From an uncultured Alphaproteobacteria bacterium (GTDB taxonomy: Bacteria; Pseudomonadota; Alphaproteobacteria; Rhodobacterales; Rhodobacteraceae), in contig CACHMT010000004.1 of assembly GCA_902581005.1 (NCBI GenBank), positions 39,742 to 103,741 of the forward strand: a stretch of 64,000 bases of DNA, written 5' to 3'. Numbering within the stretch: the stretch's first letter is position 1; each line of letters begins with the position of its first letter. Shown here piece by piece: positions 1 through 64,000 of the stretch. A program made the position numbers and the translations under genes. The notes below the pieces were generated by a model. It saw only the letters and a list, made by a program, of their open reading frames with translations, made no database searches and was not told the origin of the DNA.

Positions 1-568
1 AGGCATAACTGATATTCTTATCTCTCACGGACACTTTGACCATACGAATGATACTATAGAAATAGCTAAAGAAACTAATGCCCCCATTTATGGAATAGCA
101 GATCTAATGTCGTATTGGGAAGAGAGTGAAGGAGTAACTACAACTGGATTTAATAAAGGTGGAACTGTTAATCTTGGAAACGTTAAAGTTACTATGGTAA
201 ATGCTGTTCACAGCTCATCTATGATGAAAAATGGCCAGATAATGTACACTGGTGCTGAAGCTGGCTTTGTAATTGAGGGTGAAAATAACACAATTTATTT
301 TTCTGGGGATACCGACGTCATGGCTGACATGGAAATAATTAACGACCTTCACAAACCAAATATTGGCATTCTATCCTGTGGTGGACACTTCACTATGGAT
401 ATGAAAAGGGCAGCCTATGCAGCAAAAAAATATTTTAACTTTGAGAAACTAATCCCCTGTCATTACAAAACATTTCCTCTTCTCGAACAAAATGCTGATG
501 TTCTAACAGAAGAACTGGGCTCAAATATAGTTGTTGAGCCCGAAGTTATGAGCCCAATAGAGATCTAA
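1..568 (+). CDS. UPF0173 metal-dependent hydrolase (metallo-beta-lactamase fold), 5' truncated by window
   Basis: The frame is open from base 2, and the codons before the ATG at 107 encode ISHGHFDHTND, the metal-binding HxHxDH signature. The ORF-track start at 107 is therefore internal and the gene begins outside the window. Further family features are FSGDTDV (metal-ligand Asp) and PCHYKTFP near the C-terminus, the latter typical of the UPF0173 / YtkL group. The exact substrate of this family is not established; the fold implies a binuclear metal hydrolase in the cytoplasm. It converges on sixA with 10 bases between the stop codons. Confidence 0.85.
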   Translation, partial: GITDILISHGHFDHTNDTIEIAKETNAPIYGIADLMSYWEESEGVTTTGFNKGGTVNLGNVKVTMVNAVHSSSMMKNGQIMYTGAEAGFVIEGENNTIYFSGDTDVMADMEIINDLHKPNIGILSCGGHFTMDMKRAAYAAKKYFNFEKLIPCHYKTFPLLEQNADVLTEELGSNIVVEPEVMSPIEI

Positions 569-578
569 TACTGCTATT

Positions 579-1091
579 TTATAGCTCCTTTGGGCAAATG
601 AATTCTTGAATCTTGAACATCGTATCGCCAGCGTGTGCCCACTTTTCTATCGTGGATGTAAGAGTACAAAAAGCGGCAGTAGGATATTTGTGTTCAACTC
701 TATTCAGTAAATTCGAGTTTTGCTCGGTGTCTGAGAGACGCAGAACTGTCTCTTGTATGGCTGGATTATGTCCCACAATAAGTACTGATGATATGTCATC
801 TTTTATTTTAGATATGAACTCCAACATCATATGATCGTCAAAAGTATAGAGATCTTTTTTATACATTATCTCTGTATCCTTAAGGGAGGGTTTTATGATT
901 TCAATTGTCTCCACTGCTCTTAAGGCGGTTGATGAGAATACACTATCAAAATTCTTATTCAAGGTTTCAAAGAAATCTTTCATAATTGTTGATGCTCTTT
1001 GCCCTTTATCTGCTAATCTACGGTCGTGATCAGACACCAGTGGAGAGGTCCAGTCTGATTTGGCATGACGTATAAAGGATAGAGATTTCAT
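579..1091 (-). CDS. sixA: SixA-like phosphohistidine phosphatase (histidine phosphatase superfamily)
   Basis: The 170-residue protein opens with SLSFIRHAKSDW, which holds the RH(A/G) phosphate-binding motif with the catalytic His. It also has the second superfamily motif VGHNPAI near residue 107, and a conserved SSTALRAVET segment. This matches short SixA-type phosphatases, which in E. coli remove phosphate from phosphohistidine on PTS-Ntr or phosphorelay proteins. Alphaproteobacterial members are usually annotated only as histidine phosphatase family. The ATG at 1091 follows an AT-rich leader without a strong ribosome site. The substrate here is unknown. Confidence 0.8.
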   Translation of the reverse strand: MKSLSFIRHAKSDWTSPLVSDHDRRLADKGQRASTIMKDFFETLNKNFDSVFSSTALRAVETIEIIKPSLKDTEIMYKKDLYTFDDHMMLEFISKIKDDISSVLIVGHNPAIQETVLRLSDTEQNSNLLNRVEHKYPTAAFCTLTSTIEKWAHAGDTMFKIQEFICPKEL

Positions 1092-1213
1092 TTTTTTATC
1101 AATTTCTTTTTATTCATTTCTTAAACCAATTGAAATTTTTCCAATTAGCAATAATTTCGACCAGTGTAAAACATTAAGATTACAAGTCGAGTTTTAACTA
1201 ATAGTTTCGACGA

Positions 1214-2065
1214 TTACAAACAATTGGAAGTAGAGTAATCAAATTCTGCAAGGGAAGCTAATCTATACTTGGTTCTTAAATATCTACTTTCAACAATTGT
1301 CGACTTCCACCAACAATATGACCCATGTCTCCATGCGAAAGCTGCCCTAATTTTTCTGTAACGCTCATATAAATCAGGCCGTTCAAGAAATTTCCAAAAA
1401 CTATTAAGGTCTTGTGCGGATAAGGGTGTTCCGTCCGCGAGTATCTGGAAACCTGGTGAAATAAATGAAAATATATCCTCACAGATATCTCCTTTTGCTG
1501 GTGTTTGCCAATCAATTAGCTTTATGCCACCTTTAAATTCACTTATCAAATTCTGCCTTATATCTCTATGTAAGAGTGAAAATTTTTTAACTGGTGAGAT
1601 CTGTTCCGGGTGTGGTCTTTTCACTTTAGGCAATTTTTGGCACTTTGCCAGAAATACATCTCCTTGTCTCAAAATTTCCGTTGGTTCACAACTGACCTCC
1701 TTAAATTTTTCAGGATTGATCTTCTCTTTTTCCAGAATAAGCTTTGCAACTGCCTTGATGTCATTGTGCCAAGGAACACCCTCAACATATCTGTAGGCGA
1801 TAATAGAAAGATCAGGCCATGATTTCACAAATTTAGGTGCAATATTTATCTGTTTCACAGTTTTAAGTGCCTTTTCTTCTTCCTGTAAAGAATTCTCAAA
1901 TAAAGATCCTGGAGGAACCTTGAGGTATTTTTTCAACACAATCTCCTGCGCTCCCTTATACCTCCAAACATGATTAGAGTGGCCACCAACCATCTTTATT
2001 AAATTTTCTTGGACATCTTCACTTTTATTTTTTGCCAGTGATACAACTATATTTTCTAAATCCAT
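1214..2065 (-). CDS. APH / choline-kinase family phosphotransferase
   Basis: This 283-residue cytoplasmic protein has the kinase-like APH fold. Visible are an N-terminal glycine-containing segment (VGGHSNHVWRY) with a following Lys (IVLKKYLK) that could bind ATP, the catalytic loop LLHRDIRQNLI (in place of the usual HGDLHPGN), and LIDWQTPAKGDICEDI, where the Asp of IDW should bind Mg. The C-terminus is rich in aromatic residues. The family phosphorylates small alcohols and amines such as choline, homoserine or antibiotics. It lies 290 bases upstream of ugpB on the opposite strand, so a choline or glycerol-type substrate is possible, but that is inference. No Pho box was seen on its side. Confidence 0.7.
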   Translation of the reverse strand: MDLENIVVSLAKNKSEDVQENLIKMVGGHSNHVWRYKGAQEIVLKKYLKVPPGSLFENSLQEEEKALKTVKQINIAPKFVKSWPDLSIIAYRYVEGVPWHNDIKAVAKLILEKEKINPEKFKEVSCEPTEILRQGDVFLAKCQKLPKVKRPHPEQISPVKKFSLLHRDIRQNLISEFKGGIKLIDWQTPAKGDICEDIFSFISPGFQILADGTPLSAQDLNSFWKFLERPDLYERYRKIRAAFAWRHGSYCWWKSTIVESRYLRTKYRLASLAEFDYSTSNCL

Positions 2066-2272
2066 TGATGCTACTTATGTCCGACTTCTAACAATTTAAT
2101 AATTAACTTTATTAAATTGCGAAATACTTATCATAAAAAAAATTCATACGTGTACTTAATCTTCTCATTTGTGTGGATGACCCATCTGGTAGAAAAATGA
2201 CAAAGCACTTAAAAAACGCCTTAACTTAAAGGGGGATTTCATACATTTATTAACAATTGATATAAAAATTTG

Positions 2273-2301
2273 TTTACATAAAAATTTCATATTTCTGACA
2301 A
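2273..2301 (+). promoter_or_regulatory. Putative Pho box upstream of ugpB
   Basis: Three 7-base units at 11-base spacing, TTTACAT-N4-ATTTCAT-N4-CTGACAA, resemble the PhoB direct-repeat consensus (TTGTCAT-like). The match is degenerate. The distance to the ugpB ATG is about 50 bases, which fits a PhoB-activated promoter. ugp genes belong to the Pho regulon in E. coli and rhizobia. Confidence 0.5.
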
Positions 2302-2352
2302 AATTTCTTAAAAATTCTTCAGCAACGTTGAGCTTTTGAAAGGATATATAGA

Positions 2353-3660
2353 ATGAAATTTATAAGGACTAAAGCAGTCGCACTTTTCTTGCTCTTTTTC
2401 TCGATATCGCCATCCTTCGCCAAAACAGAGATTCATTGGTGGTATGGAAATAGTGGGTTCTTGGGAGACGTAATTATAGAAATAGCGAAAAGATTTAATG
2501 AGTCTCAAGACGATATCGTAGTTATTCCTACTGGCAAAGGAAGTTATGAAGATAACTTATCGGCTACAATTGCAGCTTACAGAGCTGGAGACCATCCACA
2601 CTATACACAGGTCTACGATGCAGGCGCCGCTATCATGGTTGCTCAAGTGAAAAATGGAGTGGTAATTGGTTTTGAAGAAATGGGGGAAAAATACGGCATA
2701 GACGTAAATGCAGACAACTACATTCCCCAAGTAAAAAACTTTTATGCCGATGCTGATGGCAAAATGATTGGAGTACCCTTTAATAGTTCAACATGTATCA
2801 TGTATGCAAACATGGATATACTGAAAAAAGTTGGAGTTGACGTACCGACGACTTATGAGGAATTTGAAGAAATAGCTCAAAAGATTAAAGACGCAGGATA
2901 CATTCCGCTCGTTCAAAGTCATGATCCCTGGATTTGGACTGAAAACTTTTTTTCAAGGCACAATTTATTAATGACAGATGGAAACAATGGATTTGATGAC
3001 GTTCCAACCAAAACTTTGTTCTCTGAAACTCCGGAGTTTATAACTCATTGGACAAAGGTAAAAGAATGGCATGATAAAGGTTGGTATGCCTACAAGGGAA
3101 GAGGATGGGGTGATAACCAAGCTCCGTTTAACGCAGGTGAAGCGGCTTTTTGGTTTGGCTCTTCTGGTTCTTTTGGTGGAATAAAGGATTTACCAATTAA
3201 TTTTACTACCAATCAAATTCCTTACTGGAGCTCAATTACAGGCGGCAAGGCATATCCCACTTTTATCGGTGGCGCGGCAAACTGGATCTTAAATGGCCAT
3301 ACTGAAGAGGAATACGCTGCGCTAGCAAAGTTCATCAAGTTTATGGGCTCACCCGAAATGGACCTTTATTATCATAATACTACTGGTTATACAGTCGTGA
3401 CCAAAGGTGGTGGACAGCTTGCAGAAACAATAAATTTTTACAGAACTTCACCGTATCATAAAACCGCTCCAGAACAGTTAAATCTGGAAGGCGCAACTAT
3501 TCCTGGTGGATATAGGGCAGGAAATTGGCCACAAATAAGGGAGGTTATTTATGAGAATTTCCCAAAAATCTTGACTGGTGAGCTTTCAGTAGAAGAAGCT
3601 ATGAAAAGAACCGATGAAGGAGCATCAAAATTGCTTGCTCAGTTTGCTAAGACTTTGTAA
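2353..3660 (+). CDS. ugpB: sn-glycerol-3-phosphate ABC transporter, periplasmic binding protein UgpB
   Basis: The protein has 435 residues with a clear signal peptide (hydrophobic run to about residue 23, then SFA|K). It follows E. coli UgpB along most of its length: PTGKGSYEDNLSA, FNSSTCIMYANMDI, the glycine-rich GSSGSFGGI segment, FIGGAANWI and GNWPQIREVI. It should capture glycerol-3-phosphate or glycerophosphodiesters such as glycerophosphocholine in the periplasm. The start is supported by AAAGGA eight bases before the ATG. A Pho-box-like element lies upstream, and a hairpin with a T-run follows the gene before ugpA. That arrangement fits a higher level of binding protein than of permease. 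Confidence 0.92.
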   Translation: MKFIRTKAVALFLLFFSISPSFAKTEIHWWYGNSGFLGDVIIEIAKRFNESQDDIVVIPTGKGSYEDNLSATIAAYRAGDHPHYTQVYDAGAAIMVAQVKNGVVIGFEEMGEKYGIDVNADNYIPQVKNFYADADGKMIGVPFNSSTCIMYANMDILKKVGVDVPTTYEEFEEIAQKIKDAGYIPLVQSHDPWIWTENFFSRHNLLMTDGNNGFDDVPTKTLFSETPEFITHWTKVKEWHDKGWYAYKGRGWGDNQAPFNAGEAAFWFGSSGSFGGIKDLPINFTTNQIPYWSSITGGKAYPTFIGGAANWILNGHTEEEYAALAKFIKFMGSPEMDLYYHNTTGYTVVTKGGGQLAETINFYRTSPYHKTAPEQLNLEGATIPGGYRAGNWPQIREVIYENFPKILTGELSVEEAMKRTDEGASKLLAQFAKTL

Positions 3661-3678
3661 GCCAATCAAAAATAATAT

Positions 3679-3707
3679 GGAGGGAGGGGTTTTCCTCCCT
3701 CCTTTTT
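3679..3707 (+). terminator. Intra-operon hairpin with T-run between ugpB and ugpA
   Basis: A perfect 9-bp stem (GGAGGGAGG / CCTCCCTCC) with a 6-base loop is followed at once by five T. This has the form of a Rho-independent terminator and probably ends part of the ugpB transcripts, so that binding protein exceeds permease. The ugpA ATG at 3712 lies only 4 bases beyond the T-run, so the ugpA ribosome site would be sequestered in or near this structure. Confidence 0.7.
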
Positions 3708-3711
3708 GCTA

Positions 3712-4590
3712 ATGAAAAAAGTACAATTTAAATCCAAATATACCCAATATATTTTTTTAGCTCCAACGCTAATAATTATATCAATTTTTCTTTATCTTCC
3801 TATAGTGCAAACGTTTAGAGATGCATTCACGACGCAAGATGCGTTCGGCTTCGGTAGGTTTTTTGCAGGATGGGACAACTTTAAATTTGTGCTATCAGAT
3901 CCCTCATATCTTGTAGCACTTAAATTCACTTTTATTTACATATTTGTCATAACTGTTATCTCTTGCTCTTTAGGGCTGTTATTGGCGGTTCAGGCCAATA
4001 AAGTTATACATGGAAAAAGCGCTTACAAGACCCTTTTGATTTGGCCGTATGCTATAGCTCCTGCAGTTGTTGGGGTAACTGCTCAATATTTTTTTAGCGA
4101 AAGGTTTGGTATCCTATATGCTCTATTTAATTCTCTATGGGGGTTTGACTGGACCGCAAATATTTTTGATGCCTATATCTACTTATTCATAGCGGGATCT
4201 TGGAAACAAATCAGCGCGAACTTTATTTTTTTTCTTGCCGGGTTGCAAACGATACAAAAATCAGTTATCGAAGCTTCTTTAATTGATTGCAGAAGCAGTC
4301 TGCGTCGGTTCTGGACAATCACTTTCCCCCTACTAATGCCAACAACGTTCTTTCTCGTGATTATCAATATCACTTATGGTTTTTTCGACACCTTCGGGAT
4401 TATTGATACTACGACGATTGGAGCGCCTTCAGGGGAAACTAAAACTCTAGTATATAAAGCATATATAGACGGTTTTCGAGGATTAGATTTGGGAGCTGCG
4501 GGTGCTCAGTCAATAATTATGATGCTATTAGTACTCATCATAACAATAATTCAGTTTCGTTACATAGAAAGGAGGATTCACTACAATTGA
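3712..4590 (+). CDS. ugpA: sn-glycerol-3-phosphate ABC transporter permease UgpA
   Basis: This 292-residue inner-membrane protein has about six hydrophobic helices and the MalF/UgpA-type coupling (EAA) loop, seen as IEASLIDCRSSLRRFWTITFPLL. The usual EAA-G motif is partly altered (Cys-Arg-Ser in place of Ala and Gly residues). The ORF track uses a TTG at 3706; I prefer the ATG at 3712. No free Shine-Dalgarno is visible before either, because the preceding bases form the hairpin after ugpB. It overlaps the start of ugpE (TGATG), which indicates translational coupling. It forms the UgpA-UgpE permease channel. Confidence 0.9.
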   Translation: MKKVQFKSKYTQYIFLAPTLIIISIFLYLPIVQTFRDAFTTQDAFGFGRFFAGWDNFKFVLSDPSYLVALKFTFIYIFVITVISCSLGLLLAVQANKVIHGKSAYKTLLIWPYAIAPAVVGVTAQYFFSERFGILYALFNSLWGFDWTANIFDAYIYLFIAGSWKQISANFIFFLAGLQTIQKSVIEASLIDCRSSLRRFWTITFPLLMPTTFFLVIINITYGFFDTFGIIDTTTIGAPSGETKTLVYKAYIDGFRGLDLGAAGAQSIIMMLLVLIITIIQFRYIERRIHYN

Positions 4591-5441
4591 TGATCAATCG
4601 TCTTACTCAAATGTTTGCACACTTTATATTACTATTGGGAGTTTTACTTATGGTAATTCCTATTTGGCTAGCCTTTACAAGCTCAACCCATGATAATGTG
4701 ACCCTAATAACAGAAGGGATGCAGTGGTACCCAGGACCTCTATTTATCGAAAATTATGACGAGGTGTTGAACGAAAAAGGGGGGTTTTCAGAAGAAATAA
4801 CAGCTACTGGCATGCTGATAAATAGTTTTATAATGGGGCTAGGGATCGCCACACTTAAGGTTATTATTTCGATGATGGCTGCTTATTCACTCGTTTATTT
4901 CCGATTTAGATTAGCCACACCCATTTTCTGGTTTATCTTCATAACTTTGTTAGTTCCCTTAGAGGTCAGAATATTTCCCAGCTACAAAATTGTATCTGAT
5001 ATAGGCTTGACAAACAGCTATACTGGCCTCGTACTCCCATTAGTTGCCTCGGCAACTGCAGTTTTTTTCTTTAGACAATTTTATAAGTCAGTTCCTGATG
5101 AACTTCTTGAGTCAGCCAAGCTTGATGGAGCTAATAGCTGGAGATTTTTTATTGACTTTTTAGTGCCCCTTTCAAAAACGATGATTGCAGCGATGTTTAT
5201 TTTTATGTTTGTTTTTGGATACAGCCAATACTTATGGCCTCTTTTAATGACTACTGATGAGAAGTACTGGACAGTTGTAATGGGGATGAAATTAATCTAT
5301 GTCGAATTATACGAAGGTGTGTCTTTACCCAGAGTGGGGCAAAGGTTTGCGTATATTATACTATCAATAATACCGCCCGTTCTCATTGTTGTTTTGTTGC
5401 AACGTTGGTTTATTAAGGGTCTTATACAAACGGAGAAGTGA
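4590..5441 (+). CDS. ugpE: sn-glycerol-3-phosphate ABC transporter permease UgpE
   Basis: This 283-residue inner-membrane permease of the MalG/UgpE type has the coupling loop ELLESAKLDGANSWRFFIDFLVPL (EAA-G motif) near residue 175. The conserved N-terminal segment QWYPGPLFIENY is typical of UgpE (E. coli has a similar stretch). The ATG at 4590 overlaps the ugpA stop as TGATG, and AAAGGAGG lies about 14 bases upstream. A TTG at 4587 is an alternative. The gene ends directly against ugpC. Confidence 0.9.
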   Translation: MINRLTQMFAHFILLLGVLLMVIPIWLAFTSSTHDNVTLITEGMQWYPGPLFIENYDEVLNEKGGFSEEITATGMLINSFIMGLGIATLKVIISMMAAYSLVYFRFRLATPIFWFIFITLLVPLEVRIFPSYKIVSDIGLTNSYTGLVLPLVASATAVFFFRQFYKSVPDELLESAKLDGANSWRFFIDFLVPLSKTMIAAMFIFMFVFGYSQYLWPLLMTTDEKYWTVVMGMKLIYVELYEGVSLPRVGQRFAYIILSIIPPVLIVVLLQRWFIKGLIQTEK

Positions 5442-6497
5442 ATGAGTTTTATAAACCTTAAGAACGTTGTAAAAGTATATCCAGATGGAACCCAGGCTAT
5501 TTTCAACTCTTCTTTATCGATTGAGAAGGGTGAATTAGTTGTCTTTGTTGGGCCCAGCGGTTGTGGAAAGTCAACATTACTTAGAATGATAGCTGGGTTA
5601 GAAGACGTAACGGATGGAGAAATAGACCTAGATGGAAACAGAATTAATGAAATAGACCCCTCTGAGAGGGATATAGCAATGGTTTTCCAGAATTATGCCT
5701 TATACCCCCATATGTCAGTCTATAATAATATTGCTTATGGCCTAAGAAGTAGAGGAATAAAAAAACTGGAAATAGAAGCACAGGTTACAAATGTTTCAGA
5801 ATTACTTCAAATTGGCGATCTATTGAGTAAAAAACCAGGTCAACTATCAGGAGGACAAAGACAACGCGTTGCCATGGGGAGAGCAATAGCTCGTGATCCA
5901 AAAGTATTTTTATTCGATGAACCACTTTCAAATTTAGACGCAAAACTACGGGTCCAGGTGCGACTGGAAATAAAAAAATTACAAAGAAAAATGGGAACGA
6001 CTAGTATTTTCGTTACTCATGATCAAACTGAAGCAATGACCCTGGGTGATCGATTAGTTGTTATGAATAAAGGAGTGATGGAGCAAGTGGGTACTCCAAT
6101 GGAAATTTATTATCACCCCAAAACTAAATTTGTAGCAGAATTTATCGGCACTCCTAGCATGAATTTCATCACAGGCAGTATAAAAGATAAGACCTTTAAA
6201 GCTTCGAGTTTCGCAATACCAGCTAAATATGAAGATAAAGATGATGTTATCCTAGGAGTGAGGCCTGAAGATATATCAATCACTAAAGCTACAACCGGTG
6301 TCAAATGTAAGGTGGAGCTTATTGAAAAACTTGGTTCGAGTACCGTCATATACTGTGTTGATATGAAGGAAAATCAACTTTGCGTAAGTACTCAATCACG
6401 TGCTAGCGTGGAGGTAGGAGACACCATACACATATCTACAAATAATAAAGCCTTGCATTTTTTTGATAGGGAAACTTCTAAAGCGTTAACTAAATAG
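5442..6497 (+). CDS. ugpC: sn-glycerol-3-phosphate ABC transporter ATP-binding protein UgpC
   Basis: The 351-residue MalK/UgpC-type ATPase has Walker [10 protein letters not shown] near residue 38, Q-loop FQNYALYPH, ABC signature LSGGQRQRVAMGRAI, Walker B VFLFDEPLSNLDAKLR and the H-loop VTHDQTEA. A C-terminal MalK-type regulatory domain (TOBE-like) includes LGVRPEDI. It powers the UgpAE channel in the cytoplasm. The start codon directly follows the ugpE stop. Context (after ugpBAE) decides UgpC over other MalK paralogues. Confidence 0.9.
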   Translation: MSFINLKNVVKVYPDGTQAIFNSSLSIEKGELVVFVGPSGCGKSTLLRMIAGLEDVTDGEIDLDGNRINEIDPSERDIAMVFQNYALYPHMSVYNNIAYGLRSRGIKKLEIEAQVTNVSELLQIGDLLSKKPGQLSGGQRQRVAMGRAIARDPKVFLFDEPLSNLDAKLRVQVRLEIKKLQRKMGTTSIFVTHDQTEAMTLGDRLVVMNKGVMEQVGTPMEIYYHPKTKFVAEFIGTPSMNFITGSIKDKTFKASSFAIPAKYEDKDDVILGVRPEDISITKATTGVKCKVELIEKLGSSTVIYCVDMKENQLCVSTQSRASVEVGDTIHISTNNKALHFFDRETSKALTK

Positions 6498-6680
6498 ATT
6501 TCTGTAAGCTTTTTCGCCTTATTATTGAAGAGAGACAAGGGCATCTTAGTTCATTTGACAAACAACAAAAGAATTAAATGCTAATTGTTTAATCTATAAG
6601 CATAGTTTGTACCCATACAAATAGGTAAAAAATAAGGACGATGTTTTGCTTGTTCTTGCTTTAAGTTACATTCCGTTGTC

Positions 6681-7508
6681 TTAAAAAGCCAGCCCTCTTT
6701 CGCTGAGATAAGAAAATGCTATTGGTATTTCTCCATAGTTTTTGAGTTCTAGGATTAAATGTGGGTTGCTCTCTAAGAAACTTAGGGATTGGAAAACAGA
6801 ATGCCAATTAATTGTTCCATTGCCGGGTGCTTGGTGTCGGTCTGCATAACCATCACCATCTTGAATATGAACATGCTTCAATAGATTGCCTGCGTCTTCA
6901 ACAAAAATATCGACGGGTGGGGCTTTAGAAGCAAGCCCTGCTATATGTGCATGCCCAGTATCTATCGAAAGCTTTAGAGAATTAGATTCAATGCTCTCAA
7001 CTAGCTGCCTTCTAGTCTGTGGATTGATATCCTTAATATTTTCCATAACCAACTCGACTCCTTCATTTTCTGCAATCTTTAGAGCTGGAGAAATAATTCT
7101 TGCTACTACGTCAAAGACTTGTTCCAATGCTCGCTTACCATTGTAGATATTGAATCTATTAAATTCGTGCCAGTTATCAAATGGTGAGTGCATAACCATT
7201 TGTATCGCACCGGTTTCTGCTGCTGCTTCTACCCCTTGACAAAGTCTTTTAGAGATTACTTTTGCAACCTCAGAGTCAAAGCAAGAAAAGTCTAAACCCC
7301 AAAATGGGCCATGCACCCCCAGTCTTCCATTAAACCCTTTCAGTTTCTTTTTAGCAGTTTGAGCAATATTTTTCCAATCTTCGTTTATGTAAATTTCATT
7401 GCTGACGAAATCTTGAAGTTCTAAATCTCTTTCATCATCGAATAACCAAGGTTTATGATTTTCAACTTCACTTATTGGCATTGCCGCCCCAATTTTAAAT
7501 GGTTTCAT
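6681..7508 (-). CDS. Sugar phosphate isomerase/epimerase-like TIM-barrel protein (AP-endonuclease 2 family)
   Basis: The 275-residue protein has the xylose-isomerase-like TIM barrel. Likely metal ligands are visible in order: HGPFWG, MHSPF, VMENI, DTGHAH, HVHIQDGDG, and the final LILELK Glu. The function is not identified. It converges on ugpC and has a Pho-box-like element upstream, so it probably belongs to phosphorus scavenging. No UgpQ/GDPD gene is present in the window, and this barrel is one candidate for processing a Ugp substrate, but that is speculation. The start is supported by AAGGAG seven bases before the ATG. Confidence 0.75.
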   Translation of the reverse strand: MKPFKIGAAMPISEVENHKPWLFDDERDLELQDFVSNEIYINEDWKNIAQTAKKKLKGFNGRLGVHGPFWGLDFSCFDSEVAKVISKRLCQGVEAAAETGAIQMVMHSPFDNWHEFNRFNIYNGKRALEQVFDVVARIISPALKIAENEGVELVMENIKDINPQTRRQLVESIESNSLKLSIDTGHAHIAGLASKAPPVDIFVEDAGNLLKHVHIQDGDGYADRHQAPGNGTINWHSVFQSLSFLESNPHLILELKNYGEIPIAFSYLSERGLAF

Positions 7509-7534
7509 CTGAGATCTCCTTTTAAGGTCAGCAT

Positions 7535-7563
7535 TTTCCAGTTTTATTACAAAAAAATGAAAA
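7535..7563 (-). promoter_or_regulatory. Putative Pho box upstream of the TIM-barrel gene
   Basis: On the minus strand, TTTTCAT-N4-TTGTAAT-N4-CTGGAAA, three units at exact 11-base spacing. It ends about 27 bases from the ATG at 7508. The first two units match the consensus well and the third is weak. Confidence 0.45.
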
Positions 7564-7695
7564 TTTTATCAAAAATTTCTAATTATTTATGTCGCTTTTT
7601 TAAAATAAAATTTACTTATTAGTAAGCAAAAAAGATAAACTTCAATAATCGGATACAATGTTAAAAGACTAGAAAAGCAAAAGAGAAAAAATTGA

Positions 7696-8352
7696 ATGAC
7701 ATATAAAAAAAACATAGCAGAGTTTATAGGTACCTCTTTTTTATTAGGGACGATAGTCGGCTCAGGCATAATGAGTGAAAGGCTTTCAGCAGGAATTGAG
7801 TCTTTGGCTTTATTAGGAAATACCATAGCTACAGGGGCGATTTTATTTGTTATGATCACAATTCTAGCTCCAGTTTCGGGCGCTCACTTCAATCCAGCTG
7901 TATCACTAGTTATGCGTTTAAGAGGGAATCTTAATAATGTTGAGCTTTCTACATACTTACTTTCCCAAATAGCGGGATCAGTTTTTGGAACCTGGGTTGC
8001 TCATTTTATGTTTGATGTAAGTATCATACAATTTTCGTCAAAGATAAGAACGGGCTCACCAATTTATATTGCCGAGTTCGTTGCGACTTTTGGCCTAATT
8101 TTTACTATATTGCTAGGATCAAGATATAGTCCCAGAAAGGTACCCGCATTAGTAGGCTTATATATAACAGGTGCTTATTGGTTCACCTCTTCTACCAGTT
8201 TTGCTAACCCAGCAGTAACATTCGCTAGGACCTTGACGGATACATTTTCAGGCATTAATTTCTCTGATCTTCCCTTTTTTATATTATTTCAAGTATTAGG
8301 TGGAGTTTCTGCACTTACTGTTTGTAACCTAATTGAAAATGGTAGGAAATGA
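7696..8352 (+). CDS. MIP-family aquaporin / aquaglyceroporin, AqpS-like
   Basis: This 218-residue inner-membrane channel has two NPA boxes, HFNPAVSL near residue 75 and FANPAVTFARTLTDTFSGI near residue 175, with the usual six membrane helices. The second box, with its ARTLTDTFSGI tail, resembles AqpS, the aquaglyceroporin found in arsenic operons of rhizobia. It could pass glycerol (fitting the nearby ugp genes) or methylated and trivalent arsenicals (fitting arsJ about 31 kb away). The gene stands alone: it diverges from the TIM-barrel gene and converges on the methyltransferase. No Pho box was seen. Substrate remains open. Confidence 0.8.
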   Translation: MTYKKNIAEFIGTSFLLGTIVGSGIMSERLSAGIESLALLGNTIATGAILFVMITILAPVSGAHFNPAVSLVMRLRGNLNNVELSTYLLSQIAGSVFGTWVAHFMFDVSIIQFSSKIRTGSPIYIAEFVATFGLIFTILLGSRYSPRKVPALVGLYITGAYWFTSSTSFANPAVTFARTLTDTFSGINFSDLPFFILFQVLGGVSALTVCNLIENGRK

Positions 8353-8426
8353 TGTTATGCGGTTGAATTAGGCGGACCTCTTATGTTTGTATACTATAAA
8401 AAGGCGCCCTAATTTACTCATTTAAG

Positions 8427-9092
8427 CTACAGCTTTTCGACCATCAGATGCCAATGCCATGAGTTTGGTTTATCATGTTCTTGCATAGTAAGCCGATTAA
8501 ATTCAAAATCCTTAAATATCGACGTTAATTCGTTGGCAGTACAATAATAATGAGGATGAGCCTTATCGCTTTCAGAGTCTGAATTGACAATCCAAGTGTT
8601 TGTGGAAATCTCTTTGCAATCGAATTCACTTTTTAAAAGGTCAATTCTTTTCTTAGGGAGCATGGTTCCATGAAACGTGCCTCCAGGTTTCAGTACTCTT
8701 TTTATCTCATTTACAGTATCGATTAAAATATTGTGATTACCATGGTAAATCACATTCCACGATAACACGTGATCGAAGTAATCATTAGCAAAGGGTAATT
8801 GATCCATTTTTCCAAGTACTGTTTTTATAGAAACACTTTTTTCTTTTCCTAACTGCTCAATAGAAGCAAGTCCACTTTCTGCTGCATCAAAAGCAGTAAC
8901 CTCACAACCGTTTTCCGCAAAAGGAAGGCTATGCCGGCCTACCCCGGCACCGAGATCTAAAACCTTTTTAGATGGCCCGATATTTTCGAAAGTTGCGAGC
9001 ACCTCTGGCTCAGCTACAGTCCATTTCTCGGTAACAATTTTATTATCCCATTCAGTATTCCAATACTGATACGCCGTATCTGTTTTTGACAT
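8427..9092 (-). CDS. Class I SAM-dependent methyltransferase linked to a PhnDCE operon
   Basis: The 221-residue protein has the SAM-binding motif I VLDLGAGVGRHSLPFA, the acidic end of strand 2 (VTAFDAAE), and VLKPGG after strand 5. It is cytoplasmic and resembles Methyltransf_11/25 or TehB-like enzymes. The cysteine pattern of ArsM is not seen. It is the last gene of a phnD-phnC-phnE operon, 26 bases behind phnE, so its substrate may be related to what the transporter imports; this is inference. The track starts at TTG 9113; the ATG at 9092 has a better ribosome site (AAAGGTAG), so I use it. Confidence 0.8.
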   Translation of the reverse strand: MSKTDTAYQYWNTEWDNKIVTEKWTVAEPEVLATFENIGPSKKVLDLGAGVGRHSLPFAENGCEVTAFDAAESGLASIEQLGKEKSVSIKTVLGKMDQLPFANDYFDHVLSWNVIYHGNHNILIDTVNEIKRVLKPGGTFHGTMLPKKRIDLLKSEFDCKEISTNTWIVNSDSESDKAHPHYYCTANELTSIFKDFEFNRLTMQEHDKPNSWHWHLMVEKL

Positions 9093-9118
9093 TTTTCTAC
9101 CTTTCTTTTCCAAATGCG

Positions 9119-9964
9119 TTATTTCCCACTCTTAACAGATCCATCAAGTATCTTTAAGCGAGCATAACTGCTAATTTGTTCTACGAACAATATTAAAACA
9201 AACATTAAGCCTATTACTACAACAGCTCTATCGTAAGCCATCCAATTAAAAAGACTGTTTAATTCCATTCCGATTCCACCAGCACCAACTAGACCTAACA
9301 CCACTGATCCTCTTACAGACTTTTCTAAGGCGAAAAGCGATGTCGTTATAAAGCCAGGCATGGCGGCAGGAATGATTGCTGAAAAAGTACTGTCTAGCTT
9401 TGACGCTCCACTACTCTCTATACCTTCAGCTGCACTCCTTTCAACATCCTCCATCTCTTCAGCAAAAAATCTACCTACAAATCCTATTGTGTCTATTGCA
9501 ATCGTTAATGTGCCTGCAAAAGCTCCAAGCCCTACAACCATTACAAATATTATTGCCCATACTAAATCAGGTATTGTTCGCATAAATGTTATTAGAAACT
9601 TTGCAACTACTTGAAGCATTCTTGCCGGGATGCTATTTCCGAATAAGCCTCTTGAGGCCATCAGCGCAAATAAAAAACCTACAATTATTCCTAAAAACGT
9701 ACCAAAAATTGCCATTTGAGCCGTCTCAATTAAGAGCAAAATATACCTGTTAAAATCATTCCAGCTTAATCTATGCTCGCTAATAGGAGGAAAGGCTTCA
9801 CTGAGAAACCTACCAATGTACTCACTGCTTCCAAATAATTTGCTAAAGGAAAAACCGGAGCCATCAAGAGCCCACACCATAATCAAAAAGAAAACAATAA
9901 TGGACATATATTGAAAGGATGAGATTTGTTCAAATCTTTTTGGGGTTTTCATTTTTTGGTTCAT
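9119..9964 (-). CDS. phnE: Phosphonate-type ABC transporter permease PhnE (first system)
   Basis: This 281-residue inner-membrane permease has about six helices and the PhnE-type coupling segment EGIESSGASKLDSTFSAIIPAAMPGFI followed by RGSVVLGLVGAGGIG, both strongly conserved in PhnE/PtxC. It lies 5 bases behind phnC. The operon (phnD-phnC-phnE-methyltransferase) is separate from the C-P lyase cluster. Phosphonate, phosphite and some phosphate importers share this family, so the substrate is not decided by sequence. Confidence 0.88.
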   Translation of the reverse strand: MNQKMKTPKRFEQISSFQYMSIIVFFLIMVWALDGSGFSFSKLFGSSEYIGRFLSEAFPPISEHRLSWNDFNRYILLLIETAQMAIFGTFLGIIVGFLFALMASRGLFGNSIPARMLQVVAKFLITFMRTIPDLVWAIIFVMVVGLGAFAGTLTIAIDTIGFVGRFFAEEMEDVERSAAEGIESSGASKLDSTFSAIIPAAMPGFITTSLFALEKSVRGSVVLGLVGAGGIGMELNSLFNWMAYDRAVVVIGLMFVLILFVEQISSYARLKILDGSVKSGK

Positions 9965-9969
9965 ATCAA

Positions 9970-10737
9970 TTAAACGAATCTTACAGAGCTGTCGTATTGT
10001 GCAATTAATTTTTTTTGATCTATCATTTTACTTGCTTTGAAGAAACTTATTTCACCGTCTTTTAAAGCTAAAACTTTGTCAGAATATTTTACTGCATCTT
10101 CAACATTGTGGGAGGTAAATATGACTGTCATCTTTTCTTTTTTACATAGTTCTGTGAGAAGCTCCATAACTGTTTTTGCAGCTACTGGGTCAAGGCTAGC
10201 GACTGGCTCATCAGCAAGTAATAATTTGGGTTTTTGCATCAGAACTCTTGCTATTGCAACTCTTTGAGATTGCCCTCCTGAAAGGGTGTCAACTCGTTTC
10301 ATCGCAAGGTGAGATAAATTCACCTTCCGTAGGCAATCCATTGCCCTTGACCTAGAAGCTTGGGGTGCCAGAAAATGAAACCATCGTGTTACTCCCTTTA
10401 AACCGCTAGTGATATTTCCAAAATCTCCATGAATAACATTAGACAACACACTCAGTCGAGGAACTAGATTATGCCGTTGAAAAATAAACCCTACATCTCT
10501 TCGTATTTGTCGTAGCCGATGACTATTTAAATTTGTTATTTCCTTGTCAAAAACTTTGATACTTCCACTCGATGGCTCAATTAAGCGGCTGCAACATCTC
10601 AGCAAGGTAGATTTACCTGCTCCATTAGAACCAATTATCGCTAATAAACTTTGCGAATTAACGCTAAAAGAAAGACCTTTTAATACAGATTCGCTACCGA
10701 AGCTTTTTTTTAAATCTTTTATTTCTAAATCAATCAT
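9970..10737 (-). CDS. phnC: Phosphonate-type ABC transporter ATP-binding protein PhnC (first system)
   Basis: The 255-residue ATPase has Walker A GSNGAGKST, Q-loop FQRHNLVPRLSVLSNV (characteristic of PhnC), signature LSGGQSQRVAIARVLMQ, Walker B LLLADEPVASLDP and H-loop TSHNVED. It energises the PhnE channel. It lies between phnD and phnE; the 49-base gap after phnD contains an imperfect hairpin. Confidence 0.9.
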   Translation of the reverse strand: MIDLEIKDLKKSFGSESVLKGLSFSVNSQSLLAIIGSNGAGKSTLLRCCSRLIEPSSGSIKVFDKEITNLNSHRLRQIRRDVGFIFQRHNLVPRLSVLSNVIHGDFGNITSGLKGVTRWFHFLAPQASRSRAMDCLRKVNLSHLAMKRVDTLSGGQSQRVAIARVLMQKPKLLLADEPVASLDPVAAKTVMELLTELCKKEKMTVIFTSHNVEDAVKYSDKVLALKDGEISFFKASKMIDQKKLIAQYDSSVRFV

Positions 10738-10744
10738 ATATCAA

Positions 10745-10768
10745 GCGCCCTATACTAGCATAGAGCGC
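10745..10768 (-). other. Intergenic hairpin between phnD and phnC (first system)
   Basis: GCGCCCTAT pairs with ATAGAGCGC with one C-A mismatch and a 6-base loop. It has no T-run, so it is more likely an mRNA-protecting or processing hairpin at the 3' end of the binding-protein message than a terminator. Confidence 0.45.
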
Positions 10769-10786
10769 TCTCCATACATCTATGGA

Positions 10787-11665
10787 TTAGTCTTGAATAT
10801 CAAATTCGGGCAATCCAGCTGTCCTGTACATGGCTCTTACTACATCATAGTCCGAATCATTAACTTCCAGCAATCTTGTGCCAATATATTTATCATTGGC
10901 TGGCTTACCTTTATCATCAAGTCCAGCTAAAATTCCAGCAATCAGCGAATCTTCATTATCTTTCATTGCCTTGGTTACTTTATCTATTTCAGCCTGCGTT
11001 AAATGACCTCCACCCATCATCATATCGTAGGGCAGATCACCTGACCTAGCTAACACCTTGAACTGACCTTGATTTTCGGGCGTTCTATTATATTTGATCC
11101 AAGAGCTAATTCGGACACCAATTGCCGCTGTATCACCTCTCTCTAGCCCAGCATGTTGCAATGCCTTCTTTGTATGGATTACTTTGATGTCTTTCATTGG
11201 GTCTACTCCATGGTCCATCATCACTTGCATCGGACAAAAATGTCCAGATGTCGACCCAGGCTTAGCAAAAGAGACTGCTTTACCTTTTAAATCTTCCATC
11301 TTCATTATTCCTACTCCTGTCTTAACGACAATACCGCAGTAATAATCTGGTCTCGCAATCGCAATCATTGCTTGAGAGTTTGTAAGCTTGTTAATTGCCA
11401 CATACTCTGCAGGACCTGTTATTGCAAAATCTAATTTCTTTCCTCTCAATGCCTCTGCTGTTGCAGTTTGATTGCTTACGGCAAAAAATTCAAAAGTATC
11501 ACCAGTGGCTTTTTCTAAAGCGTCCTTGAATGGTCCCCACTCAGAGATAAGAGCATCCATTCCTTCAATATCAGTAACAGCCATTTTGTAATTTTTCGCT
11601 GAAACTACTGAGCCTATCCCTAGGGATAAGCAAATTAACAATATAGTTTTAATAACAAATTTCAT
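10787..11665 (-). CDS. phnD: Phosphonate/phosphite-type periplasmic binding protein PhnD (first system)
   Basis: The secreted protein of about 292 residues has a signal peptide (MKFVIKTILLICLSLGIGSVVSA). It has PhnD/PtxB-family landmarks: MAVTDIEGMDAL, the conserved SFAKPGSTSGHF substrate-pocket segment, and AAIGVRISSW. The track start at 11704 adds 13 residues before the signal peptide; the ATG at 11665 has AAGGAG seven bases upstream and is chosen. A tripartite Pho-box-like repeat lies 50 bases upstream. Its ligand (phosphonate, phosphite, methylphosphonate or another oxyanion) cannot be read from sequence. Confidence 0.88.
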   Translation of the reverse strand: MKFVIKTILLICLSLGIGSVVSAKNYKMAVTDIEGMDALISEWGPFKDALEKATGDTFEFFAVSNQTATAEALRGKKLDFAITGPAEYVAINKLTNSQAMIAIARPDYYCGIVVKTGVGIMKMEDLKGKAVSFAKPGSTSGHFCPMQVMMDHGVDPMKDIKVIHTKKALQHAGLERGDTAAIGVRISSWIKYNRTPENQGQFKVLARSGDLPYDMMMGGGHLTQAEIDKVTKAMKDNEDSLIAGILAGLDDKGKPANDKYIGTRLLEVNDSDYDVVRAMYRTAGLPEFDIQD

Positions 11666-11714
11666 AATTAACTCCTTGCTTTTCCCAATTATTAAAAAGT
11701 TCATTAACGCTTTT

Positions 11715-11743
11715 GTGACAAAAACCTAATAAATTTTTGACAA
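11715..11743 (-). promoter_or_regulatory. Putative Pho box upstream of phnD (first system)
   Basis: On the minus strand, TTGTCAA-N4-TTATTAG-N4-TTGTCAC: the outer two units match the consensus well, the middle one is degenerate, and spacing is exactly 11 bases. It lies 50 bases before the phnD ATG. Confidence 0.6.
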
Positions 11744-11784
11744 CTTTATACCCTCATAAGAGATCCACGATATTATTTCTTTTT

Positions 11785-11827
11785 CAGAAAAAAGGGAGAA
11801 CTCTACAGGCACTAGATTCTCCCTTTG
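11785..11827 (-). terminator. Orphan Rho-independent terminator-like hairpin on the minus strand
   Basis: On the minus strand, AAAGGGAGAATCTA and TAGAGTTCTCCCTTT form a long stem (about 14 bp with one bulged G) around a 7-base loop, followed by a run of T. No minus-strand gene precedes it between 11828 and 12224. It may end an untranslated transcript from that gap, or terminate antisense transcription coming from the plcP1 side. Confidence 0.45.
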
Positions 11828-12139
11828 AGGGAATCGAGATCTTATAATATTCAGATAAATAATACAAAAAGATAACATTATTATGAATTTTTTTAGTCAT
11901 CAGTTTTCTCATCCAATCCAAAGTTCAAGTGGTCAGAAGCGCTTGGTTGCATGGGTAAATGGCTAAAAGAGAAAGCAGGTATCTCCTTAATCTGATTTAG
12001 ATTAGTCTACTTTAATAACATTTTATTTAGGTTTTTGTTCATCAAAGACTGGTTATTGGGCTCTGTGCTGAGCTCCGCTTTATTTTTGCGTCGAAGATTT
12101 GAGATCAACTAAATGTCGGTATTTTTTTTAAGGTTTTTC
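11828..12139. other. Intergenic stretch without recognisable gene
   Basis: About 310 bases between the orphan terminator and the plcP1 Pho box. I see only very short ORFs (for example 27 codons from 11883 without a ribosome site). On the minus strand there is an AAGGAGATACC motif without a good start codon after it. No tRNA-like fold or repeat was noticed. Confidence 0.4.
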
Positions 12140-12168
12140 TATTCACAAAAATGTTACTAATCTGAAAT
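12140..12168 (+). promoter_or_regulatory. Putative Pho box upstream of plcP1
   Basis: TATTCAC-N4-ATGTTAC-N4-CTGAAAT at 11-base spacing; a further weak unit (TTGAAAA) follows. The match is degenerate but in register with the other boxes. A TAATCT at about 12192 could serve as -10. plcP is PhoB-regulated in studied marine bacteria. Confidence 0.4.
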
Positions 12169-12224
12169 ATTTTTGAAAAAAACTTTGGATGTAATCTAGA
12201 TGATTAAGAGTAGAAGGCAGGTTC

Positions 12225-13085
12225 GTGGATAATCGGTTTGATGGCCTCAAGATCTATAGAAGTATCTGGATTTCAGATATACATCTTGGTACTCCTGGCG
12301 CCAGTACAGATCAACTTCTGCGTTTTTTAAAGTGTACGCGATCTGAAAATTTGTTTTTGGTCGGAGATATCATCGACGGTTGGCAATTGAAAAAGCGTTG
12401 GTATTGGCCACAAGCTCACAATGACATCGTGCAAAAACTCCTCAGAAAAGCTCGTCATGGTACGAATGTAGTGTTTATTCCAGGAAACCATGATGAGGCA
12501 GCGCGTCAATTTGTTAATGTGACCTTTGGTGAGATCAAAATATGCCTTGACTACATCCATGAAACTGCTGACGGTAAGAGACTGTGGATCGTGCATGGTG
12601 ATCTTTTTGACCATGTCATTCAACATGCGCGCTGGTTAGCGTATATTGGTGACAAAGCTTATCAGATTTTGCTTCGCGTGAATCGCTGGCTAAATATTTG
12701 GCGTGACGCATTCAAACTGCCTTATTGGTCGTTTTCTCAATACTTAAAACTTAAAGTCAAATTGGCAGTTTCATTCATTTCTGCATTTGAACATGCAATG
12801 GTAACAGAAACTCGAAGGCGCGGATGTAGCGGAATTATATGCGGGCATATACACAAACCAGAGTTAAAAATTACAGACGGAATCATATACGGAAATGACG
12901 GTGATTGGGTAGAATCTCGCTCTGCACTGGTAGAGCATTACGACGGTAAATTGGAATTACTAAATTGGGATAAAATTTCAAAAAATATTGCTTCAGTGGC
13001 TGATGTATCATCAGTGAAAGACGGGATTGATGGGGGGCCAACAGCAGCGCTTGGTGAACTACATAGCAAGAGTAACAGTCCGTGA
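12225..13085 (+). CDS. plcP: PlcP-type phospholipase C (metallophosphoesterase for lipid remodelling), copy 1
   Basis: The 286-residue calcineurin-like phosphoesterase has all metal-binding blocks: SDIHLG near residue 16, GDIIDGW, GNHDE, VHGDLFD and CGHIHKPE. It resembles LpxH-type UDP-diacylglucosamine pyrophosphatases. However, its position directly before a GT4 glycosyltransferase with a 4-base overlap is the signature of the PlcP-Agt module: PlcP cuts phospholipids to diacylglycerol under phosphate starvation and Agt adds a sugar. Start is GTG with AAGGCAGG upstream. About 60 percent or more of residues look identical to copy 2 at 48385 (by eye). Confidence 0.88.
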   Translation: MDNRFDGLKIYRSIWISDIHLGTPGASTDQLLRFLKCTRSENLFLVGDIIDGWQLKKRWYWPQAHNDIVQKLLRKARHGTNVVFIPGNHDEAARQFVNVTFGEIKICLDYIHETADGKRLWIVHGDLFDHVIQHARWLAYIGDKAYQILLRVNRWLNIWRDAFKLPYWSFSQYLKLKVKLAVSFISAFEHAMVTETRRRGCSGIICGHIHKPELKITDGIIYGNDGDWVESRSALVEHYDGKLELLNWDKISKNIASVADVSSVKDGIDGGPTAALGELHSKSNSP

Positions 13086-14194
13086 AAATTTTAATTATCA
13101 CAGATGCGTGGTACCCACAAGTCAATGGAGTTGTACAAACACTAACAAAAACACGCGATCATTTGGTCCAGATGGGGCATAAAGCTGAACTTATTACCCC
13201 TGAATCGTTTCGTACGATTCCTTGTCCAACTTATCCGGAAATTAGACTTTCAATTTTTCCAGGAAAAAAGATTGCTGAAAAAATTCAGGTGTCTCAACCA
13301 GACGCAATTCATATTGCAACTGAGGGGCCGCTTGGTCTGGCTGCCCGGCGTTACGCAACTTCACATAATTTAGATTTCACAACTGCATTCCACACCCGTT
13401 TTCCAGAGTATATACGTTCTAGGACTAAATTGCCGCTTGGAGCTACATACGCACTCTTGCGTTGGTTTCACAGTCCGGCTAAAAATGTGATGGCACCAAC
13501 CAACACTGTTATAAGAGACCTAGAAAAATGGCAAATCGGAAACCCTGTATTGTGGCCGCGAGGGGTTGATCTTACCATTTTTAATCCATGTAACAGAAAC
13601 GTTAAGAAACCCACTGGAAACATCGAAAAGCTAAACGCGAGTATCGCAAAACTGGATAACGCAACGAAACCTGTTTTTATTTATGTTGGGCGAGTAGCTG
13701 TTGAGAAAAATCTTAGTGGATTTTTAGATTTGGATCTACCAGGTGAAAAACATGTTGTTGGAGAAGGGCCCGCTCTTAAAACACTGAAGAAAAAATATCC
13801 CAAAGTTATTTTTCATGATGCGCATCCAACGGAGAACTTACCGGCATTCTACAATCGCGCGGATGTTTTTGTGTTTCCTAGTCGAACAGATACTTTTGGC
13901 CTTGTTCTGTTAGAAGCAATGGGTTGCGGTCTGCCTGTAGCAGCTTTTCCAGTCACGGGTCCAATAGATGTCGTAGGTGAATCTGGTGCAGGCATCTTGG
14001 ACAATGACTTAAAGAAAGGCTGTCTAGCTGCCCTAAAAATTGACCGAAAAATTGTTCGTATGCATGCGGAGAAATTCTCATGGAAGTCGGCAACGGATAT
14101 ATTTTTTAGCCATCTAACCAATGCTCACAAGATTGTAGACAGGTATCAGATATCTAAAAAGCCTTATAAGACCAATTATAGGTTTGGCCCCTGA
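13082..14194 (+). CDS. agt: Agt-type diacylglycerol glycosyltransferase (GT4), copy 1
   Basis: This 370-residue GT-B glycosyltransferase opens with ITDAWYPQVNGVVQTL and has EGPLGLAARR and the GT4 signature SRTDTFGLVLLEAMGCGLPVAAFPV, whose Glu residues contact the nucleotide sugar. Agt makes glycosyl-diacylglycerols (glucosyl or glucuronosyl) that replace phospholipids. Start is GTG and overlaps plcP1 by 4 bases, implying coupled translation. The 3' end overlaps the convergent acyltransferase by 41 bases. Sugar donor is not predictable here. Confidence 0.87.
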   Translation: MKILIITDAWYPQVNGVVQTLTKTRDHLVQMGHKAELITPESFRTIPCPTYPEIRLSIFPGKKIAEKIQVSQPDAIHIATEGPLGLAARRYATSHNLDFTTAFHTRFPEYIRSRTKLPLGATYALLRWFHSPAKNVMAPTNTVIRDLEKWQIGNPVLWPRGVDLTIFNPCNRNVKKPTGNIEKLNASIAKLDNATKPVFIYVGRVAVEKNLSGFLDLDLPGEKHVVGEGPALKTLKKKYPKVIFHDAHPTENLPAFYNRADVFVFPSRTDTFGLVLLEAMGCGLPVAAFPVTGPIDVVGESGAGILDNDLKKGCLAALKIDRKIVRMHAEKFSWKSATDIFFSHLTNAHKIVDRYQISKKPYKTNYRFGP

Positions 14195-15071
14195 GATATT
14201 CTGTGACCACATTCCGGTTTTCCATTTCAGCTAGTTCGGAACTGTGTATGGGGGGGCGCATCGTGACCGTTAAATTTGTCCCAATTCTTCTACAAATTTC
14301 TCTAAACATCAGAGAATAACCAAGAGTAAAGCTTACTCTTCTTGCAATTTGAAATAACGCTGAATTACGTCCCTCGAAGAAGAACGGAATAGTAGTTGTG
14401 TCAGGCTGCAATGCTAATTTCGCAACAAATGTTTTCCACGGCGCATCACTCGCAGTCCCAAATATATTTGGCGCCAATGATATGGCACCTGCTGGGAAGA
14501 TGATAAGTGCTCCGCCATTTCTGAGATGCTCCAACGCTCTGCGACGAGACTCCATATTTGTTTTAAGCGCAATTTTAGTCTCTGCAAAATCTATTGGCAG
14601 AATTTTATCCATTACCGCTGGTGCCTGTCTCAATACCCTGTGGGTAATGATTTTATAGTCATGCCGCACCTCGGCCATAATTGAACACAAGGCAAGTCCA
14701 TCTATGACTCCATATGGATGATTAGCGATGGTCACCACCCGTCCAGTAGACGGTATGGATGCCATTATTCCATTTGAAACCTCTCGACGAACATCTAGTT
14801 CGATACGCAGTCGGTCAAGTGCATCTGACCAAAAATATTCTGGATTTAGATTGTCATTTACATAGTCAAAATACAGTTTTTCTATACGCGGTTGACCCGT
14901 TAATTTTTCTAAGTAGCGGATTATTTTGTTGGGAATTACACCCATTTCCCCGTCGGCGAATGAAAACACAGGGTGTGTCTGACTGCTATTTTGCAAAATC
15001 AATACTCCTAGCCTGTTGATAGTTAAAAGATGTAACAAATAATTGATGAATTTATGAAAAATTAATGACAT
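14154..15071 (-). CDS. Lysophospholipid-type acyltransferase (PlsC / hemolysin-like family)
   Basis: The 305-residue protein has the acyltransferase block NHPYGVIDG (the His and Asp should be catalytic) near residue 120 and IIFPAGAISLAP near residue 195, as in the PlsC-like domain of OlsA/OlsF and 'putative hemolysin' acyltransferases. It probably acylates a lyso-lipid at the inner membrane. Its convergent position beside plcP1-agt1 suggests a role in membrane lipid change, for example ornithine lipid or glycolipid, but this is inference. Its first codons and upstream region are duplicated at 16291-16552. Confidence 0.75.
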   Translation of the reverse strand: MSLIFHKFINYLLHLLTINRLGVLILQNSSQTHPVFSFADGEMGVIPNKIIRYLEKLTGQPRIEKLYFDYVNDNLNPEYFWSDALDRLRIELDVRREVSNGIMASIPSTGRVVTIANHPYGVIDGLALCSIMAEVRHDYKIITHRVLRQAPAVMDKILPIDFAETKIALKTNMESRRRALEHLRNGGALIIFPAGAISLAPNIFGTASDAPWKTFVAKLALQPDTTTIPFFFEGRNSALFQIARRVSFTLGYSLMFREICRRIGTNLTVTMRPPIHSSELAEMENRNVVTEYLRGQTYNWSYKAF

Positions 15072-15162
15072 CCACGTGAGTAAGTTCTCAAATTTTGATT
15101 GTACTTTTTCAACAAATTTAGATTGAATAATAAAATTATTAACTCAAATGATGATTTAAAAA

Positions 15163-15191
15163 TTTTCATCAAATTGTCATCAATCTTTAAC
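15163..15191 (+). promoter_or_regulatory. Putative Pho box in repeat copy A
   Basis: TTTTCAT-N4-TTGTCAT-N4-CTTTAAC at 11-base spacing, oriented to the right. A GACAAT that could serve as -10 lies 12 bases further on (15204), so transcription should start near 15216, into the sRNA-like sequence. Confidence 0.6.
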
Positions 15192-15215
15192 ATTTAAAAG
15201 TTAGACAATCTGTAA

Positions 15216-15275
15216 ATACACGCATGTATTTCCCTCCCAACTGGGCCGTTGTAAGCAGACGGCCCTTTTCTTTTT
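15216..15275 (+). ncRNA. Candidate PhoB-dependent small RNA with a CCCTCCC loop motif
   Basis: About 60 bases between a Pho-box promoter and a strong intrinsic terminator, with no ORF. AAATACA-cgca-TGTATTT (15214-15231) forms a first stem-loop. Then comes an unpaired CCCTCCC, which is complementary to Shine-Dalgarno-like GGGAGGG. Then comes the terminator GGGCCGT...ACGGCCC with its T-run. This arrangement resembles the CCUCCUCCC-type sRNAs of alphaproteobacteria (for example the CcsR family of Rhodobacter), but I cannot claim homology. The transcript start is inferred from the promoter. Confidence 0.5.
15243..15275 (+). terminator. Rho-independent terminator of the candidate sRNA, copy A
   Basis: GGGCCGT pairs with ACGGCCC around a 9-base loop, followed by TTTTCTTTTT. 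The first copy is intact. In copy B the loop and the 3' arm are missing. Confidence 0.8.
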
Positions 15276-15419
15276 GATACATTGATGTAACAGCTAATCA
15301 ATATATAAAATTGGACTTTAGAAGCGTGTTGTAAGACTATTTTTAATTTTTATTTGACTAAATTATTAGTATTGCTAAATTTTGGCGCGATTGAAATTAA
15401 ATCCTCAAAAGGAAATAAA

Positions 15420-15842
15420 ATGTCGAAGGAAAAAGACGCTGATACCATCACTGAATTAGGTGAAGACGGAAAATTACATAATATAACTACTAAAGCAGGA
15501 AGACTAGCAATGGAGTTAGCGTCTGAAAAAAAGAGGCTTGCTCAAGAGCTAGAAGAATTACAAGGCGAGTACGATGACATTAAACCTCTTACGCCTACTG
15601 GTACAAGAGATTGGTATGTTAAATGGGGAGCCATGCTATTGTGTGTATTAGGAGTATTTCTTACATCAGGAAAAATGTATATTTTGGGGCAATTGTGTTA
15701 TTTCTTTAGTGCCATCGGATGGATATATGTCGGCATGCAATGGAGCGACAGAGCACTAATGATTGGATCCGCGATATGTGGTACTGCAGTTGCCATGCTG
15801 TTGATAGACAATCCCGACTTGTATCTGCTTTTTTCAAGGTGA
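15420..15842 (+). CDS. Small membrane protein with N-terminal coiled coil, unknown function
   Basis: The 140-residue protein has a charged N-terminal half (MSKEKDADTITELGEDGK) with a heptad-like stretch around residues 30-55 (MELASEKKRLAQELEELQ). It then has three hydrophobic segments from about residue 68 that should cross the membrane. I do not recognise the family. The track start (TTG 15354) adds 22 residues; the ATG at 15420 has AAAAGGAA seven bases upstream. It stands between the two copies of the duplicated element and ends in a small AATACC / GGTATT hairpin before the convergent SnoaL-like gene. Confidence 0.6.
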   Translation: MSKEKDADTITELGEDGKLHNITTKAGRLAMELASEKKRLAQELEELQGEYDDIKPLTPTGTRDWYVKWGAMLLCVLGVFLTSGKMYILGQLCYFFSAIGWIYVGMQWSDRALMIGSAICGTAVAMLLIDNPDLYLLFSR

Positions 15843-15920
15843 ATAATCCTAATACCATCTTTGGTATTGGCAGCATAAAGAAACTCACGACTAGAACTAC
15901 AGACTGGACTGAGTTCAAGA

Positions 15921-16274
15921 CTACCCTTTCTTGCTTAAAGGTCTTTTACCCCTTGCATGAGACATTTCTATAATTTCATTCTTCTCAATTTTTACAAACC
16001 CCAAGATCACTCCATCAGGTTCGACATGATCTGGAACCGAGTGTTGGTAAACTATAATTTTATCGTTTTCGAAATGACAAGTTATTTTTCCAATATTTGA
16101 TCTTGGCTGTTCTTCGAACCAGGCGATAGTTTCCGACTTATCACGTTTATTTTTTGTAAGACTTGATTGAGTTATTGATCGCCAAAAAAAATTTTCAGAC
16201 AAATATTTTTTAAGAAGAGATACGTCTCCATTATTTGCGGTTTCAAACATTGCTTCAAGTTTCTTAAAATTCAT
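15921..16274 (-). CDS. SnoaL / NTF2-like small protein
   Basis: This 117-residue protein begins with a helix-rich FKKLEAMFETANNGDVSLLKKYLSENFFW, the usual opening of SnoaL-like / NTF2-like folds (a 'monster of function unknown'). A curved-sheet region follows, with FENDKIIVYQHSVPDHVEPDGVILGFVKI. A clear AAAGGAG lies six bases before the ATG. Members can be isomerases, binding proteins or lyases; no active site is evident. The upstream region carries the remains of the duplicated element. Confidence 0.6.
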   Translation of the reverse strand: MNFKKLEAMFETANNGDVSLLKKYLSENFFWRSITQSSLTKNKRDKSETIAWFEEQPRSNIGKITCHFENDKIIVYQHSVPDHVEPDGVILGFVKIEKNEIIEMSHARGKRPLSKKG

Positions 16275-16290
16275 AGCCGACTCCTTTGCC

Positions 16291-16350
16291 TTATAAAATG
16301 AAAAAAATATGCAACAAATTGTTGATGAATTTATGAAAAATTAATGACTT
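16291..16350 (-). pseudogene. Remnant of an acyltransferase N-terminus inside repeat copy B
   Basis: The minus strand reads SLIFHKFINNLLHIF, matching the SLIFHKFINYLLHLL start of the acyltransferase at 15071. The initiating ATG has become AAG and a stop follows after 19 residues. It shows that the duplication once included the 5' end of that gene. Confidence 0.65.
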
Positions 16351-16440
16351 GTACGTAAGAAAGTTCTCAGATTCTATCTATATTTTTTCAATTAATTTAG
16401 ATTGAATGAAAATTATTAACTCAAGTGATGGTTTAAAAAA

Positions 16441-16469
16441 TTTTTATCTGAATGTAATAAATCTTAACA
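16441..16469 (+). promoter_or_regulatory. Degenerate Pho box in repeat copy B
   Basis: TTTTTAT-N4-ATGTAAT-N4-CTTAACA aligns with the copy A box. Spacing is kept, but the middle unit has lost the GTCA core. The -10-like element is GATAAT at 16481, closer to consensus than in copy A. Confidence 0.35.
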
Positions 16470-16492
16470 TTAATAAGATAGATAATACCCAA

Positions 16493-16536
16493 ACAGTCGC
16501 GTGTATTTCCCTTCCCACTGGGCCGTTTTCTTTTTG
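16493..16536 (+). ncRNA. Second, probably decayed copy of the candidate sRNA
   Basis: The stretch CGTGTATTTCCCTTCCCACTGGGCCG aligns with copy A. The first stem is weaker (the AAATACA arm is not kept), the motif reads CCCTTCCC, and the terminator is cut to GGGCCG followed directly by TTTTCTTTTT. It may give no discrete transcript, or a differently ended one. Confidence 0.25.
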
Positions 16537-16671
16537 ATACATTAAAGTAACTTACCATCTGCTGCTCACTCCAAGAACATGCTACATGAGCATCCCATGC
16601 GTCCCATGCGTTGAAAGGCTAGACCAAGCGGTAGCTATAGGTAATGGCAAAATTATGAATTTTACTCAAAA

Positions 16672-16893
16672 TTAATGGACAATATCATCTTGCATTCCTT
16701 TATCGAGTTCGAAGTAGGCCAACTCTTCTGGAAATCTATCTCCATAAAGAAATACATATTCATCTGGGTTTTCTTTTTGAAATTTCGAGTAATAATCGCA
16801 TAAATATTGAAAATACTCCGCCGCAGTACAATACTCTTTGCCTTCATCAAACGGCTCGTTATCTAAAACATTTAACAAAAAATAATTTTTCAT
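16672..16893 (-). CDS. Small acidic protein of unknown function
   Basis: The 73-residue protein starts MKNYFLLNVLDNEPFDEGKE and is rich in Tyr, Phe, Asp and Glu, with one helical-looking YFQYLCDYYSKFQKENPDEYVF stretch. No family is recognised. The track start (ATG 16899) lies too near the GAGG; the ATG at 16893 has GAGG eight bases upstream, which supports this start and the gene being real. No partner gene is evident. Confidence 0.5.
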   Translation of the reverse strand: MKNYFLLNVLDNEPFDEGKEYCTAAEYFQYLCDYYSKFQKENPDEYVFLYGDRFPEELAYFELDKGMQDDIVH

Positions 16894-17282
16894 CAACATT
16901 GCCTCGATTTTTTATAAATTGATTTGGTTGATATCATAAAATTATTACATAAATGCGACTAACTAAAAAAATAACTTAGCAAGTGATTTCAGCAAGCTCG
17001 GTATTTGCAATTATAGAAACGGGGTTTCACGAGAAAGAATATGGCAGATATGATTGTTGGGATATCACAAAAGGTACTAAACAACTATATTGCTGAAAAT
17101 CCACTAAACAAAGAATTTCAACCTTCTGCTTTGTTAAATTATTTAATAGTTATTTCTTGAATTAATGTAATACTTCTTCTGCTATAAACTCTTCCATCTT
17201 TATTAAAGTTTTCACATAGCCCAAGTCGTTTCCCGTTTATTCTGACAATTGTTTAGCATCGCAAAAAAGGTTTTTCAAAGGA
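16894..17282. other. Intergenic stretch, no firm gene
   Basis: About 390 AT-rich bases. A 39-codon plus-strand ORF (17041-17160, MADMIVGISQKVLNNYIAEN...) has no ribosome site and could be a gene fragment. No Pho box, repeat or terminator was noticed. Confidence 0.4.
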
Positions 17283-18056
17283 TTAATTTACCTCTTCGTT
17301 ATGGATGGTATAGTTTTTACCATCCAGTAGGATAATGCCATATCCCGAATTTTCACCTTTGGCATATTCTACTCGATCAGCTTTGAACTTTAGGACCATT
17401 TGCTGATTTATGCTTTTGAACGTGGAGAAATTATATCCTTCGTAAAGACCACACATACTTCGATGTATGTGACCAGATATTAGATGGTTTACATTATTGA
17501 AATTTTTTATAGTTGAAAAAAAATCGTGGGAATTTTTTAGTCTTAGTAAGTCCATAGCCTGCATTCCCGTTGTAAAAGCGGGATGGTGCATAAACAAAAT
17601 TACTTTTTTATGATCCGCTTCTTTAAGTTTTTGACTCAACCAGTCGAGTCTTTTTTCACATAAGTAACCACAGCTTTTGGGTATGTCATTGTGAGGATCT
17701 TTAAGCGTATCTAAGAATATAAAATCAAGATTTTCATAAGCCTCACTACTCTGTAAGAATCCATTATGATCTGGTTGGTAGTATGGAAATACATCGAGGA
17801 AGTTCTTTCGGTTATCGTGATTTCCAAGCATAAATTTTATGGGTCTATTTATTACCGAGACCAAATTTCTTAAGGCACTATATTCTTCAATTTTACCACT
17901 ATCCGCTAAGTCGCCTGTAAAGACTAGCGTATCAAAATCATTATGATTGCCTTGCAAGTGCAGTATAGCTTTCTCAAGTTTTTGAGATGATTTTTTTAAA
18001 CTTGGTTCATCAGCAGAGTTTAAGTGAATATCTGAAAAGACTATGATTTTTTTCAT
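17283..18056 (-). CDS. GpdQ/CpdA-like metallophosphodiesterase next to the C-P lyase cluster
   Basis: The 257-residue calcineurin-like phosphoesterase has ordered metal motifs: FSDIHLN, FTGDLADSG, MLGNHDNR, FMHHPAF and ISGHIHRS. This set matches the class III cyclic nucleotide / glycerophosphodiesterase group (CpdA, GpdQ). It lies downstream of phnM1 on the same strand, 277 bases away. The window has neither PhnP (which opens the ribose 1,2-cyclic phosphate made by C-P lyase) nor UgpQ/GDPD, so this enzyme could supply one of those steps; that is inference. No Pho box was seen directly upstream. Confidence 0.75.
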   Translation of the reverse strand: MKKIIVFSDIHLNSADEPSLKKSSQKLEKAILHLQGNHNDFDTLVFTGDLADSGKIEEYSALRNLVSVINRPIKFMLGNHDNRKNFLDVFPYYQPDHNGFLQSSEAYENLDFIFLDTLKDPHNDIPKSCGYLCEKRLDWLSQKLKEADHKKVILFMHHPAFTTGMQAMDLLRLKNSHDFFSTIKNFNNVNHLISGHIHRSMCGLYEGYNFSTFKSINQQMVLKFKADRVEYAKGENSGYGIILLDGKNYTIHNEEVN

Positions 18057-18333
18057 TTTTAGCTCTCGAAAAATTTATTGGTCTAAACGTCCGCCCCACC
18101 CACGACGTGACTCTATAGCTCTTCTAAAGTTGCATTTTACAAAAGATAGATCCATTGGTCTACGATTTAGTCTGCAGCTTAAATTTATTGTCTAGGCCCT
18201 TTTGAAGAAGTTGGAAAATTGAATTAATGATATCTACTGTCAAATGAAACCCGGTAGTAATATAATTCGAATATGTGACCAGATATGATACTGAAAATAA
18301 CCTATGGTATATCGCAGATACTAAAATCCCTTT

Positions 18334-19500
18334 TCACTGGCGTTCATGAAAGATATGTGGGCTTTGAGTAGAATTAGGAGTCCACACCCTTTGAATTATA
18401 GGAAAATTATTTTTTACATCAAAAAGAAGTAAATCAGCTCGCATACCAATCTTAATCAAACCACGATCATTTAGATTAGCTGCTTTTGCTGGTGTCTCAG
18501 TAACCGCCTTTATTCCCTTTGCAAAATCTCCCAAAATATCTCCAAGTTTTACCGCTCCCATTAGCAGTGAAGAAGGCATATAATCCGATGAAAGAATGTT
18601 ACAGCAACCCATGGAAACAAGGTCCTTAGCCGCGACGTTTCCGGAGTGGGACTCCCCTCTCAGAATGTTTGGTCCTCCCATGATAATATTAATTGATGAT
18701 CGATTTAATACCTTTGAAGCTTCAACAGTTGTTGGAAACTCGGCGATTTTACATCCATTTTCAATTGATGTAATTGCATCATTCTCTGTCGTGTCGTCAT
18801 GACTTGCGAGAATAGCGCCAAGTCTTTTATTCGCACTTAAAGTTGCGGCATGGTTTCTATCTCCCCAAGCCTTTTTTATTTTATAAAGACGTTCAAAATG
18901 ATCTTCCAAATCTTTTGGACTCATAGAGTATTTTCCCTTTAAATACTCTGCCATTTTATCTAAGTCTCTAAATTGCTTTTGGCCCGGAGTATGATCCATT
19001 AAACTAACTATTCCAACTCGGTCTTCTGGGGTAAACTCTTCCAATTCGATTTCCAAAGTTTCAGAACAAACTTCTGCTCTAAGATGCGTAAAATGACTTA
19101 TTTTCAGGCTTTTCTCTGCTCTGAGCTCCTTAATGGTGTCCGTAACTTGCCTAGCATATTTAAGATAGTTACCCCTTTTATCTGACACTATCGAACCAAC
19201 TCGCAATGCGTCAAAAACAGTCGTAATACCAGCACTTTCTAGTTCTCTATCATGTGATAAAATCGCAGCCTTTATTGGCCATTTAACATTTGCTCTTGGT
19301 TGCATATGTCTTTCCAAATTGTCTGTGTGTAGTTCAATCAGGCCTGGTGATAAATAATTTTCATTACAATCGAAAGAACCACGTATAAATCCTTTTCCAG
19401 AGTTAACCTCTTTAATGACCCCATCCGCTACCCTGATGCTTCCGTTTACTACTTCGTTCTCCAGAACGAGACGTGCATTGCTTAAAATAAATTCATGCAT
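18334..19500 (-). CDS. phnM: RPnTP hydrolase PhnM (C-P lyase pathway), copy 1
   Basis: The 388-residue amidohydrolase-fold enzyme removes pyrophosphate from alpha-D-ribose 1-methylphosphonate 5-triphosphate to give the substrate of PhnJ. Visible are GLIELHTDNLERHMQPR (metal-binding HxD and the PhnM signature), LMDHTPGQKQF, LASHDDTT, EFPTT, NILRGESHSGN and LSSDYMP with the metal-ligand Asp. Length is normal. A minus-strand Pho box lies about 66 bases upstream, inside the first codons of the divergent DUF1045 gene. It is closer to canonical E. coli PhnM than the copy at 27619. Confidence 0.92.
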   Translation of the reverse strand: MHEFILSNARLVLENEVVNGSIRVADGVIKEVNSGKGFIRGSFDCNENYLSPGLIELHTDNLERHMQPRANVKWPIKAAILSHDRELESAGITTVFDALRVGSIVSDKRGNYLKYARQVTDTIKELRAEKSLKISHFTHLRAEVCSETLEIELEEFTPEDRVGIVSLMDHTPGQKQFRDLDKMAEYLKGKYSMSPKDLEDHFERLYKIKKAWGDRNHAATLSANKRLGAILASHDDTTENDAITSIENGCKIAEFPTTVEASKVLNRSSINIIMGGPNILRGESHSGNVAAKDLVSMGCCNILSSDYMPSSLLMGAVKLGDILGDFAKGIKAVTETPAKAANLNDRGLIKIGMRADLLLFDVKNNFPIIQRVWTPNSTQSPHIFHERQ

Positions 19501-19565
19501 ATAAATTCATACTCTTGACTTAAAAGTTTCATATAAATATTCCAAATTTTTTGTACTCTGTTATT

Positions 19566-19583
19566 AGGACATTTTTATGACAA
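19566..19583 (-). promoter_or_regulatory. Pho box for phnM1, overlapping the DUF1045 start codon
   Basis: On the minus strand, TTGTCAT-N4-ATGTCCT: one perfect unit and one near match at 11-base spacing. The plus-strand ATG of the DUF1045 gene (19577) lies inside the box. Confidence 0.6.
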
Positions 19584-20269
19584 ATTATTCCAGATACGCA
19601 ATTTATTTTTCTCCCTATCCAGATACATTTCTCGATAAAGTTGGGTCTCAATGGTTAGGCTGGAATCCAAAGAAAGGTAAGATTACCAATCACAAGAAAA
19701 TAAAAAACCCAAAATTTGTTGACTTAAAGTCTATCACGGAAAAAGCAAGGATATATGGCTTGCATGGCACGCTCAAAGCACCATTTGTCCTAAAAGATAA
19801 GTATTCATACAATGATCTCATTAGCGATGTGGAATTAATTTCAAAGCGACATAGTAGGTTTATAATCCAAAATCCAGTCTTGAAAAAGCTTGGCCGATTT
19901 TATGCTTTAGTCCCTGAAAGAAGCCCTAAGGCACTAAAATCTTTAGCAGATGATTGCGTTTTAACTCTAGATAAGTTTAGAGAACCTCCCACATCCACAG
20001 AACTAGAAAAAAGAAGAGCTAGTGGACTTGACTTTGAAGAGGAGGAAAACTTAAAGAAGTGGGGTTATCCATATGTCTTTAATAGATATAAATTTCACAT
20101 TACATTAACCGGAGAAATAAGGTTGGGTGAAGAGAAAAATATTCGAGACACAATAGAATTAAATTTTCAAGAAGTTATCGGATATCCCTTACCTTTTTTA
20201 GATATCTGTCTTTTTGGGCAAAGGGATGATAGGTATTTTTGTGAACTGAAAAGATTTTCGCTGCTTTAA
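19577..20269 (+). CDS. DUF1045 protein of phosphonate operons (2H phosphoesterase fold)
   Basis: The 230-residue protein has two HxT-type motifs of the 2H phosphoesterase superfamily: LHGTLKAPF near residue 59 and FHITLTGEI near residue 177. This is the DUF1045 / Phn_opern_protn family, found almost only with C-P lyase genes and likely acting on a cyclic phosphate or ribose phosphate intermediate; its reaction is not established. The start has TTAGGA eight bases upstream. It diverges from phnM1 and its stop shares the palindrome TTAA with the phnN stop. Confidence 0.88.
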   Translation: MTNYSRYAIYFSPYPDTFLDKVGSQWLGWNPKKGKITNHKKIKNPKFVDLKSITEKARIYGLHGTLKAPFVLKDKYSYNDLISDVELISKRHSRFIIQNPVLKKLGRFYALVPERSPKALKSLADDCVLTLDKFREPPTSTELEKRRASGLDFEEEENLKKWGYPYVFNRYKFHITLTGEIRLGEEKNIRDTIELNFQEVIGYPLPFLDICLFGQRDDRYFCELKRFSLL

Positions 20270-20790
20270 TGCATTACAGATAATAATTGAATAACTGCTT
20301 TATCTAGATCATCCTCATTGTTGATAATAATTGAGCCCGTTGGAATATCAAATTTCGCCCTTTTTAACCTTAGTTGAATATCCTTTGCATTTTCTCTAGC
20401 TCTTTTTTTCAATCTTTCCAGAACGATTTCTTCTTTAGCATCAATGTAAATTATTTTCAACTCTGGAAATTGCTGCTTATATTCCTTAATAGCATGTCTA
20501 GATCCATTGAAAATTACGTTTGTTCCCTTATTAAGGTGATATATAATATCAATAGGTATCCCATAAAAGTTATTATGCGCATACCAATGAATAGCTACTC
20601 TTTTTTCTTTTAATAAAATATCTATTTGAGACTGATCCACTTTAATAAAGTCTTCGTTGTCGACCTCAGCACTTCTAGAAATATATCTTTTAGGAAAATA
20701 TGCATCGACTTTATTCTTAGCAGCATTAAGAATTGAATCTTTCCCCACTCCAGAAGGGCCTACCACTGTAAATAATGTTCCTTTACGCAT
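20266..20790 (-). CDS. phnN: Ribose 1,5-bisphosphate phosphokinase PhnN
   Basis: The 174-residue guanylate-kinase-like protein has the P-loop GPSGVGKDSIL near residue 11. It makes PRPP from ribose 1,5-bisphosphate, the end product of the C-P lyase pathway. SRSAEVDNEDF and IHWYAHNNFYGIP are conserved in PhnN, the latter replacing the GMP-binding region of guanylate kinase. It lies 12 bases behind phnL as the last gene of the phnGHIJKLN operon. Confidence 0.92.
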   Translation of the reverse strand: MRKGTLFTVVGPSGVGKDSILNAAKNKVDAYFPKRYISRSAEVDNEDFIKVDQSQIDILLKEKRVAIHWYAHNNFYGIPIDIIYHLNKGTNVIFNGSRHAIKEYKQQFPELKIIYIDAKEEIVLERLKKRARENAKDIQLRLKRAKFDIPTGSIIINNEDDLDKAVIQLLSVMH

Positions 20791-20802
20791 AATAGATTTC
20801 TC

Positions 20803-21477
20803 TCAGCTTGCTGAAAAGTTGCTTACATCTATTTCTCGATCACACACTTTATCTCTTACTTCTTTGTCATGAAAGATACCAAGTATCGCCGACCCTTTTT
20901 CTTTTTTTTCTGAAATCATATCCATAACAATTCTTTTGTTTTCACGATCGAGGCTTGCCGTCGGCTCATCCAAAAGAAGCAACTTGTAGTCTTTAGAAAA
21001 GCCAATAGCAATATTTACCCTTTGTTGTTCCCCTCCTGAAAAAGTCAGTGGCGAGAGGTGCCATAACTTAGAGCTTAAATTTAGCCTAGACAATAATGTC
21101 TCAGCGATATCCTTCGCTCTGGCGCGACTTTCAAATTGATCAAGAAGAGGTTCCATAACCAAATCTATGGTGCTTACTCTCGGTAAAACTCTTAAAAATT
21201 GACTTACATACCCCATTTTTTGTTTTCTTAATATCGACATTTCAATGGCTTTTAAATCAAGGATATTTTCCTTATCTATATAAATCTTTCCAACTGCACA
21301 TACATAATTACCGTAAATCATTCTCATTAAAGTTGATTTGCCACAACCAGAGTTACCTATCAATGCAACACATTCCCCCGAATTAACATTAAAGCAAGCA
21401 TCTCTAATAACTGAAAATTTCCCTTTGTCTAAGTTCTTTAGATTGAAGGATTTTGCAACATTTTTTACTTCCAACAT
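20803..21477 (-). CDS. phnL: C-P lyase system ABC-type protein PhnL
   Basis: The 224-residue ATPase has Walker A GNSGCGKSTLM, signature FSGGEQQRVNIAIGF, Walker B LLLLDEPTASLD, and the PhnL-typical Q-loop region YVSQFLRVLPRVSTIDLVMEPL. In the C-P lyase complex PhnL binds on the PhnK face and the ATPase pair drives conformational change rather than transport. It lies 2 bases behind phnK. Confidence 0.93.
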   Translation of the reverse strand: MLEVKNVAKSFNLKNLDKGKFSVIRDACFNVNSGECVALIGNSGCGKSTLMRMIYGNYVCAVGKIYIDKENILDLKAIEMSILRKQKMGYVSQFLRVLPRVSTIDLVMEPLLDQFESRARAKDIAETLLSRLNLSSKLWHLSPLTFSGGEQQRVNIAIGFSKDYKLLLLDEPTASLDRENKRIVMDMISEKKEKGSAILGIFHDKEVRDKVCDREIDVSNFSAS

Positions 21478-21479
21478 TT

Positions 21480-22250
21480 TTACACCTTTAGTATTGAGGA
21501 GACAAGTAATTGCGTGTAGGAATGCTGTGGATCATCCAAAACTTGGTCGGTTAATCCAGTTTCAACTATTTTACCATTTTTCATAACAATCAATCTATTT
21601 GCCATGAACCTCGCAACTGCAAGATCATGCGTTACGATTATTACTGACAATCCTAATTCTCTAACCAAAGATCTTATGAGATCAAGTAATCTTGCTTGGA
21701 CAGATACATCAAGCCCACCTGTAGGTTCATCCATAAATATTAGCCTAGGTTTCGTTATAAGATTTTTAGCAATCTGAAGTCTTTGTTGCATTCCACCAGA
21801 AAAAATACTCGGTTTGTCATCCAGTCTGATTGCATCTATTTCAACCTTTTCGATCCATTCGGTGGCTTCAGCCCTAATTTGGGAGTAATTTCTATAACCT
21901 ATTGCCATTAGTCTTTCGCCAATGTTCCCTCCAGCACTCACTGCCATTCTAAGACCATCTCGAGGGTTTTGGTGGACAAAGGCCCACTCGGTTCTCAGTA
22001 GGTTTCTTTTTCTGGGTTCCGGCAAAGACAGTAGATCCAACCAATTATTATCTCTATCCAAATATGTTATATTACCACCATCTGGTACCAAGCTTCCAGA
22101 CAAGCAATTTAGAAGAGTTGATTTGCCAGAGCCAGACTCTCCAACAATTCCAACGACCTCACCAGTATAAAGCTCTATACTTAAGTTGTCGCAAGCATAT
22201 ACACTGCCAAATTTCTTATCTATAGCCTTAGCTTTTAAAATCTGTTCCAT
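21480..22250 (-). CDS. phnK: C-P lyase system ABC-type protein PhnK
   Basis: The 256-residue ATPase resembles oligopeptide-transport ATPases, with Walker A GESGSGKSTLL, Q-loop FVHQNPRDGLRMAVSAGGNIGERLM (diagnostic of PhnK), signature FSGGMQQRLQIAKNL, and Walker B LIFMDEPTGGLDVSVQ. It docks on PhnJ in the core complex. It follows phnJ with 3 bases between. Confidence 0.94.
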   Translation of the reverse strand: MEQILKAKAIDKKFGSVYACDNLSIELYTGEVVGIVGESGSGKSTLLNCLSGSLVPDGGNITYLDRDNNWLDLLSLPEPRKRNLLRTEWAFVHQNPRDGLRMAVSAGGNIGERLMAIGYRNYSQIRAEATEWIEKVEIDAIRLDDKPSIFSGGMQQRLQIAKNLITKPRLIFMDEPTGGLDVSVQARLLDLIRSLVRELGLSVIIVTHDLAVARFMANRLIVMKNGKIVETGLTDQVLDDPQHSYTQLLVSSILKV

Positions 22251-22253
22251 TGT

Positions 22254-23090
22254 TTAACTTTTTCTACTATTGCAGTAATCACTATCTGAACATGAAAACA
22301 TTCTAGTTCCCTTATCATCAATAACTACTTCATCGAGATATGTATTGGTGGCACCACATATTTCACAAGTCTTCTCGGCTCTTGAGGCTTCAAATGGATA
22401 ATCTTCAAAATCAAGACTTATAACCTTAGTATATGGAGGAACTGCGTAAATCCTTTGTTCTCTCCCAGCTCCAAAAAGCTGAATTGCCGGGCAAAAATTC
22501 ATTTTTGGGTTATCAAATTTTGGTGTAGGTGATGGATCCATTATATAACGATCGTTTACTTTTACTGGATAAGCGTATGCTGTCGAAATCTCCCCGTTAA
22601 TAGATATGTCTTCATATAATTTAACATGCATCAAGCCATATTCCTCTAATGCGTGCATAACCCTTGTTTCGGTCTCTCTAGGCTCTAAAAATCTTAAGGG
22701 CTCTGGGATTGGAACTTGATAAACAAGTATTTGATCTTCTGATAAAACTTGTTCGGGAATGCGGTGTCTGGTTTGAATTACAGATGCTTTTCCAGTGTTT
22801 TCAGTAGTTTTTACACCAGCTACTCTTTCAAAAAATTTTCTTATAGAGACTGCGTTGGTTGTGTCATCTGAACCCTGATCTATGACCTTCAATACATCTG
22901 TTTCTTGCAAGCATGCTGCTGTGACCTGAACGCCGCCAGTACCCCAACCATAAGGCATTGGCATTTCCCTACTTGCAAAGGGCACCTGATATCCTGGAAT
23001 GCATATCGCTTTTATTAGAGCCCTTCTTATCATTCTCTTGGTTTGCTCATCAAGGTATGCAAAATTGAAATCCTCTTCTGAGTTACTCAT
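22254..23090 (-). CDS. phnJ: C-P lyase catalytic subunit PhnJ (radical SAM)
   Basis: The protein of about 278 residues splits the C-P bond of ribose 1-phosphonate 5-phosphate to the 1,2-cyclic phosphate plus alkane. The four cysteines for the 4Fe-4S cluster are in the exact CX2CX21CX5C spacing at the C-terminus (CEIC ... CSDSDYC). The radical glycine region MPYGWGTGGVQVTA and IDQGSDDTTNAVSIR match E. coli PhnJ. The track begins at a TTG (23105); the ATG at 23090 has GAGG nine bases upstream and overlaps phnI by 8 bases, so I prefer it. Confidence 0.95.
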   Translation of the reverse strand: MSNSEEDFNFAYLDEQTKRMIRRALIKAICIPGYQVPFASREMPMPYGWGTGGVQVTAACLQETDVLKVIDQGSDDTTNAVSIRKFFERVAGVKTTENTGKASVIQTRHRIPEQVLSEDQILVYQVPIPEPLRFLEPRETETRVMHALEEYGLMHVKLYEDISINGEISTAYAYPVKVNDRYIMDPSPTPKFDNPKMNFCPAIQLFGAGREQRIYAVPPYTKVISLDFEDYPFEASRAEKTCEICGATNTYLDEVVIDDKGTRMFSCSDSDYCNSRKS

Positions 23091-24168
23091 CTTTTTTTGC
23101 CTCAAAAGCTGTCTTTCTTATCTTTCTAATTAGCTCTAGTTCTGCCTGAAAATCGACGTAATGAGGAAGTTTGATATGCTCTACAAAACCAGTCGCTTGA
23201 ATATTATCTCCATGATATAGAACAAACTCTTCATCTTGAGCAGGGGCACCATCGCTAACCTCTCCCAATTCTTTCCAACGTAAAGCGCGATCAACTAAAG
23301 CCATCGATATCGCTTTTCTCTCCGATTGACCAAAAACAAAACCATAGCCTCTAGTGAATTTAGGGGGATGGATCTTCGAGCCCAGAAATTGATTAACCGT
23401 CTCGCATTCTGAGATCTCTATCTCAGCTATCTCTATATTAAACCCTAGCTCTGGGATTTCAAATTCGACAGATATAAGTCCTATTCTTAGCTCACCAACG
23501 AATGGATGATTTCTTCCGAACCCCCTTTGGGTTGAGTATGCCATACCTAATAAAAACCCTTCATCGCTTCGAGTAAGAGCCTGTAGCCGCAATGCTCTAT
23601 TAGCCGGAATTTCCAAAGGCTGTCGAGTGAGATCAGGCGAGTCCGCTTCACTAGATGATGTCTCTTCTGTCTCAATAATTCCTTCATTATTTAGGAACTG
23701 AGTGACGTGTTGGAACATTTGTTCAGTGTCTTTTCCAGGCTCAAATTCATCGATGCTGCCATCAGCTAATAGTTTGAAATCTAAAAGTCGATGAGTGTAA
23801 TCAAAAGTCGGTCCAAGAAGCTGGCCTCCTGGAATGTCCTTAAACGTCGCTGATATTCTTCTTTTAGCAATCATTTTGTCCGTATTTATAGGCTTCCCAA
23901 CTCCAAATCTTGGTAAGGTTGTTCGGTATGCTCTTATTAAAAAAATCGCTTCGATTAAATCTCCTCTAGCTTGCTTTATTGCTAAAGACGCAAGCTCAGG
24001 ATCAAATAGCGAACCTTCAGCCATCACTTTTGCTATTGATAAAGATAATTGAGTCTTTATTTGATCGACACTCAGATCTGTGACTTTTCTGTCTCCTCGA
24101 CGCTCATCCTCCAGCCACCGATGTGCATTATCAATCGCTCTTTCGCCTCCTTTTACCGCTACATACAT
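23083..24168 (-). CDS. phnI: C-P lyase core subunit PhnI (nucleosidase)
   Basis: The 361-residue subunit joins alkylphosphonate to the ribose of ATP or GTP with release of the base, acting with PhnG, PhnH and PhnL. The N-terminal YVAVKGGERAIDNAH and the middle TDKMIAKRRISATFKDIPGGQLLGPTFDY are strongly conserved in PhnI. The end YVDFQAELELIRKIR matches too. It lies one base behind phnH. Confidence 0.95.
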   Translation of the reverse strand: MYVAVKGGERAIDNAHRWLEDERRGDRKVTDLSVDQIKTQLSLSIAKVMAEGSLFDPELASLAIKQARGDLIEAIFLIRAYRTTLPRFGVGKPINTDKMIAKRRISATFKDIPGGQLLGPTFDYTHRLLDFKLLADGSIDEFEPGKDTEQMFQHVTQFLNNEGIIETEETSSSEADSPDLTRQPLEIPANRALRLQALTRSDEGFLLGMAYSTQRGFGRNHPFVGELRIGLISVEFEIPELGFNIEIAEIEISECETVNQFLGSKIHPPKFTRGYGFVFGQSERKAISMALVDRALRWKELGEVSDGAPAQDEEFVLYHGDNIQATGFVEHIKLPHYVDFQAELELIRKIRKTAFEAKKDE

Positions 24169-24169
24169 A

Positions 24170-24733
24170 TTATGTCTCTACAATTGTTGTTCTAGGCAGT
24201 CCCATAACCAAATTTTCTTTTGTCAAAAAAATATCAATTCCTAAAGGAAAACTAATAGCACTTTCTCTTTCAATAATCTTTTCCGGGAGCTCTACATGAA
24301 GCGTCTCTTTAATCCCTGGTCCATTTATAGAAAAACTTTTTACATCATTGCTTGTGTTTTCAATCACAATATTGGCCGACCTGTCAGGATACTCGTCCGT
24401 ACCAATAGGAAATTCGTGAAAAGGTAGTAGTTCCTGTATATGCCCCACTGCGAAATCAACATTTTTATCGCCAGAAATTTTTGCACCGGTATAAAAATTT
24501 ATCCAATCCTCGACATTTTTATTGCGAAAGGTCTCTCCCAAAAAAATCTTAGTATTAAAATCACAAAAAACTAATATAAGCGTTGCACCAGCGATAGATA
24601 GAGGTGTGGGAAGCCCATCAATAACCTGAAAATTCTGAATTTTTCCTGGCATTGCCATCGCTTTCAAAGCCATCCTAAAAGCTCTAGCAGCATCCTTGGA
24701 CTGGTCTTGGAAGAAGGGAAGCGGATTTGTCAT
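24170..24733 (-). CDS. phnH: C-P lyase core subunit PhnH
   Basis: The 187-residue PLP-transferase-like fold subunit has no own known catalysis and is needed for PhnGHI assembly. Family features are the N-terminal AFRMALKAMAMPGKI, FHEFPIGTDEYPDRSANIVIE, and INGPGIKE. Its start overlaps phnG by 4 bases. Confidence 0.92.
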   Translation of the reverse strand: MTNPLPFFQDQSKDAARAFRMALKAMAMPGKIQNFQVIDGLPTPLSIAGATLILVFCDFNTKIFLGETFRNKNVEDWINFYTGAKISGDKNVDFAVGHIQELLPFHEFPIGTDEYPDRSANIVIENTSNDVKSFSINGPGIKETLHVELPEKIIERESAISFPLGIDIFLTKENLVMGLPRTTIVET

Positions 24734-25176
24734 TTTTCGTCTTCTCCACGCACAAGAGTAAAAAAGTCCACCTTTGTTTTTTCTGCTTTTCTTTTAATTA
24801 AGTCATGTCTTTTTTTCTCTATTTCTTTTAGTTTTATTACAATTTTACTTTCAATTAAGGTCCTCTTATCGCTTTGCATTAAAGCGTCACACAGCGCAGC
24901 AACGGTCGACTTCTTTTTACTTCTACCTTGCACATATCCATGACCAACTATCTTACCGTCTTCTAATTGAATAGAGCATCGCGTAACGGAAATTTCGCCT
25001 GCATTAAATTTTTGCCCAGTATTTCCAATCCTCGCTGTCGCCATAATTGTGCCTATTTCCGGTTTTCTCAGATAAGTATAGCTCGGATCTAACCCAGTAG
25101 ACTCATACAACCCAACGAGATCGGATTCGGATGATTTTGCTAAATAGCTTAACCATTTAGATCTGCCTAGCAACAT
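24730..25176 (-). CDS. phnG: C-P lyase core subunit PhnG
   Basis: The 148-residue first gene of the operon has the PhnG features RKPEIGTIMATARIGNTGQKFNAGEISVTRCSIQL and HGYVQGRSKKKSTVAALCDAL. It pairs with PhnI in the core. A near-perfect Pho box lies 69 bases upstream, so phnGHIJKLN is a PhoB-driven unit. The PhnF-type repressor seen in many bacteria is absent from the window. Confidence 0.93.
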   Translation of the reverse strand: MLLGRSKWLSYLAKSSESDLVGLYESTGLDPSYTYLRKPEIGTIMATARIGNTGQKFNAGEISVTRCSIQLEDGKIVGHGYVQGRSKKKSTVAALCDALMQSDKRTLIESKIVIKLKEIEKKRHDLIKRKAEKTKVDFFTLVRGEDEK

Positions 25177-25244
25177 GCTTACTCATACAGGTTAAAATTA
25201 AACCGGTTTTCTCAAACCTATGATTTGATCTCTATTTGAAAATT

Positions 25245-25262
25245 ATGACAAGAGCATGACAG
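25245..25262 (-). promoter_or_regulatory. Pho box of the phnGHIJKLN operon
   Basis: On the minus strand, CTGTCAT-N4-TTGTCAT: both units match the PhoB consensus, making this the cleanest box in the window. It lies 69 bases before the phnG ATG. Confidence 0.75.
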
Positions 25263-25263
25263 A

Positions 25264-26031
25264 TTAAGTTCTATGAGCTTTTTCTTTAAGAAAAATCCTT
25301 ATTTGCTCCAAATTGAACTTTGCATCATTATCACCATTATCAGCAGCTGACAAATACCACTTCATTGCCTGGGAAAAGCTTTGCTTCGTGCCGATTCCCA
25401 TATGATGCATGTAGCCTAAATTAAATTGTGCCTCTACTAAGCCTGATGAGGCAGCTTTTTCATACCAATAAAGAGCTCTCTTGAGGTCTTGCTTGATGCA
25501 TTTACCGGTTTCAAGTAATAGCGCCAAGTTATATTGTGCATGGTAATCTCCACCCTCAGCAGCCACAAGGTACCAATATTTTGCTTTTGAAAGATCTACT
25601 AGAGATCCTTCTCCACTTTCATACATGAGAGCTACATTGTATTGAGCCACCGAATTACCTAACCTTGCAGCATCCAAATATAGGTCCAGCGCTTTACTTT
25701 TGTTTTTTTCTAGCACTAAGCCCTGATCATAAAAATATGCTAAGTTAGTCATAGCTTTAGGGTGCTTTTTTTTTGCTGCTTTCTTATACCATTTTATAGC
25801 CACAACATTATTTTGTGACACCAACAGCCCTTTATCATAAGCCCTTCCTAATTTGTATTGATATTCCGGATGGCCCGAGTAGGCCATTACCTTATTGAAA
25901 CTGAGCTCCGTGAAACTAATATCATCTTCGTCTCTTTTTTTACCATTTGCATCGATTATTAAAAGCGAGACAAATGCTATGACTATTAAAATGTATGGGG
26001 ATTTCTTAGCGTATTTTTTTGAATAATACAT
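25264..26031 (-). CDS. Sel1-repeat (TPR-like) protein between C-P lyase and ChrA
   Basis: The 255-residue protein has an N-terminal hydrophobic segment (about residues 13-27) that should anchor it or act as a signal. About five Sel1-like repeats of 36 residues follow (for example AMTNLAYFYDQGL, AQYNVALMYESGEG, AQYNLALLETGK, AQFNLGYMHHMGIG). Such proteins usually act as protein-binding scaffolds in the periplasm. Three Pho-box units lie directly before the annotated ATG. That leaves no room for a promoter between box and start, so either translation starts further in or the mRNA is leaderless. No precedent for a role in phosphonate use is known to me. Confidence 0.75.
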   Translation of the reverse strand: MYYSKKYAKKSPYILIVIAFVSLLIIDANGKKRDEDDISFTELSFNKVMAYSGHPEYQYKLGRAYDKGLLVSQNNVVAIKWYKKAAKKKHPKAMTNLAYFYDQGLVLEKNKSKALDLYLDAARLGNSVAQYNVALMYESGEGSLVDLSKAKYWYLVAAEGGDYHAQYNLALLLETGKCIKQDLKRALYWYEKAASSGLVEAQFNLGYMHHMGIGTKQSFSQAMKWYLSAADNGDNDAKFNLEQIRIFLKEKAHRT

Positions 26032-26035
26032 TATG

Positions 26036-26064
26036 ATGACATTTATATGACAAAAATATGACTA
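26036..26064 (-). promoter_or_regulatory. Triple Pho box upstream of the Sel1 gene
   Basis: On the minus strand, TAGTCAT-N4-TTGTCAT-N4-ATGTCAT: three good units at 11-base spacing. It ends 4 bases before the annotated ATG. A TATTAT that could be the -10 lies inside the first codons. Confidence 0.7.
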
Positions 26065-26142
26065 AGTAAAGCATTATTATTGTTGATTTTTTTATATTTA
26101 TATGTATCATAATTTGTAAAAAAAGTCAGATTGAGGGGAAAA

Positions 26143-26301
26143 ATGAGGTTTCGAACAGTAAAATCAGAGAATTTTTTCAGAAAAAAGCAAACTAAGCTAT
26201 TGAAAGCTTACGCTTTAGGAAAAGTAAAAAAGGCCGAGAAAATCAGGCAAGGCCTTCTTATATCTAACACGGTTCACGTCAATAGATCTGGGTTTAAATA
26301 A
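26143..26301 (+). CDS. Candidate 52-residue basic protein, not in ORF track
   Basis: ATG at 26143 is preceded by GAGGGG with four bases between, and the frame runs 52 codons to TAA at 26301. The product (MRFRTVKSENFFRKKQTKLL...) is strongly basic, with many Lys and Arg and one short helix-prone stretch, and no family is recognised. It overlaps the 3' end of chrA by 8 bases on the other strand. The good ribosome site argues for it being real; its short length argues against certainty. Confidence 0.45.
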   Translation: MRFRTVKSENFFRKKQTKLLKAYALGKVKKAEKIRQGLLISNTVHVNRSGFK

Positions 26302-27514
26302 TATTCGTCAATGTATTTAAATCCAATCCGTAATGTTTAAGTTGAGTGAAGCAAGCGCCGATAAGGCCTAAAAAAATAAGAGATAGCCAAGGTGACATCC
26401 GTAGATAAAAAATCAGGATGAAGGAAATTAGAATTAAAATAATCGATGTTTCTGATGTTGCTATCGATGGTATAACAAAAGCCAAAAAACTTACAAATAG
26501 AATTGAGGTTACAGCTACATTTACTCCCCTTATTCCCCGCAGAAAAACTCTATGTCTTTGAAGAACATTCCAAAAGTTTATTGCAGGAGCTACGAGAAGT
26601 AAGGTGGAGCCATAAAGAGAAATTAGTAGAATTAATGAGTACAAGAGCTTTTTCTGATCTGACACGTCGCCTAATAGAGCACCAAGATACGCAGCAAAAG
26701 AAAATAGTGGTCCAGGAATAGCTTGGGCCATTCCATAGCCAAGCATAAAATCTTCCGAAGATATAAAGCCATTCTGGACAACTACACCCTCTAACAACGG
26801 GAGCACAACGTGACCACCTCCAAAAACCAAAAAACTCATATTGAAAAAGTCCCGGCATATTGCAGGAACGCCTTCTAAACTGATAACATTCGAAAAAATT
26901 AATAAAATCACAAGAATAAAAAGACAGAGAATAGAATGTATACTGTTCCCTATTTTCAACTGGTTAGAAAAGTTTGGTCCTTTAACAGTGTCATTGGTTG
27001 AAAGCACACCATATATCCAGCCAATAAGAAGAATCGCGATAGGGTATAGTAATAAGTTAGTAAAAATTAAAATACCGGAAAAAATTATAAACCCTATTTT
27101 GTCCAAGTTATCATTACAAAACATCTTAAACATTGAATAGACCGCCTTCCCCACGATAGGAATAGAGATGGACGATAATCCAACAATAGTTAAGGAACTT
27201 AAAACCACCAAATCGTTGGATATAAATAGAGCAAAAGCAATCATTATAAAAGTTGATGGTAGGCTGAATGCTAATAAGGCTAGGTGACCACTAATAATCC
27301 CTCCTTGCTGCAACCCAATAGCTAATGCTAATTGACTCGAAGTTGGTCCTGGCAATGCTTGTGTTATCGATAGTAAATGCGTGAATCTCATATCATCGAT
27401 AATCTTCATCCGCTCTACAAACTTTTCTCTAAAAAAACCTATATGGGCGGTAGGTCCTCCAAAGGATGTAAAGCCTAAAGAAAGAAATGTAATGAAAATC
27501 TTCCACAAAGTCAT
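26294..27514 (-). CDS. chrA: ChrA-family (CHR) oxyanion transporter, two-domain form
   Basis: The 406-residue inner-membrane protein has two CHR domains, each with the family's conserved segment: SLGFTSFGGPTAHIGFFREKF and SITQALPGPTSSQLA in the first, SFLVFGGGHVVLPLLEGVV and GMAQAIPGPLFSFAAYLGA in the second. ChrA expels chromate, but many members have other or unknown oxyanion substrates. It sits inside the phosphonate genes, between the Sel1 gene and phnM2, so a phosphorus- or arsenic-type oxyanion is possible. No Pho box points towards it. Confidence 0.85.
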   Translation of the reverse strand: MTLWKIFITFLSLGFTSFGGPTAHIGFFREKFVERMKIIDDMRFTHLLSITQALPGPTSSQLALAIGLQQGGIISGHLALLAFSLPSTFIMIAFALFISNDLVVLSSLTIVGLSSISIPIVGKAVYSMFKMFCNDNLDKIGFIIFSGILIFTNLLLYPIAILLIGWIYGVLSTNDTVKGPNFSNQLKIGNSIHSILCLFILVILLIFSNVISLEGVPAICRDFFNMSFLVFGGGHVVLPLLEGVVVQNGFISSEDFMLGYGMAQAIPGPLFSFAAYLGALLGDVSDQKKLLYSLILLISLYGSTLLLVAPAINFWNVLQRHRVFLRGIRGVNVAVTSILFVSFLAFVIPSIATSETSIILILISFILIFYLRMSPWLSLIFLGLIGACFTQLKHYGLDLNTLTNII

Positions 27515-27567
27515 TCTATGACGATATCAGTAGTATTAGGAAAGTAACCTTAAAAATTGAGAAATTT

Positions 27568-27596
27568 TTGTAAACTTTTTGTAACATTCTTGTCAT
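27568..27596 (+). promoter_or_regulatory. Triple Pho box upstream of phnM2
   Basis: TTGTAAA-N4-TTGTAAC-N4-TTGTCAT at exact 11-base spacing. It ends 7 bases before an ATG at 27604 and 22 bases before the ATG at 27619. Confidence 0.65.
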
Positions 27597-27618
27597 AATT
27601 TAAATGTACACCGACACT

Positions 27619-28776
27619 ATGTTTTCAGATTTTTCTTTCTCTAGCTCTAACGTTTTAATTGATGGCAAGCTTCAAAAGGGAAGCTTAACCATTGAACAAG
27701 GTAAAATTCAATTAGATAGGGAGAGTAGCCCATACAGGCATTATAAAATGGGGAATTTCTACATTCTTCCCGGAATAATAGATCTTCATGGGGATGGCTT
27801 CGAACGCCACTTATTCCCAAGACCTTCCGCTCCGGTAAAACATACAATAGCCCTCAAAAATTTAAGTAACGAATTAATATATAATGGAATTACCACTGCC
27901 TATTTAGCCCAATGCTATTCTTGGGAAGGTGGATACAGAAGTCCTGAGTTTACTACTGAATTGCTAACGTCTTTAAAAATACTAAAAAATGACTTTATGC
28001 CCGATCTACGGCTTCAAATAAGATTTGAAACACACCTGATTGACGAGAAAAAATATCTTATTGATCTTATAGATCAATTTAATATTGATTACTTAGTCTT
28101 TAATAACCATTTGCCTGAGGCAATTAAAAAGTGGGAAAACGATAAACCGAGGATCGAGGCTTGGGCTGGTCAAACAGGTAGAACTGGCGAGCAACATATG
28201 AACATTGTAAAGGGTTACTTGAAGAATAATGTGAGAGTTAAGGGGTTTCTTGACGAACTCTCAGGAGAACTGAAAAGAAGAAACATTACCCTTGGATCAC
28301 ATGATGACGATAGCCCTTCAGACAGAGAGTATTATAATTCACTCGGGGCTTACATCTGCGAATTTCCAACAACTTTGCAAGCGGCTGAGGCAGCAAAGAA
28401 AAATAACAACGGTGTCATAATGGGAGCACCAAATATCATGAGAGGAGGATCACAAGCTGGAAACATAGATGCAATAAATTTAGTTAAAAGTGATCTAGTT
28501 GACTGCTTGGTTTCTGATTACTACTACCCAGCGCTCTTAGAGTCGGTATGGAAGATGGCTGATATGAAGGTTAGGTCATTTGAGAACTCGTATAAGATGA
28601 TCTCGACTAATCCAGCTAGGCTTTTAAATTTAGCTGATAGAGGAGAGTTAGTAGATAATGCCCGAGCTGACTTACTGATATTAAACCCCGATAATAGAAA
28701 AATTGTCGCTGTCTTCTGTAGGGGAATTCCTTTTTTTGTGTCTGATGAGCTCGTGGGTAGTTTAAGCGCTGCTTAA
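27619..28776 (+). CDS. phnM: PhnM-like amidohydrolase, divergent second copy
   Basis: The protein of about 385 residues has the PhnM order of motifs with changes: LPGIIDLHGDGFERHLFPR (HGDG instead of HTDN), LGSHDDDSPSD, EFPTT, APNIMRGGSQAGN and LVSDYYYP. It lacks the LMDHTPGQ segment of copy 1 (WAGQTGRTGEQH stands in its place). It should be a metal-dependent hydrolase of a related triphosphoribosyl substrate. ATG 27604 is upstream of the start predicted from the Pho box, so ATG 27619 is preferred; neither has a ribosome site, so the mRNA may be leaderless. Its stop shares TTAA with the convergent transferase. Confidence 0.82.
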   Translation: MFSDFSFSSSNVLIDGKLQKGSLTIEQGKIQLDRESSPYRHYKMGNFYILPGIIDLHGDGFERHLFPRPSAPVKHTIALKNLSNELIYNGITTAYLAQCYSWEGGYRSPEFTTELLTSLKILKNDFMPDLRLQIRFETHLIDEKKYLIDLIDQFNIDYLVFNNHLPEAIKKWENDKPRIEAWAGQTGRTGEQHMNIVKGYLKNNVRVKGFLDELSGELKRRNITLGSHDDDSPSDREYYNSLGAYICEFPTTLQAAEAAKKNNNGVIMGAPNIMRGGSQAGNIDAINLVKSDLVDCLVSDYYYPALLESVWKMADMKVRSFENSYKMISTNPARLLNLADRGELVDNARADLLILNPDNRKIVAVFCRGIPFFVSDELVGSLSAA

Positions 28777-29390
28777 GAAAACTTCTCTATGAAGCTCTCT
28801 ACTGAAAGTTCTCTAAAATCCTTTAACCGTTGACCTATCGTATCATGATCCCAATCCCACCAAGACATTTCCATAAGTTGATCAACAACTTTATCGTTAA
28901 ATCGCATTCTTATAAGCCTTGCAGGATTCCCTGCCACTATTGAATATGGTTTAATATTTTTTGTAACAACACTTCCTGCTCCAATAATTGAGCCATGTCC
29001 AATAATTACTTCTGGTTTAATAATTGAGCCATGGCCTAACCAGGTATCATGGCCAACATTAGCCATTCTTGATTCTCGGGCAGCAAAAAATTCGTGATCC
29101 TCTTTCTGGTCCTTCCAGTAATCATTAGAGCGGTAAAGAAAATGGTGCAAAGATGCTTTATCCATAGGATGGTCTGTTGGACCGATCCTAACGAAGCTTG
29201 CTATATTAGAGAATTTCCCAATCTCAACATTCGCAAAATCACAATATCTTGCACAGTAAGAGTAATCACCGACAAACGCATTTATAAGATGCGTACCCAT
29301 TCCAATCTCTACAAAGCGTCCAAAGTTGCTATTCTTTATGCTGCACTCTTGATGTATAAGCGGTTTTTCGATTAAGAGATTTTTGGTCAT
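28773..29390 (-). CDS. Phosphonate-cluster hexapeptide-repeat transferase
   Basis: The protein of about 205 residues is a left-handed beta helix transferase (DapH/LacA-type). Visible are VEIGMGTHLINAFVGDYSYCARYC, VGHDTWLGHGSIIKPEVIIGHGSIIGAGSVVTKN, and PYSIVAGNPARLIRMRF. It matches the Phn acetyltransferase-like family associated with phosphonate genes, whose substrate is unproven. The track start (GTG 29468) would overlap the gene before it by 56 bases and adds residues foreign to the family; ATG 29390 is chosen. It is the last gene of the phnC2 operon. Confidence 0.82.
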   Translation of the reverse strand: MTKNLLIEKPLIHQECSIKNSNFGRFVEIGMGTHLINAFVGDYSYCARYCDFANVEIGKFSNIASFVRIGPTDHPMDKASLHHFLYRSNDYWKDQKEDHEFFAARESRMANVGHDTWLGHGSIIKPEVIIGHGSIIGAGSVVTKNIKPYSIVAGNPARLIRMRFNDKVVDQLMEMSWWDWDHDTIGQRLKDFRELSVESFIEKFS

Positions 29391-29412
29391 GCTTTGGTCT
29401 TGAAAGTCTAAT

Positions 29413-29835
29413 TCACCAAAACTTCCACCAAGGTTTTTGTTCTTCCTTATTAATTTTTTTATCCTCACTGTTTTTTTGAACTTCAGTCACCGCATTATCT
29501 CCTACCTGACCAAATTTATCCGTAACTCCTTGTCGAGCAATTTCATAAGCATTTTTTGCCATTTCAACAGCTTTTTCAACTTGTCCTTCACCACAAACTT
29601 TGTATGCACTTTCTAACATTCCCATTGCGTCTTTCCCAGCGGACTCAGTAGCTCTACTGATTTCAAGTCTAATTTTTGCTCTAAGAACTAAAATCTCTGT
29701 ATTATCACATTGGTCAATTATCTTTTGAAACGTTTCCTCTGTATTTCTACTGGCCTCATTGCCAGCCTTCTGTTCCTGACCGAAACCGAGAGTGACACTA
29801 CAAAATAACACAAAAAATGTCAGTAAAACCTTCAT
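29413..29835 (-). CDS. Secreted small helical protein of unknown function in the phnCDEE operon
   Basis: The 140-residue protein has a signal peptide (MKVLLTFFVLFCSVTLGFG|Q), two cysteines (QCDNTEI and KVCGEG), alternating helices, and a charged tail ending KPWWKFW. It should be periplasmic. No family is recognised. It lies 12 bases behind phnE2 in the same operon, so it should be co-expressed with the phosphonate transporter under PhoB control. It may be an accessory of the importer, but no evidence beyond position exists. Confidence 0.65.
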   Translation of the reverse strand: MKVLLTFFVLFCSVTLGFGQEQKAGNEASRNTEETFQKIIDQCDNTEILVLRAKIRLEISRATESAGKDAMGMLESAYKVCGEGQVEKAVEMAKNAYEIARQGVTDKFGQVGDNAVTEVQKNSEDKKINKEEQKPWWKFW

Positions 29836-29847
29836 CCAAACCTCCTT

Positions 29848-31230
29848 TTAATTTTTTTCTATTCCAATTAAAAAACGTCTCAAAAATGCTGACATTTGAT
29901 CCATGACTGTTACCAGTAGCACAATTAACACTGCCATATAACCAACGTTTTCAAAATCATTACCCGTTCTTATAGCCCCAAGAAGTTGAAGACCTATACC
30001 TCCAGCGCCCATAGCACCTAATATAACCGCTCCTCTTGTGTTGGATTCCAGATAGTATAGTGACTGAGATATAAAAACAGGCATTATCTGGGGAATAATA
30101 CCAAATCTATGCTGTAGTATAGTTGATGCTCCAGTAGATTTGACACCCTCCTGCTGTTTATTATCAGCGTTTTCTATTGCTTCCGACATCAACTTTCCCA
30201 ACGTTCCTGTATCGGTGAAAGCTATCGCAAATATTCCTGTGAAAAGACCAGGGCCAAATGATCTTACAAATATTAAGCACCAAATGATCATGTCTATTCC
30301 TCGTAGCATATCAAAAAGTCTACGAAGCGAGAATCGAACAAATTTGAAGGGTGTTATATTATATGCTGCCAGAAATGCGAGCGGCAAACCGAGCAAAGAC
30401 GCCAAAAGCGTGCCCAAAACAGCCATAAGCAATGTTTCCAAGATCGAGAACAGGACTGTACCGTGCATCCATTGTTCGTTATCACTGATTTCAGAGAAAA
30501 CTAATTCAAAATTAGTTTTGTCAGGTTCTATTCTTTCATTACTAAAAATGAGCGATAAGGCCTCTGGAAGCGAATAATCTTTCAGTGGGCTGAAAAAATC
30601 GAACCAAAAATACTTCCATCCGAATTCATATCTATGTACTTCCACCTTTCTCTTATAAATTTGAATCCTCTCGTAAAGTGATGGTCTTACTTCTACCTTT
30701 GACTCAGTAACTCTTATCCAGTTAGGAAGATCTTTTTCGTTTCCATCGTTATCATAAGCTTCTGCGTAAGGCTTTCCATTGTTCCCTATTCCAAAAATAA
30801 ATTTTCTATCTTCACTCTTACTTTGTTCGAAAATTATTTTATCGTCTCTAAAGATTGCCTTGCTACCACTGTTAAAGGTAAGGATAGCGATGTCTTTCCC
30901 ATCTCCTATGCGTTCTAACCACTCAGGGAAACTAGGGTACTGATATCTATAATCTCCTTCAAAATTAACAGATATTTTCGAAGTGTCCTTCCAGTTCATT
31001 ACCACATGGTCTTTGTGCGCGTATGTATCCAAAAATAATCGCGATGCTCTGTCTGGACTCCATTTTCTCGATATACTGCCTAAATCAAACTGAATAATCG
31101 AAAACACAAAATATAATAGAATCCCTCCTATGGACACCAGGGTAATTAGCTTCTGGTAGTATGCTTTTTTTTCAACGCTTTGATAGATCTCTTGAAAAGA
31201 AACCCCTCTATCATCTACCGTAATACTCAT
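29848..31230 (-). CDS. phnE2: Phosphonate ABC transporter permease PhnE, long form (second system)
   Basis: The 460-residue inner-membrane protein has a TM near residue 30 and then about 200 hydrophilic residues that probably face the periplasm. The permease domain follows from about residue 260, with GVKSTGASTILQHRFGIIPQIMPVFI and RGAVILGAMGAGGIGLQL typical of PhnE. Long second PhnE proteins of this sort occur in alphaproteobacteria with phnCDE1E2. It overlaps phnE1 by 4 bases. Confidence 0.88.
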   Translation of the reverse strand: MSITVDDRGVSFQEIYQSVEKKAYYQKLITLVSIGGILLYFVFSIIQFDLGSISRKWSPDRASRLFLDTYAHKDHVVMNWKDTSKISVNFEGDYRYQYPSFPEWLERIGDGKDIAILTFNSGSKAIFRDDKIIFEQSKSEDRKFIFGIGNNGKPYAEAYDNDGNEKDLPNWIRVTESKVEVRPSLYERIQIYKRKVEVHRYEFGWKYFWFDFFSPLKDYSLPEALSLIFSNERIEPDKTNFELVFSEISDNEQWMHGTVLFSILETLLMAVLGTLLASLLGLPLAFLAAYNITPFKFVRFSLRRLFDMLRGIDMIIWCLIFVRSFGPGLFTGIFAIAFTDTGTLGKLMSEAIENADNKQQEGVKSTGASTILQHRFGIIPQIMPVFISQSLYYLESNTRGAVILGAMGAGGIGLQLLGAIRTGNDFENVGYMAVLIVLLVTVMDQMSAFLRRFLIGIEKN

Positions 31231-32081
31231 GCTGAAATCTTCCCAATGAGCTTATGTCGGACATATGATGAAAAATAATCCAAAGCAGTTATTGTTGCTA
31301 CGAGTAGAAACATAATTGCTAACACTTCGTCTCCATATCTCCATTGAAGTGATGCTGTTAAATATGCTCCAATTCCCCCAGCTCCTACAAAACCCAAAAT
31401 AGTAGAGGCCCTGACATTTATCTCCAATCTTAAAAGAGAGTAGGAGAGAACCAACGGTAATACCTGTGGATAAACAGCAAAGCAAATAATCTGGTACCAG
31501 CTAGCTCCCACAGATTTGAGACCATCTACTGGTTTCATATCAATATTTTCTATAGCTTCCGAAAAAAGTTTACCCATCGCTCCAATTGTATGAAGAGTTA
31601 CCGCTATAATGGCGGGAACGATCGATTTTCCCATGAGATATAATAATATTAACGCAAAAACTAACTCTGGAAAAGATCTGAGAATATCAAAGGTCCTTCT
31701 TACGATCTGTACGGTAACCTGATTTGGCGAAAGGTTAATGGTGGCCAAGGGACATAGGATTAATGCGATCGAAGCACCAACTACGGTAGAAAACACTGCA
31801 GCGGAAAAAGTCTCGAATAAAGCGGGGATAAAACTTAAGACTATACCAAACCATCCCCAACCAGCCTCAAAGGCATCACTGAAAAGATCCACCGGGTAGT
31901 CAAAAAAATTCTCGACTCCTCTTGTAAAACTTCCAGCATTATATTGATTGGCAACACCAACACCACTCACAACTATAAAAATTATAGCACCGATAAAGAG
32001 GACCGAATAAATCGCTCTTTGTCTTGCTAAAACTTTTAGATTTTCTTCAAGACTTTCGATTGTTATTGCGTTTTGTGACAT
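31227..32081 (-). CDS. phnE1: Phosphonate ABC transporter permease PhnE, short form (second system)
   Basis: The 284-residue inner-membrane permease has the coupling region DGLKSVGASWYQIICFAVYPQVLPLVL and RASTILGFVGAGGIGAYL of PhnE. It is the partner of the long form behind it in a heterodimeric channel. It is separated from phnD2 by 75 bases holding a perfect hairpin. Confidence 0.9.
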   Translation of the reverse strand: MSQNAITIESLEENLKVLARQRAIYSVLFIGAIIFIVVSGVGVANQYNAGSFTRGVENFFDYPVDLFSDAFEAGWGWFGIVLSFIPALFETFSAAVFSTVVGASIALILCPLATINLSPNQVTVQIVRRTFDILRSFPELVFALILLYLMGKSIVPAIIAVTLHTIGAMGKLFSEAIENIDMKPVDGLKSVGASWYQIICFAVYPQVLPLVLSYSLLRLEINVRASTILGFVGAGGIGAYLTASLQWRYGDEVLAIMFLLVATITALDYFSSYVRHKLIGKISA

Positions 32082-32106
32082 AAAATAATTCTTTTTTTAA
32101 AGGAGT

Positions 32107-32133
32107 AATGTGCCCCTTTTTTTGGGGCACATT
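32107..32133 (-). other. Perfect hairpin between phnD2 and phnE1
   Basis: AATGTGCCCC and GGGGCACATT form a 10-bp stem with a loop of seven A on the minus strand. No T-run follows, so it is probably a 3' end protector or partial attenuator of the binding-protein message. Confidence 0.6.
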
Positions 32134-32156
32134 ATAAAACCATTACTATGAAGTAC

Positions 32157-33110
32157 TTAGTTTTTCTTCTTAGCTTCGAGCTTAGCCTTTCTGGCCTTCA
32201 CAACCACCTCATAAAAGGAGTGATCAACAGGAACCCACGCTCTTACTATACCGTTTGCAATATTTTCGCTGCACTTCGGGTCGTTTTCGTGAATCCACTG
32301 CTTCATGCCAACCATTACGTCTCTTGCTTCTTTTGGTATAGCTTTTCGCATAACCATTGGACCGTTCGGGATAAGCTTTGACGACCATATTTGCTTTATA
32401 TCGTCCATATTAAGCAGACCTTTTTCAACCATTCTTCTTAAGTTACCTGAAGAGTAGCCCTCGTCCCATTCACCGACGCCTGACACCCAAGTTACTGCCG
32501 CATCCACATCACCGTTCAACACGCCGAGCACTCCATTTTCGTGCCCTCCCATGAAAGGGGTATCTTTGAAGTATTCAGCCATATTTATATTGTAAATGTC
32601 AGGTAATTCAACTGATGGGATTAGGTATCCTGAGGTTGAATTCGGATCTGCAAAGCCGAGCACTTTACCTTTCATATCATCAAGATTGTTTATCCCTGAA
32701 TCCTTTAAGGTTACCATTATTGAATAATAGCCTGTATCTCCAGTTGGTTGCATTCTTGTCAACACTGGGACGACTGCGTCAGGATCTGCTAAGTACATTC
32801 CGGCATAGCCCGATGCACCAAACCATGCATAATCTATATTACCACCTAGCATTGACTCCATCGTTCCAGCGTAGTCAGTAAACGTAAACATTTTTGCTGG
32901 AACTCCATACGCAGCTTCAAAGTACGGTGGCAAGCACTGGTTCCTTGCAATTATATCTTGTGCGGCTTCATCCCCTAAAAAACCAATTCTAAACTCTGGT
33001 TGTATTTTACTTAGATCGTATGTTGGGCCCTTGTAGTTTGGATTAGGCTCAGCATAGGTTGCTCCAAAAAATAGCAGCAAAGTAGATACTAAAAAAAACT
33101 TCTTTAACAT
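32157..33110 (-). CDS. phnD2: Phosphonate periplasmic binding protein PhnD (second system)
   Basis: The 317-residue secreted protein has a signal peptide ending TYA|E. PhnD landmarks are FRIGFLGDEAAQD, YAWFGASGYAGMYL, LGFADPNSTSGYLIPSVEL (ligand pocket) and AAVTWVSG. By eye it resembles 2-aminoethylphosphonate-type PhnD more than the one at 10787 does. It lies 22 bases behind phnC2. Confidence 0.9.
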   Translation of the reverse strand: MLKKFFLVSTLLLFFGATYAEPNPNYKGPTYDLSKIQPEFRIGFLGDEAAQDIIARNQCLPPYFEAAYGVPAKMFTFTDYAGTMESMLGGNIDYAWFGASGYAGMYLADPDAVVPVLTRMQPTGDTGYYSIMVTLKDSGINNLDDMKGKVLGFADPNSTSGYLIPSVELPDIYNINMAEYFKDTPFMGGHENGVLGVLNGDVDAAVTWVSGVGEWDEGYSSGNLRRMVEKGLLNMDDIKQIWSSKLIPNGPMVMRKAIPKEARDVMVGMKQWIHENDPKCSENIANGIVRAWVPVDHSFYEVVVKARKAKLEAKKKN

Positions 33111-33132
33111 CGTGAACTCCTCATTTTAAATA

Positions 33133-33939
33133 TTAACTTGCAATCCCTATGTGGGATTTATTTAAGGACGTTGAGGTTATTGACGCTTCGAATGCCTCGT
33201 CAGTCTCAACACCGTAAATTTCTCTCGCTTTCGCATCGCTCAATTCACTCGGCTTGCCGTCAAACACTATCTCTCCAGACCGCATTCCAATAATCCTGTC
33301 GCAATATGTTCTTGCTGTATCTAAAGTGTGCAAATTACATATCACTTTGATTTTTTCGTTCGAATTAATTGATTGCAGTGCTTCCATTACTAGCCGTGCG
33401 TTTAATGGATCCAAGGATGCAATTGGCTCATCTGCTAAAATTATTTTTGGATTTTGCATCATCGCTCTACAGATCGCTACCCTCTGTTGCTGACCTCCAG
33501 ATAAAGTTTCTGCTCTTTGCAAAGCTGTAGGAGCGACACCGAAACGATTCATCAAATCAAGGGCATCCGAACGCTCTTCTTTAGTAAAAAATCTGAGTGT
33601 TGACCGCAAAGTAGACTGGTAGAACAAGCGACCCAATATGACGTTTGTGATCACGTCCAAGCGAGGCACTAAATTAAATTGCTGGAAAATCATTGCGCAT
33701 TGAGATTGCCATTGCCTTTTCTCTGAACCCTTGAGCTCCAGAATATTTATGCTCCCGGCAAACACTTTCCCTTCAGTTTCAGTAGTCAGTCTATTTAAAA
33801 CCCGGAGGAGCGTTGACTTTCCTGCGCCAGAACGACCGATGATACCTATGAACTCATTTTTAGTAGATTCAAAAGAAACACTATCTATTGCGACTGTCGA
33901 ACCAAATTCTTTTTTAAGTTTTGATACTTGTAGATGCAT
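33133..33939 (-). CDS. phnC2: Phosphonate ABC transporter ATP-binding protein PhnC (second system)
   Basis: The protein of about 268 residues has Walker A GRSGAGKSTLL, Q-loop FQQFNLVPRLDVITNVILGRL (PhnC hallmark), signature [17 protein letters not shown], and Walker B IILADEPIASLDP. The track start at 33993 would lie inside the Pho box; the ATG at 33939 has AGGAAG upstream and begins right before the conserved LQVSKLKKEFG. It is the first gene of phnC2-phnD2-phnE1-phnE2-unknown-transferase. Confidence 0.92.
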   Translation of the reverse strand: MHLQVSKLKKEFGSTVAIDSVSFESTKNEFIGIIGRSGAGKSTLLRVLNRLTTETEGKVFAGSINILELKGSEKRQWQSQCAMIFQQFNLVPRLDVITNVILGRLFYQSTLRSTLRFFTKEERSDALDLMNRFGVAPTALQRAETLSGGQQQRVAICRAMMQNPKIILADEPIASLDPLNARLVMEALQSINSNEKIKVICNLHTLDTARTYCDRIIGMRSGEIVFDGKPSELSDAKAREIYGVETDEAFEASITSTSLNKSHIGIAS

Positions 33940-33964
33940 GATTTCACTTCCTGAACACATAAAT

Positions 33965-33993
33965 AGATCAGCAAAGTGACAGAATGATTTCAC
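33965..33993 (-). promoter_or_regulatory. Putative Pho box upstream of phnC2
   Basis: On the minus strand, GTGAAAT-N4-CTGTCAC-N4-CTGATCT: one good unit flanked by two weak ones at 11-base spacing. It ends 25 bases before the phnC2 ATG. Confidence 0.5.
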
Positions 33994-34033
33994 ATTTGTG
34001 AAAGAAAAATAACAGGTTAAAAATATGAATTCT

Positions 34034-35209
34034 TTAACTAATAATTGACGCGTTTATTAATTTTTCAATGTCGGTAACGATCACCTTAACCGGATTTGTT
34101 GACGTAGCTGTGTCAAACATAGCTTTTTTTGCAATCCTTTTGGCACAGCTATCAGGGACTCCAATTTCTGAGAGTGACTCCGGGATTTCTAATTGTGTTA
34201 ATAATTGTTTAATACATGAAATTAAATGATGCTGGGTATCTTCCTTTAAACCAAGTGATTTGGTTATTCTATTTGTCTTTTCACCCATATTCACCAAGTT
34301 AAAATCTAAGACCGTTGGCAAAATAATAGCATTGGTCAAGCCGTGATGAGTGTTAAACTCCGCGCCAATCATGTGAGATATTGCATGAACCAACCCCAGA
34401 CCCTTTAAAAATGACACACCGGCCATACATGACCCTATAAGCATTCCCGATCTTGCGTTCAAGTCATTAAGATTATCACATGCTCTTGGCAAATATTTCC
34501 ATATGAGGTGTAACGATTCCAATGCCATTGCATCATAGATAGGGTTAAAGTCAGGAACCAAATACGCTTCAATTGCATGCGTAAGAGCATCCAATCCAGT
34601 CCATGCGGTTAAATTAAAAGGGAGATCCAGTGTTACCATTGGGTCTAATATTGTTTGGCAGGGCTTGTACATCGGATGCCAAACACAGAACTTCATTAGT
34701 TTTTTTGAATGCGTTACCATCGCGGTACTTTCGGTTTCCGCCCCAGTACCCGCTGTTGTCGGAATGGTAATAAGCTTTGGGAACACACTATTATTGTCTA
34801 TTTTGGGAGGATTTTTCTCGTAGTCAAATCTCCAGAGATCTTTACCACTATTAACAGTCAAGCCAATGGCTTTACCTCCATCCAATGCGCTGCCTCCACC
34901 AATTGCTATTATCCCATCATGTTTGTCTTTTGAGAACTGGTCGCACCCCATTTCTAAATCTTTATCATTTGGGTTAGGCGCTATACCGCTGTAAAAACCA
35001 AAAGAAACATTTTTCTTTTTCAAAGCCTTTTTTAAAATATCTATAAATGATAGGTTTTTGCTTCCTTTATCAGTGACAATTAAAGGATTTGAAATGCCAT
35101 ATTTTGTGCAATAATCACCTACCTCCCAAATGCGTCCAGGTCCATAAGCTATTGGTATTGGGAATACCCAATCCTGTGGTGTTAAAATTTTTTCATCCTC
35201 TATAAACAT
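34034..35209 (-). CDS. Iron-containing (group III) alcohol dehydrogenase
   Basis: The 391-residue protein has GIIAIGGGSALDGGKAIG (NAD-binding), TIPTTAGTGAETESTAMVT and the metal-ligand pattern ALTHAIEAYL ... GLVHAISHMIGAEFNTHHGLTNAI, which gives the Asp and three His for Fe. It reduces or oxidises a short aldehyde / alcohol in the cytoplasm. It is divergent from an EamA transporter and near an aldehyde dehydrogenase, so the three may handle one alcohol or amino-alcohol carbon skeleton, possibly one from phosphonates. No Pho box was seen. Confidence 0.85.
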   Translation of the reverse strand: MFIEDEKILTPQDWVFPIPIAYGPGRIWEVGDYCTKYGISNPLIVTDKGSKNLSFIDILKKALKKKNVSFGFYSGIAPNPNDKDLEMGCDQFSKDKHDGIIAIGGGSALDGGKAIGLTVNSGKDLWRFDYEKNPPKIDNNSVFPKLITIPTTAGTGAETESTAMVTHSKKLMKFCVWHPMYKPCQTILDPMVTLDLPFNLTAWTGLDALTHAIEAYLVPDFNPIYDAMALESLHLIWKYLPRACDNLNDLNARSGMLIGSCMAGVSFLKGLGLVHAISHMIGAEFNTHHGLTNAIILPTVLDFNLVNMGEKTNRITKSLGLKEDTQHHLISCIKQLLTQLEIPESLSEIGVPDSCAKRIAKKAMFDTATSTNPVKVIVTDIEKLINASIIS

Positions 35210-35314
35210 TTTTTCTCAATTTACTGTTTTCTTTTTACAGAATAGATTGTTTTAGGAAAGGTTTGTAAAAAACTTTTAGTTGTTATGGAACACTAAAACA
35301 TTGAGAAGCTGTTA

Positions 35315-36241
35315 ATGATACGTGAAAGAATCACTGTAGAGCCAAAATACTCAGATACATCTTTAAGCTTAGCGCTTTTAATTAGCGGAGGCTTATGGGG
35401 TCTTTATTGGATACCAATAAGGGAACTGTCATTGGCAGGATTGGATAGCTATTGGAGTATCTTTTTTATAAATGCTTGCCCACTTCTAGTTCTATCCCCA
35501 ATGGCACTTTTCAAGATCAATCAATTTAAATTTACAGATTGGTCCACTCTATTATCTGGTCTTACTATAGGACTTGCTTTCACGCTTTACGCAGGCGCGA
35601 TTTTAGAGACTACCGTTGTCAGGGCAACCCTCTTGTTTTATCTTAGCCCGATCTGGGGAACTATTTTCGGCACGATTTTTTTATCGGAGAGATTTACCGT
35701 CAGACGGACAATTGCAATTATTTTTGCTTTGTTCGGGATTTTTTTGCTTCTATCAAATAAAGATACTTCAAATTTTACATTGAAGATAGGTGACTTTTTC
35801 GGTTTTTTATCAGGCCTTCTTTTTGCTATTGGATCGGGATTGTTGAAGCGCTCGCCAAGAATAAAAATATTTCCTCTAACGTTCTTCGTTTATGCATTCA
35901 CCAGTGCAGGCGCATTAGCATTGGTATTTTTTTTCGTCGGCCAGACTGAAATACCAAAAAAGACTGTAATTGATTTTTTCCCTTATGTTTTTCTATGGTC
36001 TACAATTATATTTATGCCAAGCTTTATGCTTGTCTTTAAAGTCTCACAGACTTTGTTTCCTGGACGCGTAGCTATTCTCCTTATGTCAGAGATCATAGTT
36101 GCTGTTGTTACGGCTAGTATTTTACTTCCAGAGGAAAGAATGACTTTAATTCAATGGCTTGGAGCACTTGCAATTGTTATAGCCGGCTTTATTGAGATAC
36201 TATTTAGCAAGTCGACAAAATACATATCAAAGCCCATGTAA
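35315..36241 (+). CDS. EamA/DMT-family transporter
   Basis: The 308-residue inner-membrane protein has about ten helices in two EamA halves (first LLISGGLWGLYWIPIRELSLAGLD, second starting near residue 150). Substrates of such exporters or importers are various metabolites. It converges on the aldehyde dehydrogenase with a 15-base overlap. Start ATG 35315 has only a weak GAGAAG upstream. Confidence 0.8.
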   Translation: MIRERITVEPKYSDTSLSLALLISGGLWGLYWIPIRELSLAGLDSYWSIFFINACPLLVLSPMALFKINQFKFTDWSTLLSGLTIGLAFTLYAGAILETTVVRATLLFYLSPIWGTIFGTIFLSERFTVRRTIAIIFALFGIFLLLSNKDTSNFTLKIGDFFGFLSGLLFAIGSGLLKRSPRIKIFPLTFFVYAFTSAGALALVFFFVGQTEIPKKTVIDFFPYVFLWSTIIFMPSFMLVFKVSQTLFPGRVAILLMSEIIVAVVTASILLPEERMTLIQWLGALAIVIAGFIEILFSKSTKYISKPM

Positions 36242-37651
36242 CGATTTAGTTTCCAAATAATCCTCCAAACCCATTAAACCACCCTCTCTGCCATTGCCGG
36301 ATTGTTTGTATCCACCAAAAGGTGTTCCATAATTGTATCCACCTCCATTTATGTGAACTGCCCCGACTCTCAATTGTGAACTAACACGCTCTGCTTTTTT
36401 AATGTCAGACGTTTGCACATAGGCCGCTAAGCCATAGGGCGAGTCATTTGCTATAGATATCGCTTCCTGCTCATTCTTGAATGGCATTATAACTAAAACT
36501 GGTCCGAAAATTTCTTCTCTAGCGATCCTCATAGTATTTCTAACATTATAAAAAATTGTTGGTTTAACAAACCAACCCTTTTCTAAACCGTGAGGCTTAC
36601 CTAAACCTCCCGTTAAGACGGAGGCTCCTTCTTTTATTCCCAAATCAATCATATTTTGAACTCGATCGAATTGTATTTTATCAAATAAGGGCCCTATGTG
36701 ATCTCCCTCTTTAGTTGGATCTCCGATTAAAATTTCTTCTGCTGACTTCTTTGCTATTTTTAAAACCTCTTCGTAACAAGAGTGTTCAACTAGTAGCCTC
36801 GTCGGTGCATCACAAGATTGACCCGTATTGAACATGCACTCATTGATCGAATATTTTATATCCCTTTCTAGATTTGCATCCGAAAATACAATGTTAGGTG
36901 ATTTTCCACCAAGTTCCAAAGTAACTCTTTTAATGGTCTCAGAAGAATCTTTGGTTACCATGATTCCAGCTCTTGTCGATCCAGTGAAAGACATCATATC
37001 TATTTCTGGATGCTTTGACATTGCCCTTCCCACCGTATCTCCGACACCGTTAACCAAATTAAAAACACCGGCTGGGTAGCCGGCCTCCTCAATGATTTCG
37101 GTATAAACCATCGCAGATAAGGGTGTGTACTCTGACGGTTTCAAGATACAGGTACAGCCAGTTGCTAAAGCTGGTATAACCTTCAGTGCGATTTGATTTA
37201 CAGGCCAGTTCCAAGGTGTTATCAGTCCACAAATCCCTACCGGTTCTTTTAAAAGAATATCCCCACTATCCAAAAGTGTTCTTTCCTTAAGCTCTGCCAG
37301 CGCACCAATAAATGATTCCAAGTGCCCTACAGCTGCATCCGCTTGGGCAGATCGTGCCATTGATATAGGTGCACCCATCTCTTCGCGCATGGCCTGGGCT
37401 AAATCTTCGAACCTTCTCTCTGTTATTCTCTTGAGATCCTTCAAGAGATCTATTCTTTCTTTCTTTTTCGTTTTGGAAAAGCTTGTAAATGCTTTTTTCG
37501 CCGACTGAACTGCATCATTGACATCCTGTTCATTTCCTAGTGACACAGTCCCGATTTGTCTTAAATCCGATGGGCTTATCACAGCCATTGTTTCGTCTGA
37601 TCTTGGGTTTACCCACGTCCCATTAATAAAAAATTTTTTTAACTTTTCCAT
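36227..37651 (-). CDS. Aldehyde dehydrogenase family protein
   Basis: The protein of about 474 residues has the NAD-binding LITPWNWPVNQI and FTGSTRAG, the general base in VTLELGGKSPNIVF, and the catalytic Cys in FNTGQSCDAPTR. It ends TPFGGYKQSGNGREGG. It oxidises an unknown aldehyde to acid. The track start (TTG 37681) reaches into the promoter region; ATG 37651 begins just before the family's FINGTW and is preferred. A Pho box for the divergent GAPDH gene lies 54 bases away and points the other way. Confidence 0.87.
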   Translation of the reverse strand: MEKLKKFFINGTWVNPRSDETMAVISPSDLRQIGTVSLGNEQDVNDAVQSAKKAFTSFSKTKKKERIDLLKDLKRITERRFEDLAQAMREEMGAPISMARSAQADAAVGHLESFIGALAELKERTLLDSGDILLKEPVGICGLITPWNWPVNQIALKVIPALATGCTCILKPSEYTPLSAMVYTEIIEEAGYPAGVFNLVNGVGDTVGRAMSKHPEIDMMSFTGSTRAGIMVTKDSSETIKRVTLELGGKSPNIVFSDANLERDIKYSINECMFNTGQSCDAPTRLLVEHSCYEEVLKIAKKSAEEILIGDPTKEGDHIGPLFDKIQFDRVQNMIDLGIKEGASVLTGGLGKPHGLEKGWFVKPTIFYNVRNTMRIAREEIFGPVLVIMPFKNEQEAISIANDSPYGLAAYVQTSDIKKAERVSSQLRVGAVHINGGGYNYGTPFGGYKQSGNGREGGLMGLEDYLETKSLHGL

Positions 37652-37704
37652 TTTTTTAATCCGTGATTTTTCTATCCTCAACTATAGACAATTAATTGTA
37701 TTTT

Positions 37705-37722
37705 CTTACATATTTTTGTCAT
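37705..37722 (+). promoter_or_regulatory. Putative Pho box upstream of GAPDH-arsJ
   Basis: CTTACAT-N4-TTGTCAT: one perfect unit and one partial at 11-base spacing. It ends 32 bases before the GAPDH ATG. Confidence 0.55.
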
Positions 37723-37754
37723 AATTTTTTTGTAACGTCTATCCGAGGTCTATT

Positions 37755-38759
37755 ATGAAAATAATTATTAACGGGTTAGGAAGAATTGGGAAGCTTGTCT
37801 TTAGAAGACTATGCGATGAGAACCTCCATAAAAATATTTTAATGGTGAATGAGAAAGCAGGGTCTGCTTCTGACCAAGAGTATTTTTTAAGATATGACAC
37901 CGTTCATGGGACTTGGGGTGATGACCTTTGTTTTGAAAATGGTTGTCTTAATTACAAAGATCATTCTATAGCTGTGATGACAGAGGGGTCTATAGAGAGT
38001 ATTAGTTTTCCTAAATCTGAAAAGTTTCTGGTAGTAGATTGCACTGGCGTGAATAAATCAGAAAAATTACTTGAGCCATACTTCGAAAGAAAGGCATCAT
38101 ACGTATTAATTTCTGCCCCTATAGAATCATCCAATGTCCAGAATATTGTTTATGGAATAAATCATCAATCCATAGACACTAGTGCTTATAAAATATTTAC
38201 AGCCGCAAGCTGTACCACTAATTGCCTCGCGCCTATTGTAAAAGTTCTCGAAGAAAATATTGGAATAAAGCATGGGTCAATTACAACTATCCATAACATT
38301 ACAAACTCTCAAACTATTGTTGATGCTCCAAAAAATAATTTAAGGCGATCGAGATCCGGAATTAACTCATTAATCCCCACGACCACGGGCTCAGCTAGGG
38401 CAATTTCATTAATTTATCCAGAGCTTAAAGGAAGGCTGAATGGTCATGCTGTAAGAGTTCCTCTCTTGAACGCATCATTGACTGATTGTGTTTTTGAGAT
38501 GAAACAGAATGTAGAAGTTGATAAGATTAATCAACTTTTTAACGAAGCTTCAAATACCTATTTGAGAGATATCTTATCTTATGAAGAAAAACCCTTGGTG
38601 TCATCTGATTATGTTAATAATCCCCACTCAGCAATTATCGACTCTCTTTCAACTATGGTCGTAAATAAAACCCAGCTTAAGATATATGCCTGGTATGATA
38701 ATGAATGGGGATACGCCTGTAGAATGGTTGACATCTTATCTAAATTAATCCGAGACTAG
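37755..38759 (+). CDS. ArsJ-associated glyceraldehyde-3-phosphate dehydrogenase
   Basis: This 334-residue GAPDH has INGLGRIGKL, the catalytic SCTTNC, and WYDNEWGY. The second strand reads VNEKAG (Glu instead of the usual Asp) followed by YDTVHGTW, which is typical of the GAPDH partner of ArsJ. With arsenate as substrate it forms 1-arseno-3-phosphoglycerate, which ArsJ exports. It is followed by arsJ after 12 bases and preceded by a Pho box, so arsenate defence is probably induced with phosphate starvation. Confidence 0.88.
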   Translation: MKIIINGLGRIGKLVFRRLCDENLHKNILMVNEKAGSASDQEYFLRYDTVHGTWGDDLCFENGCLNYKDHSIAVMTEGSIESISFPKSEKFLVVDCTGVNKSEKLLEPYFERKASYVLISAPIESSNVQNIVYGINHQSIDTSAYKIFTAASCTTNCLAPIVKVLEENIGIKHGSITTIHNITNSQTIVDAPKNNLRRSRSGINSLIPTTTGSARAISLIYPELKGRLNGHAVRVPLLNASLTDCVFEMKQNVEVDKINQLFNEASNTYLRDILSYEEKPLVSSDYVNNPHSAIIDSLSTMVVNKTQLKIYAWYDNEWGYACRMVDILSKLIRD

Positions 38760-38771
38760 GCTTTCCTCCTG

Positions 38772-40022
38772 TTGATATTCAATCCATTTTTAAATGTATC
38801 GATTATTTATTGGTTTTTGATGCTGACCGATGGTGCTTTACGAATGTTAGTGCTAATGCATTTTCATGATAAAGGCTATTCTCCTTTTACTCTCGCTTAT
38901 ATATTTCTACTCTACGAATTTATGGGTGTTATTACAAATTTTGTGGCTGGCATTTTTGGTCGTCGCTTTGGATTATCCACCCTCTTGATAGCTGGTACTA
39001 GCCTGCAGGTATTAAGCCTAACATCACTTGGCCTTCTATCGATTAATAGCCCAGAATGGTTTATGATTTTTTGCCTTATCTTTTTTCAAGGTCTCTGTGG
39101 TGTCGCTAAAGATTTGACTAAAATAGGAAGTAAGACAGCCGTAAAGTTTCTAAGCAATGAAAATATTAAAGGGAAGCTTTTTAGGAACGTCAGTTGGCTC
39201 ACAGGATCCAAAAATACTGTTAAAGGGTTAGGTTTTTTTGTTGGTGCTTTTTTGATTACCATTCATCCCTTCTCAATCTCTTTATATATTCTTGCCTTCA
39301 TTTTGTTTATAGCTCTAATGATTGCGTTGAACCCAGTGTTAAAAACGCCTGAATTAAATACAAAATCAAATAGAGTACAATCAGAAGGAAAGTTTTTTTC
39401 TGACATTTCCAGTATAAATTATCTTTCTTTGTCGAGAATTTTCTTGTTTGGTGCACGAGACATTTGGTTCGTAATTGGAATTCCTTTGTTTTTATTGGAA
39501 GTGTTTTCAACTATGTTTGTTACGGGATCAAACGGTAAAGTTGTTTTCCTTTTGGTAGGCAGCTTCATGGCTCTATGGGTCATTTTTTATGGCTTCGTAC
39601 AATCTCAAGTGCCAGCAATTATTCAAAGAAAAACTGATTTAAATATAGAATCTAGTGCTTTTCGCTGGTCCATTATTGTAATTTTCCCTACCTTATTTTT
39701 AACTTTGTTAACTTTTGTTTTTGATAACACTCTGTCAGTGACGCTGATTGTAATAATAATCACTTTACTTTTTATATTTGGAGGTTTTTTTGCAATTAAT
39801 TCAAGCATCCATTCTTATTTGATATTAAAGTTAACAAGTAAAAAAAATGCATCCGAAGATGTTGGTTTTTACTATTCAGCTAACGCAGTGGGTCGCTTTT
39901 TTGGAACACTATTATCTGGAGTTAGCTATCAGTTGGGCGGGCTTAGCCTTTGCTTATTCTTTACGACGGTCTTTTTAGTTTGTTCCAGTTATTTTATTGC
40001 AATTTTGGCAAAAAAAACTTGA
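38772..40022 (+). CDS. arsJ: ArsJ organoarsenical efflux permease (MFS)
   Basis: The 416-residue MFS transporter has the ArsJ features LTDGALRMLVLMHFHDKGYSP, LYEFMGVITN, FFQGLCGVAKDLTKIGSKTAVKFL and LTGSKNTVKGLGFFVGA. It exports 1-arseno-3-phosphoglycerate made by the GAPDH in front, lowering cellular arsenate. No ATG fits the N-terminus; a TTG at 38772 with TTTCCTCC before it is the only start that keeps the first helix. It is 60 bases before phoR on the same strand, so read-through into phoR-pst is possible. Confidence 0.9.
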   Translation: MIFNPFLNVSIIYWFLMLTDGALRMLVLMHFHDKGYSPFTLAYIFLLYEFMGVITNFVAGIFGRRFGLSTLLIAGTSLQVLSLTSLGLLSINSPEWFMIFCLIFFQGLCGVAKDLTKIGSKTAVKFLSNENIKGKLFRNVSWLTGSKNTVKGLGFFVGAFLITIHPFSISLYILAFILFIALMIALNPVLKTPELNTKSNRVQSEGKFFSDISSINYLSLSRIFLFGARDIWFVIGIPLFLLEVFSTMFVTGSNGKVVFLLVGSFMALWVIFYGFVQSQVPAIIQRKTDLNIESSAFRWSIIVIFPTLFLTLLTFVFDNTLSVTLIVIIITLLFIFGGFFAINSSIHSYLILKLTSKKNASEDVGFYYSANAVGRFFGTLLSGVSYQLGGLSLCLFFTTVFLVCSSYFIAILAKKT

Positions 40023-40082
40023 TATCTGGATTTAAAAATGAATCACTGTAAGCTACAATTTACGTTCTGAGTTGGTTTTAAG

Positions 40083-41375
40083 ATGAAAGACAATCGTAAA
40101 GATTATATCATTTTTTCTACTATTCTAATTGGTTTAACAATGGTTTTTGCGAGCTTAGGATATCCAATCTGGGTTTTCCCTGCAACGGTTCTCATGTGCT
40201 CGATAATATTTTTTATGTATTTAAAGTCTAGCCAAATAGGCGAAAAGCACCATGTTAACGCATTGAAACAGGAAGCTATCAAGGAAGAGATTCAAGATAC
40301 GTATAATGCCAAGATCACTTACAGGGTAATTAAAGGATTATTGAACATTCTTCCTTCACCCTATATTTTGATCGACAGAAATGGTAGAATAACATTCATA
40401 AATTCAGAGGCTAAAGGAATAGTCCCTGATTTTCATGCTGGCTCCCATATTTCGAACGTTTTCAGGTCGCCTATTTTTTTAGCTGCTGTCGAGAATGCAA
40501 TAAAAAAAGATAAGCAGGTAAAGCTGTCTTTTGAAGTTCAAAGCCCACAATTTCGTCAATTTAGTGCAAATATTTTTTTCATATCATCAAATAAAATATC
40601 AAACAATTTCAATGACATTTTTATCCAACTAACAGATGACTCAACTCATATAAGAGCCGAAAAAATGCGGACGGATTTTGTTGCAAACGCTAGTCATGAG
40701 CTTAGAACTCCATTAGCGTCGATCACAGGCTTTATCGAAACATTGCAAGGGCCAGCAAAAAATGATCCGAAGGCAAAGGATCTTTTCTTAAATCTTATGG
40801 CCAAACAGGCTGGTAAAATGGAACTTTTAATTAAAGATTTGATGTCTCTTTCCAAATTGGAAATACTAGAGACTAAACCTATTACGTCTGTCTGCTCATT
40901 AAGTGAACTTATCAGTGATTTAACGCAGAGCTTACAACAATACGCACAAGACAATAATGTTAAACTAGTTAATAATATTTCTAAAAAAATGATGCCAATA
41001 ATGGGGGAAGTTGATCAATTGCGACAACTATTCTCAAACTTAATAGAGAATGCTATTAAATACTCAGGATCTGAATGTGAAGTAAAAATTTTTCTGTCCA
41101 AAGAAAAACACAAAGGTATGGTTGGAATAGTGATTGAGGATAACGGGCGTGGAATTTCTGCAGAACATTTACCTAGACTTACGGAGAGATTTTATAGAGC
41201 TAACACAAATTCTGAAGCTGAAAAAGAGGGTACTGGTTTAGGATTGGCGATAGTGAAGCATATTTTAATCAGACACCGCGGAAAACTCCAGATTGATTCC
41301 AAACTTGACAAAGGCAGTCAATTTACTGCTTGGCTACCAAAAGGGAATTTGGGTAAACAAAAAAAAATAAAGTGA
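40083..41375 (+). CDS. phoR: Phosphate regulon sensor histidine kinase PhoR
   Basis: The 430-residue membrane sensor has two N-terminal helices (about residues 8-50), a PAS-like region (LNILPSPYILIDRNGRITFIN), the phosphoacceptor box DFVANASHELRTPLASITGFIETL, and ATPase boxes NLIENAIKYS, EDNGRGIS and GTGLGLAIVKH. It phosphorylates PhoB and is held off by PstB-PhoU when phosphate is plentiful. It stands before pstSCAB-phoU-phoB, apart from its usual place beside phoB. Confidence 0.93.
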   Translation: MKDNRKDYIIFSTILIGLTMVFASLGYPIWVFPATVLMCSIIFFMYLKSSQIGEKHHVNALKQEAIKEEIQDTYNAKITYRVIKGLLNILPSPYILIDRNGRITFINSEAKGIVPDFHAGSHISNVFRSPIFLAAVENAIKKDKQVKLSFEVQSPQFRQFSANIFFISSNKISNNFNDIFIQLTDDSTHIRAEKMRTDFVANASHELRTPLASITGFIETLQGPAKNDPKAKDLFLNLMAKQAGKMELLIKDLMSLSKLEILETKPITSVCSLSELISDLTQSLQQYAQDNNVKLVNNISKKMMPIMGEVDQLRQLFSNLIENAIKYSGSECEVKIFLSKEKHKGMVGIVIEDNGRGISAEHLPRLTERFYRANTNSEAEKEGTGLGLAIVKHILIRHRGKLQIDSKLDKGSQFTAWLPKGNLGKQKKIK

Positions 41376-41416
41376 ATTAAAAATTTAAAAAAAATTTATG
41401 TTTTCAATATCTTATT

Positions 41417-41445
41417 TATTCATAAAATTTTAATATTTTTGACAC
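41417..41445 (+). promoter_or_regulatory. Degenerate Pho box upstream of pstS
   Basis: TATTCAT-N4-TTTTAAT-N4-TTGACAC at 11-base spacing. The units are weaker than in the phn boxes, although pstS is normally the strongest PhoB target. It ends 70 bases before the pstS ATG. Confidence 0.4.
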
Positions 41446-41515
41446 ATTTAAGTGAGGATCTAGTGACATTGTTCGATGTAATTAGACTTTTGAGTTAACA
41501 AAGGAGTTGTCAATA

Positions 41516-42481
41516 ATGAACAATATTTTAAAAATTTTTACTGCTGCAGTTGTAGGGGCAGTCTTAAGCACTGGCTCGCTGATGGCTAGGGAAGGCGATC
41601 AAATATCGATCGTTGGATCCTCAACTGTATTCCCATTTTCAACCATCGTTGCAGAGCGTTTTGCCAAAAACACTGACTTTAAAGCCCCAGTTATAGAATC
41701 AACGGGTACCGGTGGGGGCGCGAAACTATTTTGTGCAGGGATCGGTCTTGATCATCCAGACGTAACCAATGCAAGTAGGGCAATGAAATCAAGCGAAAAA
41801 GAGACTTGTACTGCAAACGGTATAACGCCGGTTGAGTATATGATCGGCTTTGATGGAATAACTTTCTCAAACAGCAATAAAGCACAGAAGTATTCTTTAA
41901 CTAAGGAAGAGATTTTCAAAGCTGTGTCAGCTAAAATAATGTCTAACGGGAAAATGGTAGACAATGGCTATAAGAGATGGAGCGACATTAATCCGTCCTT
42001 GCCGAGTGTTAAAATAGATGTTTTGGCTCCTCCACCATCTTCCGGCACACGAGATGCTTTCGTAGAGTTGGTCATGCACGATACTTGCAAGAAGGTTTAT
42101 AAAATGCCTAAAAAAGGTGATGACGGGTACAAGGCCCTTTGTTCTGCACTAAGAGAAGACGGTGCTGTTACCGAGGCAGGAGAAAATGACAACCTGATTA
42201 TAGAAAAGCTTGCTGCAAATCAGGATCGATTTGGTATTTTCGGATATTCATTTCTTGACCAAAATAAAGATAAGGTTCAGGGTTCTGTCATAAACGGTGT
42301 AGCTCCATCAATGGGTACAATTGCTGATAGTTCGTACAAAGTTTCTCGGCCACTATTCTTTTATGTTAAAAAAGAACACGTTGGGGTAGTTCCAGGACTT
42401 CAAGAGTTTTCTGACTATTTTATGAGCTTAGCAGTGAGCGGTAGCCCCTTAGAAGCTGCTGGCCTTATTCCAAAGCCATAG
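41516..42481 (+). CDS. pstS: Phosphate-binding protein PstS
   Basis: The 321-residue secreted protein has a signal peptide ending LMA|R. Phosphate-pocket motifs are IVGSSTVFPFS, ESTGTGGGAKLFC and PPPSSGTRDAFVEL. The track begins at a TTG (41507); the ATG at 41516 has AAAGGAG nine bases upstream and is chosen. A 13-bp hairpin follows before pstC. Confidence 0.94.
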   Translation: MNNILKIFTAAVVGAVLSTGSLMAREGDQISIVGSSTVFPFSTIVAERFAKNTDFKAPVIESTGTGGGAKLFCAGIGLDHPDVTNASRAMKSSEKETCTANGITPVEYMIGFDGITFSNSNKAQKYSLTKEEIFKAVSAKIMSNGKMVDNGYKRWSDINPSLPSVKIDVLAPPPSSGTRDAFVELVMHDTCKKVYKMPKKGDDGYKALCSALREDGAVTEAGENDNLIIEKLAANQDRFGIFGYSFLDQNKDKVQGSVINGVAPSMGTIADSSYKVSRPLFFYVKKEHVGVVPGLQEFSDYFMSLAVSGSPLEAAGLIPKP

Positions 42482-42503
42482 TGTACTAACCTATTTACTT
42501 AGA

Positions 42504-42535
42504 CCATAAAGCCGATTACCATATCGGCTTTATGG
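42504..42535 (+). other. 13-bp hairpin between pstS and pstC
   Basis: CCATAAAGCCGAT and ATCGGCTTTATGG pair perfectly around TACCAT. There is no T-run, so this is probably a 3' stabiliser of the pstS message or a partial stop. Confidence 0.65.
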
Positions 42536-42567
42536 CACATTAAATTACAGACAGGATTTTCACTTCA

Positions 42568-43950
42568 ATGACCCTTCCTCTAAGTTTCGTTTTTTTTGTG
42601 CTTCTGGGGTTATCTGTATATTTTTATTATCACGCAAAAAGCGGTATAGTTAGAAAAGCTGCATTACTTAGCGATCGTACAAAAGCACTTCCGTCTCACT
42701 ATGGACAACAATCCTTCCTCTGGGCTTTCATACCCTCTTTCCTAATATTATTGGTTCTAACAATCGGTGGGCCAAACTATATAGATCAAATTTTCTATAA
42801 TAAAATTCAAGAATTAAATCCCACATTTAATGAATCTTTTGTAAGTCTTATCTTGGCAAAAGTTATTAATGTCTCAAATGGAAAAATTTCCACTGGTGAA
42901 GAGAATATAATAATGCTCGCAAAGGACTATAAAATAGCTTTCGAGCAACTGCACTTTTATCGTGGATTAGTGGTTATTTTATGCGCTGCGTTATTGGGAA
43001 TGATTATTTCCTATAGACAGAAACCTGGCTCAAACGCAAGGGAACAGGTTGAAAAATTTATAGTTAATATTTTCTTCGCTTCAGCAGTTATTGCTATTTT
43101 TACAACGGTAGCCATTATATTAAGTCTATTTTTTGAAGCGTTGAGATTTTTTAATTTATATAATTTTTTTGATTTTATATTCGGACTTCATTGGGCTCCA
43201 AATGTAGCTATAAGAACAGATCAAGTGGCTGCTGAAGGTTCATTTGGCATGATACCTGTGCTATTAGGTACATTACTAATTTCTTTCATAGCAATGTGTG
43301 TGGCTATCCCAATTGGCCTTTTCTCTGCAATATATCTTGCGGAGTTTGCTACGCCTAAAATTCGAGATTTCGTAAAACCAACTTTGGAAATTTTAGCTGG
43401 TATTCCAACTGTTGTGTATGGATATTTTGCTGCTTTGACTGCCGCTCCATTTTTCCGGGAAATTGGTTTTTCACTGGGTTTAGATGTTTCATCTGAGTCA
43501 GCTATAGCAGCTGGTGCTGTAATGGGTATAATGATTATTCCGTTTATTTCCTCTTTATCCGACGACGTTATTAGAGCTGTTCCGCAAAGCTTGCGAGACG
43601 GTTCAATGGGACTTGGTGCCACAAAAGCTGAAACAATTTACCTCGTGATACTGCCCGCTGCTATTCCTGGTTTGGTCGGCGCGGTTCTCTTGGCCGTTAG
43701 TCGTGCTATCGGAGAGACAATGATTGTTGTAATGGCCGCGGGATTAAGCGCAAATTTGACAGTCAATCCATTAGAGTCCGTAACAACCGTCACAGTTCAA
43801 ATTGTTTCACTCCTTACTGGAGATACAGAGTTTGATGATATTAAAACCTTGTCAGCCTTTGGCTTAGGGCTAGCACTTTTCTTCTTTACCCTGTTACTCA
43901 ATATTTTTGCACTCTCTATATCGCGGAGGTTAGCTGAAAGATATGATTAG
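42568..43950 (+). CDS. pstC: Phosphate ABC transporter permease PstC
   Basis: The 460-residue permease is longer than E. coli PstC (319): an N-terminal extension with two to three extra helices and a loop precedes the core. The core has IPIGLFSAIYLAEFA, EILAGIPTVVYGYFA and coupling region SLRDGSMGLGATKAETIYLVILPAAIPGL. Such extended PstC are common in alphaproteobacteria. It overlaps pstA by 8 bases. Confidence 0.93.
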   Translation: MTLPLSFVFFVLLGLSVYFYYHAKSGIVRKAALLSDRTKALPSHYGQQSFLWAFIPSFLILLVLTIGGPNYIDQIFYNKIQELNPTFNESFVSLILAKVINVSNGKISTGEENIIMLAKDYKIAFEQLHFYRGLVVILCAALLGMIISYRQKPGSNAREQVEKFIVNIFFASAVIAIFTTVAIILSLFFEALRFFNLYNFFDFIFGLHWAPNVAIRTDQVAAEGSFGMIPVLLGTLLISFIAMCVAIPIGLFSAIYLAEFATPKIRDFVKPTLEILAGIPTVVYGYFAALTAAPFFREIGFSLGLDVSSESAIAAGAVMGIMIIPFISSLSDDVIRAVPQSLRDGSMGLGATKAETIYLVILPAAIPGLVGAVLLAVSRAIGETMIVVMAAGLSANLTVNPLESVTTVTVQIVSLLTGDTEFDDIKTLSAFGLGLALFFFTLLLNIFALSISRRLAERYD

Positions 43951-45208
43951 AAAAAGTATACAATCAAGAAGAGCCCGTGAAACCAGATTAAAGATCTATG
44001 GTATTACCTCCATTTGTTTTGCTCTTATTATGCTTGCAACGCTACTTATATCGATAGGGCTTAATGGGTATAGCGCACTTCAGCAAGCCTACTTTAAGTT
44101 AGATATATCTGTAAACACGGAAAAGTTCGTTGATGACAGTGGGGCTCCTGACAACAATAAGATGAATCTTTTTAACTGGGATGGTTTAGTGCAAAGCGCA
44201 TTAAGAGAATTTTTTCCAGAGGTAAAAGATAGAGATGAAAAAAAAGAATTGTTTGCAATTATCTCTGCTAATGCTGGCTATGATCTAAAGGAAATTATTA
44301 AAAAGAAAGCCCTTGGTAGTGGCTCTCATACTTTGTCAGTTTGGCTTCATTTATCTGACGACGCAGATCAGTATTTAAAAGGTAGATTAAGCATTGATAT
44401 TCCAGAGGAAGATAGAAGGATTAATAATAAGCAAATAGCATGGGTAAATAGCTTGGTGGAGAGAGATATTGCAAAACTTAAATTTAACAAAACATTTTTC
44501 ACATCTGCTGACTCCAGAGAGCCTGAGAGCGCTGGAATTCTCGGATCGGTTATTGGTTCAGCTTTAACCCTTTTCGTCACGATAATGTTTGCACTTCCAC
44601 TGGCTGTTATGGCCGCGATATACCTCGAGTATTTTGCAAAACCTGGAAAGATAACAGACTTTATTGAAGTAAATGTTAACAACTTAGCGGCAGTCCCATC
44701 TATAGTATTTGGATTGCTTGGTTTATCAGTTTTTCTATCTACGTTTGGTCTTCCTAGATCAGCACCTCTTGTCGGTGGACTTGTGTTAGGTTTGATGACG
44801 CTACCTACGATAATTATAGCCTCAAGAGCATCTATACGCTCTATTCCTCCATCTATACGAGAGGCTGCTTTGGGGCTGGGCGCTTCAAAAATGCAGGCAG
44901 CACTACATCATGTATTACCCCTAGCAACCCCTGGCATTTTAACGGGCACAATTATAGGTATGGCTCAAGCATTGGGCGAGACAGCACCTCTTTTAATGAT
45001 TGGGATGGTGGCCTTTATAATTGATATTCCAACAACCTTTACCTCTAGTGCCACAGCCATGCCAGTTCAAATATATATGTGGTCTGACAGCGCAGAAAGA
45101 GCGTTTTATGAAAGGAGTTCTTTAGCTATACTATTCTTAGTGGCGTTTTTAATCTCAATGAATCTCTTAGCCGTTGTATTGAGGAAAAAATTCGAGAAGA
45201 AATGGTGA
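43943..45208 (+). CDS. pstA: Phosphate ABC transporter permease PstA
   Basis: The 421-residue permease has a long hydrophilic domain (about residues 45-195) after the first helix. The core has [23 protein letters not shown] and [30 protein letters not shown]. It forms the channel with PstC. It is 4 bases before pstB. Confidence 0.93.
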
Positions 45209-45212
45209 AATA

Positions 45213-45971
45213 ATGACTAGCAAATTTAGAACAAAAAAAGTTGAGGTATCTTACGGCGACAAAAAAGCGATAAGAGATATAAGCCTTGATATAGAAAAAA
45301 ATATAATTACGGCGCTAATTGGTCCCTCTGGGTGTGGAAAATCAACTTTTTTGCGTTGTCTAAATAGAATGAATGATGTCATAGAGAATTGCTCAATAAA
45401 AGGGAGTATACATCTTGATGAACAAGATATTTATGGGCCAGACATAGATCCTGTCGAACTCAGAGCACGCGTTGGAATGGTTTTTCAAAAGGCAAATCCG
45501 TTTCCGAAATCTATTTTTGACAACATTGCCTATGGCCCAAGAATTCATGGCTTGGCTAGTAATGACAGCGAGTTGAAAGATATAGTCCACAATAGTTTGG
45601 AAAAAGCAGGACTTATGGATGAAGTCAAAGATCGGTTAAATGATCAAGCAACGGGGCTTTCAGGGGGTCAGCAACAGAGAATATGTATTGCCAGAGCCAT
45701 TGCCGTTAGCCCTGAAGTTATTCTCATGGATGAACCCTGTTCTGCACTTGATCCGATCGCCACTGCAAAAATCGAAGAACTTATGAGTGAACTATGTGAG
45801 TCTTATACCATAATTATTGTAACCCATTCAATGCAGCAAGCGGCACGTGTATCAAAGAAAACGGCCTTTTTTCATTTAGGAGACTTAATTGAATATAACG
45901 ACACAGATAAAATTTTTACTCAACCCGAGAATCAAAAAACACAGGACTACATTACCGGGCGATTTGGATGA
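45213..45971 (+). CDS. pstB: Phosphate ABC transporter ATP-binding protein PstB
   Basis: The 252-residue ATPase has Walker [20 protein letters not shown] (PstB signature), Q-loop [23 protein letters not shown] motif [17 protein letters not shown], and Walker [17 protein letters not shown]. It powers PstCA and takes part in PhoR signalling. 12 bases separate it from phoU. Confidence 0.95.
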
Positions 45972-45983
45972 TAAGGAAATAGG

Positions 45984-46667
45984 ATGACTTTACATATTTC
46001 ATCAGCATATAACGAAGACTTAATTCACATTAACAGCAAAATCGTGGAGATGGGTGGCTTGTGCGAGCAGATTATAGATAACACGAACCTTTCGATAAAG
46101 GATAATAACGTTCAACTTGCTGAAAAGGCTATTCTTTTGGACGAGAAGCTTGATTTTCTAGAAAACGAAATCAACGAGTCCGTGATAAAGGCAATTGCTT
46201 TGAGACAACCTGTTGCCGATGATTTGCGGGTTTTATTCTCTGCAATAAAGATTTCTGGAGCTTTTGAAAGGGTCGGTGATCTTTGCAAAAATATAGCAAA
46301 GCGCACCCAACTTCTAATCGATGAAAACCAGATAGAAATAAGAAGAGAAATATTCGAGCTAGGTGAAAAGGTAAAAAAACAGCTCACTCGATCCATTAAC
46401 TCATATACCAATCAAGATACTAAATTAGCTACAAAAGTGTGGAAAAATGATTATAAAGTTGATCAGATGTATACCGATCTTTTTAATAATCTTCTCGTAT
46501 ATTTAAAAAAGAAAAAACGAGTAGCCTCTGGCTCCCACCTTATGATTATAGCAAAAAATTATGAGAGAATTGGAGATCATGCTACTCATATTGGAGAAAT
46601 GACACACTTTGCAATAACAGGTGAGAATTTAGTGGCAATAAGACCAAAAGTTAACCTGCCTGTATAG
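45984..46667 (+). CDS. phoU: Phosphate signalling protein PhoU
   Basis: The 227-residue protein has two three-helix PhoU repeats with the Asp/Glu-rich metal sites ISGAFERVGDLCKNIAKR and IAKNYERIGDHATHIGE. It links PstB to PhoR and keeps the regulon off in high phosphate. It lies between pstB and phoB. Confidence 0.94.
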   Translation: MTLHISSAYNEDLIHINSKIVEMGGLCEQIIDNTNLSIKDNNVQLAEKAILLDEKLDFLENEINESVIKAIALRQPVADDLRVLFSAIKISGAFERVGDLCKNIAKRTQLLIDENQIEIRREIFELGEKVKKQLTRSINSYTNQDTKLATKVWKNDYKVDQMYTDLFNNLLVYLKKKKRVASGSHLMIIAKNYERIGDHATHIGEMTHFAITGENLVAIRPKVNLPV

Positions 46668-46681
46668 AGGTTTTTTTAATA

Positions 46682-47377
46682 ATGAAACATAAAATTTTGC
46701 TTGTTGAAGATGATAAGGACATTCAAGAAATTATAGAATACAATTTTTCTAAGGAAGGCTACGAGGTAACTAAATGCTCTGATGGTGAAAGCGCTATTGA
46801 CTTAGTTAGGCATGAGACACCGGACCTTGTCATTTTGGATTGGATGCTTCCAAATCTATCTGGTTCGGAAATATTAAGGCAAATACGTTCATCCAAGAAA
46901 TTAAAAAAAATACCTGTCATAATGCTCACAGCGCGAACTGAAGAAAGTGATAAATTGAGAGCTTTCGACACCGGAGCTGATGACTATATAACCAAGCCCT
47001 TTTCAAACTCTGAATTAATTGCCCGAACGAAAGCTCTTCTTAGACGCGTGAGTGAAGACAGTTTTACAGACACTTTAAATTTTCATGACATTGAATTAAA
47101 CCGTGATAACAAAAGAGTATTTAGAGGTAAAAAGGAAATAAAATTAGGGCCTGTGGAATTTAAGTTACTTGAAGTTTTTCTAATGAGGCCAGGACAAGTA
47201 TTTAACAGGGAGCAATTGTTAGATAAAGTCTGGGGCAATCAGATCTACGTTGAGGAAAGAACTGTTGATGTCCATGTGGGGCGTTTACGAAGAGCGCTCA
47301 ATAGGGGTAAAGTGAAAAAGGATCCTATACGAACTGTAAGAAGTGCAGGTTATTCACTTAATGAAAACTATAGTTAG
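46682..47377 (+). CDS. phoB: Phosphate regulon response regulator PhoB
   Basis: The 231-residue OmpR-type regulator has a receiver domain (acidic EDD near residue 9, phospho-acceptor Asp in VILDWMLP, Lys in ITKPF) and a winged-helix DNA-binding domain (LGPVEFKLLEVFLMRPGQVFNREQLLDKVWG, VDVHVGRLRRAL). It should bind the TTGTCAT-type boxes listed here. It is the last gene of the operon and converges on agt2. Confidence 0.95.
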   Translation: MKHKILLVEDDKDIQEIIEYNFSKEGYEVTKCSDGESAIDLVRHETPDLVILDWMLPNLSGSEILRQIRSSKKLKKIPVIMLTARTEESDKLRAFDTGADDYITKPFSNSELIARTKALLRRVSEDSFTDTLNFHDIELNRDNKRVFRGKKEIKLGPVEFKLLEVFLMRPGQVFNREQLLDKVWGNQIYVEERTVDVHVGRLRRALNRGKVKKDPIRTVRSAGYSLNENYS

Positions 47378-47384
47378 CGACGTC

Positions 47385-48401
47385 TTATCCTATATGTAGG
47401 TAAGAAAAAAAATTTTCTGATGCTTTTTCCCAAGAAAACTTCTTTGCATGTTTTATAGCAGTCGATGCACTAAGCGATTCTAGTCCTCGCACTGCTTCAG
47501 CCAAATCTTCTCTTAGGATTCCTGCTTTCGATTTGCCGATAACATCTTTCGGACCGGAAACATTATATGCAGCAACAGGGAGACCACATGCCATTGCTTC
47601 GAGCAATACCAATCCAAAAGTATCGGTTTTTGATGGGAAGACAAAATAATCACACTCTTGATAAATCTTTGCGATTTCCTCATGACTTTTATTGCCAAAG
47701 AATTTGACGTCCGGGTATTTTTCTCTGAGTCTTTTTTCTTCAGGGCCACTACCTATCATCCATTTTTCTCCATCTAGTTTTAGACTTAAGAACGTATCTA
47801 AATTTTTCTCTATCGCTAATCGGCTTGTGCATACATAAACCTTTTTCTTTCTAGCGGCTCTTTTCTTTGGTTGAAATATTGAAAGATCGACTCCCAAGGA
47901 CCATACCTCAGGTTTTCCCACATTCCATTTGATGAGATCTTCTTGAACTGTTTTGGAAGGAACAAGCACTCTCTCAGAGTTTTTATGGAACCATCTCAGA
48001 AAAGCGTATGTCCAGGACAATGGGATTGCTGTTCGCGCTTTTATGTACTCTGGAAAACGTGTTTGAAAAGCGGTTGTATAACGCATTTTATTTTTATGAG
48101 CGTACGATCGAGCTGCTATTCCGAGAGGACCTTCTGTATTAACATGGAGTGCGTCCGGTTTTAAATCATCAAGGATAGCAAAAACCTTCTTTCTTGCGAA
48201 GAGGGCCAATCTTATTTCCGGATAGGTTGGGCAGGGAATATTTTTAAAGCGGTCAGGTCCGATAACAAAAACATCGTGTCCCATCTTTCTAAGGTGTTTA
48301 ACAGTTTGCTGGATACAAACGACAACCCCATTGACTTGAGGTGTCCACGCATCGGTTATAATAACTATTTTTGACAAATCGGCTCTACTTAACACCTTCA
48401 A
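47385..48401 (-). CDS. agt: Agt-type diacylglycerol glycosyltransferase (GT4), copy 2
   Basis: The 338-residue paralogue of the gene at 13082 starts with IITDAWTPQVNGVVV and has EGPLGIAARSYA, TAFQTRFPEYIKART and SKTDTFGLVLLEAMACGLPVAAYNV. It is about 30 residues shorter than copy 1 (the middle KKPTGNIEKLNAS insert and the tail are missing). It overlaps plcP2 by 17 bases, giving a second PlcP-Agt pair. It converges on phoB with 7 bases between. Confidence 0.86.
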   Translation of the reverse strand: MKVLSRADLSKIVIITDAWTPQVNGVVVCIQQTVKHLRKMGHDVFVIGPDRFKNIPCPTYPEIRLALFARKKVFAILDDLKPDALHVNTEGPLGIAARSYAHKNKMRYTTAFQTRFPEYIKARTAIPLSWTYAFLRWFHKNSERVLVPSKTVQEDLIKWNVGKPEVWSLGVDLSIFQPKKRAARKKKVYVCTSRLAIEKNLDTFLSLKLDGEKWMIGSGPEEKRLREKYPDVKFFGNKSHEEIAKIYQECDYFVFPSKTDTFGLVLLEAMACGLPVAAYNVSGPKDVIGKSKAGILREDLAEAVRGLESLSASTAIKHAKKFSWEKASENFFSYLHIG

Positions 48402-49173
48402 CGGGTGTCAATTTACCTTTTGTTTTCGACCATTCAATTATTTCAAGTTTTCCGTCAAAATTCTCAACTAAGGCAGTCATTGATTCTACCCAGTCTCCAT
48501 CATTGGCGTACATTATATCTTCAACCATTTTCATCTCAGCCTTATGAATGTGACCACAAATTACACCGTCACAACCTCTTCGCCTTGTCTCCGTCGCTAT
48601 AGACTTTTCAAAGGCAGACATGAATGAAACAGCTAGCTTCACTTTTGATTTTAAGTATTGAGAGAGCGACCAATAGGGAAGCTTAAAGAGACGCCGAATT
48701 GCATTAAAAACAGTGTTTGTTTTCAACAGGAATACATACGCCCAGTCACCAATATAGGCAAGCCATCTTGCGTGCTGGATTACATTGTCGAATAAATCGC
48801 CATGAACCACCCAGAATTTTTTGCCATCAGCCGTAAAATGTATATCGTCATCCTTAACTTTTATTCCCCCCATGGTGAGGCCTATAAAGTCCCTGGCCAC
48901 TTCGTCATGATTGCCGGGAATAAAAATAATCTCAGTACCTCTCTTTGCTTTTTCCAAAATCTTCTGCACAACATCATTATGCGTCTGAGGCCAGTACCAT
49001 CGTTTAGAGAGTTGCCACCCGTCTACTATATCTCCCACAAGAAAAATTTTTTCACATTCTATGGTTTTCAGAAATTCTAAAAACTCTTTAGCTCTTGATC
49101 CTTTGGTCCCCAGGTGAACGTCAGAAACCCACACCGTTTTAAAAACCTTTGCTGTGTAACTAAGATCATTCAT
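48385..49173 (-). CDS. plcP: PlcP-type phospholipase C (metallophosphoesterase), copy 2
   Basis: The 262-residue protein has the same metal motifs as copy 1: SDVHLG, GDIVDGW, GNHDE, VHGDLFD and CGHIHKAE. The linking stretches such as QLSKRWYWPQTHNDVVQKIL and NVIQHARWLAYIGD are nearly identical to copy 1. I found no convincing Pho box within 300 bases upstream, unlike copy 1, so this copy may be constitutive or differently controlled. Confidence 0.87.
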   Translation of the reverse strand: MNDLSYTAKVFKTVWVSDVHLGTKGSRAKEFLEFLKTIECEKIFLVGDIVDGWQLSKRWYWPQTHNDVVQKILEKAKRGTEIIFIPGNHDEVARDFIGLTMGGIKVKDDDIHFTADGKKFWVVHGDLFDNVIQHARWLAYIGDWAYVFLLKTNTVFNAIRRLFKLPYWSLSQYLKSKVKLAVSFMSAFEKSIATETRRRGCDGVICGHIHKAEMKMVEDIMYANDGDWVESMTALVENFDGKLEIIEWSKTKGKLTPVEGVK

Positions 49174-49473
49174 TATTTATTCCAAAAACGCTTAATGATT
49201 AAACTGACTTGTAGAGATTAAAGATTGTCTTTATTTCCGAGTCTTAATTCGGCTTCTTTCCCACCTTAATATAGTGCCTTACCATATTATTTAAATACCC
49301 GTTTTGAAAGAAAAATATTAAAAAAACTCCCCTTTTTTATTATTTTCGAGAATAGGTACCAAATTTAAATTTTAGACAATAGGAGCCCTTGATAGCTTTA
49401 TTTTAATTCTGGTTCATAAGTAGAATAAAATCCTATACTAAATAAATACAACGTATGCGGAGGTAATGATCAA
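49174..49473. other. Intergenic stretch between plcP2 and panE
   Basis: 300 AT-rich bases holding the divergent promoters of plcP2 and panE. I saw no Pho box, no ORF with a ribosome site and no repeat. GGAGGT lies a few bases before panE's ATG. Confidence 0.4.
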
Positions 49474-50388
49474 ATGAAAATTCTCGTTTTAGGTGCAGGT
49501 GCCGTAGGAGGTTATTTTGGAGGACGAATGGCTGAGGCCGGTATGGATGTCACTTTTTTAGTAAGAGAAAAAAGACAAAAAAAATTAGAAAAATCGAGTT
49601 TAATAATCAAGAGTCCAAAAGGTGATTTGGTCACTAGCCCCAACCTTGTGACTTTAGATAACGTAGACAGTATCTATGATGTCATATTATTCACTAATAA
49701 GGCCTATGATTTAGACGAGATTTTGCAATCTCCATTTCAAGTAAAGGATGGGTCAATAATTATCCCATTACTTAATGGCTATGCACATATGGAACAATTA
49801 AGAAATAAGTTTCCAAATGCGCGTTTATTTGGAGGTATTGCGCACATCTTTTCCACATTGAGCGAAGAAGGTGAAATTCACCATTTCAATGATATTCACT
49901 CGCTAACTTTTGGTCACTTAAACAACGCAGATGAAACGGATGGAAGAAGATTTTTTGATTCTTGTAGTTCTGCAAACTTCTCAATTAAGTACTCGGATGA
50001 CATCATTGTAGACCTTTGGCATAAGTGGGTACTCATAACCACCGTAGCTGGTGCCACTACTCTATTCAATGCAACCATAGGAGAAATTGCATCCACTGAG
50101 CATGGAATAGCATTTATTACGGATCTTCATGATGAGTGTGTAAATATAGCAAAGTCTGAAAAAATTAAGGTAAATGACGATGACTTAGCGCAACAAAGAC
50201 GCTTTCTTTCTGACAAAAAATCTACATGGAGTTCATCTATGCGAAGAGACATGGTGAATAAGTCAAAAATTGAGTGCGCCCATATATTTTTAGAACTCAT
50301 TAATATTGCAGACAAAAACAACGTTGAATGTCCCTCTTTAAAAACCGTAATGATAAATGGTGAAATATATATGCGGTCTCTAGTCTAA
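49474..50388 (+). CDS. panE: 2-dehydropantoate 2-reductase family (PanE/ApbA)
   Basis: The 304-residue NADPH-dependent reductase has ILVLGAGAVGGYFGGRM (nucleotide binding), FTNKAYDL with the catalytic Lys region, PLLNGYAHMEQL, and the catalytic Lys in WHKWVLITTVAGATTLF. It makes pantoate for CoA, though PanE-like paralogues exist that act on other 2-keto acids. Its stop overlaps that of the convergent gene by 4 bases. Confidence 0.85.
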   Translation: MKILVLGAGAVGGYFGGRMAEAGMDVTFLVREKRQKKLEKSSLIIKSPKGDLVTSPNLVTLDNVDSIYDVILFTNKAYDLDEILQSPFQVKDGSIIIPLLNGYAHMEQLRNKFPNARLFGGIAHIFSTLSEEGEIHHFNDIHSLTFGHLNNADETDGRRFFDSCSSANFSIKYSDDIIVDLWHKWVLITTVAGATTLFNATIGEIASTEHGIAFITDLHDECVNIAKSEKIKVNDDDLAQQRRFLSDKKSTWSSSMRRDMVNKSKIECAHIFLELINIADKNNVECPSLKTVMINGEIYMRSLV

Positions 50389-50975
50389 GGTGCAATCCAG
50401 CTAGATTTATTATTGTTAAAATCTAATACCATTCTCTCGTGGCCCGATGATTTTAAATAAAGATAATCTATTTCGGTTATCTTATTGTCGACAACACAAA
50501 AATTCTTTTTTCCTTCTTCACTCTGTTCCGATGTTGGGGTCTTTCCCTTTAACTCTAGAGGCAAGCCATCATCCTTTTCTTCAATGTGGCTTGAAGGATC
50601 ATATTTTGTTAAATAACATTTTCTTGATGCGAGCCCTGTCTTATCCCATGAATCATTCCATATTGGATCATCGTAATGGATACTAGAAATTGTCTTTATC
50701 CTTAACTGCGTTTTCAGCTTATAACTATATACCAAGCAAACTGTGTTTGGGTTTTTCTTAATATCATCAAGTTTTGGACTTCTATAATCGGTGTGAAAAC
50801 GAATAATATTTTTATCTTTATCAAAATTTCTTAAAACAACACTTCTTGCTTCCACTCCCTCCTTTCCAATGGTACAAAAAGTCATAATGTGGAAATCATG
50901 ATCTCTCTCTTTCGCCCCGTTTTCCAATAGCTCACTGACTTTTATAAAAATATCGTTATTCATTTCCAATTCCAT
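50385..50975 (-). CDS. Pyridoxamine 5'-phosphate oxidase family protein (FMN-binding)
   Basis: The 196-residue protein has the FMN-binding split barrel: VEARSVVLRNFDKDKNIIRFHTDYRSPKLDDIKKNP and a YLTKYDPS segment after LASRKCY. It lacks the full C-terminal signature of true PdxH (RWRVRRLAP), so it is more likely a general flavin oxidoreductase of the Alr4036 type. Its start lies 2 bases from the start of the divergent MFS gene; an inner ATG at 50963 is an alternative. Confidence 0.75.
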   Translation of the reverse strand: MELEMNNDIFIKVSELLENGAKERDHDFHIMTFCTIGKEGVEARSVVLRNFDKDKNIIRFHTDYRSPKLDDIKKNPNTVCLVYSYKLKTQLRIKTISSIHYDDPIWNDSWDKTGLASRKCYLTKYDPSSHIEEKDDGLPLELKGKTPTSEQSEEGKKNFCVVDNKITEIDYLYLKSSGHERMVLDFNNNKSSWIAP

Positions 50976-50977
50976 TA

Positions 50978-52183
50978 ATGCCTAATATCTTAAATATATT
51001 AAAAAAAACAGTTTTTTCAAAAGAGCCTTTCGGATTACTTATCTTACTCGCTATAGCAATGCCCATAGCGTTTTCAACTTGGGTTGCTTTGCTTAATAAT
51101 TTTGTAATAGAAGTATCCGGTTTTTCTGGCGTCGAGATAGGTTGGCTTCAAAGTGTAAGAGAGATACCAGGATTTCTTGCTGTCTGTGTTATTTTTATCT
51201 TGTTTTTCATGAGCGAACAAAGACTTGCGTACATATCGCTAGCTCTTCTAGCGTTGGCGGTAGCGGTTACTGCTCTTTTCCCTGAGTTTAAAGGATTAAT
51301 TATTACAACATTAATCAGTTCAATTGGTTTTCATTACTATGAGACAGTCAATCAATCGCTTCAATTGCAATGGCTAAAGAAAGAAACAGCTCCTTCGTCA
51401 ATAGGATGGATTGTAGCGGCTGGATCGGGTTCAGCTTTTTTTGTTTATATCGCTATAATTATTCTTTGGCTTAATCTTAATTTTAATTATTTTTTCATCT
51501 ATTTTTTTGCAGGCTTATTGTGCTTATTAATTGTTGTCTTTTGCTTTTTTTATTATCCACAATTTCAAATTGGCAAAAAGCAGCGGTTAGCTATTGTGCT
51601 AAAGCGGAGATATTGGGTTTATTATACCCTGCAGTTTTTTTCGGGAGCCAGGCGACAGATATTTGTTGTTTTTGCAAGCTTTATGATGGTTGAAAAATAT
51701 GGTTTTGATGTTCACCAAATCACACTTCTTCTTCTAACAAATTTTTTAATCAATATATTTATGGCACCGTTAATTGGGCGGTTCATAGAAAAGTTTGGTG
51801 AAAGACTTTCATTAATTGTGGAGTACTTTGGGCTTATGGTTATTTTCCTTCTTTATGCCGGTCTTTATTATTTCGATTGGTCTTACATTGTCGCGTCTAT
51901 TCTATTTATTGCCGACCATATGTTTTTTGGGTTGGCTTTTGCAATGAAAACCTATTTTCAAAAAATTGCGGATAGCGAGGATTTTGCTCCAACCGCTGCT
52001 GTGGCTTTTACAATAAACCATATTTCTGCTGTATTTCTTCCAGTCCTATTGGGCTATATTTGGATCCATAATAATAGTGCTGTTTTTTACCTAGCTGCCG
52101 TATTATCATTTATTTCATTGATAGTGGCGATATTGATACCAAGATTTCCGTCTAAAGGTAACGAGAGTATTTTACGTGTCTAG
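50978..52183 (+). CDS. MFS transporter of unknown substrate
   Basis: The 401-residue inner-membrane protein has about twelve helices. SGVEIGWLQSVREIPGFLAV in the first part and FSGARRQIFVVFASFMMVEKYGFDVHQITLLLLTNF in the second mark a distinct MFS group, but no substrate is known to me. It ends sharing 4 bases with the convergent hypothetical gene. Confidence 0.78.
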   Translation: MPNILNILKKTVFSKEPFGLLILLAIAMPIAFSTWVALLNNFVIEVSGFSGVEIGWLQSVREIPGFLAVCVIFILFFMSEQRLAYISLALLALAVAVTALFPEFKGLIITTLISSIGFHYYETVNQSLQLQWLKKETAPSSIGWIVAAGSGSAFFVYIAIIILWLNLNFNYFFIYFFAGLLCLLIVVFCFFYYPQFQIGKKQRLAIVLKRRYWVYYTLQFFSGARRQIFVVFASFMMVEKYGFDVHQITLLLLTNFLINIFMAPLIGRFIEKFGERLSLIVEYFGLMVIFLLYAGLYYFDWSYIVASILFIADHMFFGLAFAMKTYFQKIADSEDFAPTAAVAFTINHISAVFLPVLLGYIWIHNNSAVFYLAAVLSFISLIVAILIPRFPSKGNESILRV

Positions 52184-52680
52184 GTGTTTTGTTGATGAAG
52201 GTCCAAGTCACTACCCATCTCATACATTTCTTCATCTGGTTGTGGGGGTTCAGGAATTTGTACAATTTCAATCCAGCCGTTTAAAAAGTCAAACCGCAGA
52301 CCAACTTCATACATACCGGTTTTAAGAATAATTTGGTCAAGACCATTTGTATTCTTTACAGCTCTATTAATAGATTTACACATAATTTTGTGGAGAAACT
52401 CTCTCTCTAATTTTGTTTTACGTTTGAAGGTTTTCTCTATTTCTAAATATTCAAGATCTAAGCACCGAACATTTACTTTATCTTTTCCAGCTAATAGGCT
52501 GATCACCACTGTTGGTTTGGTTTCGCCAATTCGTGGAATTGCCCAAAAAGATTCATATTCCCAGTTGGGACGAACTAGACTAGTTATTTCATAATTTAAA
52601 GCACTCATCTGCGAAAATAATGCTTTTAGCGATATGATTAAAGAAATGACAGTGGTGCTGAAAATTTTTATAAACAACAT
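52180..52680 (-). CDS. Exported or anchored protein of unknown function
   Basis: The 166-residue protein has a hydrophobic N-terminus (residues 2-22, signal or anchor) and then a mixed alpha/beta domain with two cysteines (VRCLDLEYLE, KIMCKSINRA). It has an acidic, proline-rich end (PEPPQPDEEMYEMGSDLD). No family is recognised. It could be the last gene of the hemC-hemD-mitofilin-hemY strand, 33 bases behind hemY. Confidence 0.55.
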   Translation of the reverse strand: MLFIKIFSTTVISLIISLKALFSQMSALNYEITSLVRPNWEYESFWAIPRIGETKPTVVISLLAGKDKVNVRCLDLEYLEIEKTFKRKTKLEREFLHKIMCKSINRAVKNTNGLDQIILKTGMYEVGLRFDFLNGWIEIVQIPEPPQPDEEMYEMGSDLDLHQQNT

Positions 52681-52713
52681 ACAACCTATTTGTTAATTAC
52701 ATCCAAAGATGCC

Positions 52714-54147
52714 TCAAACTTTATTACCATCTATTTCAACTTTGTCTACTTGTATATCAGGGCTGTAATTATTCTCTCCAATTATCAAAGGAAGTATTTC
52801 ACTTTGATCATTTCCTCCTAGGTTTTCATATCTCTCTTCTCTCCATTCGAGCGTTGAGAACTCTCCGCATTTTTTACAAACGGGTTCCCATTCGCTTTGA
52901 CTATCACAGTTAGAGCAAATCCACCGTTTTGATCGCTTAGCTGTAACGGCTTTTGCAAGCCAGCCTTTTACAACAGCATCTGATGATCCAACTCCCTTTT
53001 CAATGGCAGCCATTAGGGTATACACCTTAGCGTTTGCTTGATCAGTTTCTATTAGATCACTTATAGCCCGTCTCGCTTCAGGAAAGTTTTCAGAAAGAAT
53101 ATTTAATTCGGCTTTTAAGGTTTTTGTCTCTACATCAGTCTTTTTAACATTTAATATTTTTTTAAAACGTTCTACACGATCATCGACGCTTTCATTGGCC
53201 TCGATTTCCGCAAATTTTTTTGCTACATCTGGGTGAGGAATAACTTTCCATGTACTTAACAATACTGTTTCTGCTTTCTTTTTTTGTCCTTCAAGAACCT
53301 CTAGCTCTGACAAAAAGATCGAATTTGGAACGAGGCCCGCGTATTTTTTTAACGACTGCCTAGACATCTTCAAGGCATCGAGCGTCTTTCCATCTGATCT
53401 AAGTTCCTTAGCTTTCTGAAATAAAAGAATACTTTCTCCTTTGCTATACGTTTCTTTATCTATTCTTTTAATCTTATTAATATTTTTATAACTCGTTAAG
53501 GCTCCATCCCAATCACCCTCTGTGAGTTGGAGATTAAAAAAAGTTTTATTGAAGGAGAGGTTTCGGGGTTTCAACTTGATTAACCGCTCTGTCAGTTTGA
53601 GTGCTAGGCTCGTGTTCCCCTCAGTTAGTTTCATCTTTATAAGACCAAACAAGCCCATGCTCCGTGTCGTTTTGTCTCTAATTAATTCTTGAAAAATCTC
53701 TTCTTGTTTTGCCACGTTTCCTTTGGCGTCATATGAGCTAAGAGATAATATGTTCGGCAAAGATTTTGACTTTAGATATTTCTTGCTTCGCTTTATTTCT
53801 GATAGAGCTCTTTCATGATCCCCCTCAAAGCTTGCAGTATATGCGCTGATTAAAATGCTTTGTCCTTTTCTTTCTGACCTTTTTTCAAAGAACCTCTTTA
53901 AAGCTGTATCATCTCCTCTCAAAAATCCGATCAAAGACCATAAAAACTTTAGGGCTATATTTATCATTAAAGCAACAAAGAGGAGCGCTAAGATGAGGGC
54001 AAAAAACGAAATGAAACTTAATTGGTATTCTCTATTAAGAAAGTCAATCGTAAATGTCCCATCGGTATCTTTTACAAAATTAAATGCAACAGCTAGTGCT
54101 ATCGCAATGCTGAAAAAAAATATTGCCTTTATAAATACCCAAATCAC
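52714..54147 (-). CDS. hemY: HemY N-terminal domain / TPR protein with zinc ribbon
   Basis: The 477-residue protein has two N-terminal membrane helices (residues 1-20 and about 45-75), then TPR-like helices (SLALKLTERLIKLKPRNLS and others), and a C-terminal zinc ribbon WICSNCDSQSEWEPVCKKCG (four Cys). This is the alphaproteobacterial HemY-like protein always found after hemC-hemD-mitofilin. It is not protoporphyrinogen oxidase; its role is unclear, perhaps membrane organisation near haem synthesis. It overlaps the mitofilin gene by 4 bases. Confidence 0.88.
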   Translation of the reverse strand: MIWVFIKAIFFFSIAIALAVAFNFVKDTDGTFTIDFLNREYQLSFISFFALILALLFVALMINIALKFLWSLIGFLRGDDTALKRFFEKRSERKGQSILISAYTASFEGDHERALSEIKRSKKYLKSKSLPNILSLSSYDAKGNVAKQEEIFQELIRDKTTRSMGLFGLIKMKLTEGNTSLALKLTERLIKLKPRNLSFNKTFFNLQLTEGDWDGALTSYKNINKIKRIDKETYSKGESILLFQKAKELRSDGKTLDALKMSRQSLKKYAGLVPNSIFLSELEVLEGQKKKAETVLLSTWKVIPHPDVAKKFAEIEANESVDDRVERFKKILNVKKTDVETKTLKAELNILSENFPEARRAISDLIETDQANAKVYTLMAAIEKGVGSSDAVVKGWLAKAVTAKRSKRWICSNCDSQSEWEPVCKKCGEFSTLEWREERYENLGGNDQSEILPLIIGENNYSPDIQVDKVEIDGNKV

Positions 54148-55067
54148 TGATTTATCTGATCTTCCATTTCAATAAGTTTATCCAGCTTTCCAATCCACTC
54201 TTTCATAAAGGCTCTAGTCTCTGATGATAATTTACTAATCTCAATTTTTGCGCTTTCTAACTTTCCCCTTTTTAATGAATCATCAATTCTGGATAGTATT
54301 GCGTCTGTGTGATCACCCTCAATAGGCTCAGTAGACCTAGATATAAAAATAGTGTTGAAGTAACTTGTTAACCAGTCTGTCCAGTCTTGTTTCTCGAGCG
54401 AGTTTATTTCGTTTTTCAAAGCACGATAAGAAATCTCGGTGAATTCTTCTATTAAAATAAAAAGCTCTCGACTCATTTCTAAGGACTGTTTTTTCTCTAT
54501 ATTCTGATAGGAACTTCTTAAAACTAATAAACTCTTTTTGTTATTTTCAATAAGCTCTTGGTTCTTTGATATTCGTTGCTGCAATACATCTAATTCGCTT
54601 TTATATGTTTGTTGAAAATTTTTAAGCTTATCTATTTGGTTTTTTGATAACCCCTCATTTATAACGTCACTTTGGTTTTGTGTCTCATATTTGGATTTGT
54701 ATTTCACATTTTCAGAAATAGCAGCGCTTATTTTTGACTCTATATCTTTCGCGTTCTTTTCAACCAAGTCATTGACCATATTAATTCTTGATAGCAAGAT
54801 TTCTTTTTCTGATTGTAACTCTTCGATACTAGAACTGATTATTTTCTCTCTTTCCGAGAGAAATGTATTTTTGTTCAACTTAGAGTTTAATTCAGATTTT
54901 AAATCTTTAATTTCAACAAAAAAAATAAAATATAAAGAGCCTAAAGCTAACGCTGAAAATGCTAAACTTATTACGGCTAACATAAGGGCATAGTTAAGGT
55001 GATAACCCAATGTTTTTGGTCCACCACTGTTTTTTTTCAAACTTTTCTTAGTATTCGATTCTGTCAC
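54144..55067 (-). CDS. Mitofilin-like coiled-coil membrane protein
   Basis: The 307-residue protein has one membrane helix (about residues 28-53), then a long coiled coil (residues 55-205, rich in Lys, Glu and Leu heptads) and a helical C-terminus (LKRGKLESAKIEISKLSSETRAFMKEWIGKLD) as in bacterial mitofilin / Mic60. Bacterial Mic60 shapes the inner membrane. It lies 23 bases behind hemD. Confidence 0.82.
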   Translation of the reverse strand: MTESNTKKSLKKNSGGPKTLGYHLNYALMLAVISLAFSALALGSLYFIFFVEIKDLKSELNSKLNKNTFLSEREKIISSSIEELQSEKEILLSRINMVNDLVEKNAKDIESKISAAISENVKYKSKYETQNQSDVINEGLSKNQIDKLKNFQQTYKSELDVLQQRISKNQELIENNKKSLLVLRSSYQNIEKKQSLEMSRELFILIEEFTEISYRALKNEINSLEKQDWTDWLTSYFNTIFISRSTEPIEGDHTDAILSRIDDSLKRGKLESAKIEISKLSSETRAFMKEWIGKLDKLIEMEDQINQ

Positions 55068-55090
55068 TTTTAAGCTTTTTAAGTTTAGTC

Positions 55091-55810
55091 TTAATAACGT
55101 GCATACTCTTTAACTATCATCTTGACCATTTCAGAGATCAAAGGCTCTTGAGTTGTTTTACATCTAATGTCTTTATCTAAAACCGATCTTAATCTATTTT
55201 CAATTTTTTTGCTAAAACAGAAAAATATTTTATTGAGATTGTTTTCTGAAGCGCCCTTTGTCAAGCTGTCCACGGATTTTTCCGAGAATAGCGCTATTCC
55301 CTCCAAATGTTTTCTGGCTAAGACATTGTCTAATTCTCTTTGCTGAATAGGTCTTTTCTGCTTATAAACCACATACTCTTCACAATTAAAGTTGTACTTT
55401 GAAAGATCAGCCTTTAGGTCGAAAGATATTTCGTCACCTCGCAAATAAAATATAGTTGGTCTTTTGTTATTACAGTAGTCTTTCAAGCTATCAAGCAACT
55501 GCTTTACATTTGAGAAAATAAATGTCTCTTTTGCTCCTATTTCTCTAAGAAATTCATCACATCTTTGCCCAACAGCAAAAATAGGTGTTTCCGAGTTTTT
55601 CAATTCTATATTTAATTTTTCTGCAGCATAAACGGATGTAAAGACTAAAATATCTGCTTTCTCTATGTTTACACTTATATTTTGGAACTCTATTTCCAAG
55701 AGAGGAAAAATCAAAACCCTACCGTTGAACTTTTCTTTTTGTAACATTTCTTTGAAACGGCAGCTGTCTTTATAAGTCCGCGTTAAAAGAATTTCTTTAT
55801 TGGAAGAAAT
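55091..55810 (-). CDS. hemD: Uroporphyrinogen-III synthase HemD, probable ATT start
   Basis: The track protein (ATG 55747, 218 aa) lacks the family N-terminus. The same frame reads upstream as NKEILLTRTYKDSCRFKEM, giving the ILLTR motif of HemD. No ATG, GTG or TTG precedes it, but an in-frame ATT at 55810 stands exactly 5 bases after a perfect AAGGAGG. The 239-residue product fits the usual length. FVFTSVYAAEKL, AVGQRCDEFL and FYLRGDEISFDL are family-like. It closes hydroxymethylbilane to uroporphyrinogen III. It would overlap hemC by 14 bases. Confidence 0.82.
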   Translation of the reverse strand: MSSNKEILLTRTYKDSCRFKEMLQKEKFNGRVLIFPLLEIEFQNISVNIEKADILVFTSVYAAEKLNIELKNSETPIFAVGQRCDEFLREIGAKETFIFSNVKQLLDSLKDYCNNKRPTIFYLRGDEISFDLKADLSKYNFNCEEYVVYKQKRPIQQRELDNVLARKHLEGIALFSEKSVDSLTKGASENNLNKIFFCFSKKIENRLRSVLDKDIRCKTTQEPLISEMVKMIVKEYARY

Positions 55811-56723
55811 TTTTTCCTCCTTTTGACTTTATCTCTCTTCCTGCCTCGCGCCCAATTTCTACCGCCATGGCCCAGTCCCCTTGCCAAACGTCATGTATCT
55901 TTACCTCGCCATTAGCACTTATAATTTCTCCCATAAATTTAAATTCTTCATTGTTTTTTTGCGCCAATCCGCCAATAGGCGTTCTACAGGATCCGTCTAA
56001 CTCCCTTAAGAATGCTCTTTCAGCCTCAACTCTTTTCTTTGATACACTGTCGTTGAGAGGTGCTAAAAATTCTTCCATTTTTTCGCTTCGTAAATGCTCA
56101 ATTCCGACAGCTCCCTGAGCAACAGCAGGTAACATTTCATCTGTTGATATAGGGTTAATCAGCTCAACTAATCCAAGTCTATTTAATCCTGCAGTAGCTA
56201 AAAAGGTTGCAACAGCCACGTTGTTGTCTAACTTTTCAAGTCTTTTTTGAACATTTCCTCTAAACTCAACCACCTTTAAATCCTTTCGCTTGTTTAGTAA
56301 CTGTGCCTTTCTTCGAAGAGATGATGTTCCAACAACAGACCCCAAGGGCAAATCTGCGATGGAGGAGTATCTTCTCGATATGAAAGAGTCTCTTACATCT
56401 TCGCGCTTTAAGATAGTTGAGATAACCAATTTTTCTGGGAGGTCCGTTTCAACATCTTTCATAGAGTGAACAGCTATGTCTATTCGCTTGTCGATAAGAG
56501 CTTGTTGAATTTCCTTCGTAAACAAGCCTTTTCCCCCAATTTTTGATAGTGACGTATTCAAAAACTTGTCGCCACTTGTTTTAATGATTTCTATTTTTAC
56601 CTTTTCAGGATCTATTTGATTTAATGATAATAATTTATTTCTTACTTCATTGGCTTGTGCTAAGGCCAAAGGAGATCCTCTTGTGCCAATAATTAATTTT
56701 TCTGGATAACTACCTTTACTCAT
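55797..56723 (-). CDS. hemC: Hydroxymethylbilane synthase (porphobilinogen deaminase) HemC
   Basis: The 308-residue enzyme has IGTRGSPLALAQA, HSMKDVETDLP with the catalytic Asp, GTSSLRRKAQL, and ELDGSCRTPIGG whose Cys carries the dipyrromethane cofactor. It polymerises four porphobilinogens. It is divergent from tsaD and first in the hemC-hemD-mitofilin-hemY unit. Confidence 0.95.
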   Translation of the reverse strand: MSKGSYPEKLIIGTRGSPLALAQANEVRNKLLSLNQIDPEKVKIEIIKTSGDKFLNTSLSKIGGKGLFTKEIQQALIDKRIDIAVHSMKDVETDLPEKLVISTILKREDVRDSFISRRYSSIADLPLGSVVGTSSLRRKAQLLNKRKDLKVVEFRGNVQKRLEKLDNNVAVATFLATAGLNRLGLVELINPISTDEMLPAVAQGAVGIEHLRSEKMEEFLAPLNDSVSKKRVEAERAFLRELDGSCRTPIGGLAQKNNEEFKFMGEIISANGEVKIHDVWQGDWAMAVEIGREAGREIKSKGGKNFFQ

Positions 56724-56771
56724 TCTCTGATTTTCTAATTAACAATTTTTTAATTAATGTAATATATAACT

Positions 56772-57881
56772 ATGCACAAGTCTATCATAGCACTAGGAAT
56801 CGAAAGTAGCTGCGATGACACTTCAATAGGCGTTATCAAAGTAACTCGTAAAGATAACACTCTGGTTTCAGAAAAACTGGGGCTTGTGACACTATCTCAA
56901 GAAAAACTCCATAAAGGCTACGGTGGTATCGTACCGGAAATTGCGGCGCGTGCCCACTCAGAAAGAGTGGATACATGCTTTAAAAAAGTTCTCAAAGAAA
57001 ATAATATTAAACTTTATGATATTGATATTATTTGTGTAACACAGGGGCCAGGATTAATTGGAGGTCTTATCTCAGGTATAAATTTTGCGAAGGGATTGGC
57101 TTTTTCAACAGAAAAACCTCTGATTGGTGTTAATCATCTGGTTGGTCATGCGCTCACACCTCAAATGACAGATGATCTAAGCTATCCCTATCTACTGCTT
57201 TTAGCTTCAGGTGGTCATTGTCAATATTTAGCCGTTTTGGGAGCAAATGAAATAAAGAGGCTTGGAACAACTATAGATGATGCTCCAGGTGAGGTTTTTG
57301 ATAAAGTAGCAAAAATGTTGAGCCTTCCTATATTTTCAGGATCAGAAGTGGAAAAGTGGGCGAAAAAAGGTGATAAAAGTCGGTTTTCATTTCCATTGCC
57401 ACTTATCAATAAAAATGAATGTGACCTTTCCTTTTCTGGCCTTAAATCGTCCGTTAGAAGACAAGTAGATTATCTAGTTGAAAAACAGTCTGGCCTATAT
57501 TTGCGTGATCAAAGAGATATTTGCGCATCGTTTCAAAAATCTATGAAATTAATTTTTGAGCAGAAAACAAAAAAAGCTTTAGAACTATTCTCCAAGGTTT
57601 CCTCTGTGAAAAGTCTATCCTTTTCATTAGCAGGTGGTGTTGCAGCAAATAAGGAAATAAGAAATTCACTGAGGGAGCTATGTGATAATCTCGGAGTCCG
57701 ATTCTCTGCACCGCCACTAGATCTGTGTACAGACAACGGCTTAATGATCGCGTATGCGGGAACACAAATGTATTTAGGAGGACAAGTTGATGATATGGAC
57801 TTGTCTCCAAGACCAAGGTGGCCTATTGACATAGGCAACCAACATTCTCTAGGCTTTGGAAAGCGGGGACGGAAAGTTTAA
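56772..57881 (+). CDS. tsaD: tRNA N6-threonylcarbamoyltransferase TsaD
   Basis: The 369-residue ASKHA enzyme makes t6A37 in tRNAs. Visible are GIESSCDDTSIGVI, the metal-binding VNHLVGHAL (HxxxH), LLASGGHCQ, TIDDAPGEVFDKVAKML, LAGGVAANKEIR and the last metal-ligand Asp in CTDNGLMIAYAG. It ends one base before the convergent ahcY stop. Confidence 0.95.
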   Translation: MHKSIIALGIESSCDDTSIGVIKVTRKDNTLVSEKLGLVTLSQEKLHKGYGGIVPEIAARAHSERVDTCFKKVLKENNIKLYDIDIICVTQGPGLIGGLISGINFAKGLAFSTEKPLIGVNHLVGHALTPQMTDDLSYPYLLLLASGGHCQYLAVLGANEIKRLGTTIDDAPGEVFDKVAKMLSLPIFSGSEVEKWAKKGDKSRFSFPLPLINKNECDLSFSGLKSSVRRQVDYLVEKQSGLYLRDQRDICASFQKSMKLIFEQKTKKALELFSKVSSVKSLSFSLAGGVAANKEIRNSLRELCDNLGVRFSAPPLDLCTDNGLMIAYAGTQMYLGGQVDDMDLSPRPRWPIDIGNQHSLGFGKRGRKV

Positions 57882-59276
57882 TTAATAGCGATAGCTGTCG
57901 CTTTTAAATGGTCCGGCTTCATTTACACCAATATAATCAGCCTGATCTTTCTCTAGTTTTGTAAGTTTCACTCCTATTTTCTCTAAGTGCAACCTTGCAA
58001 CTTTTTCATCCAGATGTTTTGGCAGCGTGTATACGCTATTGGAATAATTCTTACCATTTTTCCACAGCTCGATTTGGGCTAGGACTTGATTACTAAAGCT
58101 TGCGGACATTACAAAAGATGGATGACCAGTTGCATTTCCAAGATTAAGCAATCTGCCTTCAGACAATAGAATTATATTTCTACCTGAAGCCATTTCCACC
58201 ATATCAACCTGTTCTTTTATTTTTGTCCATTTTTGATTTTTGAGAGCAGCGACTTCGATTTCGTTGTCAAAATGACCAATGTTTCCAACGATAGCCATAT
58301 TTTTCATATTCCTCATATGCTCTAGCTTTATAACATCTTTGTTTCCTGTAGCTGTTATAAATACATCTGCTGTTGCGACTGTGTCTTCTAATGTTACGAC
58401 TTCGAAACCATCCATCGCGGCTTGCAGTGCACATATAGGATCTACTTCCGTGACCTTTACGCGGGCACCGGCTCCTCGTAATGATGCTGCTGATCCTTTT
58501 CCCACGTCACCGTAACCACAAACGACTGCGACTTTACCTGCCATCATAGTATCTGTTGCTCTTCTTATTCCATCTACTAACGATTCCTTACAGCCATATT
58601 TGTTATCAAATTTAGACTTTGTAACGCTATCATTTACGTTAATTGCAGGAAAAGGTAGCTTACCTTCCCGCTCTAACTGATACAACCGGTTTACACCTGT
58701 AGTTGTCTCCTCTGAAACTCCGAGAATTGACTCCTTTTGTTTCGTAAACCAGCCTTTACTTGATTGTAATCTCTTTTTAATTTGTTTAAAAAGCGCTTCC
58801 TCTTCCTCTGAAGAAGGTTTTTCCAAAAATTCCGTGTCTCCACTCTCTGCCCGCGATCCTAATAGAACATACATTGTTGCATCCCCGCCGTCATCTAGGA
58901 TTAGGTTCGCTGTTTCTTCCTTAAAAAGAAATATTTTATCAGCATATTCCCAGTATTCATCGAGTGTTTCACCTTTATAAGCAAAAACAGGAACACCGCT
59001 TTCCGCTATAGCTGCTGCAGCGTGATCTTGTGTAGAAAAAATATTACAACTTGCCCAACGAACATCTGCGCCTAAATCAACCAGTGTCTCTATTAAGACA
59101 GCTGTTTGAATTGTCATGTGGAGGCTTCCTGCAATTCTTGCCCCTTTAAGTGGCTTTTTTCCTTCAAACTCTTTTCTTATGGCCATCAATCCTGGCATTT
59201 CTGTTTCAGCAATGGCTATCTCTTTTCTTCCGAATGAGGCCAAACTGATATCTTTCACGATAAAATCTTTACTCAT
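57882..59276 (-). CDS. ahcY: Adenosylhomocysteinase AhcY
   Basis: The protein of about 464 residues has [61 protein letters not shown] (NAD-binding) and the end KSDSYRY. It breaks S-adenosylhomocysteine into homocysteine and adenosine and also supports the methyltransferases of the cell. The track start (TTG 59363) lies in the divergent gene; ATG 59276 with AAGGAAA upstream begins [12 protein letters not shown] and is right. Confidence 0.96.
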
Positions 59277-59339
59277 TTTATTTTCCTTACAAAACCCTAT
59301 ATAACTAATAGGAGTTATAATAATTTTTGCAACTTCAAA

Positions 59340-59921
59340 ATGAAAATAAAAAGGGAATGGCAAAGGATGCTTTCAGGTAGAAGGCTTGAGCTATTAGACC
59401 CAAGCCCTCTCGATATAGAAATAGAGGATATAGCGCATGGCCTTTCGTTTTTAGCCAGATGGAATGGTCAAACTATTGGAGAATACCCTTTTTCAGTAGC
59501 GCAACACAGTCTTTTAGTTGAAAATATTTTTGCAAAGCAATTCCCGCAAATGGATAATCCTTCGAAATTATTTGCTTTACTCCACGACTCCGCTGAATAT
59601 GTGATAGGGGATATGATCTCTCCTCTAAAATCTCATTTGGGTAACATTTATGAAGAATTGGATGAAAAGTTAACAAGAGCAATTTGTATAAGGTTCAACA
59701 TCCCAACAAAAAAAATTAAAACAATCAAAAGACGCGTCAAGTTAGCAGACAAGAAGGCTGCTTGGTTAGAAGCCATACATCTTGCAGGGTTTTCAAAACA
59801 AGAGGCTGACAGAATATTTGGAAAACACGAAGAAATTAAAGGATATGAGAACAGTTTATTACCAAAGCCACCATTTTTTATAAGAAAAAAGTTTGTTAAT
59901 AGATTTAATGACTTATATTAA
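59340..59921 (+). CDS. HD-domain phosphohydrolase (YfbR-like)
   Basis: The 193-residue protein has the HD metal site: [35 protein letters not shown] and [11 protein letters not shown]. It opens [17 protein letters not shown], usual for small alphaproteobacterial HD hydrolases linked to nucleotide turnover. A 5'-nucleotidase action is likely but not proven. It is divergent from ahcY. Confidence 0.82.
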
Positions 59922-59947
59922 CCTCAAGGGGAAAGGATGTTTCTAAG

Positions 59948-60817
59948 ATGCTAGCAGAGTCTATAAAAGATGTAAGTGAAAATACATTTGTCCCCGAGGT
60001 TGTTGAAAAATCCAAAGAAAAAATAGTAATAGTCGATTTTTGGGCTCCGTGGTGTGGCCCATGCAAAGCCCTTACTCCCATTCTTGAAAATCAAGCAACG
60101 AAAAAGAAGGAACATCTTGAGGTAGTTAAAGTTAATGTAGACGAAAATCAAGGTATTGCCTCTCAACTTAGAGTACAGTCTATCCCCGCGGTCTTTGCTT
60201 TTTCAGATGGTCAACCAGTCGATGGATTTATGGGCGCCAAAACCGAGCCCGAAGTAGAAAGATTTTTAGACACACTTATAAAAAAATTTTCAAAAAATAA
60301 TACTAATATATCTGAAGAGTTTGAAATATTACTTTCAGAAGGAAGGTTTGAAGAGGTAAAATTAGCATCCGAAGAGCTAATTAAGTCCAACCCAACTCCA
60401 GAGAATTATTCTCTGTTTATAAGGTCAACTATTGGATTAGGCGACTTTGACAGTGTCGAGAAACTAATAGAAAATTTGTCACCTGAAATACTTAAAGATA
60501 ATGCGGTTAAAGGTGCTATTTCATCTTATGAGCTTATGAAAAATAATGATGTCGAAGATAGCAAGAAAGAAATTTTAGATAGAATGCGGAAAAACCCCGC
60601 CGACCTAGATTGCAAGATGAATTATTCTAAAATACTCTTTAAGGAGGATAATTTCTCCGAGTGTATAGACGTTCTTTTAGAGATGTTTAGAAAAGACAAG
60701 GAATGGAAGGATGGTTATGCAAAAAAACAGCTACTGTTAATTTTTGATCATCTCGGTAGTGAGAACGAGCTTTCTAAAAAAGGGCGAAGAGCGCTCACAT
60801 CCCTGATTTTTGTTTGA
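59948..60817 (+). CDS. cnoX: Thioredoxin-domain chaperone CnoX (YbbN-like)
   Basis: The 289-residue protein has an N-terminal thioredoxin domain with FWAPWCGPCKALTP (active CGPC near residue 37) and IPAVFAF with the cis-Pro. A C-terminal TPR-like part of about 160 residues follows (RFEEVKLASEELIKSNP and others). It protects proteins from oxidative aggregation. It is followed after 7 bases by the LON gene, the standard alphaproteobacterial order. Start ATG 59948 has AAAGGAT upstream. Confidence 0.88.
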   Translation: MLAESIKDVSENTFVPEVVEKSKEKIVIVDFWAPWCGPCKALTPILENQATKKKEHLEVVKVNVDENQGIASQLRVQSIPAVFAFSDGQPVDGFMGAKTEPEVERFLDTLIKKFSKNNTNISEEFEILLSEGRFEEVKLASEELIKSNPTPENYSLFIRSTIGLGDFDSVEKLIENLSPEILKDNAVKGAISSYELMKNNDVEDSKKEILDRMRKNPADLDCKMNYSKILFKEDNFSECIDVLLEMFRKDKEWKDGYAKKQLLLIFDHLGSENELSKKGRRALTSLIFV

Positions 60818-60824
60818 ATAACGT

Positions 60825-61472
60825 ATGGAAAAATTACCTAAAAATATACCCCTTTTTCCTCTGCCCGGCGCATTGTTACTTCCTAACAGCAGACTTCCAC
60901 TAAATATATTTGAGCCAAGGTACATAAGAATGGTTGAAGACACACTTGCCACAAAACATAGACTGATAGGAATGATTCAGCCTATTAAATTAGATAAAAG
61001 AAACAAGCTGACTGGAGCGAATAAGTTTCAAAAAGTAGGGTGTGCAGGCAGAATTGTTTCATTTACTGAAACTGAAGACGGAAGATACCTTATTACCTTA
61101 GAAGGCGTTTCGAGATTTAATTTTAGAAAGGAAATGGAGGATCAAAAGCCTTATATATTATCTCAAATAGATTGGGATTTTTACAGTAATGACCTTGTTC
61201 CCTTCGAAGGTATAAACAGTTTTGACAGAAAAGGTTTTTTAGAAATTTTGAAAAAGTATTTAGATAGCGCACAAATTGCATCCGACTGGGACGTGCTCAA
61301 AAAAGCTAGAGAAGAAGTTCTTGTGAACTCTTTATCTATGCTTTGTCCGTTTGAGCCAGAGGAAAAGCAGGTTCTTTTAGAGGCGGAAACGATAGTCAAG
61401 AGGTTAGACGTTTTAGTAACATTGATGAAGCTATCATCGGAAAATGACCTCGAAAGTCGATATGTCCAATAA
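60825..61472 (+). CDS. LON-substrate-binding domain protein
   Basis: The 215-residue protein has the LON N-terminal domain alone: IPLFPLPGALLLPNSRLPLNIFEPRYIRMVED, VGCAGRIVSF, and LITLEGVSRFNF. Such stand-alone domains lack the protease and ATPase; their role is poorly known. It overlaps the following Trm112-like ORF by up to 29 bases. Confidence 0.85.
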   Translation: MEKLPKNIPLFPLPGALLLPNSRLPLNIFEPRYIRMVEDTLATKHRLIGMIQPIKLDKRNKLTGANKFQKVGCAGRIVSFTETEDGRYLITLEGVSRFNFRKEMEDQKPYILSQIDWDFYSNDLVPFEGINSFDRKGFLEILKKYLDSAQIASDWDVLKKAREEVLVNSLSMLCPFEPEEKQVLLEAETIVKRLDVLVTLMKLSSENDLESRYVQ

Positions 61473-61656
61473 GGAAAAAAATGAGTTCAATACTTTTCTC
61501 ACCAGATTATTGGTATGCCCCATTAGTGGTGGAGCACTGTATTATGATAAAAATGAAAATTATCTGATATCTAAAGTTGCTAAAATAAAGTTTCCGGTGC
61601 GAGACGGCGTACCAATACTTTTAGCATCAGAGTCAAAGCCAATATTTAATGACTGA
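61462..61656 (+). CDS. Trm112 / UPF0434 family small protein
   Basis: The 64-residue protein (from ATG 61462; the track adds six residues from 61444) has LLVCPISGGALYYDKNENYLISKVAKIKFPVRDGVPILL, matching the Trm112-like family. Only one of the zinc-type cysteines remains (CPISGG instead of CPxCKG), as is common in bacterial members. It converges on purH with an 11-base overlap. Confidence 0.82.
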   Translation: MSNKEKNEFNTFLTRLLVCPISGGALYYDKNENYLISKVAKIKFPVRDGVPILLASESKPIFND

Positions 61657-63235
61657 AAAGCCTCCTTTTTGTAAAAATCATTGAGATATTTAGCTTATCG
61701 GCTGCCTTTATAACTTCTAAATCGCTTATTGATCCCCCAGGCTGAATTATACAAGAAATTCCATTTCGAGAAGCCATTTTAATTGAGTCAGGAAATGGGA
61801 AAAAAGCATCTGAAGCCATACCATTGGATATAGTTTTAGTGTTGTTTGTATAATTTTTTTCTAACCTTCTCGAATTTTCTATTGCTAGTTTCACACTCCC
61901 TACCCTGTTGGTCTGTCCAGCTCCAATTCCAGTAATGCATAGGTTTTTTCCAACAACGATAGCGTTTGATTTTACGTGTTTGACTATCTTCCATAGAAAA
62001 ACTAAGTTATCGAATTCTTTTTTGTTCGGTCTTCTTTTCGTTACTACTTTAAATTCCTCTTCATTTGGTTTACTTAAAGACGTTTCCTGAACAAGATATC
62101 CTCCTATGACCGACCTAACCTCCTCTGCATGTAATAAGGTTCTATCAAAGCTCTTTATTTCAACTATCTTGATGTTCTTTTTAAAACTCAGCATTTTAAA
62201 TGCCTCTGGTGAAAAGCTTTTTGCGATTATCACCTCTGTAAATACGCTTAATATTCTCTTTGCTAGTTTCTCATCAACTTTCTGATTTACAGCAACAATT
62301 CCCCCAAAAGCAGATATAGGGTCTGCTTCAAAACTTTTTTTATAAGCACCTAAAATTTTGTTATCAATTGCTACTCCGCACGGATTTCCATGCTTTATAA
62401 TTACACAGGATGATTTGTTGTAATCTTCAAGCTCACATAATATTTTGTAGGCTGCCGTCGTATCAGCGAGGTTATTGTAAGATAAAGCTCCATGTAAAAT
62501 TTTTACAAGATATTTTGCTTTTCTTTCCAAATCAGGACTATTGAGATAGGATGCCTCTTGGTGAGGATTCTCTCCATACTTCAAAACCTCTCTTGATGAT
62601 CCACCAAACAGACGGCTTTTAGTATCTTTAAGCTGCTTTTTTGATAAAAACCATCCCGTTATTAAGTGATCGTAATAAGATGTTTGGGAAAACGCTTTTC
62701 CAGCAAAAAATTTTCTCGTTTTTTGTCGCGTACACCCTTGGAAATTTGTTAGCTCTTTTTTTAATTGGATATAATCTGTTGGATCAGAAATAACCATTAC
62801 ATGATCAAAGTTCTTGGCTGCTGCCCTCATAAGAGCTACCCCTCCTATGTCGATATTATCGATTATGTCTTTTCTGGGGGCCCTACTTTTTAAAATAGTT
62901 TCAAAAGGATAAAGATTAATAACTACTAGGTCTATAGCTTTTGAGCCCATTTTTCTTAACTCCTTAATACTAACTGTATCATCCCTATCAAATAATATCG
63001 GAGCATGAACTTTTGGATGGAGTGTTTTGACCCGACCATTCAAAATCTCAGGAAATCCTGTTATATCGCTCACCTCTTTAACTTTTAAGCCCACTTTTTT
63101 TAAATATCGAGCAGTTCCTCCTGTAGAGACGAGCTCTACACCCAATCCCTCTAGAAATTTTCCTAAATCCTCCAGATTAGTCTTGTCACTAACACTTATT
63201 AATGCCCTGCGGATTGGTGTTGTTCCTGATTTCAA
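61646..63235 (-). CDS. purH: Bifunctional AICAR transformylase / IMP cyclohydrolase PurH
   Basis: The 529-residue enzyme carries out the last two steps of IMP synthesis. The N-terminal MGS-like cyclohydrolase has RRALISVSDKTNLEDLG, VSTGGTARYLKK, GRVKTLHPKVH and NLYPFE. The C-terminal transformylase has RYGENPHQEA-like KYGENPHQEASY, IIKHGNPCGVA, and GAGQTNRVGSVKLA, then SDAFFPFPDSI. Start is a TTG overlapping the stop of the heparinase gene (TTGA). Confidence 0.95.
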   Translation of the reverse strand: MKSGTTPIRRALISVSDKTNLEDLGKFLEGLGVELVSTGGTARYLKKVGLKVKEVSDITGFPEILNGRVKTLHPKVHAPILFDRDDTVSIKELRKMGSKAIDLVVINLYPFETILKSRAPRKDIIDNIDIGGVALMRAAAKNFDHVMVISDPTDYIQLKKELTNFQGCTRQKTRKFFAGKAFSQTSYYDHLITGWFLSKKQLKDTKSRLFGGSSREVLKYGENPHQEASYLNSPDLERKAKYLVKILHGALSYNNLADTTAAYKILCELEDYNKSSCVIIKHGNPCGVAIDNKILGAYKKSFEADPISAFGGIVAVNQKVDEKLAKRILSVFTEVIIAKSFSPEAFKMLSFKKNIKIVEIKSFDRTLLHAEEVRSVIGGYLVQETSLSKPNEEEFKVVTKRRPNKKEFDNLVFLWKIVKHVKSNAIVVGKNLCITGIGAGQTNRVGSVKLAIENSRRLEKNYTNNTKTISNGMASDAFFPFPDSIKMASRNGISCIIQPGGSISDLEVIKAADKLNISMIFTKRRLFSH

Positions 63236-64000
63236 TCAATAAACTCCTCTAATTTCCAATTTATTTTTCCTTCACTTTGTTTGACACTATTTTCAATAAC
63301 CATCATTGTTATTTCCTGAGGTTCATTAAAATTACCGGTGTATGTTGACTTTTCAAGGCGTAAATTTCCTCCTTTATGTGAAAAAACCATTTTTTTATTA
63401 CCTGGAATTTCGAGCATCACTCCATTTCTCCTCTTTTTGCAAGAAATTGAAGGATGCATATGAAAATAGAGAGTAACAGAGGCATCAATTAAATTTTTTT
63501 TTAAATTACCTTCAGGAAATACTGTATCCTGTCCAATCACACAGTTTTTTACAAGATCCATCGAAAGTCTCCTGCTGACGGATATGTTATAGTCTTTTTT
63601 GTATGCATCATGAGACAACTCTACGGTTTTTTCAGTTATAGAATTTTCACAGCTTATCTTAGTGTTCCTAGGCCCATCTTTTATGTAATAATAAGAGTTT
63701 CCTCTTGAAAAAATCTTTTTTCCAAAAGAACATTGTGACTTTTCATTAAACAACAAAACGTTATGTGCCTTAGAGCTTTGACAATATTTCCTGTATTGAT
63801 ACCCAAACCTGCTACCACCCCCACAGTTTACAAAAATAGCCTTAGTTCCATAGTACAACTCGAAAGATGAAAATCCTGCATGCGCAATCCCATTTCTTTT
63901 TCCGTAAAGAGGGGAACTAGCATCAATAATCATTGACAATCTAGCTCCATTAAGCCGCTTGAAACCTAAGTCACTTACCTCATCACCTTCTTTATAATTC
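63232..64000 (-). CDS. Heparinase II/III family protein, truncated at right edge
   Basis: The frame remains open beyond the ATG at 63939 to the window end, where it reads GFKRLNGARLSMIIDAS, matching the family's conserved GFQRL...VIMDAG stretch. The ATG is therefore internal. Then follow HAGFSSFELYYG, IFVNCGGG and VSRRLSMDL. These are the C-terminal beta-sheet domain of heparinase II/III proteins. Such a gene usually lies before purH in alphaproteobacteria; the role is cell-surface or polysaccharide related. Only about 256 codons are visible. Confidence 0.82.
   Translation of the reverse strand, partial: NYKEGDEVSDLGFKRLNGARLSMIIDASSPLYGKRNGIAHAGFSSFELYYGTKAIFVNCGGGSRFGYQYRKYCQSSKAHNVLLFNEKSQCSFGKKIFSRGNSYYYIKDGPRNTKISCENSITEKTVELSHDAYKKDYNISVSRRLSMDLVKNCVIGQDTVFPEGNLKKNLIDASVTLYFHMHPSISCKKRRNGVMLEIPGNKKMVFSHKGGNLRLEKSTYTGNFNEPQEITMMVIENSVKQSEGKINWKLEEFID

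Follow-up and report, generated by a model that had tools for sequence, protein, structure and literature searches.

An SpdA/GpdQ-type phosphodiesterase gene beside a Rhodobacteraceae C-P lyase cluster and its possible link to phosphorus importers

Introduction

Among the described class III (calcineurin-like) phosphodiesterases, those closest to the enzyme treated here are SpdA from Sinorhizobium meliloti (SMc02179), the glycerophosphodiesterase GpdQ from Enterobacter aerogenes and the 3',5'-cAMP phosphodiesterases CpdA and Rv0805. SpdA hydrolyses 2',3'-cAMP and cGMP slowly, with a Km of 3.7 mM, and acts little or not at all on 3',5'-cyclic nucleotides; a null mutant of it shows hardly any phenotype (PMC4222275). 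Two phosphoesterases of other families bear on the C-P lyase pathway. These are PhnP of E. coli, a member of the metallo-beta-lactamase family, and DUF1045, alias RcsF (TIGR03223, PF06299), which belongs to the 2H superfamily and has been proposed as a substitute for PhnP (PMC10574752, PMC8235418, PMC3840354). An E. coli strain lacking phnHIJKLMNOP grows on methylphosphonate with a Rhodobacteraceae fosmid that carries DUF1045 and no phnP (PMC3840354), a complementation achieved by the clone as a whole. Finally, marine organic matter is known to supply phosphorus in the form of esterified phosphonates, whose cleavage has been ascribed to a postulated enzyme, either alkaline-phosphatase-like or a phosphonate monoester hydrolase (PMC5649143).

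The window analysed here is a stretch of 64,000 nucleotides from contig CACHMT010000004.1 of an uncultured Rhodobacteraceae bacterium, and its phosphorus-related features are collected in Table 1. The phosphodiesterase gene is referred to as MPE17.

Table 1. Phosphorus-related features of the window.
Feature	Position	Strand	Basis or remark
ugpBAEC-like importer operon	2353-6497	+	UgpB by search; A, E and C by position and matches
PhnD/PhnC/PhnE-type importer gene set	9119-11704	-	
Metallophosphoesterase and glycosyltransferase pair	12225-14194	+	overlapping genes
MPE17, SpdA/GpdQ-type class III phosphodiesterase	17283-18056	-	intact ORF, 257 aa
Stretch over the MPE17 start resembling importer-type genomes	18041-18097	-	sequence match to genus mates
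phnM1, alpha-D-ribose 1-methylphosphonate 5-triphosphate diphosphatase	18334-19500	-	over the NF011984 and TIGR02318 cut-offs
DUF1045/RcsF, 2H-type phosphoesterase, likely PhnP replacement	19577-20269	+	between phnM1 and phnN; HGT at 63, HIT at 174
phnN, ribose 1,5-bisphosphokinase	20266-20790	-	153.2 bits, cut-off 156
C-P lyase core phnL, phnK, phnJ, phnI, phnH, phnG	20803-25176	-	PhnG, PhnH and PhnJ by search; the other three by position and matches
Pho box	25245-25262	-	near-perfect, 1 mismatch, just upstream of phnG
phnM2 (second phnM-like gene) and hexapeptide transferase	27604-29468		
PhnD/PhnC/PhnE-type importer gene set	29848-33993	-	PhnE at 29848-31230
Metallophosphoesterase and glycosyltransferase pair	47385-49173	-	overlapping genes

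The phosphodiesterase gene and its product

The original prediction placed a class III phosphodiesterase after phnM1 and on the same strand, and this description holds: the reading frame is intact, lies 277 bp downstream of phnM1 and encodes the full motif set. In a Pfam profile search only Metallophos models matched MPE17 (E=9.5e-18) and the GDPD domain of UgpQ and GlpQ (PF03009) was absent; the PhnP model TIGR03307 gave no match to it at E<=0.001. All seven class III metal ligands are present (D9xH11, GD49, GN79HD, H157H and GH196xH198), and the corresponding columns are invariant across 36 relatives. The AlphaFold model (pLDDT 95) predicts a two-metal alpha/beta fold. dN/dS values of 0.18-0.26 inside the window's group, and of 0.15-0.19 against the orthologs of the other group, indicate that the protein is still under constraint. 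Judged by its sequence, MPE17 is a genuine gene, and its intact product belongs to a known kind of enzyme that is predicted to cut small phosphate diesters.

With regard to the known enzymes, the label "GpdQ-like" proved well chosen. A fold search with the predicted model returned GpdQ first (TM 0.89, rmsd 2.3 A) and Rv0805 second, and a family profile run on solved relatives ranked them likewise (153 versus 133 bits). GpdQ has identical metal ligands, but its identity to MPE17 is about 21% and it sits on a long branch outside both of the clades described below. CpdA and Rv0805 share the class III fold and motifs with MPE17, although the CpdA model NF008359 gives 86 bits, far under its cut-off of 225. 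The best NCBIfam model is that of SpdA (NF050112), whose score of 235 bits falls below the cut-off of 400 and does not make MPE17 an SpdA equivalog. SpdA nevertheless resembles it in length and in its identical motifs, at 37% identity over 257 aa. PhnP acts on phosphodiesters, as is predicted for MPE17, but comes from an unrelated family.

No clear Pho box was found at MPE17. Pho-box-like sites number 12 in the window, compared with 4.6 expected, and the best match is the one upstream of phnG. A promoter scan performed at chance level (14 found versus 13.3 expected) and yielded no clear promoter for MPE17.

The C-P lyase cluster and the PhnP step

The absence of phnP, from which a stand-in role for the phosphodiesterase had been proposed, extends beyond the cluster, given that the window's genome, 72.7% complete, contains no TIGR03307 match at E<=0.001. 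The functional gap that this absence seemed to imply is, however, probably filled by the DUF1045 gene within the cluster. Its product matches PF06299 with 155.8 bits (cut-off 24.3) and carries two H-x-T motifs; TIGR03223 gives 214.9 bits, under the cut-off of 248.95, and the AlphaFold model, built from four near-identical sequences only, has a pLDDT of 35. A comparison set of 121 related genomes, among them that of the window, contains 42 with PhnJ, and every one of these also carries DUF1045, which is found in 13 others (Fisher p 2e-21). PhnP over its cut-off occurs in 0 of the 42 and in 0 of the 121 overall. Within the genus, DUF1045 tracks PhnJ exactly (12 of 12 genomes with PhnJ, 0 of 10 without it), whereas MPE17 does not. 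The two proteins are phosphoesterases of one cluster, but of unrelated superfamilies.

From these comparisons, DUF1045 likely performs here the step carried out by PhnP in E. coli. For C-P lyase bacteria devoid of phnP, the literature asks what enzyme is responsible for opening the cyclic phosphate, and the present analysis strengthens the candidacy of DUF1045. A phn cluster accompanied by a phosphodiesterase of MPE17's kind was also sought in a DUF1045-free genome; the two Rhizobiales genomes that combine a Ugp importer, the phosphodiesterase, phnF and phn genes carry DUF1045 elsewhere. The second phnM-like gene and the hexapeptide transferase near the cluster are found likewise in the published fosmid B3_TF_MPn_2.

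Phylogeny and neighbourhoods of the relatives

MPE17 falls inside a clade of 27 rows together with S. meliloti SpdA (support 99/96), recognised by its position beside cyaD1, and this clade has a sister clade supported at 98/87. The tree contains 79 representative rows picked by similarity to MPE17, and its counts are not class-wide frequencies. According to their gene neighbourhoods, 20 of the 79 rows adjoin importers of the Ugp/CUT1 type and 12 of the 79 importers of the Pot/PhnT type, and every one of these rows belongs to the sister clade. In Sinorhizobium garamanticum, Roseibium, Delftia and Cupriavidus the phosphodiesterase gene stands at the end of a run encoding an ATPase, two permeases and a binding protein, and on S. 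meliloti pRRI128_3 the importer run also ends in the phosphodiesterase, an alanine racemase gene being interposed. Other members, SpdA and the relatives from roseobacters among them, are without such an importer operon; the neighbours of SpdA are cyaD1 and a Crp/Fnr regulator gene, while MPE17 lies next to phnM1 and its orthologs in genus mates next to an importer.

Some relatives are associated with phosphonate genes. In the Rhizobiales genomes AFS069108 and AFS079129 the Ugp importer, the phosphodiesterase, phnF and phnG-M lie together, and in genome G083 the relative's gene adjoins phnF and phnG. Mesorhizobium japonicum pMLa and Mesorhizobium AR02 hold, in a single run, the phn core, a peptide-type importer with its SBP, the phosphodiesterase, DUF1045 and phnN. 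The pMLa phosphodiesterase is a distant, long-branch member of the family, and since it stands side by side with DUF1045, the two are not alternatives there. A Variovorax relative adjoins phnY, whose pathway yields no cyclic ribose phosphate. Outside the genus, no class-wide link was found between the PhnD-like binding protein described below and genes of MPE17's kind; the two occur within about 7 kb of each other in G083 alone.

In Ancylobacter (L130:7180-7989, plus strand) an inositol-monophosphatase-like gene directly precedes the phosphodiesterase and follows a Pot-type importer, which gives a hint that the substrate may be a phosphodiester of inositol or of a sugar.

History of the locus in the genus

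MPE17 is present in 18 genomes of the genus. Twelve of them carry PhnJ, and in all 12 MPE17 adjoins phnM1, one being cut at a contig end. The remaining six are without PhnJ, an absence softened, like the others in the genus, by genome completeness of 58-91%. In five of these six the MPE17 ortholog is the last gene of an operon encoding a PhnD-type binding protein (tD), a PhnC-type ATPase (tC) and two PhnE-type permeases (tE1 and tE2), although in one of the five the contig ends before the binding protein is reached. In the sixth, G002, the MPE17 gene and the linker are retained and the importer is missing. Among the orthologs from genomes without PhnJ, five are 81-83% identical to MPE17, and that of G008, the deepest branch in the tree, 50%; for those that close the importer operon the values are 82-83% or 50%.

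Across 48-59 bp, the stretch over the start of MPE17 is 85-92% identical to the tE2 stop codon, linker and phosphodiesterase start of the importer-type genomes; upstream of it this similarity ends. By parsimony, the simplest reading is an older importer arrangement with phnM1 as a later neighbour; the phnM1 neighbourhood thus looks secondary.

In G016, a genus mate, a CUT1-type importer operon includes a HAD phosphatase together with a second SpdA-like phosphodiesterase, 34% identical to MPE17 (L047:3521-9256); the genome of the window, which is incomplete, yielded none.

Proposed role and rival readings

Taken together, we propose with moderate confidence that MPE17 is an importer-linked phosphodiesterase hydrolysing imported small phosphodiesters or phosphonate monoesters, a substrate range that we infer from its relatives and neighbourhoods. 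MPE17, a member of the SpdA clade whose predicted fold is GpdQ-like, would be a two-metal cytoplasmic enzyme. An ABC importer would bring small phosphodiesters, or the chemically similar phosphonate monoesters, into the cell, and their hydrolysis by MPE17 would make the released monoester or phosphonate usable. The ancestral gene of the genus probably closed a PhnD-C-E-E importer operon; the lineage of the window would now have the C-P lyase cluster at the importer's former place, with DUF1045 taking the step of PhnP. Several observations count against this reading: SpdA, the sole assayed member of the clade, cleaved 2',3'-cNMPs (the substrates tried being cyclic nucleotides and bis-pNPP) and is encoded beside an adenylate cyclase instead of an importer; other clade members, those of roseobacters, have no adjoining importer; and within the window no importer adjoins MPE17. 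Furthermore, because the Ugp- and Pot-linked relatives form the sister clade, the importer link in the genus may have arisen separately.

A first rival, which we regard as somewhat unlikely, is that MPE17 is a second SpdA, clearing RNA breakdown products as a 2',3'-cyclic-nucleotide phosphodiesterase and having no special tie to phosphorus scavenging. The common clade, the best NCBIfam model, the preference of SpdA for 2',3'-cAMP and cGMP over 3',5'-cAMP and the solitary position of most clade members agree with it. Yet the score of MPE17 lies well under the SpdA cut-off, its gene closes an importer operon in the genus, and the slow turnover, high Km and nearly silent null mutant of SpdA suggest that 2',3'-cNMPs may not be the natural substrate even of SpdA itself. 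A second possibility, contained in the original prediction, is that MPE17 replaces UgpQ and acts on glycerophosphodiesters imported by the window's Ugp system. The prediction was correct in that no GDPD gene adjoins the ugp operon, and both the GpdQ fold and the relatives encoded last in Ugp-type operons, where UgpQ would stand, make diester hydrolysis after uptake plausible. The need for a stand-in is nevertheless removed by two GDPD-family genes (PF03009) in other parts of the genome, of which one shares the contig of the window. By sequence these would be GDPD-family enzymes of unstated specificity (the UgpQ-type model gives one of them 71 bits, its cut-off being 264, and has no match to the other at E<=1e-12). 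Moreover, MPE17 lies more than 10 kb from ugpBAEC on the opposite strand, and the Ugp-linked relatives belong to the sister clade, all of which renders this role improbable.

The other half of the original prediction, that MPE17 replaces PhnP and opens the ribose 1,2-cyclic phosphate produced by C-P lyase, fares worse. Its constant position beside phnM1 in the PhnJ-bearing genomes of the genus would fit, as would the activity of a clade member on a five-membered cyclic phosphate and a weak co-occurrence of such phosphodiesterases with PhnJ outside the genus (p 0.025). Against this stand the published candidate DUF1045, which accompanies PhnJ in every case and is carried by the phnP-less clone that complements E. 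coli; the persistence of MPE17 in six genus mates without PhnJ; the Mesorhizobium type of phn operon, which holds both enzymes; and the relative in the phnY pathway. The co-occurrence data and the operons with both enzymes led us to reject this candidate, to which we assign a very low probability.

Returning to the importer-linked reading, a broader version of it can be formulated, tentatively and with considerable doubt. SpdA/GpdQ-type phosphodiesterases of Alpha- and Betaproteobacteria, MPE17 among them, might in general be importer-linked hydrolases whose action, following uptake, unmasks esterified phosphorus, phosphonate monoesters included, and lets C-P lyase bacteria use marine esterified phosphonates, 2',3'-cyclic nucleotides being a mere side activity. 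GpdQ-type enzymes can cut phosphonate esters, owing to the promiscuity of GpdQ. A search of the literature for cleavage of phosphonate esters by GpdQ, and for relatives linked to importers, found nothing direct. How phosphonates are released from the esters of marine dissolved organic matter is a question raised in the literature, for which the importer-linked family provides a testable candidate.

Other phosphorus-related genes in the window

Besides the Ugp importer, the window contains two importer gene sets of the PhnD/PhnC/PhnE type. In one of them the PhnE protein is unusually long, at 460 aa, and the PhnE model matches its second half only. The two overlapping metallophosphoesterase and glycosyltransferase pairs resemble the PlcP/Agt lipid-remodelling pair; compared with each other, their phosphoesterases are 63% and their glycosyltransferases 50% identical, and the pair on the minus strand adjoins pst/phoU/phoB genes.
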